Shown: piece by piece, positions 1 through 42,335 of the stretch
How the letters are laid out: each line of letters begins with the position of its first letter
Numbering within the stretch: the stretch's first letter is position 1
Source: a virus
Length of the DNA stretch: 42,335 nt
IMG/VR virus record: IMGVR_UViG_3300044673_000252
Coordinates: 1 to 42,335 of that record
Strand: one strand, 5' to 3'
Made by a program: the position numbers and the translations under genes
The notes under the pieces: generated by a model
What the model was told of the DNA's origin: nothing
The model's database searches: none
The model's input: the letters and a program-made list of their open reading frames with translations, nothing else

Positions 1-127
1 TTTGATGTTTCTGGAACAGGTGCAGACCAACGACTTTCGTTATGAAACCTTTGACGCAGACGACATTGCGTGGGGGATCAACAAGGCAAAGGCTGGCGAT
101 ATTATGATTTTCTCTCACAGCAAAGTA
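1..127. repeat. Terminal direct repeat, left copy
   Basis: Bases 1-127 are identical to 42209-42335. The endolysin gene continues across the join in frame: 191 nt (42018-42208) plus 325 nt (1-325) make exactly 172 codons. The molecule is therefore circular or circularly permuted, with a 42,208-bp unit. A repeat of exactly 127 bases equals a common largest assembly k-mer, so I infer an assembly overlap and not a biological terminal repeat. Confidence 0.95.
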
Positions 128-325
128 GCGGGGAATAAAAACTGGAACGGCCACGCTGCTCTAGTGGTAGAACAGGTGAACGTCAAGACTTTCCGCACCT
201 GTGAGGGCAATACATCGTCAGACAACAAAGGAAGCCAGCGGGAAGGAAACGGGGTATTTATGAAAACCAGATCGGTCAAGAATGGCAGCTTATCCCTCGA
301 AGCGTTTGTGAGGTCAAGACGATGA
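1..325 (+). CDS. Endolysin, CHAP-type amidase/peptidase (3' part; 5' part at 42018)
   Basis: This is the C-terminal part of a 171-aa protein that begins at 42018 and crosses the circular join; the first complete codon here is at base 2. The piece carries a GDIMIF strand, GHAALVVEQ with the likely catalytic histidine, an EGNT motif, and an end with REGNGVFMKTR, all typical of small CHAP (cysteine, histidine-dependent amidohydrolase/peptidase) endolysins. The N-terminal part holds the WCLAFC motif with the likely catalytic cysteine. It should cleave peptidoglycan at the end of infection. The stop overlaps the Rz-like spanin start by 4 nt (ATGA). The family call rests on motifs only. Confidence 0.8.
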   Translation, partial: LMFLEQVQTNDFRYETFDADDIAWGINKAKAGDIMIFSHSKVAGNKNWNGHAALVVEQVNVKTFRTCEGNTSSDNKGSQREGNGVFMKTRSVKNGSLSLEAFVRSRR

Positions 326-678
326 TCCCATTCCCTATCCCGTGGCGCTTAATCGGAGTGGTAGCCGCCGTCCTTGCCGTTCTCTCTGCCGGTATCTGGT
401 TTAAAGGTGTCTTGTCAGACCGTGCCGAGTTAAGCCGTCAGAATGGCGCACAGGCCGCAGAACTGGTAAAAGTGAATGGAGAAGTCGCCGCCATGAACTT
501 GCAGAAGGCACAGGACGCCGCGTTGTTCGAGCAAATTGAGCAGCAACGGGCAATTCATGCCGCAGAGATCCGCAAGCAGGGTGACGATATCAAAAAACTA
601 CGGAAGGAGCTTTCCCTTGCGAATCAAGAGTGCTACAGCCATATTCTTCCTGACGATTATCTTGACCGGCTGCCATAA
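322..678 (+). CDS. Rz: Rz-like inner-membrane spanin
   Basis: A 118-aa protein with one N-terminal membrane segment (about residues 8-28) followed by a long charged, Ala/Gln/Glu/Lys-rich helix that should form a periplasmic coiled coil. This is the i-spanin plan: it anchors in the inner membrane and, with Rz1, fuses inner and outer membranes in the last lysis step. The start overlaps the endolysin stop (ATGA), and a lipoprotein gene is nested in its 3' end in another frame, as for lambda Rz/Rz1. Sequence similarity among spanins is low, so the call rests on topology and position. Confidence 0.8.
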   Translation: MIPFPIPWRLIGVVAAVLAVLSAGIWFKGVLSDRAELSRQNGAQAAELVKVNGEVAAMNLQKAQDAALFEQIEQQRAIHAAEIRKQGDDIKKLRKELSLANQECYSHILPDDYLDRLP

Positions 679-868
679 GTGCAAGGTCGATATTCGTTAC
701 GTCCGTGAGCCGTTGCCGCCAAACTTGGTAGCGCCGACGCCGTTGCCACCGAAGACCGGCAACACTATCGGCTATCTCATTGAGGATAGGCTAGTGGAAG
801 TTGCGGGGGCGCTTGATAGTTGTAACGCAGACAAAACTAGCCTCAAAAAGTGGGGAGAGAATAAATAA
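617..868 (+). CDS. Rz1: Rz1-like outer-membrane lipoprotein spanin (TTG start)
   Basis: An 83-aa lipoprotein encoded in the +1 frame relative to Rz, overlapping its last 62 nt and extending beyond it. I chose TTG at 617 because AAGGAG lies 7 nt upstream and because it directly opens a signal peptide: a basic start (RIK), a hydrophobic core and the lipobox LTGC, so the mature protein would begin at Cys19. The mature part has a Pro-rich stretch (PLPPNLVAPTPLPP), typical of o-spanins. ATG codons at 536 and 557 would put charged residues before the signal and lack a good ribosome site. It should sit in the outer membrane and partner the Rz-like protein. Confidence 0.8.
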   Translation: MRIKSATAIFFLTIILTGCHKCKVDIRYVREPLPPNLVAPTPLPPKTGNTIGYLIEDRLVEVAGALDSCNADKTSLKKWGENK

Positions 869-898
869 AAAGCCCCGCGCATGGCAGGGCTTTTGTTG
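867..898. terminator. Bidirectional Rho-independent terminator
   Basis: The arms AAAAGCCC (868-875) and GGGCTTTT (887-894) flank an 11-nt loop. On the + strand the stem runs into TTTTGTTGT and ends the structural/lysis transcript. On the - strand it runs into a T-rich tail and can end the converging leftward operon, whose last gene stops at 938. Confidence 0.8.
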
Positions 899-937
899 TG
901 GCATGGTTAGTTGTTATGCCTCAACGCTGAGAGGCGG

Positions 938-1213
938 TTAGTCATCAATCTTTAGAGAATTTGCGCGGGGCCAGTAAACAACAAAAGATGACCTCTCAGT
1001 TTTCCCACCGCGAACAGTCACAAGATAGCTCTTTTCATTTCTCGGCCAACCATCGAACCGCCGCGATAAATTTTCAAGTCCATTACGTTTAAGGAACTCA
1101 ATCCGCCGTGGATCGTATCCAGAAGGGACGATAGCGGCTACTTCCCCTCTTTTTGTTGTCGTGATTCCACTTGCCTGACTTTCCCATTTCACCTTATCGC
1201 CAATATTGAACAT
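938..1213 (-). CDS. Small conserved phage protein with N-terminal GDKVKW motif
   Basis: A 91-aa protein, last gene of the leftward operon. I chose ATG at 1213 because GGAGG lies 8 nt upstream; an upstream ATG at 1282 has no clear site. The protein begins MFNIGDKVKWESQASG and continues with RGEVAAIVP, a short beta-barrel-like opening seen in many phage and plasmid hypothetical proteins. No catalytic motif is visible. The stop lies in a small hairpin region before the shared terminator. Its role is unknown; the isolated leftward operon suggests an accessory or host-interaction function, which is inference. Confidence 0.7.
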   Translation of the reverse strand: MFNIGDKVKWESQASGITTTKRGEVAAIVPSGYDPRRIEFLKRNGLENLSRRFDGWPRNEKSYLVTVRGGKTERSSFVVYWPRANSLKIDD

Positions 1214-1308
1214 TTTTCCATCCTCCACTAGAACGCCCATCAGCCAAGTGCGGGCGGACTTTCTTGACTCTCCCCTAAACATCCGTTACCCTGTAACCCT
1301 CTTTCCTT

Positions 1309-1557
1309 CTAAGCCTGTCGGGTCTCTCCCCTGGCGGGCTCTTTTTGTGTGAATTGTGGTTCACATGTATCAGACACCTTTTCGATATTGGCGAATAAAC
1401 ACTTGAAAACCTGGTAAGAATACTTTCCCCCGCGAAAATCTGTCTCTTCTTCCCCTGCCTCTTGTGCTAATTTAATTTGAGGGTAAACGCCCTTGATATA
1501 AGAGTGCCCCTCCACGTTCCCCCACCGCCGCATTAAAACAACGAATACACTTTCCAT
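1309..1557 (-). CDS. Hypothetical protein of the leftward operon
   Basis: An 82-aa protein. A strong ribosome site (AAAGGAGGAAG) lies directly before ATG at 1557, which supports it as a real gene. The N-terminus (VFVVLMRRWGNVEGHSYIKG) is followed by an acidic central part (EAGEEETDFRGG). I recognise no family. It is the middle gene of three leftward genes that all have strong Shine-Dalgarno sites and should share one transcript. Confidence 0.6.
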   Translation of the reverse strand: MESVFVVLMRRWGNVEGHSYIKGVYPQIKLAQEAGEEETDFRGGKYSYQVFKCLFANIEKVSDTCEPQFTQKEPARGETRQA

Positions 1558-1584
1558 CCTCTTCCTCCTTTCCTTCGCTGAAAA

Positions 1585-1779
1585 CTAAAACCGTTGACCG
1601 CCGCCGCTACGGTGTGGGGGGACAGGTCTTCCGGTGCATCGGCCTTGCGAATAAGCCTCCATTCCTTGCCAGTACCGGAGCCAGACACCATCGTCGAAGG
1701 AATTGTTTTCGTTTGGAACAGACCAGCCCTTCTTATTTGCCTTCCGCAACATCCTGTCAAACTCGTTTTCTTTTCCCAT
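1585..1779 (-). CDS. Hypothetical protein, first gene of the leftward operon
   Basis: A 64-aa protein starting at ATG 1779, with AAAGGAGG nine nt upstream. The in-frame upstream ATG at 1959 lies inside the structured leader and lacks a ribosome site. The protein is charged at its start (MGKENEFDRMLRKANKKGW) and has a Trp-rich centre (VWLRYWQGMEAY). No family is recognised. It follows a leader of about 490 nt from the predicted leftward promoter. Confidence 0.55.
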   Translation of the reverse strand: MGKENEFDRMLRKANKKGWSVPNENNSFDDGVWLRYWQGMEAYSQGRCTGRPVPPHRSGGGQRF

Positions 1780-2270
1780 ACCCTTAACCTCCTTTAGATT
1801 CAAACCTTCTGTTCTTCGGTTCGATCCCTGCTTTGGGTGCAATACTCTTAGTCCCAGCAACAAGCCGGTATAAGAGCATCGCTCAATCAAGCCACTCTGT
1901 TCTTTCGGACAGAACCCCGAATGAGCGCCCCGCTCACCTACACTATGGAGCGGATTCAACCAGACCTAACCAGCCAGTGCGCCGGTAGTTCCACGGGATC
2001 TAGTCTTGCTCTCTCCCTGCCGATTCGTGGAGTCCAACGGTATCGGCTTTACGTTACGATTGCCCCGCCGTCACAACTAACGGCAATCGTTTAAAACAAA
2101 AGCCCCGCCTCACGTCAACAGACGGAAGAACAGGGCCGCTAAATGAAAAACATCCCCAGAGTACGACTGTTTGTCTCACGTGCGACGGCAAGGCAAAAGG
2201 AAGAGTCTGGGGATTGAGTAAGTTTGTGGGTTGTCATATAGTCACTTCCTTTTGTCGTCTTACCGTCGCA
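1780..2270 (-). ncRNA. Long structured leftward leader or candidate non-coding RNA
   Basis: This stretch of about 490 bases has no convincing gene on either strand, lies between the predicted leftward promoter (2276-2305) and the first leftward gene, and is full of inverted repeats. These are 2181-2203 with 2245-2270 (about 23 nt, imperfect); ATCCCCAGA 2152-2160 with TCTGGGGAT 2206-2214; ACGATTGCC 2056-2064 with GGCAATCGT 2082-2090; GCCGAT 2019-2024 with ATCGGC 2042-2047; and TGAGCG 1922-1927 with CGCTCA 1931-1936. The first two pairs interlock, so they cannot both form as nested hairpins. It may be an attenuating leader or a free RNA; I could not fold a tRNA from it. Confidence 0.4.
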
Positions 2271-2275
2271 ACCCC

Positions 2276-2305
2276 ACTATAGCAAAACCCAACCACAGAA
2301 TGCAA
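2276..2305 (-). promoter_or_regulatory. Predicted leftward sigma70-type promoter
   Basis: On the - strand TTGCAT (2305-2300) and TATAGT (2281-2276) are 18 nt apart. Transcription would start near 2269 and read the structured leader and the three leftward genes. The -10 box is strong and the -35 box partial. Confidence 0.5.
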
Positions 2306-2365
2306 GGGGGAAAATACAGCGGGGAAAAGAAAAAGTGGCCAGCGCGAATTATTACATTTTTATGG

Positions 2366-2394
2366 TTGACTTATTATCTACGCACCGCTAGAGT
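2366..2394 (+). promoter_or_regulatory. Predicted early rightward promoter
   Basis: TTGACT (2366-2371), a 17-nt spacer and TAGAGT (2389-2394). The same -10 box with the same spacing recurs at 5560 and 10398. It faces away from the leftward promoter, so 2276-2394 is a divergent control region. It should drive the early genes from 2429 onward. Confidence 0.7.
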
Positions 2395-2428
2395 ATTACA
2401 AAACACAACGAAAGCGAGGTGAACACGA

Positions 2429-2563
2429 TTGCAAGTTTATCAAATCACATGGCCAAAGGAATTGCACAAAAGGGCGAAGGAGGCGGCAACGGCAGAGGGG
2501 ATTTCTCTTGTCGGCTTCATCCGCAGGGCAGTTATTAAGTACCTCGAAAGCATCGGGAAGTAA
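2429..2563 (+). CDS. Ribbon-helix-helix (Arc/CopG-type) DNA-binding protein, TTG start
   Basis: A 44-aa protein. It begins at TTG 2429 with GAGGTG seven nt upstream. It reads as a minimal ribbon-helix-helix fold: a beta strand (QVYQITWP), helix 1 (KELHKRAKEAATAEG), the turn ISLVG and helix 2 (FIRRAVIKYLESIGK). Such proteins bind operators as dimers and often repress their own promoter. As the first gene after the divergent promoters it is a good candidate regulator of this control region, though that role is inference. Confidence 0.75.
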   Translation: MQVYQITWPKELHKRAKEAATAEGISLVGFIRRAVIKYLESIGK

Positions 2564-2604
2564 CTGGAATCAATCGCAGGGCAATCAACTCACAGGAGGC
2601 AGAG

Positions 2605-2862
2605 ATGAACGCAACAGTACGGAACACAGGATTTCGTTCGATCTTGGCGGCGGCCATGGCTATGGCGTCGTCTGTAAATGCCAACGTCAAAGAAATGAAG
2701 GAACAACAGGGCGCACCGTATCAGACACCATCTGCGTCGAGAATGTCTGGCGTCAACTTCGCTCGCACCTTCACCGGCAAACGTCAGCGCATCAAAGCCA
2801 AGAAGCGCGACAAGAAATACCTTGGCAATCTCACCCGCATGAAGCACAAGCGGAGCCACTAA
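2605..2862 (+). CDS. Small basic protein, unknown
   Basis: An 85-aa protein with GGAGG five nt before ATG 2605. The N-terminal half is Ala/Met-rich and mildly hydrophobic (ILAAAMAMASSVNANV); the C-terminal half is strongly basic (TGKRQRIKAKKRDKKY ... RMKHKRSH). The basic tail suggests nucleic-acid contact. No known family is recognised. It lies second in the early rightward operon. Confidence 0.6.
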   Translation: MNATVRNTGFRSILAAAMAMASSVNANVKEMKEQQGAPYQTPSASRMSGVNFARTFTGKRQRIKAKKRDKKYLGNLTRMKHKRSH

Positions 2863-2891
2863 TCAGGGTAATCAAGGGAAGGAGAAGAGAG

Positions 2892-3236
2892 ATGAAGATA
2901 CAGGCTGGTTATTCCGATGGAAGTGGAGAGGATTGCATCACCGCCGATGGCAAAGCGATTGCCGTGGTGCGTTGGGGGTGCGGTTGCTGCAAAGACAACG
3001 GGGAAATGACCCAGGAAGAAAAAGAGCATCAGCGCCGGATAATCGCCTGCTGGAACGCCTGCTCCGGTATCCCCACTGCCGCACTCGAATGCCAGACAAA
3101 GAAAGAACTCACCGCTCGCCTGATAGAGGTGAACAAGAAACTTGTGGCGGCGCTGGAAAAATACGAGCTTCATTACGGCGACCCTTTACGCTGCGCCCGC
3201 GCTGCCCTCAAGCAAGCAAAGGAACTCCTACCATGA
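2892..3236 (+). CDS. Conserved phage protein with CWNACxGIP motif
   Basis: A 114-aa protein; the start at 2892 follows GGAGAAGAG. It contains a Cys-rich stretch (WGCGCCKD) and RRIIACWNACSGIPTAALE, which matches a motif common in phage hypothetical proteins of the type 'R-I-V-A-C-x-N-A-C-x-G-I-P'. The C-terminal half is helical (KKELTARLIEVNKKLVAALE). The reading frame is open further upstream to 2508, but that part overlaps two genes with their own ribosome sites. Function is unknown. Confidence 0.7.
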   Translation: MKIQAGYSDGSGEDCITADGKAIAVVRWGCGCCKDNGEMTQEEKEHQRRIIACWNACSGIPTAALECQTKKELTARLIEVNKKLVAALEKYELHYGDPLRCARAALKQAKELLP

Positions 3237-3439
3237 GCCAATGCACCCGCACCATCGAAATCAACGGGGTAGAGCTTGAAGTCGTCTTTGAATACACCCC
3301 CGCCGAGCCGGAGAACGGAGTTGCGGAGGATATGGAGATTGAAGAAGTGTTTGTAGCAGGCTACGACATTTTCAACATCGTGAAGGATTGCGATAAAGTC
3401 ATAGAGATGATCTACGCAGAACTCGAAAAATCACGCTAA
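3233..3439 (+). CDS. Hypothetical acidic protein
   Basis: A 68-aa acidic protein, translationally coupled to the preceding gene by an ATGA overlap. It starts with a beta-rich segment (RTIEINGVELEVVFEYTP) and ends with a helical part (DIFNIVKDCDKVIEMIYAELE). Similar small coupled genes are common in early regions of enterobacterial and pseudomonad phages. No function can be assigned. Confidence 0.65.
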   Translation: MSQCTRTIEINGVELEVVFEYTPAEPENGVAEDMEIEEVFVAGYDIFNIVKDCDKVIEMIYAELEKSR

Positions 3440-3470
3440 TGCGGCTTGAGTGCCGCGAGGAGGAAGAGAG

Positions 3471-3764
3471 ATGATAAACCGTGAAACGCTGGAAAAGTTG
3501 TCAGCAGAAACTCTCCGAGACATGGTTGTCGATTTAATGAATATCGTCGATTCATTCTCCAACTGGCAACCGATTGAAACGGCACCGGAAGATGGAAGCT
3601 GTCTGTTAGCGATAAATACCGATGAAGGATATATTTTTGGTGTTCTGGAAAGAGATACGCGTGGCAACTGGATACACGAAGGAGAGCCGACTTTCTGCCA
3701 TAGCGATTATTTCGAGCCTACCCACTGGATGCCCCTTCCCGAACCACCAAAGGTCACGCCATGA
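3471..3764 (+). CDS. DUF551 domain protein
   Basis: A 97-aa protein. ATG 3471 follows GAGGAGGAAGAG. After a helical N-terminus the C-terminal two thirds match the DUF551 pattern: NWQPIETAPEDG at about residues 24-35 and a closing THWMPLPEPP. This domain is widespread in phage early regions and has no established function. The stop overlaps the next start (ATGA). Confidence 0.85.
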   Translation: MINRETLEKLSAETLRDMVVDLMNIVDSFSNWQPIETAPEDGSCLLAINTDEGYIFGVLERDTRGNWIHEGEPTFCHSDYFEPTHWMPLPEPPKVTP

Positions 3765-3907
3765 CCGCCCCGCTCTTTAACGGCTTCATGTTCATTTTTA
3801 TCCTGGCGGTAATCGGCTGGATTGTCACCTACAAGGAACCGGGGAGCAACGCGAAGTTTTCCGATTGGTTTGCTGATCACCTTTGGCGGAAAGAGAGGGA
3901 GAAATGA
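3761..3907 (+). CDS. Small single-span membrane protein
   Basis: A 48-aa protein coupled to the DUF551 gene (ATGA at 3761). Residues 8-24 (FMFIFILAVIGWIVTY) form one clear membrane segment, followed by a short charged tail ending WRKEREK. Its role is unknown. It is coupled on both sides, which supports translation. Confidence 0.6.
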   Translation: MTAPLFNGFMFIFILAVIGWIVTYKEPGSNAKFSDWFADHLWRKEREK

Positions 3908-4065
3908 GCATTCAAGATTACGTTGTTCCCCGTGACAATTTCGAGCCAGCCAGCCAAGAGAACCACTTTGATTTTCCCTGCTGTGTATGCGTCCACCGGA
4001 ACAAGAGAGACAGTGACGAACCCTGCCGCACTTGCGACCATAACGCGAACGCAGAAACCGATTAA
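3904..4065 (+). CDS. Small Cys-rich zinc-ribbon-like protein
   Basis: A 53-aa protein coupled by ATGA to the previous gene. It has four Cys in two pairs plus His: CCVCVH and, eleven residues on, PCRTCDHN. This suggests a zinc-binding knuckle of a kind frequent in small phage early proteins. Partner and function are unknown. Confidence 0.65.
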   Translation: MSIQDYVVPRDNFEPASQENHFDFPCCVCVHRNKRDSDEPCRTCDHNANAETD

Positions 4066-4094
4066 TCCCACCCCCTGCAATGAAAGGAAAGAGT

Positions 4095-4826
4095 ATGAAC
4101 GAAATAGAAGTGGTCAGCGAAGAGAAGAAACAGATGGCGGCAGTCACGCCGATGCACCTGATTGAGAGAGCGCAGGCGGCAAATGCCAGCATCGAGCAGA
4201 TGCAGCAGCTTTTTGACCTTCAGTTGCGGTGGGAGGAAAACGAAGCCAGGAAAGCCTATAACAAGGCGTTTGCATCTTTCAAGGCAGAATCCGTCCAGAT
4301 CATCAAAAACATAACGGTATCAGACGGGCCGCTGAAGGGGAAGAAGTACGCCGATCTTTTCGCCGCAGTGAATGCCATTACCCCGGCGCTCTCAAAACAC
4401 GGGCTCAGCCATTCTTGGAGACTGACCAGAGACGACAAGGATTGGATTGAAGTGACATGCACTATCCGGCATGAACTGGGCTATTCAGAGTCCGTTTCTA
4501 TGGGCGGTCCTCCTGATACTGGCGGGGCCAAAAATGCCATACAAGCGCGGGCCAGTTCCAAAAGCTACCTTGAACGCTACACGCTTCTGGGCATAACCGG
4601 ACTTGCGTCATGCGACCAAGATAGTGACGGCGTGACAAAGAAAGAGCCGGAAGTCGAGTTGATAACCAATGAAGAAGTTGACGTTCTCCTTGACCTTATG
4701 ACGGAAGTAAAACAGCCGGAAAACCAATTCCTCGCTTACTACAAAATAGCGAAAGTTGGCGATCTTCCGAAAGCGAAATACGTTCAGGCGAAGTCAGGTC
4801 TTGAAGCGAAGCGGGGCAAGCTATGA
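4095..4826 (+). CDS. erf: ERF-family single-strand annealing protein
   Basis: A 243-aa recombinase. ATG 4095 is preferred to 4080 because GGAAAG precedes it. The ERF domain spans about residues 45-185: a helical start (ARKAYNKAFASFKAE), KKYADLFAAVNAITPALSKHGLSHSW, and the segment GAKNAIQARASSKSYLERYTLL that typifies this family. ERF proteins anneal complementary single strands in phage recombination and genome circularisation. The stop overlaps the start of a YqaJ exonuclease by 4 nt; such annealase-exonuclease pairs work together on double-strand ends. Confidence 0.9.
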   Translation: MNEIEVVSEEKKQMAAVTPMHLIERAQAANASIEQMQQLFDLQLRWEENEARKAYNKAFASFKAESVQIIKNITVSDGPLKGKKYADLFAAVNAITPALSKHGLSHSWRLTRDDKDWIEVTCTIRHELGYSESVSMGGPPDTGGAKNAIQARASSKSYLERYTLLGITGLASCDQDSDGVTKKEPEVELITNEEVDVLLDLMTEVKQPENQFLAYYKIAKVGDLPKAKYVQAKSGLEAKRGKL

Positions 4827-5452
4827 GCGAAATAATCCTTCAAGGCAGCGAAGAATGGGACCGCCTTCGGTGCGGCCTCATCACCGCTTCAAAGGCCACA
4901 GACTTTCAACAGAAGGGGCAAGGAGTAGGCTACGATAATTACATGGCGCAGCTTGTCTGTGAACGCCTTACCGGATGTAAAACGGAAACATTTAAGAATG
5001 CCTACATGGAAAGGGGTAACGAGGACGAACCATTAGCCAGACTATGCTATGAGTTTGAAACGGGGTACACCGTTGAACAGGTAGCATTTGTTCAACACCC
5101 GATTTATGACTTTATGGGTATGTCGCCGGACGGACTTATAGGAAGCGTCGGCATTGTCGAACTCAAAAGGAAGATCCCCGCGATCCATATTAAGTACATT
5201 TTTAAAGGCGTTGTTCCGACAGAGTACCGAAAACAAATGATATTTCAATTAGCATGTTGTCCTAACCGGGAATGGAACCACTTTGCAAGTTATTGCCCCG
5301 AGTTGCCGGAGAACATGCAACTTTTCCAAGCACCGAAAATGTACCGTGATGATGTCAAAGAAGAAATCAAGGCCACGGAGGACGCCGCTATCGTGTTTAA
5401 TGGTGCCGTCAATCGCCTCATCGAAGATTTAAAGGCCGCGTGCAACAAGTAA
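4823..5452 (+). CDS. YqaJ/lambda-exonuclease-type recombinase nuclease
   Basis: A 209-aa nuclease. It shows the YqaJ order of motifs: GSEEWDRLRCGLITASKATD near the N-terminus, ERGNEDEPLARLCYEFETG, then SPDGLI with the metal-binding Asp, VELKRK with Glu and Lys of the PD-(D/E)XK core, and a Gln in RKQMIFQLACC. It should resect DNA ends 5' to 3' and supply single strands to the ERF protein encoded just upstream. A strong terminator follows, so this is the end of the first early operon. Confidence 0.9.
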   Translation: MSEIILQGSEEWDRLRCGLITASKATDFQQKGQGVGYDNYMAQLVCERLTGCKTETFKNAYMERGNEDEPLARLCYEFETGYTVEQVAFVQHPIYDFMGMSPDGLIGSVGIVELKRKIPAIHIKYIFKGVVPTEYRKQMIFQLACCPNREWNHFASYCPELPENMQLFQAPKMYRDDVKEEIKATEDAAIVFNGAVNRLIEDLKAACNK

Positions 5453-5474
5453 AATCATCCCCCCGCCCCACAAA

Positions 5475-5499
5475 GGGACTGCTCCGGCGGTCCTTTTTT
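5475..5499 (+). terminator. Rho-independent terminator after the recombination genes
   Basis: GGACTGC (5476-5482), loop TCCG and GCGGTCC (5487-5493) form a 7-bp stem with one G-T wobble, extended by AAA/TTT pairing, and run into TTTTTT. It separates the ERF/YqaJ operon from the promoter at 5537. Downstream, AAATAACTGTA occurs twice in tandem (about 5509-5530); I assign no role. Confidence 0.8.
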
Positions 5500-5536
5500 A
5501 TTACAAAAAATAACTGTAAAATAACTGTATTTTTGC

Positions 5537-5565
5537 TTGCAATGGGTAAAGTCTTTTGGTAGAGT
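5537..5565 (+). promoter_or_regulatory. Predicted promoter directly upstream of a cassette site
   Basis: TTGCAA (5537-5542), 17 nt, TAGAGT (5560-5565). It lies 12 nt before the attC-like site at 5577 and reads into cassette A. The arrangement resembles the Pc promoter beside attI in an integron, although the -10 box belongs to the phage's own TAGAGT promoter set. Confidence 0.6.
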
Positions 5566-5576
5566 TGTGGAAAGTA

Positions 5577-5635
5577 AATCAACGGGCCGCGTTTCAGCGG
5601 TGAGCGCAGCGATCCGCTGAAAACAGTGGTTATGC
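5577..5635 (+). other. attC-like recombination site upstream of cassette A
   Basis: A 59-bp site: 5' box AATCAAC (5577-5583), stem TTTCAGCGG (5592-5600), 13-nt loop, CCGCTGAAA (5614-5622) and 3' box GTTATGC (5629-5635). Including G5591 the stem is 10 bp with one extra unpaired A, the kind of extrahelical base found in attC hairpins. The 5' box is not complementary to the 3' box; the 3' box belongs to the inserted cassette. The site could be an old attC or a recipient site playing the part of attI. Confidence 0.65.
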
Positions 5636-6053
5636 CTGGAAAGGATGGATTATGGACAGCAAGTTGCACATTTTACAGCACTCTCTTGGCCTAAATAAAT
5701 ACGGTGAAGGGAATCAGTACCGCAACCATTTTGCCACCGGCCCGAACGGAAAAGACTTTGATGATTGCGTGGCGCTGGCCGACGAGGGGTTGATGGAAGA
5801 CCAAGGGACGCGCTCATTTATGGGAGATATGCACTGCTTTGTTGTCACTCCTGCCGGAATCGACTATGTGGCACTGAATAGCCCTGCACGGCCACCGGTT
5901 GAGAAGCTAACGAGGAGCAAGCAACGCTATCGGGATTATTTGCGCGTAGCTGATTGCTATGAAAGTTTCCACCATTATCTGCACTGCACAACCGGTAAGG
6001 GTTGTGAGGCATAACGTCACAAGGCTGAACCGCTTGTCGGTTCGTGCCGCTCG
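5630..6053 (+). mobile_element. Integron-type gene cassette A
   Basis: A 424-bp unit from the G/TT point at 5629/5630 to the next one at 6053/6054. Its first bases, read as GTTATGCCT, are the perfect reverse complement of AGGCATAAC (6007-6015) at its own 3' end, so a circular form would have a fully paired R''/R'. It carries one gene (5652-6014) whose TAA stop lies inside the R'' box. No integron integrase is encoded in the window. Confidence 0.75.
5652..6014 (+). CDS. Cassette A protein, conserved phage-type hypothetical
   Basis: A 120-aa protein with GGAAAGGA upstream of ATG 5652. It begins KLHILQHSLGLNKYGEGNQYRNHFATGP and has a central VTPAGIDYV segment; proteins of this type occur in many phages and mobile regions, where the fold looks like a small winged helix with a beta hairpin. 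No function is known. The gene fills the cassette: it starts 22 bp after the recombination point and its TAA is part of GCATAAC. It is read from the promoter at 5537. Confidence 0.75.
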   Translation: MDSKLHILQHSLGLNKYGEGNQYRNHFATGPNGKDFDDCVALADEGLMEDQGTRSFMGDMHCFVVTPAGIDYVALNSPARPPVEKLTRSKQRYRDYLRVADCYESFHHYLHCTTGKGCEA

Positions 6054-6059
6054 TTGAAA
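6009..6059 (+). other. attC-like site of cassette A
   Basis: R'' GCATAAC (6009-6015); left stem GGC (6023-6025), unpaired T, GAACCG (6027-6032); loop CTTGT; right stem CGGTTC (6038-6043), unpaired GT, GCC (6046-6048); then CGTT of the 3' box GTTGAAA (6053-6059). AACG and CGTT at the ends also pair. This is the R''-L''-loop-L'-R' plan with extrahelical bases. The 3' box after G belongs to the flanking phage DNA, so it does not match R''. Confidence 0.75.
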
Positions 6060-6075
6060 TCAAGAAAGGAAGAAA

Positions 6076-6243
6076 ATGAAAAAACTCCGCGAGAAAAAAG
6101 GTTTAACCATTGAAGCCCTCGCCGCCAAAGCTGGCCTATGCGTCAGCACAGCGGGGAAGGCGGAACGTGGCGGCAAGGTGACACCGAGAACGCTGGCGAA
6201 GATTGCCAAGGCGCTTGGCTGCAAAGTGGAAGCACTTAAATAA
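6076..6243 (+). CDS. Small XRE/Cro-type helix-turn-helix protein
   Basis: A 55-aa protein following AAAGGAAG. It is a minimal HTH_3 domain: MKKLREKKGLTIEALAAKAG, the recognition region STAGKAERGG and PRTLAKIAKALGCKVEALK. It is about the size of Cro-like repressors. It begins 22 bp after the cassette A boundary, so before cassette insertion it would have been the first gene behind the promoter at 5537. Operator targets are unknown. Confidence 0.85.
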   Translation: MKKLREKKGLTIEALAAKAGLCVSTAGKAERGGKVTPRTLAKIAKALGCKVEALK

Positions 6244-6255
6244 CTGGAGGATGAA

Positions 6256-6615
6256 ATGAATGTGTTTTCGGGGAAATGTAAACTCTGTCAGTGCGGATTG
6301 GCCACAGGGATCTACGACGCCAAGGGTGAACTATTGGAGACTGGCGATATTGTCCTTATCTATACCGCCGATGAAGAGTTAGGAATCACACAACTGCCGG
6401 AAAACTTGACAGTCGTGGTTCAGAATCAGTTTCAATCATACTCAGACGGTAGCCACGTCCCTAAAGATGGCCCGCAAAAACCTTTCGTGATGGGGATAGC
6501 TAACGTCGATATATCAAATAGCGATTGGTTTGCTATACGGGTCAAGAGTTGGAAAGACGCTGTTAATGGCGAACACTGGAGAGCCTTTGGGTTTAGTTAC
6601 CGAGACGATGAATAA
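6256..6615 (+). CDS. Hypothetical protein with N-terminal CxxCxC
   Basis: A 119-aa protein with GGAGG five nt before ATG 6256. The N-terminus has CKLCQC, a possible metal site, followed by a beta-rich body (ETGDIVLIYTADEELG ... LPENLTVVVQ) and an aromatic C-terminus (SDWFAIRVKSWKDAVNGEHW). The DIVLIY part recalls small beta-barrel domains, but I cannot name a family. Confidence 0.6.
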   Translation: MNVFSGKCKLCQCGLATGIYDAKGELLETGDIVLIYTADEELGITQLPENLTVVVQNQFQSYSDGSHVPKDGPQKPFVMGIANVDISNSDWFAIRVKSWKDAVNGEHWRAFGFSYRDDE

Positions 6616-6655
6616 ACCGTGTAATGTCAGGCGAAAGCCGGAAAGAGGTGATGGG

Positions 6656-6742
6656 ATGAGCGAAGAAAGAGAACTGCGTAAGGCTGTGGGAGAATGGGTT
6701 TTGGGGGCTGGCGCTGTTTATTTGACCATGACCGGCGTCTAA
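6656..6742 (+). CDS. Possible very small protein
   Basis: A 28-aa reading frame with AGGTGATGGG before ATG 6656. It reads SEERELRKAVGEWVLGAGAVYLTMTGV, a charged start followed by a hydrophobic end that could insert in a membrane. An in-frame ATG at 6608 overlapping the previous stop would give 44 aa but has no ribosome site. The same GAGGTGATGGGATGA start region recurs at 6907-6920. Confidence 0.35.
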   Translation: MSEERELRKAVGEWVLGAGAVYLTMTGV

Positions 6743-6745
6743 AAC

Positions 6746-6907
6746 ATGAAAAAGAAATATCGCATCGAATATCGGATGAAGTTATTTGACGATTCAGGCT
6801 ATAGCGAGTGGCGATTTTCTCGAAGTTACGCCACAGAACAAGCAAGGGACGCCGGCTTGTTGGCACTAAAGGACAGCCGAACAGAATTTGAATATCGCAA
6901 AGGATGA
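6746..6907 (+). CDS. Small hypothetical protein
   Basis: A 53-aa protein starting 3 nt after the previous stop. The sequence (KKKYRIEYRMKLFDDSGYSEWRFSRSYATEQ) suggests a short beta hairpin followed by a helix. The ribosome site is weak, so translation may depend on the upstream frame. No family is recognised. Confidence 0.5.
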   Translation: MKKKYRIEYRMKLFDDSGYSEWRFSRSYATEQARDAGLLALKDSRTEFEYRKG

Positions 6908-6916
6908 GGTGATGGG

Positions 6917-6997
6917 ATGAAGGAAAGAATCGACAAGATAAAAGCGTTGCTTCTGATTCCTAAACATGCAAAAACATTTGCCGAGTGGGATGGATGA
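6917..6997 (+). CDS. Possible very small protein upstream of ninB
   Basis: A 26-aa frame (MKERIDKIKALLLIPKHAKTFAEWDG) with GAGGTGATGGG before ATG 6917. Its TGA overlaps an ATG at 6994 of ninB, so it may act mainly to couple ninB translation. Nothing else can be said of it. Confidence 0.4.
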   Translation: MKERIDKIKALLLIPKHAKTFAEWDG

Positions 6998-7395
6998 CCC
7001 TCATGGAGAAGAAGACGTACGCACTTAGAACCCCAAAGGATAGAGGCGCGGCGAGTTACTTTATCCTATCTGGCGCGCCGGACGGGTGGATAGTGACCGT
7101 TTCGGAGCCGACAAGAAGTTTAGCCCAAAATAGCCTCATGTGGGATTTACTCACAGCGCTGTCAGAGCAGGTTGAATGGCATGGCGTCAAGCTGGCGAAA
7201 GAGGAATGGAAGGACGCGATAACAGCCGCGCTCAAAGGTCAGAAGGTAATTCCAGGATTGACCGGAACGGGTTTTGTCGTCATTGGGGCGCACACTTCAA
7301 AAATGACCATAGCGGAAATGAACGACGTGATTGAGTTTTGCTACGCTTTCGGGTCAGAGAAATCAGTTAAGTGGAAATCGAATAGAGAAGAATAA
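6994..7395 (+). CDS. ninB: NinB-like recombination protein
   Basis: A 133-aa protein of NinB (lambda Orf) type, close to the usual length of about 140. It shows the region RSLAQNSLMWDLLTALSEQVEWHG, the KEEWKD block and a C-terminal helix (TIAEMNDVIEFCYAFGSEK). Lambda Orf binds single-stranded DNA and helps recombinase loading, which fits the ERF/YqaJ genes. I chose ATG 6994 for its overlap with the upstream stop; ATG 7003 is possible. A second, divergent ninB 3' end lies at 8116-8205 behind the HNH gene, so this gene's neighbourhood was rearranged. Confidence 0.8.
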   Translation: MTLMEKKTYALRTPKDRGAASYFILSGAPDGWIVTVSEPTRSLAQNSLMWDLLTALSEQVEWHGVKLAKEEWKDAITAALKGQKVIPGLTGTGFVVIGAHTSKMTIAEMNDVIEFCYAFGSEKSVKWKSNREE

Positions 7396-7398
7396 TAT

Positions 7399-7426
7399 TT
7401 GAATTTAAGATGAGTTTTGCTATACT
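7399..7426 (+). promoter_or_regulatory. Predicted promoter for the HNH insert
   Basis: TTGAAT (7399-7404), 16 nt, TATACT (7421-7426), starting just after the ninB stop. It would drive the 39-aa frame and the HNH gene. A private promoter fits a mobile endonuclease gene. Confidence 0.5.
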
Positions 7427-7453
7427 AATTTCGCTCGCACAAAGGATAACAAT

Positions 7454-7573
7454 ATGAGTTTAAACAAGCACAAGTATCGGGTAGCTGTGAAGCCCCGGCC
7501 ATATCCTTATGGCGAGCGTACTTGTGCTTTTCTGCGCTCAGCAGAGGAGAAAAAGCATGGACGGTTTATGTGA
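7454..7573 (+). CDS. Small hypothetical protein before the HNH gene
   Basis: A 39-aa basic protein with AAAGGA upstream of ATG 7454 (MSLNKHKYRVAVKPRPYPYG ...). It overlaps the HNH start by 17 nt in another frame and may couple its translation. It may be part of the inserted segment. Function is unknown. Confidence 0.45.
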   Translation: MSLNKHKYRVAVKPRPYPYGERTCAFLRSAEEKKHGRFM

Positions 7574-8123
7574 ATGCGGATGTGGGAAAAAAACATCAAT
7601 AGCAAAACAAACGAGAACGGAGCAAGGCATTAAAGCAGGTGAGCGTAGAAGATTTTGTCTCGGTCATTATGGTACAAGAGACATCCGTAAAAGGTTTTGG
7701 GAGAAGGTAAGTAAAAGTGATGGATGTTGGGAGTGGACGGGTTCAAGACCTAATGGTTACGGCGAAATAAGATTTAATCGGAAAATGGTCAAGGCGCATA
7801 GATTGTCTTGGATGTTTAGTTTCGGAAGAATACCAGAAGGTTTGTGCATATTGCACAAGTGTGACAATCCAAGGTGTGTTCGGCCTTCACATTTATTTGT
7901 CGGAACACAGCAAGATAACAATACAGACAAGAAAGAAAAGGGGAGATGCAACCCGAACAGGGGTGAGTCTGTGGTCAATTCTAAACTAACAGAATCCGAC
8001 GTTTTAGAAATAAGGGAAAAGTTAGATTTCGGGAACAGCGAAAATCACATAGCTTATATTTATGGAGTTTCCCGCAGAACGATAAATCACATAAAGAACA
8101 GAAAAACATGGACCCACATTTAA
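7557..8123 (+). CDS. HNH homing endonuclease
   Basis: A 188-aa protein; ATG 7557 follows AGGAG by seven nt. It has an N-terminal Cys pair region (CECGCGKK), a core HNH_3-type domain with CWEWTG, YGEIRFNRKMVKAHRLSW (His of the first strand), CILHKCDNPRCVRPSHLFVGT (metal-binding Cys and His) and DNNTDKKEKGR, and a C-terminal helix-turn-helix (LTESDVLEIREKLDF ... YGVSRRTINHIKNRKTW). This layout is that of free-standing phage homing endonucleases. It sits exactly between intact ninB and a divergent ninB 3' remnant. Confidence 0.9.
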   Translation: MDGLCECGCGKKTSIAKQTRTEQGIKAGERRRFCLGHYGTRDIRKRFWEKVSKSDGCWEWTGSRPNGYGEIRFNRKMVKAHRLSWMFSFGRIPEGLCILHKCDNPRCVRPSHLFVGTQQDNNTDKKEKGRCNPNRGESVVNSKLTESDVLEIREKLDFGNSENHIAYIYGVSRRTINHIKNRKTWTHI

Positions 8124-8205
8124 ACAGTGCGCCGACCTGATAACGTGGGTTGATGCGTTCGGGATTGAGCAGGGTTGCCACTTCACAACGAACAGGGAGG
8201 AATGA
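8116..8205 (+). pseudogene. Remnant of a second ninB 3' end
   Basis: Starting right at the HNH stop, the frame ending at TGA 8203-8205 reads KQCADLITWVDAFGIEQG ... followed by HFTTNREE. It aligns over about 28 residues with the C-terminus of the intact NinB (MNDVIEFCYAFGSEKS ... WKSNREE), sharing the AFG core and the final NREE. No start codon or body remains. I infer that an ancestral ninB ended here and was displaced when the HNH gene and its accompanying ninB arrived. The old stop still overlaps ATG codons of the next gene. Confidence 0.75.
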
Positions 8206-8207
8206 TG

Positions 8208-8573
8208 ATGACCGTTTACCATTTCACGGCAAGACATTTGTTGCCGTCAATTTTAAAGGAGGGAATCACGTTAGGGTGTATCCCGTTGAACATGAAAGAA
8301 GTCAGAGACGGCTTTCAATGGGTAACTATCAACCCTGAATTTCGACAGTCTTGGAATGGACAAGTCAACGTAAAATATGACCGTTGCGCCGTGCGCCTGA
8401 CCGTAGAAATACCCTCAATATGGCGGCACAAAGTCTTGAACTGGCTGCAAGTGTGCAAGAAAATGACGGAGATTCATGATGTTTTGAATAGCTTTGGCGA
8501 CCCTGAAAACTGGCGTTTATACCGTGGAAAAATCCGTCCAGAATGGATAAAAGCCGTGGAGATTAAACCATGA
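8208..8573 (+). CDS. Possible ADP-ribosyltransferase-fold (DarT-like) protein
   Basis: A 121-aa protein; AGGGAGG lies 7 nt before ATG 8208 (ATG 8202 and 8205 are alternatives). It begins TVYHFTARHLLPSILKEGI, like the opening of DarT and related ADP-ribosyltransferase folds (a conserved His, then a helix ending in a Gly turn), has GFQWVTINPEFRQSW in the middle and closes with LYRGKIRPEWIKAVEI, like the late strand-plus-Glu region of those enzymes. Catalysis is unproven. If active it could modify nucleic acid or a host protein. Simple hypothetical protein remains the alternative. Confidence 0.5.
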   Translation: MTVYHFTARHLLPSILKEGITLGCIPLNMKEVRDGFQWVTINPEFRQSWNGQVNVKYDRCAVRLTVEIPSIWRHKVLNWLQVCKKMTEIHDVLNSFGDPENWRLYRGKIRPEWIKAVEIKP

Positions 8574-9133
8574 AAACCCTACTCACCCTAATCCGCCGCA
8601 CCCTGGCAACCGCCCTTATCCTCTTCGCCGCCTGTTGTTGCTCTATCGGCCTCGCATGGGTTCTGACATCAACGCCGTATGGGTTCGAGACGGCGACAAG
8701 CGCCACAGGGGAACGGCTCTGGATTGTTTCTGGTCTGGCATGGCAGGGGATGTTTATCCTCTGCATCAACGCGGCCAGATTAACCCTTTTCGCATGGAAA
8801 CTGACGGGAGGAGATATGCAAACCGAATTCGACTTCACCGCGCCGACCGGAGACGAACTGAAGCGGCAAGCACTGGACGGAATGGAATTAAAATATCCAC
8901 GGTGGATCGACCGCGCCCGTGAACGTGCCGCCTACCATGCCGCGAAACATGGCCGCGTCAGCATCAACGACATCCGCACCATGATTGCCAATGGAGAGCT
9001 ACCGGAGCCTCCGCACCATAACGTGCTTGGCTCCATCTTCCGCACCGGATTCCGCAAGATTGGCATCGAAGAAGTCAAACATCCTTCCGCGCATAACCGG
9101 GGAGGTGGTGTGAGCGTGTGGGGGCTGGCGTGA
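8570..9133 (+). CDS. Membrane segment fused to a conserved phage DNA-binding-like domain
   Basis: A 187-aa frame coupled to the gene before it. Residues 1-80 hold two likely membrane segments (about 10-30 and 52-72). Residues from Met83 on begin MQTEFDFTAPTGDELKRQAL and contain RARERAAYHAAKHG, SINDIRTMI and HHNVLGSIFR ... SAHNRGGGVSVWGL, a domain met alone in many phages near ninB-type genes. ATG 8817 (Met83) has its own GGGAGGAGAT site. This looks like two genes joined in frame by loss of a stop, with a likely second product from 8817. Confidence 0.65.
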   Translation: MKTLLTLIRRTLATALILFAACCCSIGLAWVLTSTPYGFETATSATGERLWIVSGLAWQGMFILCINAARLTLFAWKLTGGDMQTEFDFTAPTGDELKRQALDGMELKYPRWIDRARERAAYHAAKHGRVSINDIRTMIANGELPEPPHHNVLGSIFRTGFRKIGIEEVKHPSAHNRGGGVSVWGLA

Positions 9134-9300
9134 TTGATTTCACTCTTGAACAGGCGCAGGCATTGGTTGACTCATTCGGTGGAGATTCAGAATCGACCAT
9201 GACCGTCGTTGGAGGTGACGGGCATAGCGGGATAGGGTTGTATGCCGGCCCCACTGATTACCCTGAAGAGGGTTCAATTTTTCTTGGCAAGAATCGGTGA
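9130..9300 (+). CDS. Small conserved phage protein, GTG start
   Basis: A 56-aa protein starting at GTG 9130, which overlaps the previous TGA (GTGA). It reads IDFTLEQAQALVDSFGGD ... GHSGIGLYAGPTDYPEEGSIFLG. The GHSGxGLYA and YPEEGSIFLG parts recur in small proteins of many phages. Function is unknown. Confidence 0.65.
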   Translation: MIDFTLEQAQALVDSFGGDSESTMTVVGGDGHSGIGLYAGPTDYPEEGSIFLGKNR

Positions 9301-9304
9301 TTGT

Positions 9305-9604
9305 ATGGCAAATTCAAATGAAGTGTTCACAAAAGAAGAAAAAGCCATACACGTTAGACGGCTGCGACAGGGCATGGGAATGACCAAAGTTGGCTGGTCG
9401 CAAGTCTCTGGTATTCCCCTCTCCACTATTGAAGCGTATGAATCAGGTAAGCGCACGCCGACAACGGAATACATCAACATGGTATCAGATCACTTTGACC
9501 GCGACAAGGAATTAACGCGGCAAATTATCGCCGGAGTCGCCGCCGAGATCGACCGAAAATATCCTCACGGTATTTTATCAGAGATAGAAGAGGTGAAAGA
9601 ATGA
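9305..9604 (+). CDS. XRE-type helix-turn-helix protein
   Basis: A 99-aa protein. The HTH spans about residues 14-60: HVRRLRQGMGMTKVGWSQVSG, PLSTIEAYESGKRTP, TEYINMVSDHF. A helical tail with KELTRQIIAGVAAEIDRKYP follows. Its ribosome site is weak. It may regulate the nearby promoter at 10375, which is a guess from position. Its stop overlaps the next start (ATGA). Confidence 0.75.
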   Translation: MANSNEVFTKEEKAIHVRRLRQGMGMTKVGWSQVSGIPLSTIEAYESGKRTPTTEYINMVSDHFDRDKELTRQIIAGVAAEIDRKYPHGILSEIEEVKE

Positions 9605-10062
9605 ACCTTCAAGACGCGAAAGCCTGGACGCGCAATCAAACTTACCGTGCAATGCCACGCGCACAGAAAGAACCATTTGACGCCGCGTATGCCCTGCTGC
9701 AAGAGGTGGAGAGACTGGAACTCGAAGCCGACACTAATGCCCCGTGGCTCTCCTCCGCTCATTGCCTCTGCACTGATTATGGCATACAGCCGGGGGAGAT
9801 AGGAGTGCGGATTGAGTTGTTGCGGAAGGATATCCGTGTACGGATAGGATTTTTACGGGATGCCGTCGAAGCGCAGCGGGAACGGGCCGACAAATTATCC
9901 GTCACCCTCTCCGACCAGACCATGTGCTACGACCCTGACAGCCGAAAACAGGGATTACTTGACGCTTTGGAGATAGCGAAAGAAGAGGCGTGCGAAGTTA
10001 TCGGCTGCTGTTGCTTAGAGATCGTGGAAGCAATCAAAGCCAAAGCCGAGGCCATGAAATGA
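9601..10062 (+). CDS. Hypothetical helical protein
   Basis: A 153-aa protein coupled by ATGA on both sides. It is largely helical, with Cys residues at HCLCTDYG and a late CCCLEI cluster. An internal Leu/Arg-rich helix (RIELLRKDIRVRIGFLRDAV) suggests coiled-coil contact. I recognise no family. Confidence 0.6.
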   Translation: MNLQDAKAWTRNQTYRAMPRAQKEPFDAAYALLQEVERLELEADTNAPWLSSAHCLCTDYGIQPGEIGVRIELLRKDIRVRIGFLRDAVEAQRERADKLSVTLSDQTMCYDPDSRKQGLLDALEIAKEEACEVIGCCCLEIVEAIKAKAEAMK

Positions 10063-10352
10063 CCAAAGCCGAGAGCCGAGAGAACGAGTTTATCGTCTCG
10101 CTTGGCTGCATGGTTTTAGGCTGTAGCGACCCACCACGTATCCACCACGACAGGCGAAACGGGGGTAAGCGCAAACTTTCCCCAAAAGTTGCGATCTGCC
10201 ACCGGCACCACTCCGAACAAAGCAACGAAGGTTTGCACCATATCGGCATCAAAGCGTTTGAGCGGCAATATGGCAGCGTGAGCGCAAAAGCGCGATGGGT
10301 AGAGGACCAACTGACCGCCCACGGCTTGACTCCGACATGGAAGAAAAAATAA
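10059..10352 (+). CDS. Ref-like HNH nuclease
   Basis: A 97-aa protein with the arrangement of the Ref/RecA-dependent nuclease group: SLGCMVLGC near the N-terminus, RIHHDRR, then VAICHRHHSEQSNEG, LHHIGIKAFERQYG. In phage P1 Ref, a related HNH fold cuts DNA at RecA filaments. Here only the compact nuclease core is present. It lies with ninB and other recombination genes, which supports a role in DNA processing. Other small HNH families are the alternative. Confidence 0.75.
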   Translation: MTKAESRENEFIVSLGCMVLGCSDPPRIHHDRRNGGKRKLSPKVAICHRHHSEQSNEGLHHIGIKAFERQYGSVSAKARWVEDQLTAHGLTPTWKKK

Positions 10353-10374
10353 TCACTTTCATAATTTTTTATGA

Positions 10375-10403
10375 TTGACAGCCTTTATTCTTGGTGGTAG
10401 AGT
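10375..10403 (+). promoter_or_regulatory. Predicted promoter upstream of the radical SAM gene
   Basis: TTGACA (10375-10380), 17 nt, TAGAGT (10398-10403), in an AT-rich gap after the Ref-like gene. It has a perfect -35 box and the phage's recurring -10 box. It should drive the genes from 10432. Confidence 0.75.
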
Positions 10404-10431
10404 TTAACCATCAACGACAAAGGAGACGGCC

Positions 10432-10575
10432 ATGAAAGCGTGGATAATATTTAGATTCGACAAAAAAATCAGGGTTGAGTTTGCTCCGATCGAATACAAC
10501 GAAAAAGAGGCGTTGTCTTATTTCATCAACCAAGAAGGTTATTCTGACGACATCACGATACAGGAAGAAAAATGA
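10432..10575 (+). CDS. Small protein coupled to the radical SAM gene
   Basis: A 47-aa protein with AAAGGAGA upstream of ATG 10432. It starts MKAWIIFRFDKKIRVEF and ends in an acidic ITIQEEK. Its stop overlaps the radical SAM start by 4 nt. The tight coupling suggests co-production, perhaps as a partner, but no family is recognised. Confidence 0.6.
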   Translation: MKAWIIFRFDKKIRVEFAPIEYNEKEALSYFINQEGYSDDITIQEEK

Positions 10576-11387
10576 AGCGGATTATCAGGGTGTTTCCACG
10601 AAAGACAAAAGCAACGCCGACTGATCCGCTTGTACGGATCGGGAAGCAGCCTGATTTATTCGATGAGGCCGACGAGGTTCATATTTCCGTTGCCTTTACA
10701 TGGGACATGCCACTTGCTGAAAAACTTGCAAAAGCGTGGAGTCCTGTTGCCCCTGTCAGTATCGGTGGACCGGCAACGGGCGAACCGTCAGGAGACTTTG
10801 TTTCTGGCATGTACCTTAAGAGCGGGTATGTAATGACCTCAAGGGGATGCCCAAACCGTTGTTCATTCTGTGCAGTCTGGAAGCGTGAAAACGGTATGAA
10901 GGAGTTACCGATAGTTAAGGGCAATATTATCCAAGACGACAACCTGCTGGCGTGTTCTGAGGTTCATATCCGCAAGGTATTTGAAATGCTAAAAGGTCAA
11001 AAGCAGATCGAATTACGCGGCATTGAGGCAAAAATCTTGAAGCCGTGGCACGTCGAGGAAATAGCAAAAATCCGGCTGTCTCAGCTCTTTTGCGCGTACG
11101 ATGAACCATCGGATTATGAACCGTTGATCTCGGCGGGGAAGATGCTAAAAGAAATCAACGTGACATACGAAAACCGCAAGGCACGCGCCTATGTGTTATG
11201 CGGCCAAGACGAAGATACTTTCGACGCGGCAAACATGCGGATGATTCAAACCGTCAAGGCCGGATTCATGCCGTTTGCAATGTTATGGCGAGACGAAAAC
11301 GGGGACCGATCGGCGGAATGGATGAAGTGGCAACGCCAATGGGCGAGACCTGCAATTATCAGCGCAAGAATAAAGGAAATGACATGA
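10572..11387 (+). CDS. Radical SAM protein
   Basis: A 271-aa protein. The cluster-binding motif CPNRCSFC gives Cys93, Cys97 and Cys100 (CxxxCxxC), which would hold a [4Fe-4S] cluster and S-adenosylmethionine. The segment before it (VHISVAFTWDMPLAEKLAKAWSP ... SIGGPA) looks like a shortened Rossmann-type domain as in B12-binding radical SAM enzymes, but without an obvious B12-binding DxHxxG. Downstream come LKPWHVEEIAKI and ARAYVLCGQDEDTF, fitting the TIM-barrel strands. I believe similar proteins exist in bacteria and phages, but no substrate is known to me. It is read from the promoter at 10375. Confidence 0.85.
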   Translation: MKRIIRVFPRKTKATPTDPLVRIGKQPDLFDEADEVHISVAFTWDMPLAEKLAKAWSPVAPVSIGGPATGEPSGDFVSGMYLKSGYVMTSRGCPNRCSFCAVWKRENGMKELPIVKGNIIQDDNLLACSEVHIRKVFEMLKGQKQIELRGIEAKILKPWHVEEIAKIRLSQLFCAYDEPSDYEPLISAGKMLKEINVTYENRKARAYVLCGQDEDTFDAANMRMIQTVKAGFMPFAMLWRDENGDRSAEWMKWQRQWARPAIISARIKEMT

Positions 11388-11566
11388 CAAACCCCGTAGG
11401 CCGTCCCCCTGGCTCTCTCAGCAAGCGCCCCACGCGCAAGACCGTTAAATATATTTCGTGGACGGCTGAAGAGTGGGCAAGAATCGAGGCCAAAGCCCTG
11501 CACCGCAACTGGACAACAACGAAAGTTATTCAACGCGCAGTTGCCGCATATCTCGATGGAAGATGA
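11384..11566 (+). CDS. Small ribbon-helix-helix/MobC-like DNA-binding protein
   Basis: A 60-aa basic protein coupled to the radical SAM gene. A flexible start (GRPPGSLSKRPTRK) leads to KYISWTAEEWARIEAKALHRN and TTTKVIQRAVAAYL, a strand-helix-helix pattern seen in ribbon-helix-helix and MobC-type relaxosome proteins. A DNA-binding role is likely; a mobilisation role is not implied. Confidence 0.6.
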   Translation: MTNPVGRPPGSLSKRPTRKTVKYISWTAEEWARIEAKALHRNWTTTKVIQRAVAAYLDGR

Positions 11567-11578
11567 AGGAGAAGTGAG

Positions 11579-11758
11579 ATGAAAGAGTTTTATGTCGAAA
11601 TAGTGCAAACAGATACCGGCCGAGTATCAAAGCGCATGGGGCCGATGTCTGAGCACAGCGCCGACAAGACATCGGAAGGGGCAATGATTAACCTCAACCA
11701 CGACGCCTACCATGTTAGAATTGTAGAGGCAAAAGACGCCTTGCACGAAGAAGGTTAA
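11579..11758 (+). CDS. Small hypothetical protein
   Basis: A 59-aa protein after GGAGAAGTG. The sequence (KEFYVEIVQTDTGRVSKRMGP, then SEHSADKTSEGAMINLN and AYHVRIVEAK) fits a small beta-alpha-beta fold of the type frequent among phage early proteins. No function is known. Confidence 0.55.
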   Translation: MKEFYVEIVQTDTGRVSKRMGPMSEHSADKTSEGAMINLNHDAYHVRIVEAKDALHEEG

Positions 11759-11770
11759 AGGAGTAACCCC

Positions 11771-11887
11771 ATGCACGTAATCTGCCCCATATGCCAATCA
11801 CCTTCCCCCGACATCGAAGACGGGGAGCATACCGAGGACGTCACAACGCACCGGACGTGCGAAGCGTGCGCGGTGGGAAAGAGATGA
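11771..11887 (+). CDS. Small zinc-ribbon-like protein
   Basis: A 38-aa protein with CPIC near the N-terminus and CEAC near the C-terminus, the two knuckles of a possible zinc ribbon, joined by an acidic linker with His residues. It is coupled to the HNH gene that follows by ATGA. Function is unknown. Confidence 0.5.
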   Translation: MHVICPICQSPSPDIEDGEHTEDVTTHRTCEACAVGKR

Positions 11888-12189
11888 AACGCAAGCCGAT
11901 CACGCCGAACTCGCAAATCGTATCCGCAATGCGTCTGCTTTGGCTCAGGAGCCGAGAACGCGCCGAAGCCATACGGAGAGACGGTAACACTTGCCAGTGC
12001 TGCCAGAAGAAGGGTAGCGGCGCCAAAGGGCGCATAGTCAAAATCGAATGTCACCACTTGCAAGCGGGCGACATTGACTGGCAAAAGATTCTCCGTGTTA
12101 TCCGCAAAGAGTTGTTGTGTGATCCGAAAGGGCTAATTACTCTCTGTAAGGAGTGCCATGCAGAGACTCACAGAACGGGAGAATTGTGA
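11884..12189 (+). CDS. HNH endonuclease-like protein
   Basis: A 101-aa protein with an HNH core: CQCC, then IECHHLQAGD with the catalytic-type His pair, and LITLCKECHAETH at the end. The spacing matches small HNH/NinG-like nucleases of phage recombination and packaging regions. The start at 11884 overlaps the previous TGA. Confidence 0.75.
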   Translation: MKRKPITPNSQIVSAMRLLWLRSRERAEAIRRDGNTCQCCQKKGSGAKGRIVKIECHHLQAGDIDWQKILRVIRKELLCDPKGLITLCKECHAETHRTGEL

Positions 12190-12413
12190 TGAACATCGAA
12201 AAGATTAAACTCGGCACGAAGATTAAGATGCTTAACGACAACGAAAGCGGTTACTGGAAAAAGGGTGGCACCGGCATAATTGTCAATGACAGTTGTTTCC
12301 ATGACAAGGGGAAAATCAGGGATAGAGACGGGCAGTTTTGGGCTAAAATCGAAGGGTCTAGGGCTGAAAGATGCTGCCTTGATTTGCATGATTTCAAAAT
12401 TCTCAAATACTGA
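12189..12413 (+). CDS. Hypothetical protein
   Basis: A 74-aa protein overlapping the HNH stop by 1 nt. It is beta-rich with Gly turns (KLGTKIKMLNDNESGYWKKGGTGIIVND) and ends AERCCLDLHDFKILKY. A small SH3-like barrel is possible; no family can be named. Confidence 0.55.
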   Translation: MNIEKIKLGTKIKMLNDNESGYWKKGGTGIIVNDSCFHDKGKIRDRDGQFWAKIEGSRAERCCLDLHDFKILKY

Positions 12414-12420
12414 GGCTGTT

Positions 12421-12624
12421 ATGACAACATCTTCCCTTCTCCGTCGCCGCCTTGCCACCTGTAGCTCTTCCGAACGGGAGCAGATAGATCAATGGCTATC
12501 CAAAGCCGAGAACGCTGAGGAGCGCAAACTACGGCGCATCAAAAAGGTGCTGTGCCACAACGGGTTTCTTTTATCCGACCCTGAGACGCATTGCAGGGCA
12601 GAATTGATTGCGGGAGTGCGATAA
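12421..12624 (+). CDS. Small helical basic protein
   Basis: A 67-aa protein starting MTTSSLLRRRLATCSS. It has a helical middle (EREQIDQWLSKAENAEERKLRRIKKVL) and three Cys. Its stop TAA overlaps the next ATG by one base. No family is recognised. Confidence 0.5.
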   Translation: MTTSSLLRRRLATCSSSEREQIDQWLSKAENAEERKLRRIKKVLCHNGFLLSDPETHCRAELIAGVR

Positions 12625-13001
12625 TGCAAAAATTCACAGATATACAACGGTATCAATTTATAGACCACCATATGAGCGGCCCCGTGGCGTTACGGGATCT
12701 AGACACGTCACAGCCATTCGTTTACGACCGGGAATATGGGGCTTTCTATGTATCTATGGGCCGGCACCCTGGTGCGATGTCTCTGTTGTTGGCATTCCAC
12801 CACGGCCAGCGCGACGGCATCGACGTTGCCGACATGCTGGGGCTGGAATATTCTTCGGAAACTGCCGACGCATGGCTCCGGAATATTCCAGGGACCGCTT
12901 TTAAATCGTCTGTTGGCAGCGGTCGGATTCAAGCCGGGAAAGTCGGAAGTCTGTCGGCTGGAGAAATACGCGTGCTTGGCGACATTGAGTATATATTCTG
13001 A
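12624..13001 (+). CDS. Hypothetical protein
   Basis: A 125-aa protein that starts on the preceding stop (TAATG) and ends on the next start (TGATG). It contains QPFVYDREYGAFYVSMGRHPGAM and LLLAFHHGQRDGIDVADMLG. No catalytic signature is clear and no family is recognised. Confidence 0.55.
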   Translation: MQKFTDIQRYQFIDHHMSGPVALRDLDTSQPFVYDREYGAFYVSMGRHPGAMSLLLAFHHGQRDGIDVADMLGLEYSSETADAWLRNIPGTAFKSSVGSGRIQAGKVGSLSAGEIRVLGDIEYIF

Positions 13002-13222
13002 TGAGAGGACGAGGAACCGGGGCAACTCCCCCTGAAATCATTTATATGCTCCGTTGCGCCGTAAATGGCCGTGTAGCGTCTCACGTCGCAAAGGCTATCG
13101 GCATATCAACTGGACAGCTGCACCGCTACATGGAAGGCGAGGGCTACCCTGAGCGGAACACGCTGCAACGCATCGTCAATTACTGCGGGATACCGTTCAC
13201 AATTAAACCGGAGGTGAAGTGA
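13001..13222 (+). CDS. Small helix-turn-helix protein
   Basis: A 73-aa protein. The region AVNGRVASHVAKAIGISTGQLHRYMEGEG followed by ERNTLQRIVNYCGIPFTI reads as a helix-turn-helix of the XRE/lambda-repressor-like class. It may be a local regulator. It lies in a run of genes that overlap by one base each. Confidence 0.6.
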   Translation: MRGRGTGATPPEIIYMLRCAVNGRVASHVAKAIGISTGQLHRYMEGEGYPERNTLQRIVNYCGIPFTIKPEVK

Positions 13223-13341
13223 TGAAGGATATTGCCGAACTTATTTTGATTACGGCCTTTATCTTGTCGCTATTTTTTATCTTCTCTGGCACTCCCGATG
13301 TTTGGGATATGTGGCACGCGAAGGCAATGGGAATAGAATGA
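13222..13341 (+). CDS. Single-span membrane protein
   Basis: A 39-aa protein with GGAGGTGAAGTG before ATG 13222. Residues 5-22 (AELILITAFILSLFFIFS) span the membrane; the tail contains WDMWHAKAMG. Function is unknown. Confidence 0.5.
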   Translation: MKDIAELILITAFILSLFFIFSGTPDVWDMWHAKAMGIE

Positions 13342-13454
13342 GCGGTGAAGCCATGATAAAAGCTCTGATTCTGTTTGTCGCCGCCGTCCTAGTTATTCGA
13401 TTTTTGGCGCGGATAGCATTTGATATTGGAGGTGTTGACGATGACCACCACTGA
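13338..13454 (+). CDS. Single-span membrane protein
   Basis: A 38-aa protein overlapping the previous stop (ATGA). Residues 6-24 (MIKALILFVAAVLVIRFLA) form a membrane helix; the end is GGVDDDHH. Two short membrane proteins in a row suggest a paired role, but nothing identifies it. An internal ATG at 13353 is an alternative start. Confidence 0.45.
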   Translation: MSGEAMIKALILFVAAVLVIRFLARIAFDIGGVDDDHH

Positions 13455-13578
13455 CAAGCGCAAGGAACTGGAGAAATACCGCCCGCCCTTGACCAAGGAA
13501 CAGCGCAAAATTAACCGGAATATATCCGCCCCTTTCGACCCTAAATGCACAGCGGGGCAACGGCGCGAGAATCGATAG
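13441..13578 (+). CDS. Small basic hypothetical protein
   Basis: A 45-aa charged protein (TTTDKRKELEKYRPPLTKEQ ... GQRRENR) with GGAGGT upstream of ATG 13441, which overlaps the preceding gene by 14 nt. No family is recognised. Confidence 0.45.
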   Translation: MTTTDKRKELEKYRPPLTKEQRKINRNISAPFDPKCTAGQRRENR

Positions 13579-13586
13579 GAGCTGAA

Positions 13587-13841
13587 ATGAACGAAGACGA
13601 AGCAATCGAACTTATCCGCGCCGAGTTGAAACGAGCCAGGGAGAAGCACCCTATATTCCCAACCGACTTGATACATGGCGTCGGTGTCCTCTGCGAAGAG
13701 TCAGGGGAGGCCATGCAAGCCGCCCTTAACCATATTTACCACGGCGGGAAGAAATCGCACGTTAAAGAGGAATTGACCCATGCCGGAGCAATGGCCGTTC
13801 GCAATTTGATGCACCTTGACAGGTTCAAAAAGTCGGTGTAA
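13587..13841 (+). CDS. MazG-like nucleotide pyrophosphohydrolase fold protein
   Basis: An 84-aa all-helical protein starting after AGGAGCTG. It has GVLCEESGEAMQAAL (the EExxE metal-binding helix) and KEELTHAGAMAVRNL, matching the short MazG-like proteins common in phages. The usual later Asp of the second motif is replaced here by the ELTHAGA segment, so activity is uncertain. MazG-type enzymes hydrolyse non-canonical or signalling nucleotides. The next promoter's -35 box lies inside its 3' end. Confidence 0.75.
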   Translation: MNEDEAIELIRAELKRAREKHPIFPTDLIHGVGVLCEESGEAMQAALNHIYHGGKKSHVKEELTHAGAMAVRNLMHLDRFKKSV

Positions 13842-13844
13842 AAT
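13816..13844 (+). promoter_or_regulatory. Strong predicted promoter of the helicase-methyltransferase pair
   Basis: TTGACA (13816-13821), 17 nt, TAAAAT (13839-13844). The -35 is perfect and the -10 differs in one base. It overlaps the end of the MazG-like gene and precedes the inverted repeat at 13859 and the helicase gene. Bases 13842-13951 hold no gene. Confidence 0.8.
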
Positions 13845-13858
13845 TCTCGAAAATTTAC

Positions 13859-13878
13859 CATCAACGTGCGGGTTGATG
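13859..13878. promoter_or_regulatory. Inverted repeat, possible operator or leader hairpin
   Basis: CATCAAC (13859-13865), 6-nt spacer GTGCGG, GTTGATG (13872-13878): a perfect 7-bp inverted repeat 15 nt after the -10 box, that is, at the start of the transcript. It could bind one of the phage's HTH or RHH proteins, or form a leader hairpin. Confidence 0.45.
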
Positions 13879-13951
13879 ATGCAGTTTGACTGGACCCCCC
13901 TTTGGCGACCCCGCACGGCGCTATTGGGGGGATTCCTTTTTAGAGGTGATT

Positions 13952-15316
13952 ATGAAATATAACGAGTTCCTTGATTCAAAAAGGCAGTTAGGGGGTAATC
14001 ATGGTTTCAAACCTGATTACATACCAGACTATCTTTTTGACTTCCAGAAGGTGTTACTTGAATACGCGGTACTCAAAGGACGCGCCGCCGTCTTTGCCGA
14101 TTGCGGAATGGGAAAGACTCCCCTTCAGCTCTGCTGGTCTGAAAATGTAGTGAGAAAAACGAACGGGAATATCCTGATTCTTGCGCCCTTAGCTGTTTCG
14201 CAACAGACGATTCACGAAGGGGAAAAGTTTGGAATTGAGTGCCACCGTAGCCGCGACGGACAGCCGAAAGGGAAGATCACGATTACCAACTATGAACAGC
14301 TACACCGATTCAATCCGAATGATTTTGTCGGTATGGTCTGCGACGAAAGTTCAATCCTGAAAAATTACAAGGGATCGACAAAACAGGAAATTACTGCTTT
14401 CATGCGGAAACTTCCTTACCGTCTACTTGCCACGGCGACACCTTCCCCTAATGACTTCATCGAACTTGGAACGTCCAGTGAAGCCCTTGGATATTTAGGG
14501 GCAATGGACATGCTCAACAAGTTTTTCAAGAATGACCAAAACAACAGCAAGGTAGGACGCCACCGGGGAGAGGAAGTTAAATGGCGCCTTAAAGGCCATG
14601 CTGAGTTACCTTTCTGGCGTTGGGTCTGTTCGTGGGCGCGTGCCGTTCGCAAGCCGTCTGACCTTGGCTTTGACGATTCAGGTTTCATCCTCCCCGAACT
14701 GATTACCCTTGAAACGGTTGTAGAAGCGAAACGACTTGCCGAGGGGATGTTGTTTGCCATGCCTGCCTACGGCATGAAGGAACAGCGTGAAGAACGGCGC
14801 AGGACGATTGAGGAGCGGTGCGAAGCGGCAGCGGCCAAGGTCAACCATACCGGAGAGCCTGCCCTTGTGTGGTGTCACCTCAACGACGAAGGGGACATGC
14901 TCGAAAAGATAATCCCCGATGCTGTACAGGTATCAGGAAGGGACAGCGACGAAAAGCAGGAGGACAAGTTGATGTCCTTCCAGTCTGGCAAGTCCCGCGT
15001 TCTGGTCACTAAGCCGTCGATAGGTGCATGGGGCTTGAACTTCCAGCACTGCAACCATATGACCTTTTTCCCCTCTCACTCTTTTGAGCAATATTACCAG
15101 GGGGTAAGAAGGTGTTGGCGGTTTGGTCAGAAAAGGGCCGTCACGGTCGATATTATCACGACCGAGGGTGAAGGCCGCGTTATGAAGAATCTACAGCGTA
15201 AGGCCGTTCAAGCCGATCAGATGTTTGATCGTCTGGTTAATGAAATGAATAACGCTCTGTCGGTTTCCGGCGAGAAACACTTTGACAAAAATCAGGAGGT
15301 TCCGTCATGGCTGTAA
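13952..15316 (+). CDS. SNF2-type DEAD/DEAH helicase
   Basis: A 454-aa superfamily 2 ATPase; ATG 13952 follows GAGGT. Motif I DCGMGKT (about residues 50-56), motif II CDESS (about 130-134), motif III ATATPSPN (about 160) and a motif VI region QGVRRCWRFGQKRAV (about 383-397) are present in order and match the SNF2-like branch. It should translocate on duplex DNA using ATP. The end overlaps the start of a DNA methyltransferase by 10 nt, which suggests joint action, such as methylation of phage DNA during replication or packaging. Confidence 0.88.
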   Translation: MKYNEFLDSKRQLGGNHGFKPDYIPDYLFDFQKVLLEYAVLKGRAAVFADCGMGKTPLQLCWSENVVRKTNGNILILAPLAVSQQTIHEGEKFGIECHRSRDGQPKGKITITNYEQLHRFNPNDFVGMVCDESSILKNYKGSTKQEITAFMRKLPYRLLATATPSPNDFIELGTSSEALGYLGAMDMLNKFFKNDQNNSKVGRHRGEEVKWRLKGHAELPFWRWVCSWARAVRKPSDLGFDDSGFILPELITLETVVEAKRLAEGMLFAMPAYGMKEQREERRRTIEERCEAAAAKVNHTGEPALVWCHLNDEGDMLEKIIPDAVQVSGRDSDEKQEDKLMSFQSGKSRVLVTKPSIGAWGLNFQHCNHMTFFPSHSFEQYYQGVRRCWRFGQKRAVTVDIITTEGEGRVMKNLQRKAVQADQMFDRLVNEMNNALSVSGEKHFDKNQEVPSWL

Positions 15317-16266
15317 TGGATCAGGTTGTCACGAAAGAGTATGCACTTTACAACGGCGACTGCATCGAAGTGATGCGCGGTCTGCCGTCAGAGAGCGTCC
15401 ACCTGTCGGTCTATTCTCCCCCCTTCTGTGGGCTTTACACCTATTCCAGCCATGAACGCGACTTGTCAAACTGCGACAGCTACGAGAGTTTTTTCGAGCA
15501 TTACTCTTTCGTGGTCGAAGAGATTGCACGCCTCACGTTGCCGGGACGTTGCACCGCCGTTCACTGCATGGACATGCCAAAGAGCAACAGCGGGACGGAT
15601 ACCTATATTGACTTCCCCGGTGACATTATCCGTTTGCATGAAAAACACGGATTTGGGTTTGCGGCACGTCATGCCATATGGAAAGAGCCGCTCGAGGTTC
15701 GACTTCGCACCATGCAGAAGAACCTGGCGCACAAGACATTTGTGGAGGACTCAATTGATTGCGGCGTTGCCGGTGCTGACTACCTTCTGATTTTCCGTAA
15801 GAAGGGAACAAATCCTATCCCCGTTGCACACCCGACCGGACTGATGGAGTACATCGGAGATAAGCCGATTCCTTCTGATATTTTGCAGTTCCGTGGATAC
15901 GAAGGGAAACAAACCGAGAATCGTTTTTCCCACTGGATATGGCGACAATACGCCTCTTCGATTTGGGATGACATTCGGGGAAAGAACGTCCTTCCGTTCA
16001 AAGAGTCCCGCGACAGTGAAGATGAAAAGCACGTCCACCCATTACAACTTGACATTATTGAGCGCGTTGTGATTATGCGAAGCAATCCCGGCGAGGTGGT
16101 ATTGACCCCCTTTCTTGGCGTCGGTAGCGAGGCGTTTGGAGCGGTTAAGCACGGGCGCAAGGCAATCGGTGCAGAGTTGAAACCGTCCTATTTCCGGCAA
16201 GCTGTGAAGAATCTGGAATGCGTTCACATCCAGCACGAACAGCACGACTTATTTGCAGACGAATAG
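15307..16266 (+). CDS. DNA methyltransferase (N4-cytosine/N6-adenine type, beta class)
   Basis: A 319-aa enzyme with AGGAGGT before ATG 15307. The catalytic motif IV SPPF lies early (about residues 37-40), the SAM-binding motif FLGVGSEAFGA late (about 268-278), followed by KAIGAELKPSYF: this order is that of beta-class amino-methyltransferases. SPPF is more usual for N4-cytosine enzymes but also occurs in N6-adenine ones, so the target base is open. No matching restriction enzyme is seen; protection of phage DNA from host restriction is the likely role. Confidence 0.9.
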   Translation: MAVMDQVVTKEYALYNGDCIEVMRGLPSESVHLSVYSPPFCGLYTYSSHERDLSNCDSYESFFEHYSFVVEEIARLTLPGRCTAVHCMDMPKSNSGTDTYIDFPGDIIRLHEKHGFGFAARHAIWKEPLEVRLRTMQKNLAHKTFVEDSIDCGVAGADYLLIFRKKGTNPIPVAHPTGLMEYIGDKPIPSDILQFRGYEGKQTENRFSHWIWRQYASSIWDDIRGKNVLPFKESRDSEDEKHVHPLQLDIIERVVIMRSNPGEVVLTPFLGVGSEAFGAVKHGRKAIGAELKPSYFRQAVKNLECVHIQHEQHDLFADE

Positions 16267-16284
16267 CACTTCCCTGCCTATCAC

Positions 16285-16345
16285 CCCGCCGTGTCAAAGA
16301 TCCGCGCCGGGGCATGATAACGCATAGTGCGGGGCGGGATTTTTT
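16285..16345 (+). terminator. Possible Rho-independent terminator after the methyltransferase
   Basis: CCCGCC (16285-16290) can pair with GGCGGG (16333-16338), which runs directly into ATTTTTT. The loop is long (42 nt) with inner pairing options, so the stem may fold differently. It would insulate the methyltransferase gene from the replication genes. Confidence 0.45.
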
Positions 16346-16464
16346 CGATAACACTCTTTCCTCCCCGCGCTTGCTGTTGTGAGGTCATCACGTATGCGGA
16401 TACCGAAGTGGCCGAGAGTGGCAGCAGGTAATCGTCATAGGGACGTAGGGGAGGAAATAATTTC

Positions 16465-16493
16465 TTGACACCCGCTAATGCGTGCCGTATAGT
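16465..16493 (+). promoter_or_regulatory. Strong predicted promoter of the replication operon
   Basis: TTGACA (16465-16470), 17 nt, TATAGT (16488-16493): perfect -35 and near-perfect -10. It reads into the hairpin leader and the replication initiator gene. The 380-bp gap from 16267 to 16648 otherwise holds only the terminator, a second -10 box and the leader hairpin. Confidence 0.8.
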
Positions 16494-16516
16494 AGCGGGG
16501 AAATTAACTCTCTGAG

Positions 16517-16546
16517 TTGTGTGGACAGACGCACTTAGAGTATAAT
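16517..16546 (+). promoter_or_regulatory. Possible second promoter of the replication operon
   Basis: A perfect TATAAT (16541-16546) has only a weak -35 candidate, TTGTGT (16517-16522, 18-nt spacing). It may need an activator or be silent. Its transcript would begin just before the leader hairpin. Confidence 0.45.
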
Positions 16547-16563
16547 ACGGATTGCACAACCAG

Positions 16564-16610
16564 AAGCCTTATGTTAGACGAGCTGTCCCTCGTCGGCATG
16601 AGGCTTTTCT
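16564..16610 (+). terminator. Long leader hairpin, possible attenuator
   Basis: AAGCCTTATG (16564-16573) pairs with CATGAGGCTT (16597-16606) with one G-T wobble, and inside it GACGAG (16577-16582) pairs with CTCGTC (16589-16594). The stem runs into TTTTCTG. It lies between two promoters and the initiator gene, so it may terminate or slow early transcripts or protect the leader. Confidence 0.55.
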
Positions 16611-16648
16611 GTGTCTGGCGAATGCAGTCGCTCTAAGGAGCTGATGAT

Positions 16649-17437
16649 ATGGCAGGGTTTCTAATGTTGTCTAGGGAGATTCAATCCCACTGGATTTTTG
16701 ACGATCCAGAGAAGTTAAAAGCGTGGTTGGTGATTCTGATGGAGGTAAATTTTGAAGCAAAGAAGACGCAACTTAAGGGGCATATATTCGAGTGTGGGAT
16801 AGGGCAAAGTCTCTACTCTCTCGACACCTGGGCATCAAAGTTTGGCAAGAATTGGGACAAGTTCAAAGTTAAGAGGTTTTTCGACCTTTTAAAAAAAGAT
16901 GAAATGATATTGACGGAAAACGTAACAGTAACGCTACGGTTAACAGTGTGTAATTACTTAAAATATAACAAACCGTGTAACGGAACCGCAACGGTAGCGC
17001 AACGCCACCGCAACGGTAGCGCAACGGTAGCGCAACTGACTAAAGAAATGAATAAGGGTATAAGGGAAGAAGAAGACCTTAAACCATTGCCGACACAAGA
17101 TTACCAACAAAGATTATTCGCTGAATTTTATCTTTCCTACCCGAAGAAAAAAGCGCGGGTCAATGCTGAAAAAGCATGGAAAAAAATTAGTCCAAACGAA
17201 TCTCTTTTCCTTGATATTTTGACGGGGCTTGAAAGAGCTAAGAATAGCTTTGACTGGACGAAGGAAAAAGGAAAATATATCCCCTATCCGGCTTCATGGC
17301 TTAATGCTGGTGGATGGGAAGATGAACACGAAGAGGAAGAGGTTGAACGCCCAGAACACTTCCGACCCCATGGTTCAGTGAATCTCCCCGAGTCATATTT
17401 TAAAGCCCTCGAAAAAGCGACAGGGATAAAACGCTGA
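16649..17437 (+). CDS. Replication initiator-like protein containing iterons
   Basis: A 262-aa protein with AAGGAG upstream of ATG 16649. The N-terminal part (FLMLSREIQSHWIFDD ... LYSLDTWASKFGKNWDKFKV) is a winged-helix domain as in phage DnaD/O-type initiators. The C-terminal part (FYLSYPKKKARVNAEKAWKKI ... YIPYPASWLNAGGWEDE) is the usual tail of phage replication proteins. The linker is encoded by tandem 11-bp repeats (16987-17041), so, as in lambda O, the origin probably lies within the gene. It overlaps the primase-helicase start by one base. Confidence 0.85.
   Translation: MAGFLMLSREIQSHWIFDDPEKLKAWLVILMEVNFEAKKTQLKGHIFECGIGQSLYSLDTWASKFGKNWDKFKVKRFFDLLKKDEMILTENVTVTLRLTVCNYLKYNKPCNGTATVAQRHRNGSATVAQLTKEMNKGIREEEDLKPLPTQDYQQRLFAEFYLSYPKKKARVNAEKAWKKISPNESLFLDILTGLERAKNSFDWTKEKGKYIPYPASWLNAGGWEDEHEEEEVERPEHFRPHGSVNLPESYFKALEKATGIKR
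16987..17041. repeat. Tandem 11-bp iterons, candidate replication origin
   Basis: CGCAACGGTAG occurs at 16987, 17009 and 17020, a variant CGCAACGCCAC at 16998, and a partial copy CGCAACTGACT at 17031, all head to tail at exact 11-bp steps. An AT-rich stretch (about 16950-16973) precedes them. The period is not a multiple of three, so the repeats are not explained by a repeated peptide. They fit initiator-binding iterons. Confidence 0.7.
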
Positions 17438-19356
17438 TGGACGTTTCCGAAATCTCACAACGGCTTAAAGATCAGGCCGAGACGATTGCCAAGTATCTCT
17501 TGCCGGGAGGAAAACTGAACGGGCGGGAGTGGATAGCCGGCGATATTTCCGGTATGCCGGGAAAGTCTCTCAAGGTCTGCGTCTCTGGCTCAAAACAAGG
17601 TATCTGGTCAGACTTCGCAAGCGGTGACTCTGGCGACCTAATCGACCTCTGGACGGCAACGCGGGGGATAGGAATAGCCGACGCCTTAAAGGAGATCAAG
17701 AATTATCTCGGCATTGACGACCGGCCCGACTTCTTGCCTATCGCCAAGAGGACGTATAGCAAACCAGTCAGACCGGCGCATGTGGTCAAGGCTAAGTCGG
17801 CTGTTGTCTCTTATCTGGAAGGCCGGGGAATCACACAACCGATTATTGAAGCGTTTAAGGTTGCCGAGGCGAAGCACTACGAAAGCGACAAGGGGAAATG
17901 GGCGGGACCGTGGATTGTCTTCCCGTTTCTCTCCCCTACCGGCGAACTGGAAATGCTCAAGTATTTGCACATTGAGCGCAAGGACGGGAAAAAACAAACC
18001 GTGGTGACTTCCGATTGCCGCCCGACTCTTTGGGGATGGCAGGCGCTACCGGAGAACACGCGCACCGTCGTTATTACCGAGGGCGAAATTGACGCCATGA
18101 GCATGACCGTTTATGGCTATCCGTCTCTCTCTGTACCGTTTGGCGGGGGATCAGGAGCCAAACAACAATGGATTGATCACCAGTACGACGAGTTGGACCG
18201 CTTCGAGACGATTTACCTTGCTCTTGATAACGACGATGCCGGCATGATTGCGAATAAGGAAATATCTCAACGCCTAGGGCTGCACCGTTGCCGCGTGGTC
18301 AATCTCCCCCACAAGGACGCGAACGAATGCTTACAGAAGGGAACCACGAAAGATGAAATTGACGTTTGCATTGCTCAAGCCAAGACCTTTGACCCGGAAG
18401 AATTGCGGCGGTCCGATTCTTTTATTGCCGAAGTGCTGGAAGAGTTTTATCCGACAGGGGGGAAAATCCCCGGTGTCGATATGCCGTGGAAGCGTAACGC
18501 ATTCCGTGACCCTGTACGGATACAGCGCGGCGAGGTGTCTATTTGGACGGGAGGGAATGGACAAGGCAAAAGTCTGATGCTCGGCCAGTTCATCATGCAC
18601 GCCATAGCCGAGGGAGAACGGGCTTGCATTGCCTCCTTGGAAATGGCACCACGGAAAACATTGACACGCCAGGTGAGGCAAGCGACCTGCCAAGATCGAC
18701 CCGTGAAGAGTGAGATAACTGATTGCCTTGAATGGCTAGGGGAAAAACTTTATCTCTTTAATCTGGTAGGAACGGCACAACTTGACCGACTCCTTGAAGT
18801 CTTTGAGTACGCGGTGAAGCGGTACGGTGTCAGACAATTGGTCATTGACTCTCTGCTGAAATGCGGAGTATCGGAAGACGATAAGGACGAGCAAAAAGCC
18901 TTTGTCAATCGCCTCTGCGAGTTTGCTGATAAGACCGGCTCCCACGTCCACCTTGTCGCTCACAGCCGGAAGCAGTTGAACGAAGACCATATGTCCCGCA
19001 AGAATGACGTTAGGGGATCGGCGGCAATAACAGACCTTGGCTTTAACGTCTTCTCAACCTGGAGGAACAAGCCAAAAGAGGCCGCGTTACAGGAGTTCGA
19101 AAAGACCGGAGTTGTGCCGAAAGGATTTAAAACTTCCTCTGAAATCCTTGAACAGCCAGACGCGATCTTATCCGTTGAAAAGCACCGGCAGGATGGAGAT
19201 AAGGAAGGGCGCATTGACCTTTTCCTTGACCGGGAGTCGATGCAGTTCTCGACAGGAGGAGGACCGGTAAAATACTACAAGGTGGAGGCACAGAAGAACC
19301 CCGAAGATGTTTGGTATGAAAACAAGATGAAGGAGAACCGATATGGAAAAGATTGA
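17437..19356 (+). CDS. Primase-helicase fusion (TOPRIM plus DnaB-type helicase)
   Basis: A 639-aa protein. The N-terminal region has a primase-like part (KQGIWSDFASGDSGDLIDLW) without an obvious zinc finger. The TOPRIM domain has ITEGEIDAMS (about residue 212) and LALDNDDAG (about 262-270). The RecA-like helicase domain has Walker A GGNGQGKS (about 372-379) and Walker B LVIDSLL (about 468-474). The layout is that of T7 gp4: primer synthesis and 5'-3' unwinding at the fork. Lack of the zinc motif recalls short forms of such proteins. Confidence 0.92.
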   Translation: MDVSEISQRLKDQAETIAKYLLPGGKLNGREWIAGDISGMPGKSLKVCVSGSKQGIWSDFASGDSGDLIDLWTATRGIGIADALKEIKNYLGIDDRPDFLPIAKRTYSKPVRPAHVVKAKSAVVSYLEGRGITQPIIEAFKVAEAKHYESDKGKWAGPWIVFPFLSPTGELEMLKYLHIERKDGKKQTVVTSDCRPTLWGWQALPENTRTVVITEGEIDAMSMTVYGYPSLSVPFGGGSGAKQQWIDHQYDELDRFETIYLALDNDDAGMIANKEISQRLGLHRCRVVNLPHKDANECLQKGTTKDEIDVCIAQAKTFDPEELRRSDSFIAEVLEEFYPTGGKIPGVDMPWKRNAFRDPVRIQRGEVSIWTGGNGQGKSLMLGQFIMHAIAEGERACIASLEMAPRKTLTRQVRQATCQDRPVKSEITDCLEWLGEKLYLFNLVGTAQLDRLLEVFEYAVKRYGVRQLVIDSLLKCGVSEDDKDEQKAFVNRLCEFADKTGSHVHLVAHSRKQLNEDHMSRKNDVRGSAAITDLGFNVFSTWRNKPKEAALQEFEKTGVVPKGFKTSSEILEQPDAILSVEKHRQDGDKEGRIDLFLDRESMQFSTGGGPVKYYKVEAQKNPEDVWYENKMKENRYGKD

Positions 19357-19537
19357 GTATCGTCCCGTAATGGCTGAGGGTTTAAAAGGGATGTTCCACG
19401 GTTGGGGAGAATCGGTTGTTTATGGGCTCGGCGACGAACTGAAAACTTTTACCGTTGCATTAGTTGAACGCGCAGACGGGAGGATTGACAGAGTGTTGCC
19501 GGAGAAGGTGACATTTACGGACAGGCTTCACGGGTAA
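19343..19537 (+). CDS. Small conserved phage protein
   Basis: A 64-aa protein overlapping the primase-helicase end by 14 nt, with AAGGAGAA before ATG 19343. It reads EYRPVMAEGLKGMFHGWGE ... ELKTFTVALVERADG, and ends VLPEKVTFTDR, beta-rich and typical of small proteins beside phage replication genes. Function is unknown. Confidence 0.65.
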   Translation: MEKIEYRPVMAEGLKGMFHGWGESVVYGLGDELKTFTVALVERADGRIDRVLPEKVTFTDRLHG

Positions 19538-19570
19538 TTGGTACACGGATCAGAGTTAAGGGAGAGAGAT

Positions 19571-19768
19571 ATGTCCTCAATGGAAGAGGGAAACGACGAA
19601 TGGGGCTGTGGTTGCTGTAAGGATGGAGGAGACTGTTTCGAGTGCGGAGAGTGTGACGACTTTGACGAACTCCAGACGAATCGGAATTGCCCGACTTGCG
19701 AGGGGACGGGGAGTTATTGGGATATGCCCTGCATAGATTGCGGCGGCACAGGATATTGGGAGTGGTGA
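19571..19768 (+). CDS. Small DnaJ-like zinc-finger protein
   Basis: A 65-aa protein; ATG 19571 follows GGGAGAGAG. It is Cys-rich: CGCC, CFECGEC, then NCPTCEGTGSYWDMPCIDCGGTGY. The two CxxCxGxG units match the zinc-binding repeats of DnaJ. It may be a chaperone mimic or a simple metal-binding protein. The first part is very acidic. Confidence 0.65.
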   Translation: MSSMEEGNDEWGCGCCKDGGDCFECGECDDFDELQTNRNCPTCEGTGSYWDMPCIDCGGTGYWEW

Positions 19769-19770
19769 CG

Positions 19771-19896
19771 ATGGAAGAAGAGTTTCAAAAATGGTGGGAT
19801 GAAAAAGGCTTTTTGCTCGGAACAAGTAAGGCGCTTCGGCCAATTTTCGAGGCTGGATTTATGGCAAATGATCGCGCCTATAGGGAGCAGGGTTAG
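19771..19896 (+). CDS. Small conserved phage protein (FxxWWxxKG)
   Basis: A 41-aa protein starting MEEEFQKWWDEKGF and containing PIFEAGFMANDRAYREQG. The pattern FxxWW ... AFxAG is very common in small phage early proteins. The final AYREQ also occurs inside the next gene, with similar DNA, which suggests past recombination between related genes. Confidence 0.6.
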   Translation: MEEEFQKWWDEKGFLLGTSKALRPIFEAGFMANDRAYREQG

Positions 19897-19931
19897 ATTT
19901 ATTGGCGAGAACGACAGAGAAGGAGAGTGAT

Positions 19932-20276
19932 ATGGATTTTAAGGAAAGATGCACAATTGCGGAAAAGTGTTTGCCCATGTCTGATTATCGGACGCAAGTT
20001 GCTATGCTTCATAATGATCTGATTGAGCGCATAGAAGAACTAGAAACCGCCCTTGCTACCACCGAACGCGCCTACAGGGAGCAGAAGGATGGATTTGAAC
20101 TGCTGCGCGATGAAATGAAGGAAATCGCCCTTGCCCTCGGACGGTCAAAAACAGACGGTGAATCGGACTGCGACTGGTACGATATGGCCGGGGAAATCAG
20201 GGAGCAGAAGGAACGGGCGGATAGACTTGAGAAATTATTGAATCCACCGCCTAAGTTAATGAGATTTGTAGAGTAG
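19932..20276 (+). CDS. Coiled-coil hypothetical protein
   Basis: A 114-aa protein with AAGGAGAG before ATG 19932. It is almost wholly helical (LIERIEELETALATTERAYREQKDG, EIREQKERADRLEKLL) with one Cys/Trp patch (SDCDWYDMAG). It is the last gene before the cassette cluster; its TAG lies 20 bp before the first attC-like site. It could be an outer cassette itself, but no matching start box is found. Confidence 0.6.
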   Translation: MDFKERCTIAEKCLPMSDYRTQVAMLHNDLIERIEELETALATTERAYREQKDGFELLRDEMKEIALALGRSKTDGESDCDWYDMAGEIREQKERADRLEKLLNPPPKLMRFVE

Positions 20277-20295
20277 GCCGACAATGGTGCCGGGG

Positions 20296-20356
20296 AGATA
20301 ACGATTTTAAGCTGTGCGGCGGGCCTTATCCGCCCACACCAGCGCCTTGGTTATGG
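20296..20356 (+). other. attC-like site at the 5' edge of the cassette cluster
   Basis: A 61-bp site: 5' box AGATAAC (20296-20302); left stem TGTG, unpaired C, GGCGG (20313-20322); loop of 7; right stem CCGCC-CACA (20330-20338); 3' box GTTATGG (20350-20356). The single extra C is the extrahelical base expected of attC. The 5' box does not match the 3' box, which belongs to cassette B1; its own partner (GTTATCT) is not seen nearby. Confidence 0.75.
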
Positions 20357-20709
20357 CGCACATATCACCAAAGGAGAATCATCACTATGTCGTATTCGTT
20401 GGTCACACCGTGCTGTAATTACCCTTCTCAAACCCCTGGCGGGCAAGGAGCTTGCCTTAAAAAAGATATCTGTACCGATCGCCATGTCATCAGCGGGGCT
20501 ATCAGTGCCATCCATAGTATGCCCTTTGGTGTTGGGCATCTGGGTGCAGGGGCTATCACTTTGTCGTGCGGCAATAAACAGGTAGCCGCGCCGGAACCGG
20601 AAATCGAGCCGCACCACTAGAAACTGTGGCAATCGGCAATAAGGCTGCCGTGCGCCATAACGTATTTAGTTGTGCTGTGAAGCGCAGCGTAATCAGCACC
20701 AGCGTTTAG
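20351..20709 (+). mobile_element. Integron-type cassette B1
   Basis: A 359-bp unit. Its start read as G+TT (20350-20361, GTTATGGCGCAC) is the perfect 12-bp reverse complement of GTGCGCCATAAC (20650-20661) in its own 3' attC-like site. It holds one gene (20387-20620). Confidence 0.8.
20387..20620 (+). CDS. Cassette B1 protein, unknown
   Basis: A 77-aa protein with AAAGGAG ten nt before ATG 20387. It contains four Cys spread over the first half (CCNYPSQTPGGQGACLKKDIC) and a Gly/Ala/His-rich middle (SGAISAIHSMPFGVGHLGAGA). I recognise no family. Its stop lies 35 bp before the R'' box, unlike the tighter genes of A, B2 and B3. An antisense frame (20351-20632) lacks a ribosome site and is less likely. 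Confidence 0.55.
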   Translation: MSYSLVTPCCNYPSQTPGGQGACLKKDICTDRHVISGAISAIHSMPFGVGHLGAGAITLSCGNKQVAAPEPEIEPHH

Positions 20710-20715
20710 TTATGC
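20655..20715 (+). other. attC-like site of cassette B1
   Basis: 61 bp: R'' CCATAAC (20655-20661), stem GTGCTG (20672-20677), loop of 16 with GCGCAGCG, stem CAGCAC (20694-20699), 3' box GTTATGC (20709-20715, supplied by B2). The loop resembles that of the site at 5577 (both contain GCGCAGCG). Confidence 0.75.
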
Positions 20716-21030
20716 GCGGTTCCATAGGAGATAATCATGGCAAAAAGCACACCATATAGCGAGCCGGGAAAAATCGCGAAATGTCCACACTGTGATCAGC
20801 TCGTCTATGAGGTATTCGCAAGTGAAGTTCCAAAAAACAACGCATTCATCTGCGGGACAGAAAATTGCGCTGGTAGTACTGGGGATTTGACCTATGAAAC
20901 CCTCAAATGGTCGGGAATGACAAACGCATAACGATTTTACAGATCAGCGGAGGCTTTCAATGTGTAAATCATCGACAGACACATCAACTTTAAACTGCCA
21001 ATGCGATCAGCCTGCCGCTGGATCTGCTGG
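20710..21030 (+). mobile_element. Integron-type cassette B2
   Basis: A 321-bp unit. Its start GTTATGCG (20709-20716) is the perfect reverse complement of CGCATAAC (20925-20932) at its own 3' end. It carries the gene 20737-20931, whose TAA lies inside R''. Confidence 0.8.
20737..20931 (+). CDS. Cassette B2 protein with zinc-knuckle motifs
   Basis: A 64-aa protein with AGGAGATAATC before ATG 20737. It has KCPHCDQLVYEVFA and FICGTENCAGSTG, giving a CPxC ... CxxxxC zinc-ribbon-like pattern. Its TAA is part of GCATAAC of the following attC-like site. Function is unknown. Confidence 0.65.
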   Translation: MAKSTPYSEPGKIAKCPHCDQLVYEVFASEVPKNNAFICGTENCAGSTGDLTYETLKWSGMTNA

Positions 21031-21036
21031 TTATGG
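20926..21036 (+). other. Long attC-like site of cassette B2
   Basis: 111 bp: R'' GCATAAC (20926-20932), stem CAGATCAGCGG (20940-20950) continuing into AGGCT, then a loop of about 55, then AGCCT, G, CCGCT, G, GATCTG (to 21026), and 3' box GTTATGG (21030-21036). The stem is about 16 bp with two single unpaired G bases. Long loops are known for some attC types. Confidence 0.75.
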
Positions 21037-21247
21037 CGAAGACCTAGAGCGGCGGACTAGAGAGGGAAGGCTGACTTTTCCCGAGGCCATAGCAAAATTA
21101 CAAGGCCGTCACTGCCGTTACGTCGAGCGCCACGGAGTACGCTTGCAATTGAGCAACGACCTGACCGTAGTGGATGAAAGGTTTTATTTCCCCGCGCTCG
21201 ATGCAAACGCTTATCTGGCCGATAACTGGCACATTGTGAAGCCATAA
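20960..21247 (+). CDS. Cassette B3 protein, possible Tad2/DUF2829-like fold
   Basis: A 95-aa frame. ATG 20960 has GGAGG six nt upstream, but both lie inside the loop of the B2 attC-like site, so residues 1-25 are encoded by that site. The cassette B3 part reads GRLTFPEAIAKLQGRHCRYVERHG ... VDERFYFPALDANAYLADNWHIVKP. The opening 'TFxEAIxxLxG' and the closing 'AxDWxIV'-like end resemble small DUF2829-type proteins, the fold of the anti-Thoeris protein Tad2. This is a weak resemblance by eye. TAA lies inside R''. Confidence 0.55.
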   Translation: MCKSSTDTSTLNCQCDQPAAGSAGYGEDLERRTREGRLTFPEAIAKLQGRHCRYVERHGVRLQLSNDLTVVDERFYFPALDANAYLADNWHIVKP

Positions 21248-21294
21248 CGCCCCCTGAACTGTACGGTCGCGGAGCGAACCGGACGAGTGATTTG
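21031..21294 (+). mobile_element. Integron-type cassette B3
   Basis: A 264-bp unit. Its start GTTATGGC (21030-21037) is the perfect reverse complement of GCCATAAC (21241-21248) at its own 3' end. Its gene's stop lies inside R''; its gene's start lies upstream in the B2 site. Confidence 0.8.
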
Positions 21295-21300
21295 TTAGAA
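21242..21300 (+). other. attC-like site of cassette B3
   Basis: 59 bp: R'' CCATAAC (21242-21248), stem CGGTCGC, loop GGA, stem GCG-A-ACCG with one unpaired A, flanked by further GT/AC pairing, and 3' box GTTAGAA (21294-21300, supplied by B4). Confidence 0.75.
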
Positions 21301-21434
21301 ACCGGAGTGAGTTATGGATAAGTTTGATCGTAAAAGGCCGAAAGTGAATATAACGGCGCAGGGCGCAGAGGAAACAATATCGAGGTTTCTAACGAAAAAG
21401 CGCACCAGCGCGAAGCGTCTGCTGCCGCGAAGAG
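21295..21434 (+). mobile_element. Short integron-type cassette B4
   Basis: A 140-bp unit, probably decayed or non-coding. Its start GTTAGAAACC (21294-21303) is the perfect 10-bp reverse complement of GGTTTCTAAC (21384-21393) at its own 3' end. No gene is confined to it. Confidence 0.75.
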
Positions 21435-21496
21435 TTAGAAAACTCTTGTTATTCGCGGTAAGCCGGTGTAAAATGAGCGGAATTGTGGGAGGTTGA
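21314..21496 (+). CDS. Small basic frame running out of cassette B4
   Basis: A 60-aa Lys/Arg-rich frame (DKFDRKRPKVNITAQG ... KKRTSAKRLLPRRVRKLL). It starts in cassette B4 after GGAGTGAGTT, but no stop falls in or before its attC-like site, so it reads through that site, through the promoter at 21446 and ends just before the ParB-like gene. It may be a remnant or a chance frame. Confidence 0.35.
   Translation: MDKFDRKRPKVNITAQGAEETISRFLTKKRTSAKRLLPRRVRKLLLFAVSRCKMSGIVGG
21387..21440 (+). other. attC-like site of cassette B4
   Basis: 54 bp: R'' TTCTAAC (21387-21393), an imperfect stem with GCG...CGC and CAGC...GCTG, and 3' box GTTAGAA (21434-21440), the first bases of which already belong to phage DNA. 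It forms the 3' edge of the cluster. Confidence 0.65.
21446..21474 (+). promoter_or_regulatory. Predicted promoter upstream of the ParB-like and terminase genes
   Basis: TTGTTA (21446-21451), 17 nt, TAAAAT (21469-21474). The -10 context GGTGTAAAAT is the same as at 13839. It begins 5 bp after the cassette cluster and would drive the packaging genes. Confidence 0.6.
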
Positions 21497-21500
21497 GAAG

Positions 21501-21848
21501 ATGAAGATAAGGGAATGGCCGCACCCTAAAGAGCAGATGAGCCGATTAGGGAAACATCACTGGAGCGTATGCAGGTTGTTTGAGCTGGCGCGTGATTTGC
21601 CGGTGATGGAAATTCCTTTATCTCACCTTTGTGTCTCCTATCAGTACGAGAAACTTTACCTGCGCGAAATGGTGATGCACTTCAAGGCAGTGAACGATGC
21701 AGACCTCAATTGCCCGATTATCCTTGACGAAGACGGGGAATTGATGGATGGACGCCATAGGCTGATGAAGGCCATGTTGATTGGAGCCGAAACAATAAAG
21801 GCGGTCAGATTTCCAGAGAATCCCGCGCCATGCAGGGTGGATGATTGA
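21501..21848 (+). CDS. ParB/sulfiredoxin-like nuclease-fold protein
   Basis: A 115-aa protein with GGAGG eight nt before ATG 21501. The C-terminal half has CPIILDEDGELMDGRHRLMKAMLIGAETI, the ParB-N/Srx signature (DGxHR) of proteins that use or mimic a CTP/ATP site. Phage ParB-like proteins of this size lie near terminase genes and may be nucleases or regulators. The aromatic N-terminal part (HHWSVCRLFELARDLPVMEIPLSHL) is less typical. Confidence 0.8.
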   Translation: MKIREWPHPKEQMSRLGKHHWSVCRLFELARDLPVMEIPLSHLCVSYQYEKLYLREMVMHFKAVNDADLNCPIILDEDGELMDGRHRLMKAMLIGAETIKAVRFPENPAPCRVDD

Positions 21849-21908
21849 CGCCGCAGAGGAGTAGATGATGAGACACGACCCAACAGAAGCAAGGGAATGG
21901 CCGACAGT

Positions 21909-22304
21909 ATGAGCGCCCCAGCTAAACTCACTCCAAAGCAGTCCCTTTTCGTCAAGGAATATCTTGTTGACCTAAACGCGACGCAAGCCGCTATTCGTGC
22001 GGGATACAGCGAAAAAACAGCAAAAGCCCAAGGGTGCAGACTGTTAACCAATGTTTACATTTGCGCAGAGGTAAACAAGGGGAAGGAAGAAAGGGCGGAA
22101 ATAGTAGCTATAACCGCGCAGGATGTCCTGGAATCGATTGTAAGGATAAGGGGCAAGGCAGAGGAAGCGGAAAAGTACAACGACGCTCTTAAGGCCAACG
22201 AGCTACTTGGGAAGCATCTCAAGATGTTTACCGATAAAACAGAATTGACCGGGGCGGATGGCATTCCTTTGGAATTAACGGTCAATTTTGTTAAGCCACA
22301 ATAA
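21909..22304 (+). CDS. terS: Terminase small subunit
   Basis: A 131-aa protein. I prefer ATG 21909, which overlaps the stop of a 15-codon frame (ATG 21865 to TGA 21912) behind AGAGGAG and would be coupled to it; ATG 21897 is an alternative. The opening KLTPKQSLFVKEYLVDLNATQAAIRAGYSEKTAKAQG is the helix-turn-helix signature of terminase_2-type small subunits, which recognise phage DNA for packaging. It directly precedes terL. Confidence 0.88.
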   Translation: MSAPAKLTPKQSLFVKEYLVDLNATQAAIRAGYSEKTAKAQGCRLLTNVYICAEVNKGKEERAEIVAITAQDVLESIVRIRGKAEEAEKYNDALKANELLGKHLKMFTDKTELTGADGIPLELTVNFVKPQ

Positions 22305-22347
22305 ACGGAGTCTCAAAAAAGACGGGTTTATACTTTGAAAGTTTACC

Positions 22348-23604
22348 GTGGCTAAAATAAACGCTGATTTTCCTGAGAAACTCCAATTCCTTTTTACTCC
22401 CAAGCGCTACAAGGTCGCAAGGGGAGGGCGAGGAAGCGCGAAGTCTTGGTCATTCGCCAGGGCTTTGCTTATCAAGGGCGCAAGCCAGACCATGCGCATC
22501 CTTTGCACTCGGGAAGTTCAGAAGTCAATCAAGGATTCTGTCCACAAACTACTCTCCGACCAGATTCAATCGCTCGGCCTCGGCTCATTCTATCAAGTGT
22601 TGGAAACAGAAATCAGGGGACGCAATGGCACGCTGATTATCTTTGCCGGTCTCGCACAACACACCATCGAATCAATCAAATCTTACGAGGGAATCGATAT
22701 AGTTTGGATCGAAGAGGGCCAGGTTGTCAGCAAACGCAGCTTGTCAATTCTCATTCCCACGATCCGCAAGGACGGCTCGGAAATCTGGATTAGCTACAAC
22801 CCCGAGCTTGACACCGATCCCGTACACGATATGTTCACCGTCAACCCGCCCGACGACTGCATAAGCGTCCTTGTCAACCACTCTGATAATCCGTGGTTTC
22901 CCGAAGTCCTCGAAAAAGAACGTCTACGCTGTAAGCAACTTGACCCGCAGGGTTATGACAATATTTGGGAGGGCATGTGCAAGCCTGCCGTCGTCGGCGC
23001 GATCTATTACAACGAAGTGGCAGCAGCCGAAAAAAATCAGCAGATTTGCAATGTGCCATATGATCCCATGTTGAAAGTTCACGTTGTTGTGGATATCGGA
23101 TGGAATGACAGCATGGCTATATCATTTGTGCAGCGTCTTCGCTCAGAAATTCGTGTGATTGACTACATTGAGGACGACCACCGCACTCTTGACAGTTACA
23201 GCGCCGAGATGAAGGACAAGCGGTATAATTGGGGCAAGATGTTTCTTCCTCACGATGGGAAGCACAAGAATGTGCAGACGGGTAAATCGTGCGGTGAAAT
23301 CCTGGGGGCGTTTGGATGGGACATTGAATACACCCCGGACGTGAGCATAGAGGACGGAATCAAGGCCGTTCGTATGGCGTTTGGGATGATGTACTTTGAC
23401 AAGGTAAAAACGGAAAGACTTGTCCAATGTGCCAAGAGATACCGCCGCAGGGTAAACCAGCAGACACAAGTTGCAGAGTCACCATTGCACGACGAGTGGA
23501 GCCATGGAGCCGACAACATCCGCTATATCGCCTTGAATGCTGATAAAATGGATAACAGCATTGGAGACAAAAAGCCCAATATGCAAGGAGTCTACAGGAG
23601 ATGA
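22348..23604 (+). CDS. terL: Terminase large subunit (terminase_3 type), GTG start
   Basis: A 418-aa packaging motor. Walker A GGRGSAKS lies at about residues 26-33, Walker B DIVWIEEG at about 115-122, followed by an IPTIRKDGSEIWISYNP coupling region. The C-terminal nuclease has VVDIGWNDS (about 247-255) and HGADNIRYI (about 386-394) with metal-binding Asp residues. Family terminase_3 includes PBSX- and SPP1-like enzymes, which often act with headful packaging. No clear ribosome site precedes GTG 22348. The C-terminus KPNMQGVYRR recurs in the gene at 23950. Confidence 0.92.
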   Translation: MAKINADFPEKLQFLFTPKRYKVARGGRGSAKSWSFARALLIKGASQTMRILCTREVQKSIKDSVHKLLSDQIQSLGLGSFYQVLETEIRGRNGTLIIFAGLAQHTIESIKSYEGIDIVWIEEGQVVSKRSLSILIPTIRKDGSEIWISYNPELDTDPVHDMFTVNPPDDCISVLVNHSDNPWFPEVLEKERLRCKQLDPQGYDNIWEGMCKPAVVGAIYYNEVAAAEKNQQICNVPYDPMLKVHVVVDIGWNDSMAISFVQRLRSEIRVIDYIEDDHRTLDSYSAEMKDKRYNWGKMFLPHDGKHKNVQTGKSCGEILGAFGWDIEYTPDVSIEDGIKAVRMAFGMMYFDKVKTERLVQCAKRYRRRVNQQTQVAESPLHDEWSHGADNIRYIALNADKMDNSIGDKKPNMQGVYRR

Positions 23605-23786
23605 AAGACAAAATAACAGCAGACAAGATTATTGAGGCCGCAAAACTTCTTGCAACAAAACGCGAGAGTGAGCAGTTTAGGGTAATAATGGAAGATGAAC
23701 CTTTCTTCCTTCCAATTAAACGGCAATACCGCCCTGAGTTTCGTGTGGGGTTTCGTTCTCCGTCGCAGACAAGGGGGCGGAGATGA
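23601..23786 (+). CDS. Hypothetical protein between terminase and portal
   Basis: A 61-aa protein coupled to terL by ATGA. It has a helical start (ADKIIEAAKLLATKRES) and a basic end (FRVGFRSPSQTRGRR). No family is recognised. Confidence 0.6.
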   Translation: MKDKITADKIIEAAKLLATKRESEQFRVIMEDEPFFLPIKRQYRPEFRVGFRSPSQTRGRR

Positions 23787-23953
23787 GAGAGATTGTTACC
23801 ACACAGACACACTTGATATCGGACGAGGGTCATGATTTTCTGGTTAAAGAATTGATGAAGCCAGCAGAGTTTGTGCCAGTAATTTGCAACGAAACCGGAG
23901 CCCATTGCAAATTAAAAGATTTCAAGGTGTACAAAGGACGGGGAAACCCATGA
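23783..23953 (+). CDS. Hypothetical protein
   Basis: A 56-aa protein coupled by ATGA on both sides, with GGCGGAG upstream. It reads TQTHLISDEGHDFLVKEL and has two Cys (ICNETGAHCKL). No family is recognised. Confidence 0.55.
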   Translation: MREIVTTQTHLISDEGHDFLVKELMKPAEFVPVICNETGAHCKLKDFKVYKGRGNP

Positions 23954-24087
23954 AAGACGAAAAGCACAAGATTCGCCCCTGGCGCTACACCGAAGAGCCA
24001 GAGGACGAAACGACCCGCCGCCAACGAGAAATCATGGAAGAGGGCGAGAAGGGAAAACCGAACATGAAAGGCGTGTACCGGCGTTAA
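23950..24087 (+). CDS. Small protein ending in the TerL C-terminal motif
   Basis: A 45-aa highly charged protein coupled by ATGA. Its last ten residues KPNMKGVYRR match the end of TerL (KPNMQGVYRR), with related but diverged DNA. It may be the tail of an older terL left behind by recombination, or a small partner that shares a docking peptide. Confidence 0.6.
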   Translation: MKDEKHKIRPWRYTEEPEDETTRRQREIMEEGEKGKPNMKGVYRR

Positions 24088-24093
24088 TTTCCG

Positions 24094-24122
24094 TTGACAA
24101 TACCGCCACTTTATGATAAAGG
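24094..24122 (+). promoter_or_regulatory. Possible promoter upstream of the portal gene
   Basis: A perfect TTGACA (24094-24099) is followed after 17 nt by TAAAGG (24117-24122), a poor -10 box. The 89-bp gap to the portal is AT-rich. It may be a late promoter that needs an activator. Confidence 0.35.
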
Positions 24123-24176
24123 ATTGACGGAGTAAATTGAGTACACAGTTGAGTAACACAAAGAGGAGTTAACCGG

Positions 24177-26165
24177 TTGAAAGCTAACGACCTCAAAAAG
24201 CAACAAGAGTTCGAGACTGATTTTTCAACTTGGTTCAGAACCAAGTTAAAACCCACCATAGACGATAACCGCCGCCGCTACCGCATGCAACTTGATGATG
24301 CGGAAGAGCGCGAAAGTCGCGGCCTATCCGCCCTCCCCTCTACAAAATCCACCTCCGCTGTTGATCGATACGTTGAAAAAGCCATCCTAGAATATCACGG
24401 AGAGCCGGACGCCATTTCTTTCTCGGCGCAGACCGGCGCAGCAATGGACGTTGACCAGTGCGTAAAGTGGCTCGATCAAGTCATTAAGCACCGCATGGAG
24501 CATACATTTCCCTTTGCCGCCTGGCATGTTTCCTCTCTCACGGCTGGAGCTGTTGACGGACTGGAAGCGGCGTTAGTCTCATGGCGGCGCGAAGCGTACA
24601 CGATCAAAGAGAAGATTTGCACCTACACAGACGGCATCAACCCCCCGCAGCCAGTGCCGGAAGAGGTCTACCGTCAATTTGAGGGAACAGCGGGGTTTGC
24701 CGAGACGGAAGAGGACAAAGAGATCCCTTCCGTTGATTCGTGGTGGATCGACCAGCTCAAACCAGGAGAGGATCTTCTCTGGGATATCAAGACTCCTCTT
24801 CTTAATCTCAATATGGGGCAAGCCGCTCTTGTGAAGCTTGACCGCAGCCTTGACCAGATCACCGAACTCGCGGAGCAGGGCGTTATCGACAAGGTGAAGC
24901 CAGAAACGCTCAAGAAGTGGCAAGGACTGTCTGCTGACGCTATCAATATCGACATTGGCGCGACTCTTGGCAGCACTGACCAAGTGGACATGGGCGACCT
25001 GAACACGATCAGTGTCTGGCTGTGGTTCGAGAAGGTCAATAGCCGCTGGATGGTGTCATTCTCTATCGAGGGGAAAGTTTCGCTCAGCAAGCCGAAGCCG
25101 GTCGATGATGTCTTCTACAACGGACGACAGGTTAATTTGTTACCTGTCATTCTCGGCACCAGCAAGATAAAACTTTGGGAGAACTCAGGGCGCGGCATCC
25201 CTGAAACGATTGCACCCGTTGAGGATGAGTGGATTGACCACCGGAACAACCTAAACGACATGGCGAAAATTAATGTCCGTGGCGGTCGAATCCGGCTCAA
25301 TAAAAATAGCGATGTTGATATTGACTCCCTCTTGAATGAAGAAGTTTTCTACGCAAATTCGGGGGAAGCCGAGTTCATACCCATTGGCAGTGTTGGCGAT
25401 TCCATGCGTGCCGCCGACGCGATCACCGCCGACTTCAACGAGTTAATCCCTGTCGGCATGGATAGCCGTCAAGTTGTGCCGAAAGGCGTGGACAAAACCC
25501 TCGGCGCTCTGCAAATGGCAATGGGGAGCAGCAATGAGAAGTTGTCAGTCTCCCTCCTTGTGCGGAATATCACCTTCCTTCGCCCCTTGCTCTACATCAT
25601 TGCCCAGATGGAAATAGCCTGGGAGACGGACGCCACCATCCTGAAACTCGCTGGCCAGAAAGTGACCGGAGAGCAGAACGGGAAGAAGGTGCCGTTTCAA
25701 GTGCCGACTGTGCAGGGAGAAGTTGATTTCAGGGCGCTTGACGTAGCCTACCAGGTCCAGATCAATGCAGGACTTGGCAGCGTCCCCCGGCAGCAGAAGA
25801 TAGGCGTTTTGACCAATCTTTACCAGCTCGGCAAGCAAGCGGGCATCCCCGTTGATGCCATGAAGATGTTTAAACAGATTTGCGTGCTATCTGGATTCGA
25901 CGCTGAGCAGTTTATCGGGGAGCCTACCGCTGCACCCGGACCAGAAATGAAGGTAGCGCTTGCCCTTGACTTTGGCTACCTCTCCAACCCGCAACTGCTG
26001 ACACCCCCACAGCAGCAACTCCTTTCGATGATAATGAACAGCGCGGGAGGGATGGATGTTAACCTATCCGCTCAGCCGCCTAAAAGCCTTGGAGGGCCGC
26101 AAAGCCCGATGGACGCAGCAGGAGCGATGATGGAGAACATGCCCCCCGAAGGGTTCATGGGATGA
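24177..26165 (+). CDS. Portal protein, TTG start
   Basis: A 662-aa protein. TTG 24177 has GAGGAG eight nt upstream. The N-terminus (WFRTKLKPTIDDNRRRYRMQLDDAEER) and length fit large podovirus-type portal proteins, the dodecameric ring at the capsid vertex through which DNA passes. Position between terminase and scaffold/capsid genes supports this. The C-terminal 50 residues are Pro/Gln/Met-rich (TPPQQQLLSMIM ... MENMPPEGFMG) and may protrude into the capsid. Confidence 0.85.
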   Translation: MKANDLKKQQEFETDFSTWFRTKLKPTIDDNRRRYRMQLDDAEERESRGLSALPSTKSTSAVDRYVEKAILEYHGEPDAISFSAQTGAAMDVDQCVKWLDQVIKHRMEHTFPFAAWHVSSLTAGAVDGLEAALVSWRREAYTIKEKICTYTDGINPPQPVPEEVYRQFEGTAGFAETEEDKEIPSVDSWWIDQLKPGEDLLWDIKTPLLNLNMGQAALVKLDRSLDQITELAEQGVIDKVKPETLKKWQGLSADAINIDIGATLGSTDQVDMGDLNTISVWLWFEKVNSRWMVSFSIEGKVSLSKPKPVDDVFYNGRQVNLLPVILGTSKIKLWENSGRGIPETIAPVEDEWIDHRNNLNDMAKINVRGGRIRLNKNSDVDIDSLLNEEVFYANSGEAEFIPIGSVGDSMRAADAITADFNELIPVGMDSRQVVPKGVDKTLGALQMAMGSSNEKLSVSLLVRNITFLRPLLYIIAQMEIAWETDATILKLAGQKVTGEQNGKKVPFQVPTVQGEVDFRALDVAYQVQINAGLGSVPRQQKIGVLTNLYQLGKQAGIPVDAMKMFKQICVLSGFDAEQFIGEPTAAPGPEMKVALALDFGYLSNPQLLTPPQQQLLSMIMNSAGGMDVNLSAQPPKSLGGPQSPMDAAGAMMENMPPEGFMG

Positions 26166-26425
26166 GTGCGATTGATAACCGCGAAGAGTGGGAGCGTTGC
26201 CGGGAGTGGCTGAACCACCCCATGACAAAACACGTTGCTCGCAAGTTGCGTACGGCATCTAAAGGCGTATTGCGGAAGTACGACAAATGCACGCCGGAAG
26301 AATTGCAGCGTCACCAGCTTTTAAGAGAGATATTGAACCACCAGATACCGGCGATTATTGAGAACATGGCGAACCCTCCGCAAAAGAGGCGGTGGGATTG
26401 GCTGCGGGCGATATTCGGGAAATAA
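26162..26425 (+). CDS. Hypothetical protein in the head operon
   Basis: An 87-aa protein coupled to the portal by ATGA. It is helical and basic (EEWERCREWLNHPMTKHVARKLRTA) and ends in a Trp/Arg-rich RRWDWLRAIFGK. Small genes of this kind follow portals in related genomes; its role may be structural. Confidence 0.6.
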   Translation: MSAIDNREEWERCREWLNHPMTKHVARKLRTASKGVLRKYDKCTPEELQRHQLLREILNHQIPAIIENMANPPQKRRWDWLRAIFGK

Positions 26426-26436
26426 GGAGGAATTTT

Positions 26437-26817
26437 ATGATTAATGTAAGCGATGGCGGGATAGAGAGTGTAATTGGAGTATCTACAGACATGGTGACGT
26501 GTTTTGTGAATCACAGAATAGGGAAAAAATATAATATCGGAGAGATAGAAAGCCTACCGAATAATTTAAAAGTAGAGTGTGATGGAAGTACCAAAGACAC
26601 CGATGACCCAATCAGAGCATTTTCTGAGAAAGTGACGGATTTAATAATTAAAGGAATACCAAATAAGGGAAGAATCGAAAAGTTTTGCGGTAGAGTCGTA
26701 GCCGTTGATTTTGACGTTACGACAAATAAATATACATACAATTTCAACTATGCAATCCAACTTTCACCTCCGAGAAAGACCCCTATAAAGAAAATGAGAA
26801 AAGCGATAAGGAGATAG
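26437..26817 (+). CDS. AT-rich accessory protein in the head operon
   Basis: A 126-aa protein with AAGGAGG before ATG 26437. Its codons are clearly richer in A and T (many AAA, ATA, AAT) than those of the flanking head genes, a sign of recent acquisition. It starts with a beta-rich part (SVIGVSTDMVTCFVNHRIG) and ends very basic (PPRKTPIKKMRKAIRR). No family is recognised. It behaves like a moron inserted between portal and decoration-type genes. Confidence 0.6.
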   Translation: MINVSDGGIESVIGVSTDMVTCFVNHRIGKKYNIGEIESLPNNLKVECDGSTKDTDDPIRAFSEKVTDLIIKGIPNKGRIEKFCGRVVAVDFDVTTNKYTYNFNYAIQLSPPRKTPIKKMRKAIRR

Positions 26818-26820
26818 ATT

Positions 26821-27123
26821 ATGGCATTCAGATTCAGACTCGACGAAAATGGGCACCCCGTCCAGATACCGACCCTCGGCGCAGCGCGAACCGTGAATAT
26901 TGCAGCGACCAGCACCCAGAGCGCGGCATTGACCGCTGACGCTGTGCGATTGCAACCGACCGTGACGTGCTTTGTTATTATCGGTGCCAACCCGACCGCG
27001 ACCACGTCCGGCCATTACCTTTTGGCGGGTCAGCAGTACGACATTGACGTTCAGCAAGGCGACAAAATCGCGACTATCCGATCCGTAGGGGACGGTGTGT
27101 TGTATATCAGCGAACTTTCGTAA
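26821..27123 (+). CDS. Possible head decoration or head-associated protein
   Basis: A 100-aa beta-rich protein (GAARTVNIAATSTQSAALTADAVRL ... TCFVIIGANPTATTSGHYLLAG) with closing DGVLYISELS. Its sequence style resembles the protein at 29140. Both flank the scaffold-capsid pair, so both may bind the capsid surface or a connector. This is inference from position and composition. Confidence 0.55.
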   Translation: MAFRFRLDENGHPVQIPTLGAARTVNIAATSTQSAALTADAVRLQPTVTCFVIIGANPTATTSGHYLLAGQQYDIDVQQGDKIATIRSVGDGVLYISELS

Positions 27124-27135
27124 GGAGAAGGACCA

Positions 27136-28047
27136 ATGGGAGAAGAACAAGCCGGGACAGTCACCGGGGAAGAGTCTGTTTCGTCACAGACTGAGGAAGA
27201 AACTCAAGCCTCAACCGAAGAGGTCGCCGCGTCTACCGAAATCGAAGGTAGCGACGAAGTTGTCGAAGGCGAAGGGACGGAAGAGCAGGATAAATCCTCA
27301 AAGCGTTTTCAAGAACTTGCCAACGCCAAGCGCGAACTCTCCGAGAAGTTGGAGAAACAAGACGCGCAAATCAAGGAGCTGGCGGCGAAGTTTGAGGAGC
27401 AGCAGAAGGCAAGTCAAGCGCCGGGGGCAATCGATGAAACAGCCCTCGCCAACTACCTGACGGATGCCGAGTTCCAGATTGAAACGCTCAAGGCAGAGGG
27501 CAAGATCCTCGACGCGAAACTGTTGCAGCGCAAGGTGGACAAACTCCTTGATGACGTCGAAGCGCATCGAGCCAAAGAAGCCGAATGGCGCAAGACGGCG
27601 ACCGCTAGCGAATTGCAGCAGTCGCAGACCGCCACAGCCTTAAAGGAGCTTGACGGGGCCGCAGAGTTTTTCAGGGAGGCGAAACATATCCCGAAAGACG
27701 TTTGGGAGAAAGGGGCCGACCAATGGGCCGAACTCCGCAAAACTGACCCCCTTCTTGACCGGCAGTATGCGGAAGTCTGGCAGCGCCAGGGTCCGGTAGC
27801 GGCGATTAATTTTGCCTATGACCACATCCAGAAGACGCAGACCGCCGAAGCTGAAAAGCTGAAGCTCGAAAAGGCCAACAAGGACAAAGGGAAAGGCGGC
27901 ATCCCCGGTGGGGGCGCAAGCGGACCCGGTAAGGGAATCGCTTCATGGGATCAACTCACCGGCCTCGGCACAAAAGTTATGGTTGAGTACAAGAAGAACA
28001 ACCCGAAACACTACCAAGAATTGCTCGACAAACACATGAGCAAGTAA
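27136..28047 (+). CDS. Scaffolding protein
   Basis: A 303-aa protein lying just before the capsid gene. It has an extremely acidic Glu/Ser/Thr-rich start (about residues 1-55), a long charged coiled-coil region (NAKRELSEKLEKQDAQIKELAAKF) and a Gly-rich linker (GIPGGGASGPGKG) before a short basic helix (YKKNNPKHYQELLDKHMSK) that may bind capsid. This composition and place are typical of phage scaffolds, which guide procapsid assembly and then leave. Confidence 0.8.
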   Translation: MGEEQAGTVTGEESVSSQTEEETQASTEEVAASTEIEGSDEVVEGEGTEEQDKSSKRFQELANAKRELSEKLEKQDAQIKELAAKFEEQQKASQAPGAIDETALANYLTDAEFQIETLKAEGKILDAKLLQRKVDKLLDDVEAHRAKEAEWRKTATASELQQSQTATALKELDGAAEFFREAKHIPKDVWEKGADQWAELRKTDPLLDRQYAEVWQRQGPVAAINFAYDHIQKTQTAEAEKLKLEKANKDKGKGGIPGGGASGPGKGIASWDQLTGLGTKVMVEYKKNNPKHYQELLDKHMSK

Positions 28048-28098
28048 TTATCCATCAACCCCCTTTTGCCGGAGAACACCGGCCAAGGAGTACACGTC

Positions 28099-29085
28099 AT
28101 GGCAGAAACCCGCATTGCGGATATCGTCGTTCCCGAAATCCTCTCGGACATGGTATCCGCCCAAATCTCCCCGTACATGGATTTCCTCCGCACCGGCATT
28201 GCTACCAAGGACTATGGGAATAAGGGGATTGACGAAGGTGGTTTGTTCGTCAAGGTTCCCTTCTACAACCAGTTGACCGGCACTTCTCAGCGCCTTACCG
28301 ATTCGACCAGCCTTGTGCCAGGGAAAATCAGCACCGCGACCGACGTCGGAGTCGTCGTCCATCGTGGTAACGCATGGGCATCCCGCGAACTGGCCACGAT
28401 CATCTCCGGAGACAACCCCCAGAAGGAAGTAGCAAAACAGGTTGCATCGTTCTGGGGCAAGGACATGACCAACGCCTGTATCTCCGTCCTCAATGGCGTC
28501 TTTGACGCTTCCGCAGGGACGCTTAAGGATACCCACCGGGTTAAGACCGGAGCTGATTCCTCGGCGGCTGTCATTGTTTCGGCTGGCGACATCGTAAAAG
28601 CAGCTTCTAAACTTGGCGACAAAATGACCGAGTTTGACGCTCTTGTCGTCCATTCCCTCGTCTACGCCGACATGCTCCGCGCAAAGCTCGTTTCTTTCCC
28701 GGCTCTCAACGACCCGAACAACGTGAGCCTTGCACAAAGTCCCGGTAAATTCCTCGGCCTTGACCTTATCGTCACCGACTATTGCCCCGTTGCCGGAACC
28801 GGAACTTATGCACTCTATACCTGCTACCTCATGAAAAAAGGCTGCATGTACCTGGGGATGCAAAAGAATATCATGACTGAGAACGACCGCGACATCCTGG
28901 CGCAGAAAGACATTCTCGCAACGACCGCCCATTTTGTGCCGCATTTGAAATTGGTCAAGTGGAACACCACGGACGACAACCCCGAATATACCAGCCTCGC
29001 CACCGCTGGCAACTGGCTCAACGTCGCCAACGACAACAAGTTTATCGGTGCAGTGGCTCTCGTCGTCAACGCCACCCAGAACTAA
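28099..29085 (+). CDS. Major capsid protein
   Basis: A 328-aa protein; AAGGAG lies 8 nt before ATG 28099, which I prefer to the ATG at 28066. The pattern ETRIADIVVPEILSDMVSAQISPYMDF, LFVKVPFYNQLTG and the long spine-helix region (NPQKEVAKQVASFWGKDMTNACISVLNGVFD) match common phage capsid proteins of HK97 fold. Position after the scaffold confirms. A hairpin follows in the gap. Confidence 0.85.
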   Translation: MAETRIADIVVPEILSDMVSAQISPYMDFLRTGIATKDYGNKGIDEGGLFVKVPFYNQLTGTSQRLTDSTSLVPGKISTATDVGVVVHRGNAWASRELATIISGDNPQKEVAKQVASFWGKDMTNACISVLNGVFDASAGTLKDTHRVKTGADSSAAVIVSAGDIVKAASKLGDKMTEFDALVVHSLVYADMLRAKLVSFPALNDPNNVSLAQSPGKFLGLDLIVTDYCPVAGTGTYALYTCYLMKKGCMYLGMQKNIMTENDRDILAQKDILATTAHFVPHLKLVKWNTTDDNPEYTSLATAGNWLNVANDNKFIGAVALVVNATQN

Positions 29086-29095
29086 AACCATCACA

Positions 29096-29119
29096 GGGGA
29101 GGTCTTAACGGGCCTCCCC
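29096..29119. other. Intercistronic hairpin after the capsid gene
   Basis: GGGGAGG (29096-29102) and CCTCCCC (29113-29119) form a perfect 7-bp GC-rich stem with a 10-nt loop, with no T tract after it. It may stabilise the capsid mRNA 3' end or partially reduce read-through. Confidence 0.55.
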
Positions 29120-29139
29120 GCTTCTAAAGGAGACACATC

Positions 29140-29445
29140 ATGACAGAGAGCTTTAAAGACGGCGGGCCGCACAACCCGATCCGCGTTTATACCAATACCG
29201 ACGTTGATCTTGCTCAAGTGGCGACCATCACCACCGCCGAGCAGGACATCACCATCACCGGCCTCGCGACGACTGACGTGCTTCTGCACGCATCGTGCAA
29301 CGCTCATACGGCAGGGCTTGGCTACGGGAATGCTCGCATCAAAGCCGCCAACACCCTCGCCGTTCAGATTACCAACCCGACCGCAGGGGCACTGACCCCG
29401 GCTGCCAATGCGACATGGACTGTCGCGGTCATCAAAGGCGCTTAG
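29140..29445 (+). CDS. Hypothetical head-associated protein
   Basis: A 101-aa beta-rich, Thr/Ala-rich protein after AAAGGAGA (DVDLAQVATITTAEQDITITGLAT ... LTPAANATWTVAVIKGA). It follows the capsid gene and may be a head decoration or fibre-like protein. No family is named. Confidence 0.55.
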   Translation: MTESFKDGGPHNPIRVYTNTDVDLAQVATITTAEQDITITGLATTDVLLHASCNAHTAGLGYGNARIKAANTLAVQITNPTAGALTPAANATWTVAVIKGA

Positions 29446-29448
29446 CCG

Positions 29449-29601
29449 ATGGGCTTTCCTCTGACATGGCAGAGACGCGACCAGGAGAGGGGGGCAGAAA
29501 TGCCCCCTGAACCGGCCAACCCGCTGAAATGCGCTTGCGGATTCGTGGCGAAGAATGCAGCCGGCCTCGCCGCCCATAAAAGGAAAACGAGATGCCCATA
29601 G
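29449..29601 (+). CDS. Small zinc-finger protein in the head-tail operon
   Basis: A 50-aa frame starting 3 nt after the previous stop. ATG 29500 (33 aa) has a stronger purine-rich site (AGGAGAGGGGGG) and may be the true start. The core CACGFVAKNAAGLAAHKRKTRC is a C2HC-like zinc finger of a type met in several phage structural regions. Its stop overlaps the next gene by 10 nt. Confidence 0.55.
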   Translation: MGFPLTWQRRDQERGAEMPPEPANPLKCACGFVAKNAAGLAAHKRKTRCP

Positions 29602-30245
29602 TCGTTGAGACAATCGCCGCCCCTTTGGGGGATGGATTGAGCGGGAAAGACATCTTGGACGCGGTTTCTTCGCATATCCAAGACAAGTCAACGACCATGC
29701 GCGGTCTTTTGGCGTTGTGGCTGAACACGCTCTTTCAAAAGGCACTCAACGAACGGGAATGGCAATTCCTTTTCACCACGATTTCCACGGAGATTGAGAA
29801 CAACCGAATTATCAAACCTTCCGACTTTGGACGCTTGGAATACGCCAAGGGGAGCGGGTGGTTTTTGGAACCGAAGAACCGAATGACGGGACGGGAAGTC
29901 TACGACGCCACAGACGAGAGCGCAAACAACCCGACGCCGGTAGGATTCGAGGAGACGCAGACCAGTCTTAACCTTATCCCTGGTGCATCAGGTACGGCTA
30001 CGCTTCGTTATGTGCGGCTTATCCCCGCTGCGTCGGATACGACAACGCGCACGGCCTGGCCGTGGTCATTCCTCCCCCTCTTTGAACGGTCCCTCTTGTC
30101 GGTCTATTACGAATACGACGCCGATGCAAGAGGGGTTCTTTCGCTTCAACTCGACACTGCGGAACTTGACCGGCTGAAGTATCAAGACAATTTACTTCGG
30201 CCCATTCCGAAGCGGTCTAACCGTGGATACGTGAGGAACCGGTGA
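29592..30245 (+). CDS. Head-tail connector-like protein
   Basis: A 217-aa protein. Content such as KSTTMRGLLALWLNTLFQKALNEREWQFLF and DRLKYQDNLLRPIPKRSNRGYVRNR suggests a mostly helical connector or tail accessory factor. It stands between capsid and the propeller-like tail protein, the place of P22 gp4/T7 gp11-type proteins. I could not confirm a family by motif. Confidence 0.6.
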   Translation: MPIVVETIAAPLGDGLSGKDILDAVSSHIQDKSTTMRGLLALWLNTLFQKALNEREWQFLFTTISTEIENNRIIKPSDFGRLEYAKGSGWFLEPKNRMTGREVYDATDESANNPTPVGFEETQTSLNLIPGASGTATLRYVRLIPAASDTTTRTAWPWSFLPLFERSLLSVYYEYDADARGVLSLQLDTAELDRLKYQDNLLRPIPKRSNRGYVRNR

Positions 30246-31672
30246 TTACCAACCGGCAATCAGACTTCTCCGGTGGTGAGAACCGTAAACTTCTCCCTGA
30301 GTTTATCAAGGCGAATCAACTGACTCTCGCGCAAAATTGTGTGATGACGGCAGAAGGTTTGATTGAGACTCGGCAGGGGAAGGTAAAGGTCAATACAGAC
30401 TCACTCGGCGCAGGGAATGTCTTATCGGCTGTCAGATGGGCGAAAGAGAACGGGACGAAGTATCTAGTCGTCCAACACGGAACGAGCCTCTTTGGGGTCA
30501 CGTGGGACGGCTCCACCCCTTTTGCCTCGTTTGGAACGGCAATCAAGACCGGACTAACCGCAGGCGCAAAACTCCGCTACGTTGTCTGGAAGGACAACCT
30601 GATTTGTTACAACTCCGCAGACGTGGCCTTTCGATGGGACGGAACCACGGTAACGAATCTTGCCGGCTCTCCCCCGAAATTCATTCACCTTGTCTTGTAC
30701 GGCGGGAGACTTTGGGGAATCGATGTAGCAACGGGTTATATCCGCTTCTCTGGTCTGGAAACTTACGACACGTGGGACGCGCTCGACCTGTTGACGGCAA
30801 GAAGCGGCGACGGCGACAAACTGACCGCGCTTATTCCCGTCTCTGGTGGTCTTCTGGCGTGCAAGACTAAAAACATTTTTCCGATCTACGGGACCAACCG
30901 CTTTGACGTGTCGATGGGAGAGGCTATTACGGGAATCGGCTGTATGTCGGCAGACGCCGCCCTGACCGGAATCGTCATGGGTGCGGATAACTGGTATTTG
31001 GCGGGTCTGTCGGCTGTAACACCCTTCCCCGAAACGCACACGCCGTTATTGACAAATCTCACCTTTGCCCAGAAGCAAGCCGTGTTTTCGGCTTACCAGT
31101 CAAGGGACCGCCGCGCCCTTTACCACCTCCCGACCGGAGAGACGGTAGTGATTGATGGCAAGCGCAACGCTATCACCACATGGAAGGGCTTGGCTGCAAC
31201 CTGCTTTGCCATGGATGATTCTGTCGGTGATGACGGGCGGCTGTTGATGGGTGGTACGGATGGGCACGTTTACATGCTCAGCGGGACCGATGACAGCGGC
31301 ACATCGATTGAGACTTATATCAAACTCCCCTACAGCGACCACGGCACCGGACTTGACAAAGAGTGGCGCGTCTTCTGGCCGAAGGTCGATATTCTCGACT
31401 CTGGCGATTATGAGATTTTCCTTCGCTATGACGTGGATTATGCCTCAGTCAAAGGGCAAGACACTTTTACCGGCTCACTCCCTGACTATCTAGAATGGGG
31501 GGAAGAAGATTGGGGATCTGCGGCATGGGGCACCGGAACAAATAGCATTGAAACACCCTACTGGATGCACGGTGTCAGAGGTGAGTATGTAAGTTTTGAA
31601 ATCCGCACGAATCAGCGCATACGCTTTAGAGGATATGAAAGCCGCTACAACGTGGCAGGGAGAAAGAGCTGA
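30242..31672 (+). CDS. Beta-propeller-like tail/DNA-stabilisation protein, GTG start
   Basis: A 476-aa protein starting at GTG 30242, overlapping the previous stop (GTGA). It opens TNRQSDFSGGENRKLLPEFIKANQL, an opening shared with podovirus tail proteins of the gp10 (packaged-DNA stabilisation) type, and then has repeated blades with Trp-Asp/Gly pairs (LFGVTWDGSTPFASFG, AFRWDGTTVTNLAGSPP). It probably forms the upper tail that closes the portal after packaging. Confidence 0.75.
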   Translation: MITNRQSDFSGGENRKLLPEFIKANQLTLAQNCVMTAEGLIETRQGKVKVNTDSLGAGNVLSAVRWAKENGTKYLVVQHGTSLFGVTWDGSTPFASFGTAIKTGLTAGAKLRYVVWKDNLICYNSADVAFRWDGTTVTNLAGSPPKFIHLVLYGGRLWGIDVATGYIRFSGLETYDTWDALDLLTARSGDGDKLTALIPVSGGLLACKTKNIFPIYGTNRFDVSMGEAITGIGCMSADAALTGIVMGADNWYLAGLSAVTPFPETHTPLLTNLTFAQKQAVFSAYQSRDRRALYHLPTGETVVIDGKRNAITTWKGLAATCFAMDDSVGDDGRLLMGGTDGHVYMLSGTDDSGTSIETYIKLPYSDHGTGLDKEWRVFWPKVDILDSGDYEIFLRYDVDYASVKGQDTFTGSLPDYLEWGEEDWGSAAWGTGTNSIETPYWMHGVRGEYVSFEIRTNQRIRFRGYESRYNVAGRKS

Positions 31673-32454
31673 TGGGAATCGTCAAGCCGACAAAGGCGTT
31701 TACTTTTGTTAATGGTCCAGGTAGCACCGCTGACGGGACTGAAGTGAATGAGAACTTTGACCGACTCTATTCCAAGGTAGGGGAAGTCATTGACGCACTC
31801 AACAACGCATCAGGTACGAAGGCGAATCTTGACACGCGCCTTGACGTTGCCTTGAATGATGATGGGACACCCCGCACAGGGGTAACGGCTGGCGGAGAAT
31901 GGATTAACCCTGCACTGACGACGACTTACGTTTCCTCCACACAATTTACCTGTTCAGGCGGAAATCATACCGACATTTATTTGACGGGGAGACGTCTTAA
32001 AATCGGTCTGGCGGCATCCACGGTTTACAGCGAGGTGGTTACATCATCTTATAGCGGTGGGATCACGACCATCACTATTCTAGACGATGTTTTAACGAAT
32101 CCACTAACCAGTATTGAGCATGGGCACCACAAACCGTACTCATCTGGTCAAAGTTCCCTGCCCAACACTCCGCTGCTCACAAAGGTCATCAGCGATTGGC
32201 AGTGGATAATGTATGAGGACGGAACATGCGCTGTTAATCATGGTCTGGACGGGTCAAAAATACAAGCCGTCTCGGTCACAATTGATAGTGACGATGGGTT
32301 GACTCATACTCCTTTAACTGCGAACAACCAAGGGTCTTTCGCTTGGGGCGCGGTAGACATACAAATGTCGCGAGTGGGTGGCGGATATTTCGACAGTTCC
32401 GACTACTCAGGAACTGGGAACCGTGGGAAAATTGTTATCTGGTACGAGAATTAA
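31672..32454 (+). CDS. Tail fibre-like or tail accessory protein
   Basis: A 260-aa protein starting on the stop of the previous gene. The N-terminal part (KAFTFVNGPGSTADGTEVNENFDRLY) resembles openings of phage fibre and needle proteins, followed by a beta-rich body (TTTYVSSTQFTCSGG ... GGITTITILDD). It is likely a virion component of the tail tip. Confidence 0.65.
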   Translation: MGIVKPTKAFTFVNGPGSTADGTEVNENFDRLYSKVGEVIDALNNASGTKANLDTRLDVALNDDGTPRTGVTAGGEWINPALTTTYVSSTQFTCSGGNHTDIYLTGRRLKIGLAASTVYSEVVTSSYSGGITTITILDDVLTNPLTSIEHGHHKPYSSGQSSLPNTPLLTKVISDWQWIMYEDGTCAVNHGLDGSKIQAVSVTIDSDDGLTHTPLTANNQGSFAWGAVDIQMSRVGGGYFDSSDYSGTGNRGKIVIWYEN

Positions 32455-32646
32455 ATGAAGAAACTTGGCACATTCCCTGATCTTCTCGATAGACAAATAT
32501 CAGAAATCGTCCAATGGGCAAAACGTCCTTTGCTTGATGCTGGCATCAACGTTAGAACGCCGGACGGCACAAAGGTTTTCAGGCTTGCCGTTGACAACAC
32601 AGGGACGATTACATCAACAAACGTGTCGGCAGAGTATGGACTTTGA
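32455..32646 (+). CDS. Small tail-module protein
   Basis: A 63-aa protein starting directly after the previous stop (KKLGTFPDLLDRQISEIVQW ...). It ends with a beta segment (FRLAVDNTGTITSTNVSAEYGL). It overlaps the following gene by 11 nt. Function is unknown. Confidence 0.6.
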   Translation: MKKLGTFPDLLDRQISEIVQWAKRPLLDAGINVRTPDGTKVFRLAVDNTGTITSTNVSAEYGL

Positions 32647-33052
32647 ACAGGCCGATAAACTTTGCACCCGAATTATTGACTTTTCCGTCGAGCAGGGCGG
32701 CCCATACCCCGATATGGATAAAGGCTACTTGCAATGGGTTATCCTTTCGGCGCTCGGGTCAAGTCAGTTCGTTATCAAGATCGACCGGCAGGGAATCAGA
32801 TACTTTGCTTGCTGGTGGTGGATGAATCAAGAGGCTTTAGACGATTTCCATGCTACCAGAGAAATTCCCCGCTCCATTGATTGCGGAAATCTTCTTTATG
32901 TGGCGGAAGTCATATCCAGAGGCGTTAAGAATGATGCAAGAGAAATGATCCGAAGAATTAGAAAGTCTTGCGAATTATTCACAATTAAGGCATATTGGCA
33001 TCAACCCCATAGAGCAAGCAGACTTTGTTCGTGGAAGGAGTTAAAAGCATGA
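32636..33052 (+). CDS. Possible acyltransferase-fold protein in the tail module
   Basis: A 138-aa protein starting at ATG 32636 within the previous gene. The middle part (GIRYFACWWWMNQEALDDFHATREIP, CGNLLYVAEVISRG, REMIRRIRKSC) and the late YWHQPHRASRLCSWKEL recall GNAT/HlyC-like acyltransferase folds found in phage structural regions. The match is by pattern only; catalytic residues cannot be fixed. Such proteins may modify virion parts or act on the host. Confidence 0.5.
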   Translation: MDFEQADKLCTRIIDFSVEQGGPYPDMDKGYLQWVILSALGSSQFVIKIDRQGIRYFACWWWMNQEALDDFHATREIPRSIDCGNLLYVAEVISRGVKNDAREMIRRIRKSCELFTIKAYWHQPHRASRLCSWKELKA

Positions 33053-33843
33053 GCGGTGGGAAATCAGGCGGCAGCACTTCGGCTCCATTGACCGGGAAAC
33101 AGCGCAACGACGCTTTTAACTTTGGCATTGGCACGATTAATCAAGGTCTGACCGGCGAAGAGTACCGACCGAAGAAGACTATCAATATCTACGGAAAAGA
33201 GTACGTCACCGACCCCGGAAGCGGTACGCCTCAAATCAATATGCCGACCTACACCCCTTCAACCTATACAGCCGGCACCTACACCGCAGCACCCGAAGCC
33301 AAAACGCTATCCAGTGGAGACTACGCCGCCCTCGAAAAGAGCATCGTTGATTCACGGTGGGCGCCGATCAAACGCTACGAAGACTTACAGCGCACCCGAA
33401 CCGACGAAGACTTGAGCAAGCGCGGTATCTGGTCCTCTGGCGTGGCGACACAGGCACAGGGAGACGTAACCGACACATTCGCCCCACAGTATGCCGCAGC
33501 AGGCGCAGACGCCGCCACACAGCGTTACGGACTGCAAGCGAATGAGCTGCAAGGTCTGAATTCCTACAACGCCAACGAAGCGCTTAGACGGACCGGATTC
33601 GACACCAACGAAGCCGCACGCCGTACCGGATTTGACGCCAACAACGCCAACCAGGTGTATCAGTCTCAGTGGGCGCCGTATGACTTCATGCGCAACCTTT
33701 ACAACGGGACTGCGGGAAATACGACCACCACGACTAACCCCGAACAGAACAAGTGGGGAACGGCATTAGGGGCGGGCGCTGGTTTCATGCTTGGCGGTCC
33801 GGCTGGCGTCATCCCCGGCGCAACCATAGGAGGGTGGTTCTAA
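33049..33843 (+). CDS. Internal virion/ejection protein (first of three)
   Basis: A 264-aa protein coupled by ATGA. It has a low-complexity Gly/Ser start, a Thr/Tyr/Pro-rich part (MPTYTPSTYTAGTYTAAPEA), a short internal repeat (ALRRTGFDTNEAARRTGFDAN) and a Gly-rich hydrophobic end (GAGAGFMLGGPAGVIPGATIGG) that could enter membranes. This composition and position are typical of podovirus ejection proteins. Confidence 0.7.
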   Translation: MSGGKSGGSTSAPLTGKQRNDAFNFGIGTINQGLTGEEYRPKKTINIYGKEYVTDPGSGTPQINMPTYTPSTYTAGTYTAAPEAKTLSSGDYAALEKSIVDSRWAPIKRYEDLQRTRTDEDLSKRGIWSSGVATQAQGDVTDTFAPQYAAAGADAATQRYGLQANELQGLNSYNANEALRRTGFDTNEAARRTGFDANNANQVYQSQWAPYDFMRNLYNGTAGNTTTTTNPEQNKWGTALGAGAGFMLGGPAGVIPGATIGGWF

Positions 33844-35219
33844 TGGCACAAACTGACCGTCTCAACCTCCTTAATCAATTTGCCCTCGTTGCCGATCCCC
33901 GCTATGCGAACGTGATGAACGCACAACGGCTACAGGAAGAGCAGTTAAAGAAGCAACAAGAGGACAAAGCCCTTTCAGACTTCATCCGTCAGCGCAATCC
34001 GAACCTTCCCGAAGGCGTCTCTGCTCCATCTCTCATAGCAATGAGCGAGTTCGACCGCGCCAACAAAGCGCAACAGGAGCAGGAAGGTTTGCAGAGGTTT
34101 ATGACCAATGCCGCACCACTCTACGGTCCGTCAAAGATACCGGGACAAGAAGGCCGTTTACCGGGACGTACCGAAGCGCGGCAGGACTTGCTGGCCTATG
34201 GGCAGGACCAGGGTATCCGGCCTGACTTGATTGATAAAGCGGGGGTATCGCTAGAGTCATTTCTCAAGCCGAAAGATCAAATTGAAAACTATGGCGGCAT
34301 TCCCTATATAAAGAACGATGAAAACGGGAGTGTTAAGGTAGCAGAAGGATTTGTTCAAACACCGGCCAAGTATGAAGAACGCGATTTTCCGCTTGCGGGG
34401 AACATGATACAGAAGCAGGAAAGAACGCCAGAAGGGTGGAAAAATGTAGGCGCCCCAATGTCTAAATTTAGCCCCGGAGTAGGGGCGTCAGCCGGAGGGA
34501 CCGCAAACGATTACTCACAATGGACGCCGGAAGAAAAGGTCTGGTGGTTTGAAAACCTTAAAGCGACCGGCCAAAAGCCCGACCTCGGAGCAGGGGGAGC
34601 ATCATCGAAAGCCCGTCAGCAGTTCACCCGCGACTATGCCGAGTGGAACAGGAAACAGGGAGTGACAGGTGAACAGGCTATTATCGCCGGAGAAGCGTTT
34701 AAAACTGATACCAAGGCGCTGAATGCCTCTATCGTCCAGCAACAGAAGCAACTCGGATCGATGGGTTCTTTTGTCAAGAATATGGATTCTCAAATTGCCA
34801 AAGTCGGGGAGTTGTCAAAAAAAATCTCTACTTTCGACACTCGTTTGTTGAACATGCCTTTACGCGCTGTGAGAGGTCGGATTGTCGGATCTCCGCAACA
34901 GGCTAAATATGATATGTACCTTGCCGAGATAGAGAGCGAAATTGGAAAACTTGCCACAGGGGCAGCGGGGAGCGTATCTGAACTGTCCGTAGGCGCTCAA
35001 GAGAAGTGGGCGAAAATCCACGACAAGAACCTTTCGATTAACGATATGCTCCAACTATTGCAGGAGACAAGCGCAGCCGGTAAGTTGCGTATGAAGTCCG
35101 TCAATGACCAACTTCAAGAGACGCGGGACGCCATGAAGAACAGGGGAAAAGTGAAAGACCAATCCCACGTCTCCACCCTCACCGACGCCGAATTGTTGAA
35201 ACAACTTGGGGGCCAATAA
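33843..35219 (+). CDS. Internal virion/ejection protein (second of three)
   Basis: A 458-aa protein that begins on the previous stop (TAATG). It is Gln/Lys/Ala-rich and helical (RLQEEQLKKQQEDKALSDFI), with a long middle of mixed character and helical C-terminal segments (NDMLQLLQETSAAGKLRMKSV). Likely carried in the capsid and injected with DNA to help it cross the envelope. Confidence 0.7.
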   Translation: MAQTDRLNLLNQFALVADPRYANVMNAQRLQEEQLKKQQEDKALSDFIRQRNPNLPEGVSAPSLIAMSEFDRANKAQQEQEGLQRFMTNAAPLYGPSKIPGQEGRLPGRTEARQDLLAYGQDQGIRPDLIDKAGVSLESFLKPKDQIENYGGIPYIKNDENGSVKVAEGFVQTPAKYEERDFPLAGNMIQKQERTPEGWKNVGAPMSKFSPGVGASAGGTANDYSQWTPEEKVWWFENLKATGQKPDLGAGGASSKARQQFTRDYAEWNRKQGVTGEQAIIAGEAFKTDTKALNASIVQQQKQLGSMGSFVKNMDSQIAKVGELSKKISTFDTRLLNMPLRAVRGRIVGSPQQAKYDMYLAEIESEIGKLATGAAGSVSELSVGAQEKWAKIHDKNLSINDMLQLLQETSAAGKLRMKSVNDQLQETRDAMKNRGKVKDQSHVSTLTDAELLKQLGGQ

Positions 35220-36670
35220 TGGCCGATCAAATTGAACTCTTGAAGGAAGCCAACCGGCGCGGGATATTGCCGGAAAGCAAGCGTGCTTTGTTTGATGAGG
35301 CAGTGAAACGCGGACTTATCACTCTTGACGCTCCGGCTACTCCTGACAAGTCGCAAACTTCCCCCCCCGAACAACCGTTATCAGCTGGAGACGTTGTTAT
35401 CGGCGCGGTGACAAACCTTCTCCCCTCAACGGGCCGAGTTATCAAAGATACGGCGAATGCCATAGCCCACCCTATCGACACCGCTAAAAGCCTTTACAAT
35501 TTGGCAGGGAGCGCCGCTGACTTAATCATCCCCGGCGAAAATGGGAACGAGGGCATAGCGCGGGGGGTGGGTGACTTTTTTAAAAACCGCTATGGCGGAG
35601 TGGAGAACATCAAGAAAACCATTGCAAGTGATCCTGCCGGCGCTGCGATGGACGTTTCCGCCCTCTTGACTGGCGGTGGCTCATTGGCAGCAAAGGCTCC
35701 CAGTTACGCCGGTAAAATAGGAGAGGTCCTCAAGGTCGCAGGACAATCCATCGACCCGATTAACGCCGCCATGAAGGGCGCGTCTTTTTCCAAGGCCGGA
35801 GTGGTTAAAGCCGTTCCTGATTTTATCAAGGGCGCACTCTCCCCCGAAGGCCTTTACGAATCGGCGATGAAATTCAGCAATAACCCGAACGTGCTATCTC
35901 CAATTGACCGCCGCAGAGCCATACAGACCGGATTGCAAGAGCGCATGTTGCCGAACGAGGAAAGTTATACCCGCCTTTGGGAGCAAGTAAGAGACAACAA
36001 GGCCAAAGTCAACAAGTTCATCCAAGAAGGGACATCAGAGGGAAAGACTGTTGAAACGGCATCGGTTACAAGGATGCTTGAACCTCTGGAAAAGCGTGCT
36101 TCCCTTGTCGAACAATTCAACCCTGAATTTGCACAAGTATTGCAAGAAGCCCGATCCAATATTGAAAATTACGGCGCAGAAATCCCCGTAGCCAACGCGC
36201 AAGCTCTTAAAGAAACGTTGCAGGATATGTCCAAATTCGGAACAGACGACCGCAGCCGTTTTGCTGTCGCGGCCAACAAAGCATTAGGTCGAGGATTACG
36301 GGTGCAACTAGAATCCGTCTTCCCCGATCTGAAAGCCGTCAATCGCAGTTCATCCGACCTTCTGACCCTTGAAAATGAACTCGCTAAGGCAACTGGGCGC
36401 ATCGGCAACAGGGACTTAGTAGGCTTGGGGATGAAGGTTGCGTTAGGTGGAACCGCTGACGTGTCAAAGGGGGCGGGTATTTTATCCAGCCTTATCGACA
36501 TTCCGAGTATAAAATCACGCCTTGCCATCATGCTTTACCACCAAAAGACAGGGACGAAACTCCCGATTTCTCAGTGGCGGAAAGCCGCTAACGTAGTATT
36601 CAGCCAACCTGCACGACAAGCCGAGTTCCAATCTGGACGGATAGAAGGCGAATCGCAAATTCAACCTTAA
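35219..36670 (+). CDS. Internal virion/ejection protein (third of three)
   Basis: A 483-aa protein overlapping the previous gene by one base. It has a basic helical start, hydrophobic Ala/Gly segments (SAADLIIPGENG, GAAMDVSALLTGGGSLAAKA) and long helices in the second half. The set of three proteins resembles the P22 gp7/gp20/gp16 or T7 gp14/15/16 trios in role, though I see no sequence identity. Confidence 0.7.
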   Translation: MADQIELLKEANRRGILPESKRALFDEAVKRGLITLDAPATPDKSQTSPPEQPLSAGDVVIGAVTNLLPSTGRVIKDTANAIAHPIDTAKSLYNLAGSAADLIIPGENGNEGIARGVGDFFKNRYGGVENIKKTIASDPAGAAMDVSALLTGGGSLAAKAPSYAGKIGEVLKVAGQSIDPINAAMKGASFSKAGVVKAVPDFIKGALSPEGLYESAMKFSNNPNVLSPIDRRRAIQTGLQERMLPNEESYTRLWEQVRDNKAKVNKFIQEGTSEGKTVETASVTRMLEPLEKRASLVEQFNPEFAQVLQEARSNIENYGAEIPVANAQALKETLQDMSKFGTDDRSRFAVAANKALGRGLRVQLESVFPDLKAVNRSSSDLLTLENELAKATGRIGNRDLVGLGMKVALGGTADVSKGAGILSSLIDIPSIKSRLAIMLYHQKTGTKLPISQWRKAANVVFSQPARQAEFQSGRIEGESQIQP

Positions 36671-36684
36671 CAGGAGAAACAGCC

Positions 36685-36789
36685 ATGATGAAGCGCCCGA
36701 CCAAAGCCGGAAAAGACATGAAAGAAGCCCCGAAAAAAGGCGGGAAGATGCCGATGATGCCGAGTCATAAAACCGGCAAGAAGTGCTAG
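36685..36789 (+). CDS. Tiny Lys/Met-rich protein
   Basis: A 34-aa peptide with CAGGAGAAAC before ATG 36685 (ATG 36688 also possible). It is Lys-, Met- and Pro-rich (MMKRPTKAGKDMKEAPKKGG, MPMMPSHKTGKKC). Its charge suggests DNA or capsid binding; a minor internal head protein is possible. The strong ribosome site supports translation. Confidence 0.55.
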   Translation: MMKRPTKAGKDMKEAPKKGGKMPMMPSHKTGKKC

Positions 36790-36801
36790 AAGGGGGCGTC
36801 G

Positions 36802-37074
36802 ATGCCGGATTCGATTGAGAGCTTTGCATATGCTTGGATGAGTGCATTAATCGTCCTAGGCCTCGCCGTTATCGCTTGGCTCTTGAATAAGGGCTTTGAG
36901 ACGATCAAGGAAGTCTTAAATCGTATCCTTGACGCGCTGAGCAGTGAAAAAGAGGAACGCATGGCCGTCAACTCGAAACTTGAGGCTCATATTGCCGCAT
37001 GTGAAGCCAGACGCGCCGTTGACCCTCATTTACACCACAGGATTACCGACCTTCACCCGATAGCCGGAGACTAG
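36802..37074 (+). CDS. Single-span membrane protein with coiled coil
   Basis: A 90-aa protein following AAGGGGGCG. Residues about 9-28 span the membrane (AYAWMSALIVLGLAVIAWLL); the rest is an amphipathic coiled coil ending with His/Cys (AHIAACEARRAVDPHLHHR). It could be a holin-like or ejection helper protein; the lysis genes proper lie further on. Confidence 0.6.
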   Translation: MPDSIESFAYAWMSALIVLGLAVIAWLLNKGFETIKEVLNRILDALSSEKEERMAVNSKLEAHIAACEARRAVDPHLHHRITDLHPIAGD

Positions 37075-37078
37075 ATAC

Positions 37079-39211
37079 ATGCAAACGTATACCGACAATA
37101 TAACCGACAAATCAGGCAATGCCCTTATCGGCGCAGAGGTGACGGTCTACCTTGCTGACGGAACGACAAAGGCGACTTTGCCGGCCAACCCGATTATTAC
37201 CGGAGCGAATGGCGAGTTTTCTTTTACTCTGGCGAACGGGGCGTATGTCGTCTCTGCCAAGCATCCGACGATCTCCGAGAAGAGACGCACGGTTATATTG
37301 TTCGACCCAGATGACGCTGGATTTGCAGACATTCCGACCACGGACGAAAAGGCCGCTCTGCAAGCATCAGAATCCCCGAGCGCAGCAAATAAGTTTATGA
37401 CCGAATCGGATGTAATTGCATCTATAGCTAATCGGTCTTGGTCTGTTTTCATGCCTCAGACATACGGAGGGACTCCAGACCCCGGCGACGACAGCACCGA
37501 CAACGTAACGACCGCCACCGCCAACAGCGCAGCTCTTCTAGCCGCAATCGCTGCCGCCTCTGCCGTGGGGGGTATTGTCTGGATTGTTGGGACTTTTTAT
37601 CTTGGATCAACCACGCCAAGCGGAACAGCTCGCCTCGTCAATTTCACAGGGTTAAACAACTGGAGAATGGACGGGACCGGAACTCTAAAAGTGATGTCAG
37701 GTCTGCGAAATACTGGCGCAGGGCGAAGCATGAGCAGTTGGAATATGCTCACAGCAAGCGTCTCCGCAAGTAATTGGAGCATCAAAAATATCACCATCGA
37801 CGCCAACGGTGCAAATAATCTGGCGTGGCAGGCCAGTTCCCCGATGACGCCTCTTTCGTGGGGCGCAGGGGATGACATCACCATTGACCGCGTAACTTTC
37901 CTGAACTCTTCTGGTCGAAATGTTATTAGTGGAGGTTGGGGGGCGGGTGGTCCGTCTCTTCGCGTATCACTCACTAATTCCGTATTCAGAAACTTTGGGG
38001 GAGCGATAGCCGGGAACAGTATTCAGAACGACCATAGCGTCACATATGCGGTTTGGCGGGATAGCAAGATTATCGGAAATACTTTTGAGAACGACGCCAG
38101 CTTTTCGACTATAGGCATCGATGTTACCGCCATTGAAGAACATATGATGAATAGCATTGTTTCTCACAACATCATCCGAAACGTGGGTGTCGGCATCATT
38201 GTTGGGCCAGCGGAAGCTGGAATAGCAGGAGGGAATAATACAAAAATTGTCAACAATACCATGACTGAGGTTTTGAAGTGGGGTGTTGCCGCGAAGTACA
38301 ACCCAACGAATCACGATATCTCCAATAACAACATCGAAATTCTGCCCGACAACACCCGGACCAGCTCGGCATCAGGGATGATGATCTTCGGCGGGACCGG
38401 GGTAAAGTTGTGTGGAAACATAATCACCTTGGCAGCGGGAAGCTATACGCCCGTTGCATCTTTGTATGGAATCGACTTGGCATCTTCTGGGGTAGGGAGT
38501 GGTAGCCTCACGTCTTTCTCCATGAACGATAATCAAATTATCGGGGCATTCAATACGGCTATATTTGGTTATTTCTCAGCAAACGCGATTTACGATTTCC
38601 AGATCATGCGTAATAAGGCCATTGATTTCACCACGGCAGGGATAAAAATACAGTCAGACGGGACGGCTACGGTGTCTTATGTGGTCTGCAAGGACAATAT
38701 CGTCAACAGCCCTACGGCTCTTTATGGCATCGAAATGGACAAGCTGAACGCATCCATATTTACCAATGTCGATATTGGGCCGAATGTCGTGAGGACGTCG
38801 AAAGCGGCTGACTTTTACCGTATGAGTCCGTCTCCCGATAACGTCAATATCACCCCTAGAGTCTATCGCAGCCCGTCAGCCAGCGACCCGACCAGTGGCG
38901 TCTATGTCATTGGGCAGGATATTGTTTATCATTCTGACCCTGCCGCCGCTGGTTTTATTGGGAAAGTACCAACTGTAACGGGTGGTGCAGTCGGAGGAAC
39001 GTGGGCCGCAAATACTTTGTACACCATGGGGGTTTGGCGCAAAACGAGTGGAAATAAAGTGTTGGAATGTGTAGCACAAGGGACGTCACATGCGTCGACC
39101 GAACCGGCACCGACCCTTCTCGGTTCGCTTGTGACCGATGGCTCCGCAACATGGCGATACAGAGCGAACACCATTGCAACGTTCAAGACTTTCGGAGCGA
39201 TCACGGCATAG
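37079..39211 (+). CDS. Tailspike with Ig-like head and right-handed beta-helix
   Basis: A 710-aa protein. Residues 1-80 form an Ig-like/carboxypeptidase-regulatory-type domain (TDKSGNALIGAEVTVYLADG ... GEFSFTLANGAYVVSAKHP) likely for tail attachment. About 115-580 is Asn/Gly/Ile-rich with regular strand-turn units of pectate-lyase type (NISNN-like rungs), a right-handed beta-helix that may cut or bind surface polysaccharide. The C-terminal part (GGAVGGTWAANTLYTMGVWRKTSGNK) has a carbohydrate-binding-like repeat found in other phage spikes. It sets host range. Confidence 0.85.
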   Translation: MQTYTDNITDKSGNALIGAEVTVYLADGTTKATLPANPIITGANGEFSFTLANGAYVVSAKHPTISEKRRTVILFDPDDAGFADIPTTDEKAALQASESPSAANKFMTESDVIASIANRSWSVFMPQTYGGTPDPGDDSTDNVTTATANSAALLAAIAAASAVGGIVWIVGTFYLGSTTPSGTARLVNFTGLNNWRMDGTGTLKVMSGLRNTGAGRSMSSWNMLTASVSASNWSIKNITIDANGANNLAWQASSPMTPLSWGAGDDITIDRVTFLNSSGRNVISGGWGAGGPSLRVSLTNSVFRNFGGAIAGNSIQNDHSVTYAVWRDSKIIGNTFENDASFSTIGIDVTAIEEHMMNSIVSHNIIRNVGVGIIVGPAEAGIAGGNNTKIVNNTMTEVLKWGVAAKYNPTNHDISNNNIEILPDNTRTSSASGMMIFGGTGVKLCGNIITLAAGSYTPVASLYGIDLASSGVGSGSLTSFSMNDNQIIGAFNTAIFGYFSANAIYDFQIMRNKAIDFTTAGIKIQSDGTATVSYVVCKDNIVNSPTALYGIEMDKLNASIFTNVDIGPNVVRTSKAADFYRMSPSPDNVNITPRVYRSPSASDPTSGVYVIGQDIVYHSDPAAAGFIGKVPTVTGGAVGGTWAANTLYTMGVWRKTSGNKVLECVAQGTSHASTEPAPTLLGSLVTDGSATWRYRANTIATFKTFGAITA

Positions 39212-39221
39212 GAGCATAAAA

Positions 39222-39347
39222 ATGGCATTCGGCCTACGCATGTTGCTATCTCTCGGCCACGGTCGCAGCACGGGAGCAAGTCCTGAACCGCCTATCTCTT
39301 TTTGGAGTCGGTCAGATTTTTGGGGCGCTACCGCCTTTTGGAGTTAA
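39222..39347 (+). CDS. Tiny aromatic protein between tailspike and fibre genes
   Basis: A 41-aa protein with TAGGAG seven nt before ATG 39222. It has a basic start (AFGLRMLLSLGHGRS) and a striking Trp/Phe-rich end (SFWSRSDFWGATAFWS). It may be a spike- or fibre-associated peptide; no family is recognised. Confidence 0.5.
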   Translation: MAFGLRMLLSLGHGRSTGASPEPPISFWSRSDFWGATAFWS

Positions 39348-39350
39348 CAT

Positions 39351-40073
39351 ATGGGACAGCACGTTTTTGACGGATCAGAAACAGGGCCTCAATCCCTGAC
39401 CCATTTCAATACGATGTTGGGGGAGTTATACGCTGGTGGCGGTATCCCCTTGGTCAATACTTTCGCCGATCTCCCCACGGCATCGAGCTACACGGACAAA
39501 ATTTACCGCGTCAAGACGACCACCGGCTCATGGCTCACCTTCAATAAAAAATCATCGGGGATATATCAGAGCAACGGCACGACCTGGATTTTACAGCCGG
39601 GAGTTATGGCCCTTGCCGACTTGATCGACGTGGCGATTTCCTCTGAGCCGACAGGGGGAAAGTCTCTCACCTACAACACTTCCACGGACGTCTGGGAGGC
39701 ATCAGGGCCGTTTGCAGCCGTAGCCGGTGGTGTCATCAATGGCCAGAAAGACACGCGCACCGACCTGCCACCCGCCGATGGAGCGACAGCAACACTTGAC
39801 TGTGACGCAGGTAATGCATTTAAAATAATAGCCCCAGATACCGGCGCGGGAATGGATTTTACCATTGCATTATCTCACGTTCCTAGTGGCTCTGTCTTTC
39901 ACAGTATCGAGGTCGCCATTGTCGTCGGCACCAATATCCCCACGATCAGCTACACCAACAAGGGGGCAAACGTCACCGCGCCAACTCTGGTTGCCAGCCG
40001 AACCAATATTATTGTCATCAGCACATGGGATAACGGGACGACGCTCATGATCAACTCGGCGGGGAATTACTAA
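39351..40073 (+). CDS. Tail fibre-like protein
   Basis: A 240-aa Thr/Ser/Gly-rich beta protein. It begins QHVFDGSETGPQSLTHFNTMLGEL, continues with a YTDKIYRVKTTTGSWL part typical of fibre adaptor domains, and ends with strands (DFTIALSHVPSGSVFHSIEVAI). Probably a fibre or cap protein attached near the tailspike. Confidence 0.65.
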   Translation: MGQHVFDGSETGPQSLTHFNTMLGELYAGGGIPLVNTFADLPTASSYTDKIYRVKTTTGSWLTFNKKSSGIYQSNGTTWILQPGVMALADLIDVAISSEPTGGKSLTYNTSTDVWEASGPFAAVAGGVINGQKDTRTDLPPADGATATLDCDAGNAFKIIAPDTGAGMDFTIALSHVPSGSVFHSIEVAIVVGTNIPTISYTNKGANVTAPTLVASRTNIIVISTWDNGTTLMINSAGNY

Positions 40074-40699
40074 TGCTGGCGCGCAAGTTGATGATGGCTG
40101 GTGGCGATGCGCCCAAGACTTATGCCAAGTTCTCACCGTCGCGCAAGCATTCATCTTTAACGTTGAGCAACAGCAACTATTCCATTGGAAGTGCATCAAC
40201 CCCTAACTGGGTAGCAGCATATCTTGACACCGACAAAGTCTCTGGAGTCTGGGCATTTGAATATTGGTGCGATACTGTTGGAGACGGTGGGAACTACACT
40301 ATAACAGGGATAAGCAATGCCCTTACTACCAACTTATTTTATTTCGGATCGACTTCCTATAGTGCTGGTGGGGCGCAAATCGTACAAGGATACTCTGCTG
40401 TTAATGGTGGATTAACTGCAAGCTGGTTTGATACTAACAGTGCAGCAAATTTTATACACCTTATAGTGATTGACTTCGATACAAATAAAATCTACATGAA
40501 GCGCAGCGGGTCATTACAAACAACTGACGCAGATATAGGTGCAGTAGCCCATTACACAGGGATGTCATTTTTCATAGGTACGAATAGAACTTATACAATA
40601 AACACCGGATACCAAGCATTCACATCTGGGAATAAATCTCTGATTGCAACTTTGGCGTCATCACTTGGAAAACCGATCAATGAGGGAGTGTGGTCATGA
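40073..40699 (+). CDS. SPRY/concanavalin-like virion protein
   Basis: A 208-aa protein beginning on the previous stop. The body (KHSSLTLSNSNYSIGSAST, SGVWAFEYWCDTVGDGGNY ... DFDTNKIYMKRSG) follows the SPRY/concanavalin jelly-roll pattern: a fibre-associated binding domain. It may bind host surface sugars or proteins. Confidence 0.65.
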   Translation: MLARKLMMAGGDAPKTYAKFSPSRKHSSLTLSNSNYSIGSASTPNWVAAYLDTDKVSGVWAFEYWCDTVGDGGNYTITGISNALTTNLFYFGSTSYSAGGAQIVQGYSAVNGGLTASWFDTNSAANFIHLIVIDFDTNKIYMKRSGSLQTTDADIGAVAHYTGMSFFIGTNRTYTINTGYQAFTSGNKSLIATLASSLGKPINEGVWS

Positions 40700-41157
40700 T
40701 TCAGCGCGGAACCGAAGAACCGATAGACTTCCCCTGCCCCAACTGGACGGACGAAGATGGCAAGGTGTGGAGCAACCCAACGTGGGAATTTATGGGGCGC
40801 CGGGGATTTGTGCAAGTCGTTGCCCCTCCCCACGTCCCGACCGCCGAAGAAATTGCAGCCGGAAAGAAACGTCTGATTGCCGCCATTTCCAATGCGGCCC
40901 GGGAAGCCGTGGAGAGCCAAGCCAACGCCGCACTGCAAGATCAAATGTACGCCAACTATAAAAGCGCCACTCCGCACCCGATGATTGTGGCGGTGATTAA
41001 TTGGGGGAAGTCGATCTATCTGGAAGCAGAAATGCGCAAGGCTCAGGTGCAGGCCGGAGTCGCCGACGATGTTCTCGCCCTCTGTGATTTCTCTTCTTTC
41101 GGAGAAAAGCCTTACACCGTGTACCATCTTTATTTGCAAGGGTTAGTCGAACTGTAG
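40696..41157 (+). CDS. Hypothetical protein after the fibre genes
   Basis: A 153-aa protein coupled by ATGA. It opens IQRGTEEPIDFPCPNWTDEDG and has a long central helix (TAEEIAAGKKRLIAAISNAAREAVESQ). Proteins of this kind follow fibre genes in many phages and may be fibre assembly factors, which is inference from place. Confidence 0.55.
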   Translation: MIQRGTEEPIDFPCPNWTDEDGKVWSNPTWEFMGRRGFVQVVAPPHVPTAEEIAAGKKRLIAAISNAAREAVESQANAALQDQMYANYKSATPHPMIVAVINWGKSIYLEAEMRKAQVQAGVADDVLALCDFSSFGEKPYTVYHLYLQGLVEL

Positions 41158-41165
41158 GAGGGAAC

Positions 41166-41615
41166 ATGCAAGCCAAGGGGATACTTTTGCGGGGAGGATT
41201 CAAGGCCGGTTACATGGCTATCCAGTTGCGTCTCTGGTCGCCTTTTGCGCACGCCGGTGTCCTCATGGAGTACGACACGATAGTTGAAGCCAGCGCCCTC
41301 AAGAATGAAGTCATCTGGCACCGGGACAGGAAATATCCGCTCTGCTGGCAAAAAGTACTATCGTTCGACCACCTTACCGCCGAGCAGCGTGAACGAATCA
41401 GCGCACAGGCACAACAGACCATCGGCAGCAAGTACGATTGGCAAGCGGCGAGAGGGTTGGCTTTGGGAACACCGGAAGACGACCCGCGCCGCCTTATCTG
41501 CTTCGAGCAGGTGGGGAGATCCTGTCATGGCGTCCTTAACTTCGGCACAAAAAAAGATCACGAACTCACAGCATGGGACTTGTGGAGAGCATGGAGAAAA
41601 AGCCTGCCAGTATAG
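41166..41615 (+). CDS. Permuted NlpC/P60 (YiiX-like) cysteine peptidase
   Basis: A 149-aa protein with GGAGGG upstream of ATG 41166. The segment WSPFAHAGVLMEYDTIVEAS has the likely catalytic His, and RLICFEQVGRSCHGVLN the likely Cys, in the permuted order seen in YiiX/YebB-like hydrolases. It may cleave peptidoglycan peptides during entry or lysis. It starts the lysis gene group. Confidence 0.7.
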   Translation: MQAKGILLRGGFKAGYMAIQLRLWSPFAHAGVLMEYDTIVEASALKNEVIWHRDRKYPLCWQKVLSFDHLTAEQRERISAQAQQTIGSKYDWQAARGLALGTPEDDPRRLICFEQVGRSCHGVLNFGTKKDHELTAWDLWRAWRKSLPV

Positions 41616-41734
41616 CGCAACCGGAACCTGCCCCGCCAAAGGAAAGGGAGCCCTCTTCTGCGCCCGACACGAATGCCCTAAAGCCGTGTAAAATCTGCCT
41701 CGGCTACCAATTCCCACGAAAGGTGAAGAGATGA
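41591..41734 (+). CDS. Small Pro-rich protein with CxxC, overlapping two genes
   Basis: A 47-aa protein with GGAGAGC before ATG 41591; it overlaps the peptidase end by 25 nt and the next start by 4 nt. A Pro/Glu-rich linker (AQPEPAPPKEREPSSAP) leads to KPCKICLGYQF, a possible metal or redox pair. No signal peptide is seen. Its role in lysis is unknown. Confidence 0.5.
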   Translation: MEKKPASIAQPEPAPPKEREPSSAPDTNALKPCKICLGYQFPRKVKR

Positions 41735-42021
41735 AAGAGAAATTGAACCACAACAAACTGGCGATCATCTTTCCCGTTATTGTCGCGCTCGGCCTCGCCT
41801 TACTGGTCTACGACATTCCAGAAATCAGCATAGCCCCCCTTGAACTGACGGGACGTACACTGCTCAAGGTGGCGGTCTTCTTTGCGTCGTGGGCGCTCGG
41901 TTTGCGTTTCCTCGGAGGGTGGACGTACTCTGTCACCGCAGAGGCTCGAAAAACGGATTACGGCATGATTGCCATTGCCTGCGCTATCATCATTGGTACC
42001 GCTCTGGTTATCGCAAAATGA
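41731..42021 (+). CDS. Holin-like membrane protein
   Basis: A 96-aa protein with AAAGGTG before ATG 41731. It has three hydrophobic stretches (about residues 10-27, 42-62 and 77-95), fitting a three-span holin that opens the inner membrane for the endolysin encoded directly downstream (ATGA overlap). Identification rests on topology and position. Confidence 0.7.
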   Translation: MKEKLNHNKLAIIFPVIVALGLALLVYDIPEISIAPLELTGRTLLKVAVFFASWALGLRFLGGWTYSVTAEARKTDYGMIAIACAIIIGTALVIAK

Positions 42022-42335
42022 CCACGCTGGAAGTCGCCAAAAGCCTTCTGTACGTCAGAGAGATGACAGGGCATAACGACCATCCCGCAATCGACCGGAT
42101 GCTTGATTATCTCGGACTTCCGCACAATCTTTCGTGGTGTCTTGCTTTTTGCCTGTGGTGCGTTCACGTGGCAACAAACCCGATGCCCTACCCGAAGATT
42201 GCGCGATGTTTGATGTTTCTGGAACAGGTGCAGACCAACGACTTTCGTTATGAAACCTTTGACGCAGACGACATTGCGTGGGGGATCAACAAGGCAAAGG
42301 CTGGCGATATTATGATTTTCTCTCACAGCAAAGTA
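42018..42335 (+). CDS. Endolysin, CHAP-type (5' part; 3' part at 1-325)
   Basis: N-terminal part of the 171-aa endolysin, cut by the window end and completed at the window start. It begins TTLEVAKSLLYVREMTG and carries NLSWCLAFCLWC, with the probable nucleophile Cys41 of the CHAP-type fold. Translation is coupled to the holin gene by ATGA. The last 127 bases duplicate bases 1-127. Confidence 0.8.
   Translation, partial: MTTLEVAKSLLYVREMTGHNDHPAIDRMLDYLGLPHNLSWCLAFCLWCVHVATNPMPYPKIARCLMFLEQVQTNDFRYETFDADDIAWGINKAKAGDIMIFSHSKV
42209..42335. repeat. Terminal direct repeat, right copy
   Basis: Identical to bases 1-127. See the left copy: it shows that the window closes into a circle of 42,208 bp. 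Confidence 0.95.

Follow-up and report, generated by a model that had tools for sequence, protein, structure and literature searches.

Clusters of attC sites lacking an integron integrase (CALINs) have been described in virulent phages, with TJE1, H101 (PH101), P12002L and MW202573 as examples (Qi et al. 2023, PMC9892861). In that study 17 phage CALINs were reported, with small genes including methyltransferases, and five of six tested attC sites recombined with IntI1, among them sites of H101 and two of TJE1. The arrays of TJE1 and PH101 were described there as typical in orientation. Complete integrons, with both IntI and attC, are recorded for temperate phages, such as Vibrio Va_90-11-286_p16, Shewanella M16-3 and P1 (PMC9892861). 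In bacteria, sedentary chromosomal integrons and class 1 integrons hold rows of cassettes with G|TT boundaries, intI being divergent from attC polarity, and are the way by which bacteria stock and swap genes. Integron cassettes are also inserted into non-integron sites by attG insertion; the term attG is used in PMC12901181.

Here, we analysed an array of the CALIN kind in an IMG/VR virus record (IMGVR_UViG_3300044673_000252), the whole 42,335-base stretch of which is hereafter called the window. As in the described phage CALINs, attC sites are present and no integrase was found; however, the genes run antisense to the attC sites. To understand whether this arrangement is peculiar to one phage, we also compared arrays from other viral contigs (designated below by L and a number) with arrays of bacteria. 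Phage CALINs as such are already known, whereas neither inverted polarity nor phage IntI clades were found in the literature searched, which comprised full texts without subscription papers and preprints.

The window and its attC sites

The recognisable genes of the window read on the plus strand and encode spanin, Erf and RecE-like recombination proteins, HNH, helicase, methyltransferase, replication initiator and primase-helicase (17437-19356), followed by the array and by the small and large terminase (21897-23604). The structural half (24177-42000) had almost no PHROG matches, with only weak amidase and head-decoration hits. No DNA match over 17-27 kb was found in 50,697 phage records. Relatives of the phage were further sought with its terminase, portal-region and primase genes: only the terminase found relatives (best 62% identity), without shared synteny in the array region, and the other two found none. 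The window's phage has no close relatives, so an empty site could not be shown. No Phage_integrase-family match (tyrosine recombinase) was found in the entire record, which may be incomplete, and searches for Rfam families and tRNAs gave nothing.

The first-pass annotation had placed five attC-like hairpins in 20296-21440, bounding four cassettes, and this observation was confirmed: all five sites are present (Table 1). The complementarity between the two ends of each of the four units is exact over 12, 8, 8 and 10 bases, which is longer than the match inside each site for the same boxes (8, 4, 6 and 6), so that it follows the unit and not the site. Beyond the invariant GTTA, the extra matches (8, 4, 4 and 6 bases) are not expected by chance; our rough estimate is 4^-22 for all four. 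It should be added that single unpaired bases in the stems, also claimed by the annotation, received mixed support, since the folds agreed for s3 and s5 and poorly for s1, s2 and s4, which leaves open whether the unpaired features conferring bottom-strand preference, i.e. extrahelical bases and a central spacer, are present. Two details of the annotation were wrong, namely the polarity of the sites and the number of cassettes, which is five.

A naive fold scan for attC was not selective and was replaced by covariance models. Such a model had been named in advance as the means by which the reading could fail, if no hit rose above background. Integrons next to intI were collected from 80 bacterial genome loci and a plasmid, 41 diverse attC sites were picked, and a covariance model, R1, was built and calibrated. 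In 816 kb of phage DNA (the window, TJE1, MW202691 and 80 contigs chosen only for their terminase) R1 gave six hits: s5, s3 and s4 of the window and the three attC sites of the published TJE1 CALIN, while the 80 control contigs gave none. With filters off, s2 and s1 appeared too, s1 not being significant alone. Three hits at 17-19 bits and a fourth at 12 bits thus lie within 1.1 kb on one strand, where a CALIN requires at least two attC sites within a few kb. A second model, R2, made from 128 sites, also recovered the published arrays of MW202573 and H101.

Table 1. Features of the array in the window. Scores are bits of model R1 on the minus/plus strand unless stated otherwise; SD, Shine-Dalgarno.
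Feature	Coordinates	Strand	Description	Support
attC s1	20296..20356	-	R'' CCATAAC at 20356-20350, R' GTTATCT ending at 20296; left end of the array, cut at 20301|20302	inverted repeat and R boxes; 5.7/4.0; R'' pairs with the start of its own cassette over 12 nt
gene B1	20387..20620	+	cassette gene, 77 aa, Cys-rich, no known family	SD AAGGAG before ATG; no family or relative
attC s2	20655..20715	-	cut at 20660|20661	12.2/5.5
gene B2	20737..20931	+	cassette gene, 64 aa, zinc-ribbon-like (CPHC...CGTENC); stop TAA inside the R box of s3	SD AGGAG; only a weak zinc-ribbon similarity
attC s3	20926..21036	-	long-loop site; SD and ATG of B3 lie in the loop; cut at 20931|20932	18.0/<4; 19.6 on minus with R2
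gene B3	20960..21247	+	cassette gene, 95 aa, first codons read from the attC loop; stop TAA inside the R box of s4	SD GGAGG before ATG 20960; no confident fold match
attC s4	21242..21300	-	cut at 21247|21248	17.1/4.9
gene B4	21314..21496	+	possible cassette gene, 60 aa, runs through s5; doubtful as a gene (unit only about 145 bp)	SD GGAG; no family match
attC s5	21387..21440	-	cut at 21392|21393	19.1/7.4
gene B5	21501..21848	+	fifth cassette gene (phrog_17560), predicted ParB-N/sulfiredoxin-like fold; far end eroded	41 IMG/VR relatives; AlphaFold pLDDT 93, best PDB matches ParB-N domains

Polarity and cassette genes

All five sites scored higher on the minus strand, and all five have the C before GTTA that bacterial sites have, only in that direction. 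The genes, in contrast, are on the plus strand: B1-B4 all have a Shine-Dalgarno before ATG, while the minus ORFs do not. The cassettes are therefore composed of a gene plus the attC upstream of it, i.e. s1-B1, s2-B2, s3-B3, s4-B4 and s5-B5, of which B5 was outside the array as first annotated. The gene in the same direction as attC, which is usual but not absolute in bacteria, is hence not observed here.

Among the 41 IMG/VR relatives of B5 (L292-L332), those in at least four other phage contigs, L293, L296, L311/L312 and L332, lie between or against attC sites, all on minus with B5 on plus, which directly supports B5 as a cassette mobile between genomes and the inverted arrangement. Most of the 41 are ordinary phage genes without attC nearby, so the same gene exists inside and outside cassettes. 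The complementarity of unit ends was not found for B5, whose far end is lost: the missing end (GAGTTTTCTAAC) was searched for and is not in the window on the expected side, and the right end of the array has no attC-like boundary. Mobility was not shown for B1-B4; searches with proteins B1-B3 in phages, plasmids and 84,980 genomes, and with B3 in viral contigs, gave no match. B1-B4 have no relatives, so their status as cassettes rests on structure alone. A Tad2-like identity of B3, suggested by sequence motifs, was not supported by Pfam or by the fold search of a low-confidence model.

Arrays in other viral contigs

IMG/VR was scanned with a DNA pattern for attC, blind to genes, which returned at least 120 stretches, and R2 found arrays in most of them. 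Genes with SD and ATG inside arrays were then compared with attC polarity. After removal of redundant arrays, 73 of 86 viral arrays were antisense, 3 sense and 10 unclear (genes 257:17), whereas bacterial arrays were 2 antisense, 15 sense and 10 unclear (genes 9:39), with Fisher p of 1e-12 for arrays and 3e-28 for genes. The second part of the viral set, not used to form the idea, gave 18:1. Most of these sequences are uncultivated contigs, with hallmark genes checked only in part; gene calls were simple, and since the pattern and models were trained on bacterial sites, divergent phage sites are missed. The isolated phage H101 and MW202573 were inverted too, the H101 array being located at 75919-77987 of NC_029094. 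TJE1 and a few viral arrays (L193, L229, L244 and L262) keep the ordinary polarity, and inversion is thus a strong rule and not an absolute one. Furthermore, L216 (IMGVR_UViG_3300009945_000063) has four attC sites at an exact spacing of 316 bases (942-1958), probably a tandemly duplicated cassette.

We considered whether the polarity result could be an artefact. The seed attC set was filtered for a C before GTT, but the resulting model agreed with gene direction in bacterial arrays (74:3 and 39:9), and a second detector without covariance model, which keeps the C-before-GTT rule, gave the same contrast (see below). Protein families settled which strand codes: the 110 longest antisense ORFs matched 110 PHROG families, and the 110 longest sense ORFs matched none. 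The antisense set includes methyltransferases, Dam, Mom, Lar, Tad2-like, NinX, MazG and RNA ligase, that is, many counter-defence genes. Flanks of the arrays encode phage replication genes. In 35 of 47 decided cases flanking genes run the same way as the cassettes; in the other 12 they run the other way and the cassettes are still inverted, so polarity seems to belong to the cassette and not to its place. Moreover, in 15 of 178 phage cassette genes (L199 9326-9448, L250 1062-1187 and 13 others) the start codon and SD lie inside a long attC loop (median 101 against 66 nt), as in s3/B3, so that recombination would leave the N-terminus tied to the attC.

Integron integrases of phages

Ten contigs of the pattern scan gave IntI-type matches, and seven of them a full-length integron integrase, 53-59% identical to IntI1. 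The contigs of L215, L273 and L285 carry terminase, portal, head-tail or tail genes. The seven IntIs form one clade with 100/99 support, also after adding the nearest relatives found in 274 genomes of one bacterial class (best 65% identity). Phage-clade IntI beside an inverted array is present in L184, L188, L215, L222, L278 and L285, and absent from the window. A wider scan revealed at least 227 IMG/VR viral contigs with IntI relatives (recorded under L347-L425 and L278); of the 79 best analysed, 39 and 23 fall in two purely viral clades (FastTree support 0.97 and 0.62) and the rest in small groups. Beside these IntIs, the detector independent of the covariance model found 13 arrays, all inverted (35 genes to 1), against 9 sense, 0 antisense and 5 unclear arrays in bacteria. 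None of these IntIs was found in isolated-phage records above 60% identity.

Interpretation of the array

We consider with high confidence that the interval is a CALIN of five integron-type cassettes in a dsDNA phage, belonging to a phage-specific form of the integron in which the cassette gene runs antisense to attC polarity. Each cassette is one small gene with its own Shine-Dalgarno, preceded in the reading direction by its attC hairpin; its stop often lies in the R box of the next site and its start sometimes in the attC loop. In this view, IntI supplied in trans by a host, or by a co-infecting or resident phage, would recombine the folded attC strand at G|TT and so add or remove cassettes, while the phage's own transcription would read through the row and express small accessory, often counter-defence, genes. 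The orientation of the flanking genes indicates, however, that phage read-through cannot be the whole story. The attC sites, their polarity, the unit ends, the sharing of B5 between phages, the generality of the inversion and the phage IntI clades are all read from sequence, whereas recombination activity, the supply of IntI in trans, expression and the reason for the inversion are inferred, with no excision, insertion or expression having been observed. The interpretation given in the first-pass annotation, that of an integrase-less cassette cluster by which the phage gains genes through a host integrase, is thus supported in part: the CALIN stands, but each gene belongs with the attC before it, phage CALINs were already described, and a host integrase need not be the source, because many uncultivated phages encode their own integron integrase beside inverted arrays of the same kind.

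An ordinary CALIN copied from a host integron, with the real genes on the minus strand, is very unlikely. The minus ORF 21057-21245, which starts at the R box and ends just before s3, does have the layout of a canonical cassette gene, and TJE1 is canonical; nevertheless, the minus ORFs of the window lack SDs and have poor codon scores, two of the four minus units hold no long ORF, B5 is a conserved plus-strand gene found as a cassette elsewhere in the same polarity, and the sense ORFs across viral arrays match no protein family. Equally improbable is that the hairpins are terminators or other RNA structures of a phage operon, although they lie between short co-directional genes and attC sites are thought to act as weak terminators (PMC9892861). 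The attC model hits and their absence from the control contigs, the complementarity that follows units, the occurrence of B5 with attC in some phages and without in others, the integrase genes beside such arrays and the lack of an Rfam match all argue against it. A relic of real attC sites, carried by mosaic exchange with another phage or host and no longer gaining or losing cassettes, is possible but not likely: there is no IntI in the record, s1 and s2 are degenerate and B5 has lost its right boundary, yet s3-s5 keep model scores close to those of the TJE1 sites, and the unit-specific complementarity is still intact.

We regard it as probable, though less certain than the CALIN itself, that phages possess their own integron system distinct from the bacterial one, with integrases in purely viral clades and a separate, phage-circulating pool of cassettes rich in counter-defence functions (methyltransferases, Mom, Lar, Tad2-like), the window being an integrase-less satellite array of this system. 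Because attC polarity is opposite to the genes, a phage cassette in an ordinary host integron would face away from Pc, and a host cassette in the phage row would be antisense to phage transcription, so that polarity would act as a barrier keeping the two pools largely apart. Why the cassettes are inverted is open: this silencing, which follows from geometry, is one possibility, and another is that the recombining attC strand is then the non-template strand of transcription and, for genes read with the fork, the lagging-strand template, so that it folds more often; neither was tested. If phages run such a parallel version, they have a modular device for trading small counter-defence genes, and the place to look for unknown anti-defence genes becomes concrete, namely whatever lies between inverted attC sites. 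The inversion also bears on how cassettes are made (a gene joined to attC at its 5' side instead of its 3' side) and on whether strand exposure by transcription or replication drives cassette exchange. H101, an isolated virulent phage with an inverted array and attC sites already reported to recombine, makes this testable.

Comparison with known integrons

An attG insertion would explain how a first cassette enters a phage genome at G|TT; this was not examined, and no empty site of this phage is known. The window shares with the CALINs of virulent phages (PMC9892861) the attC array without intI. That paper does not mention antisense genes, while in our analysis H101, MW202573 and the window have genes antisense to attC, only TJE1 being ordinary. 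The complete integrons of temperate phages have host-type IntIs, 44-57% identical to the phage-clade IntI, and in the Vibrio and Shewanella phages the cassettes mostly run with attC (11 sense, 2 antisense). As to sedentary chromosomal and class 1 integrons, attC structure, G|TT boundaries, cassette rows and the direction of intI against attC are the same; however, cassette genes in bacteria run with attC in 15 of 17 decided arrays and in phages against it in 73 of 76, and in phage integrons the cassette genes consequently point the same way as intI, as seen in L222.
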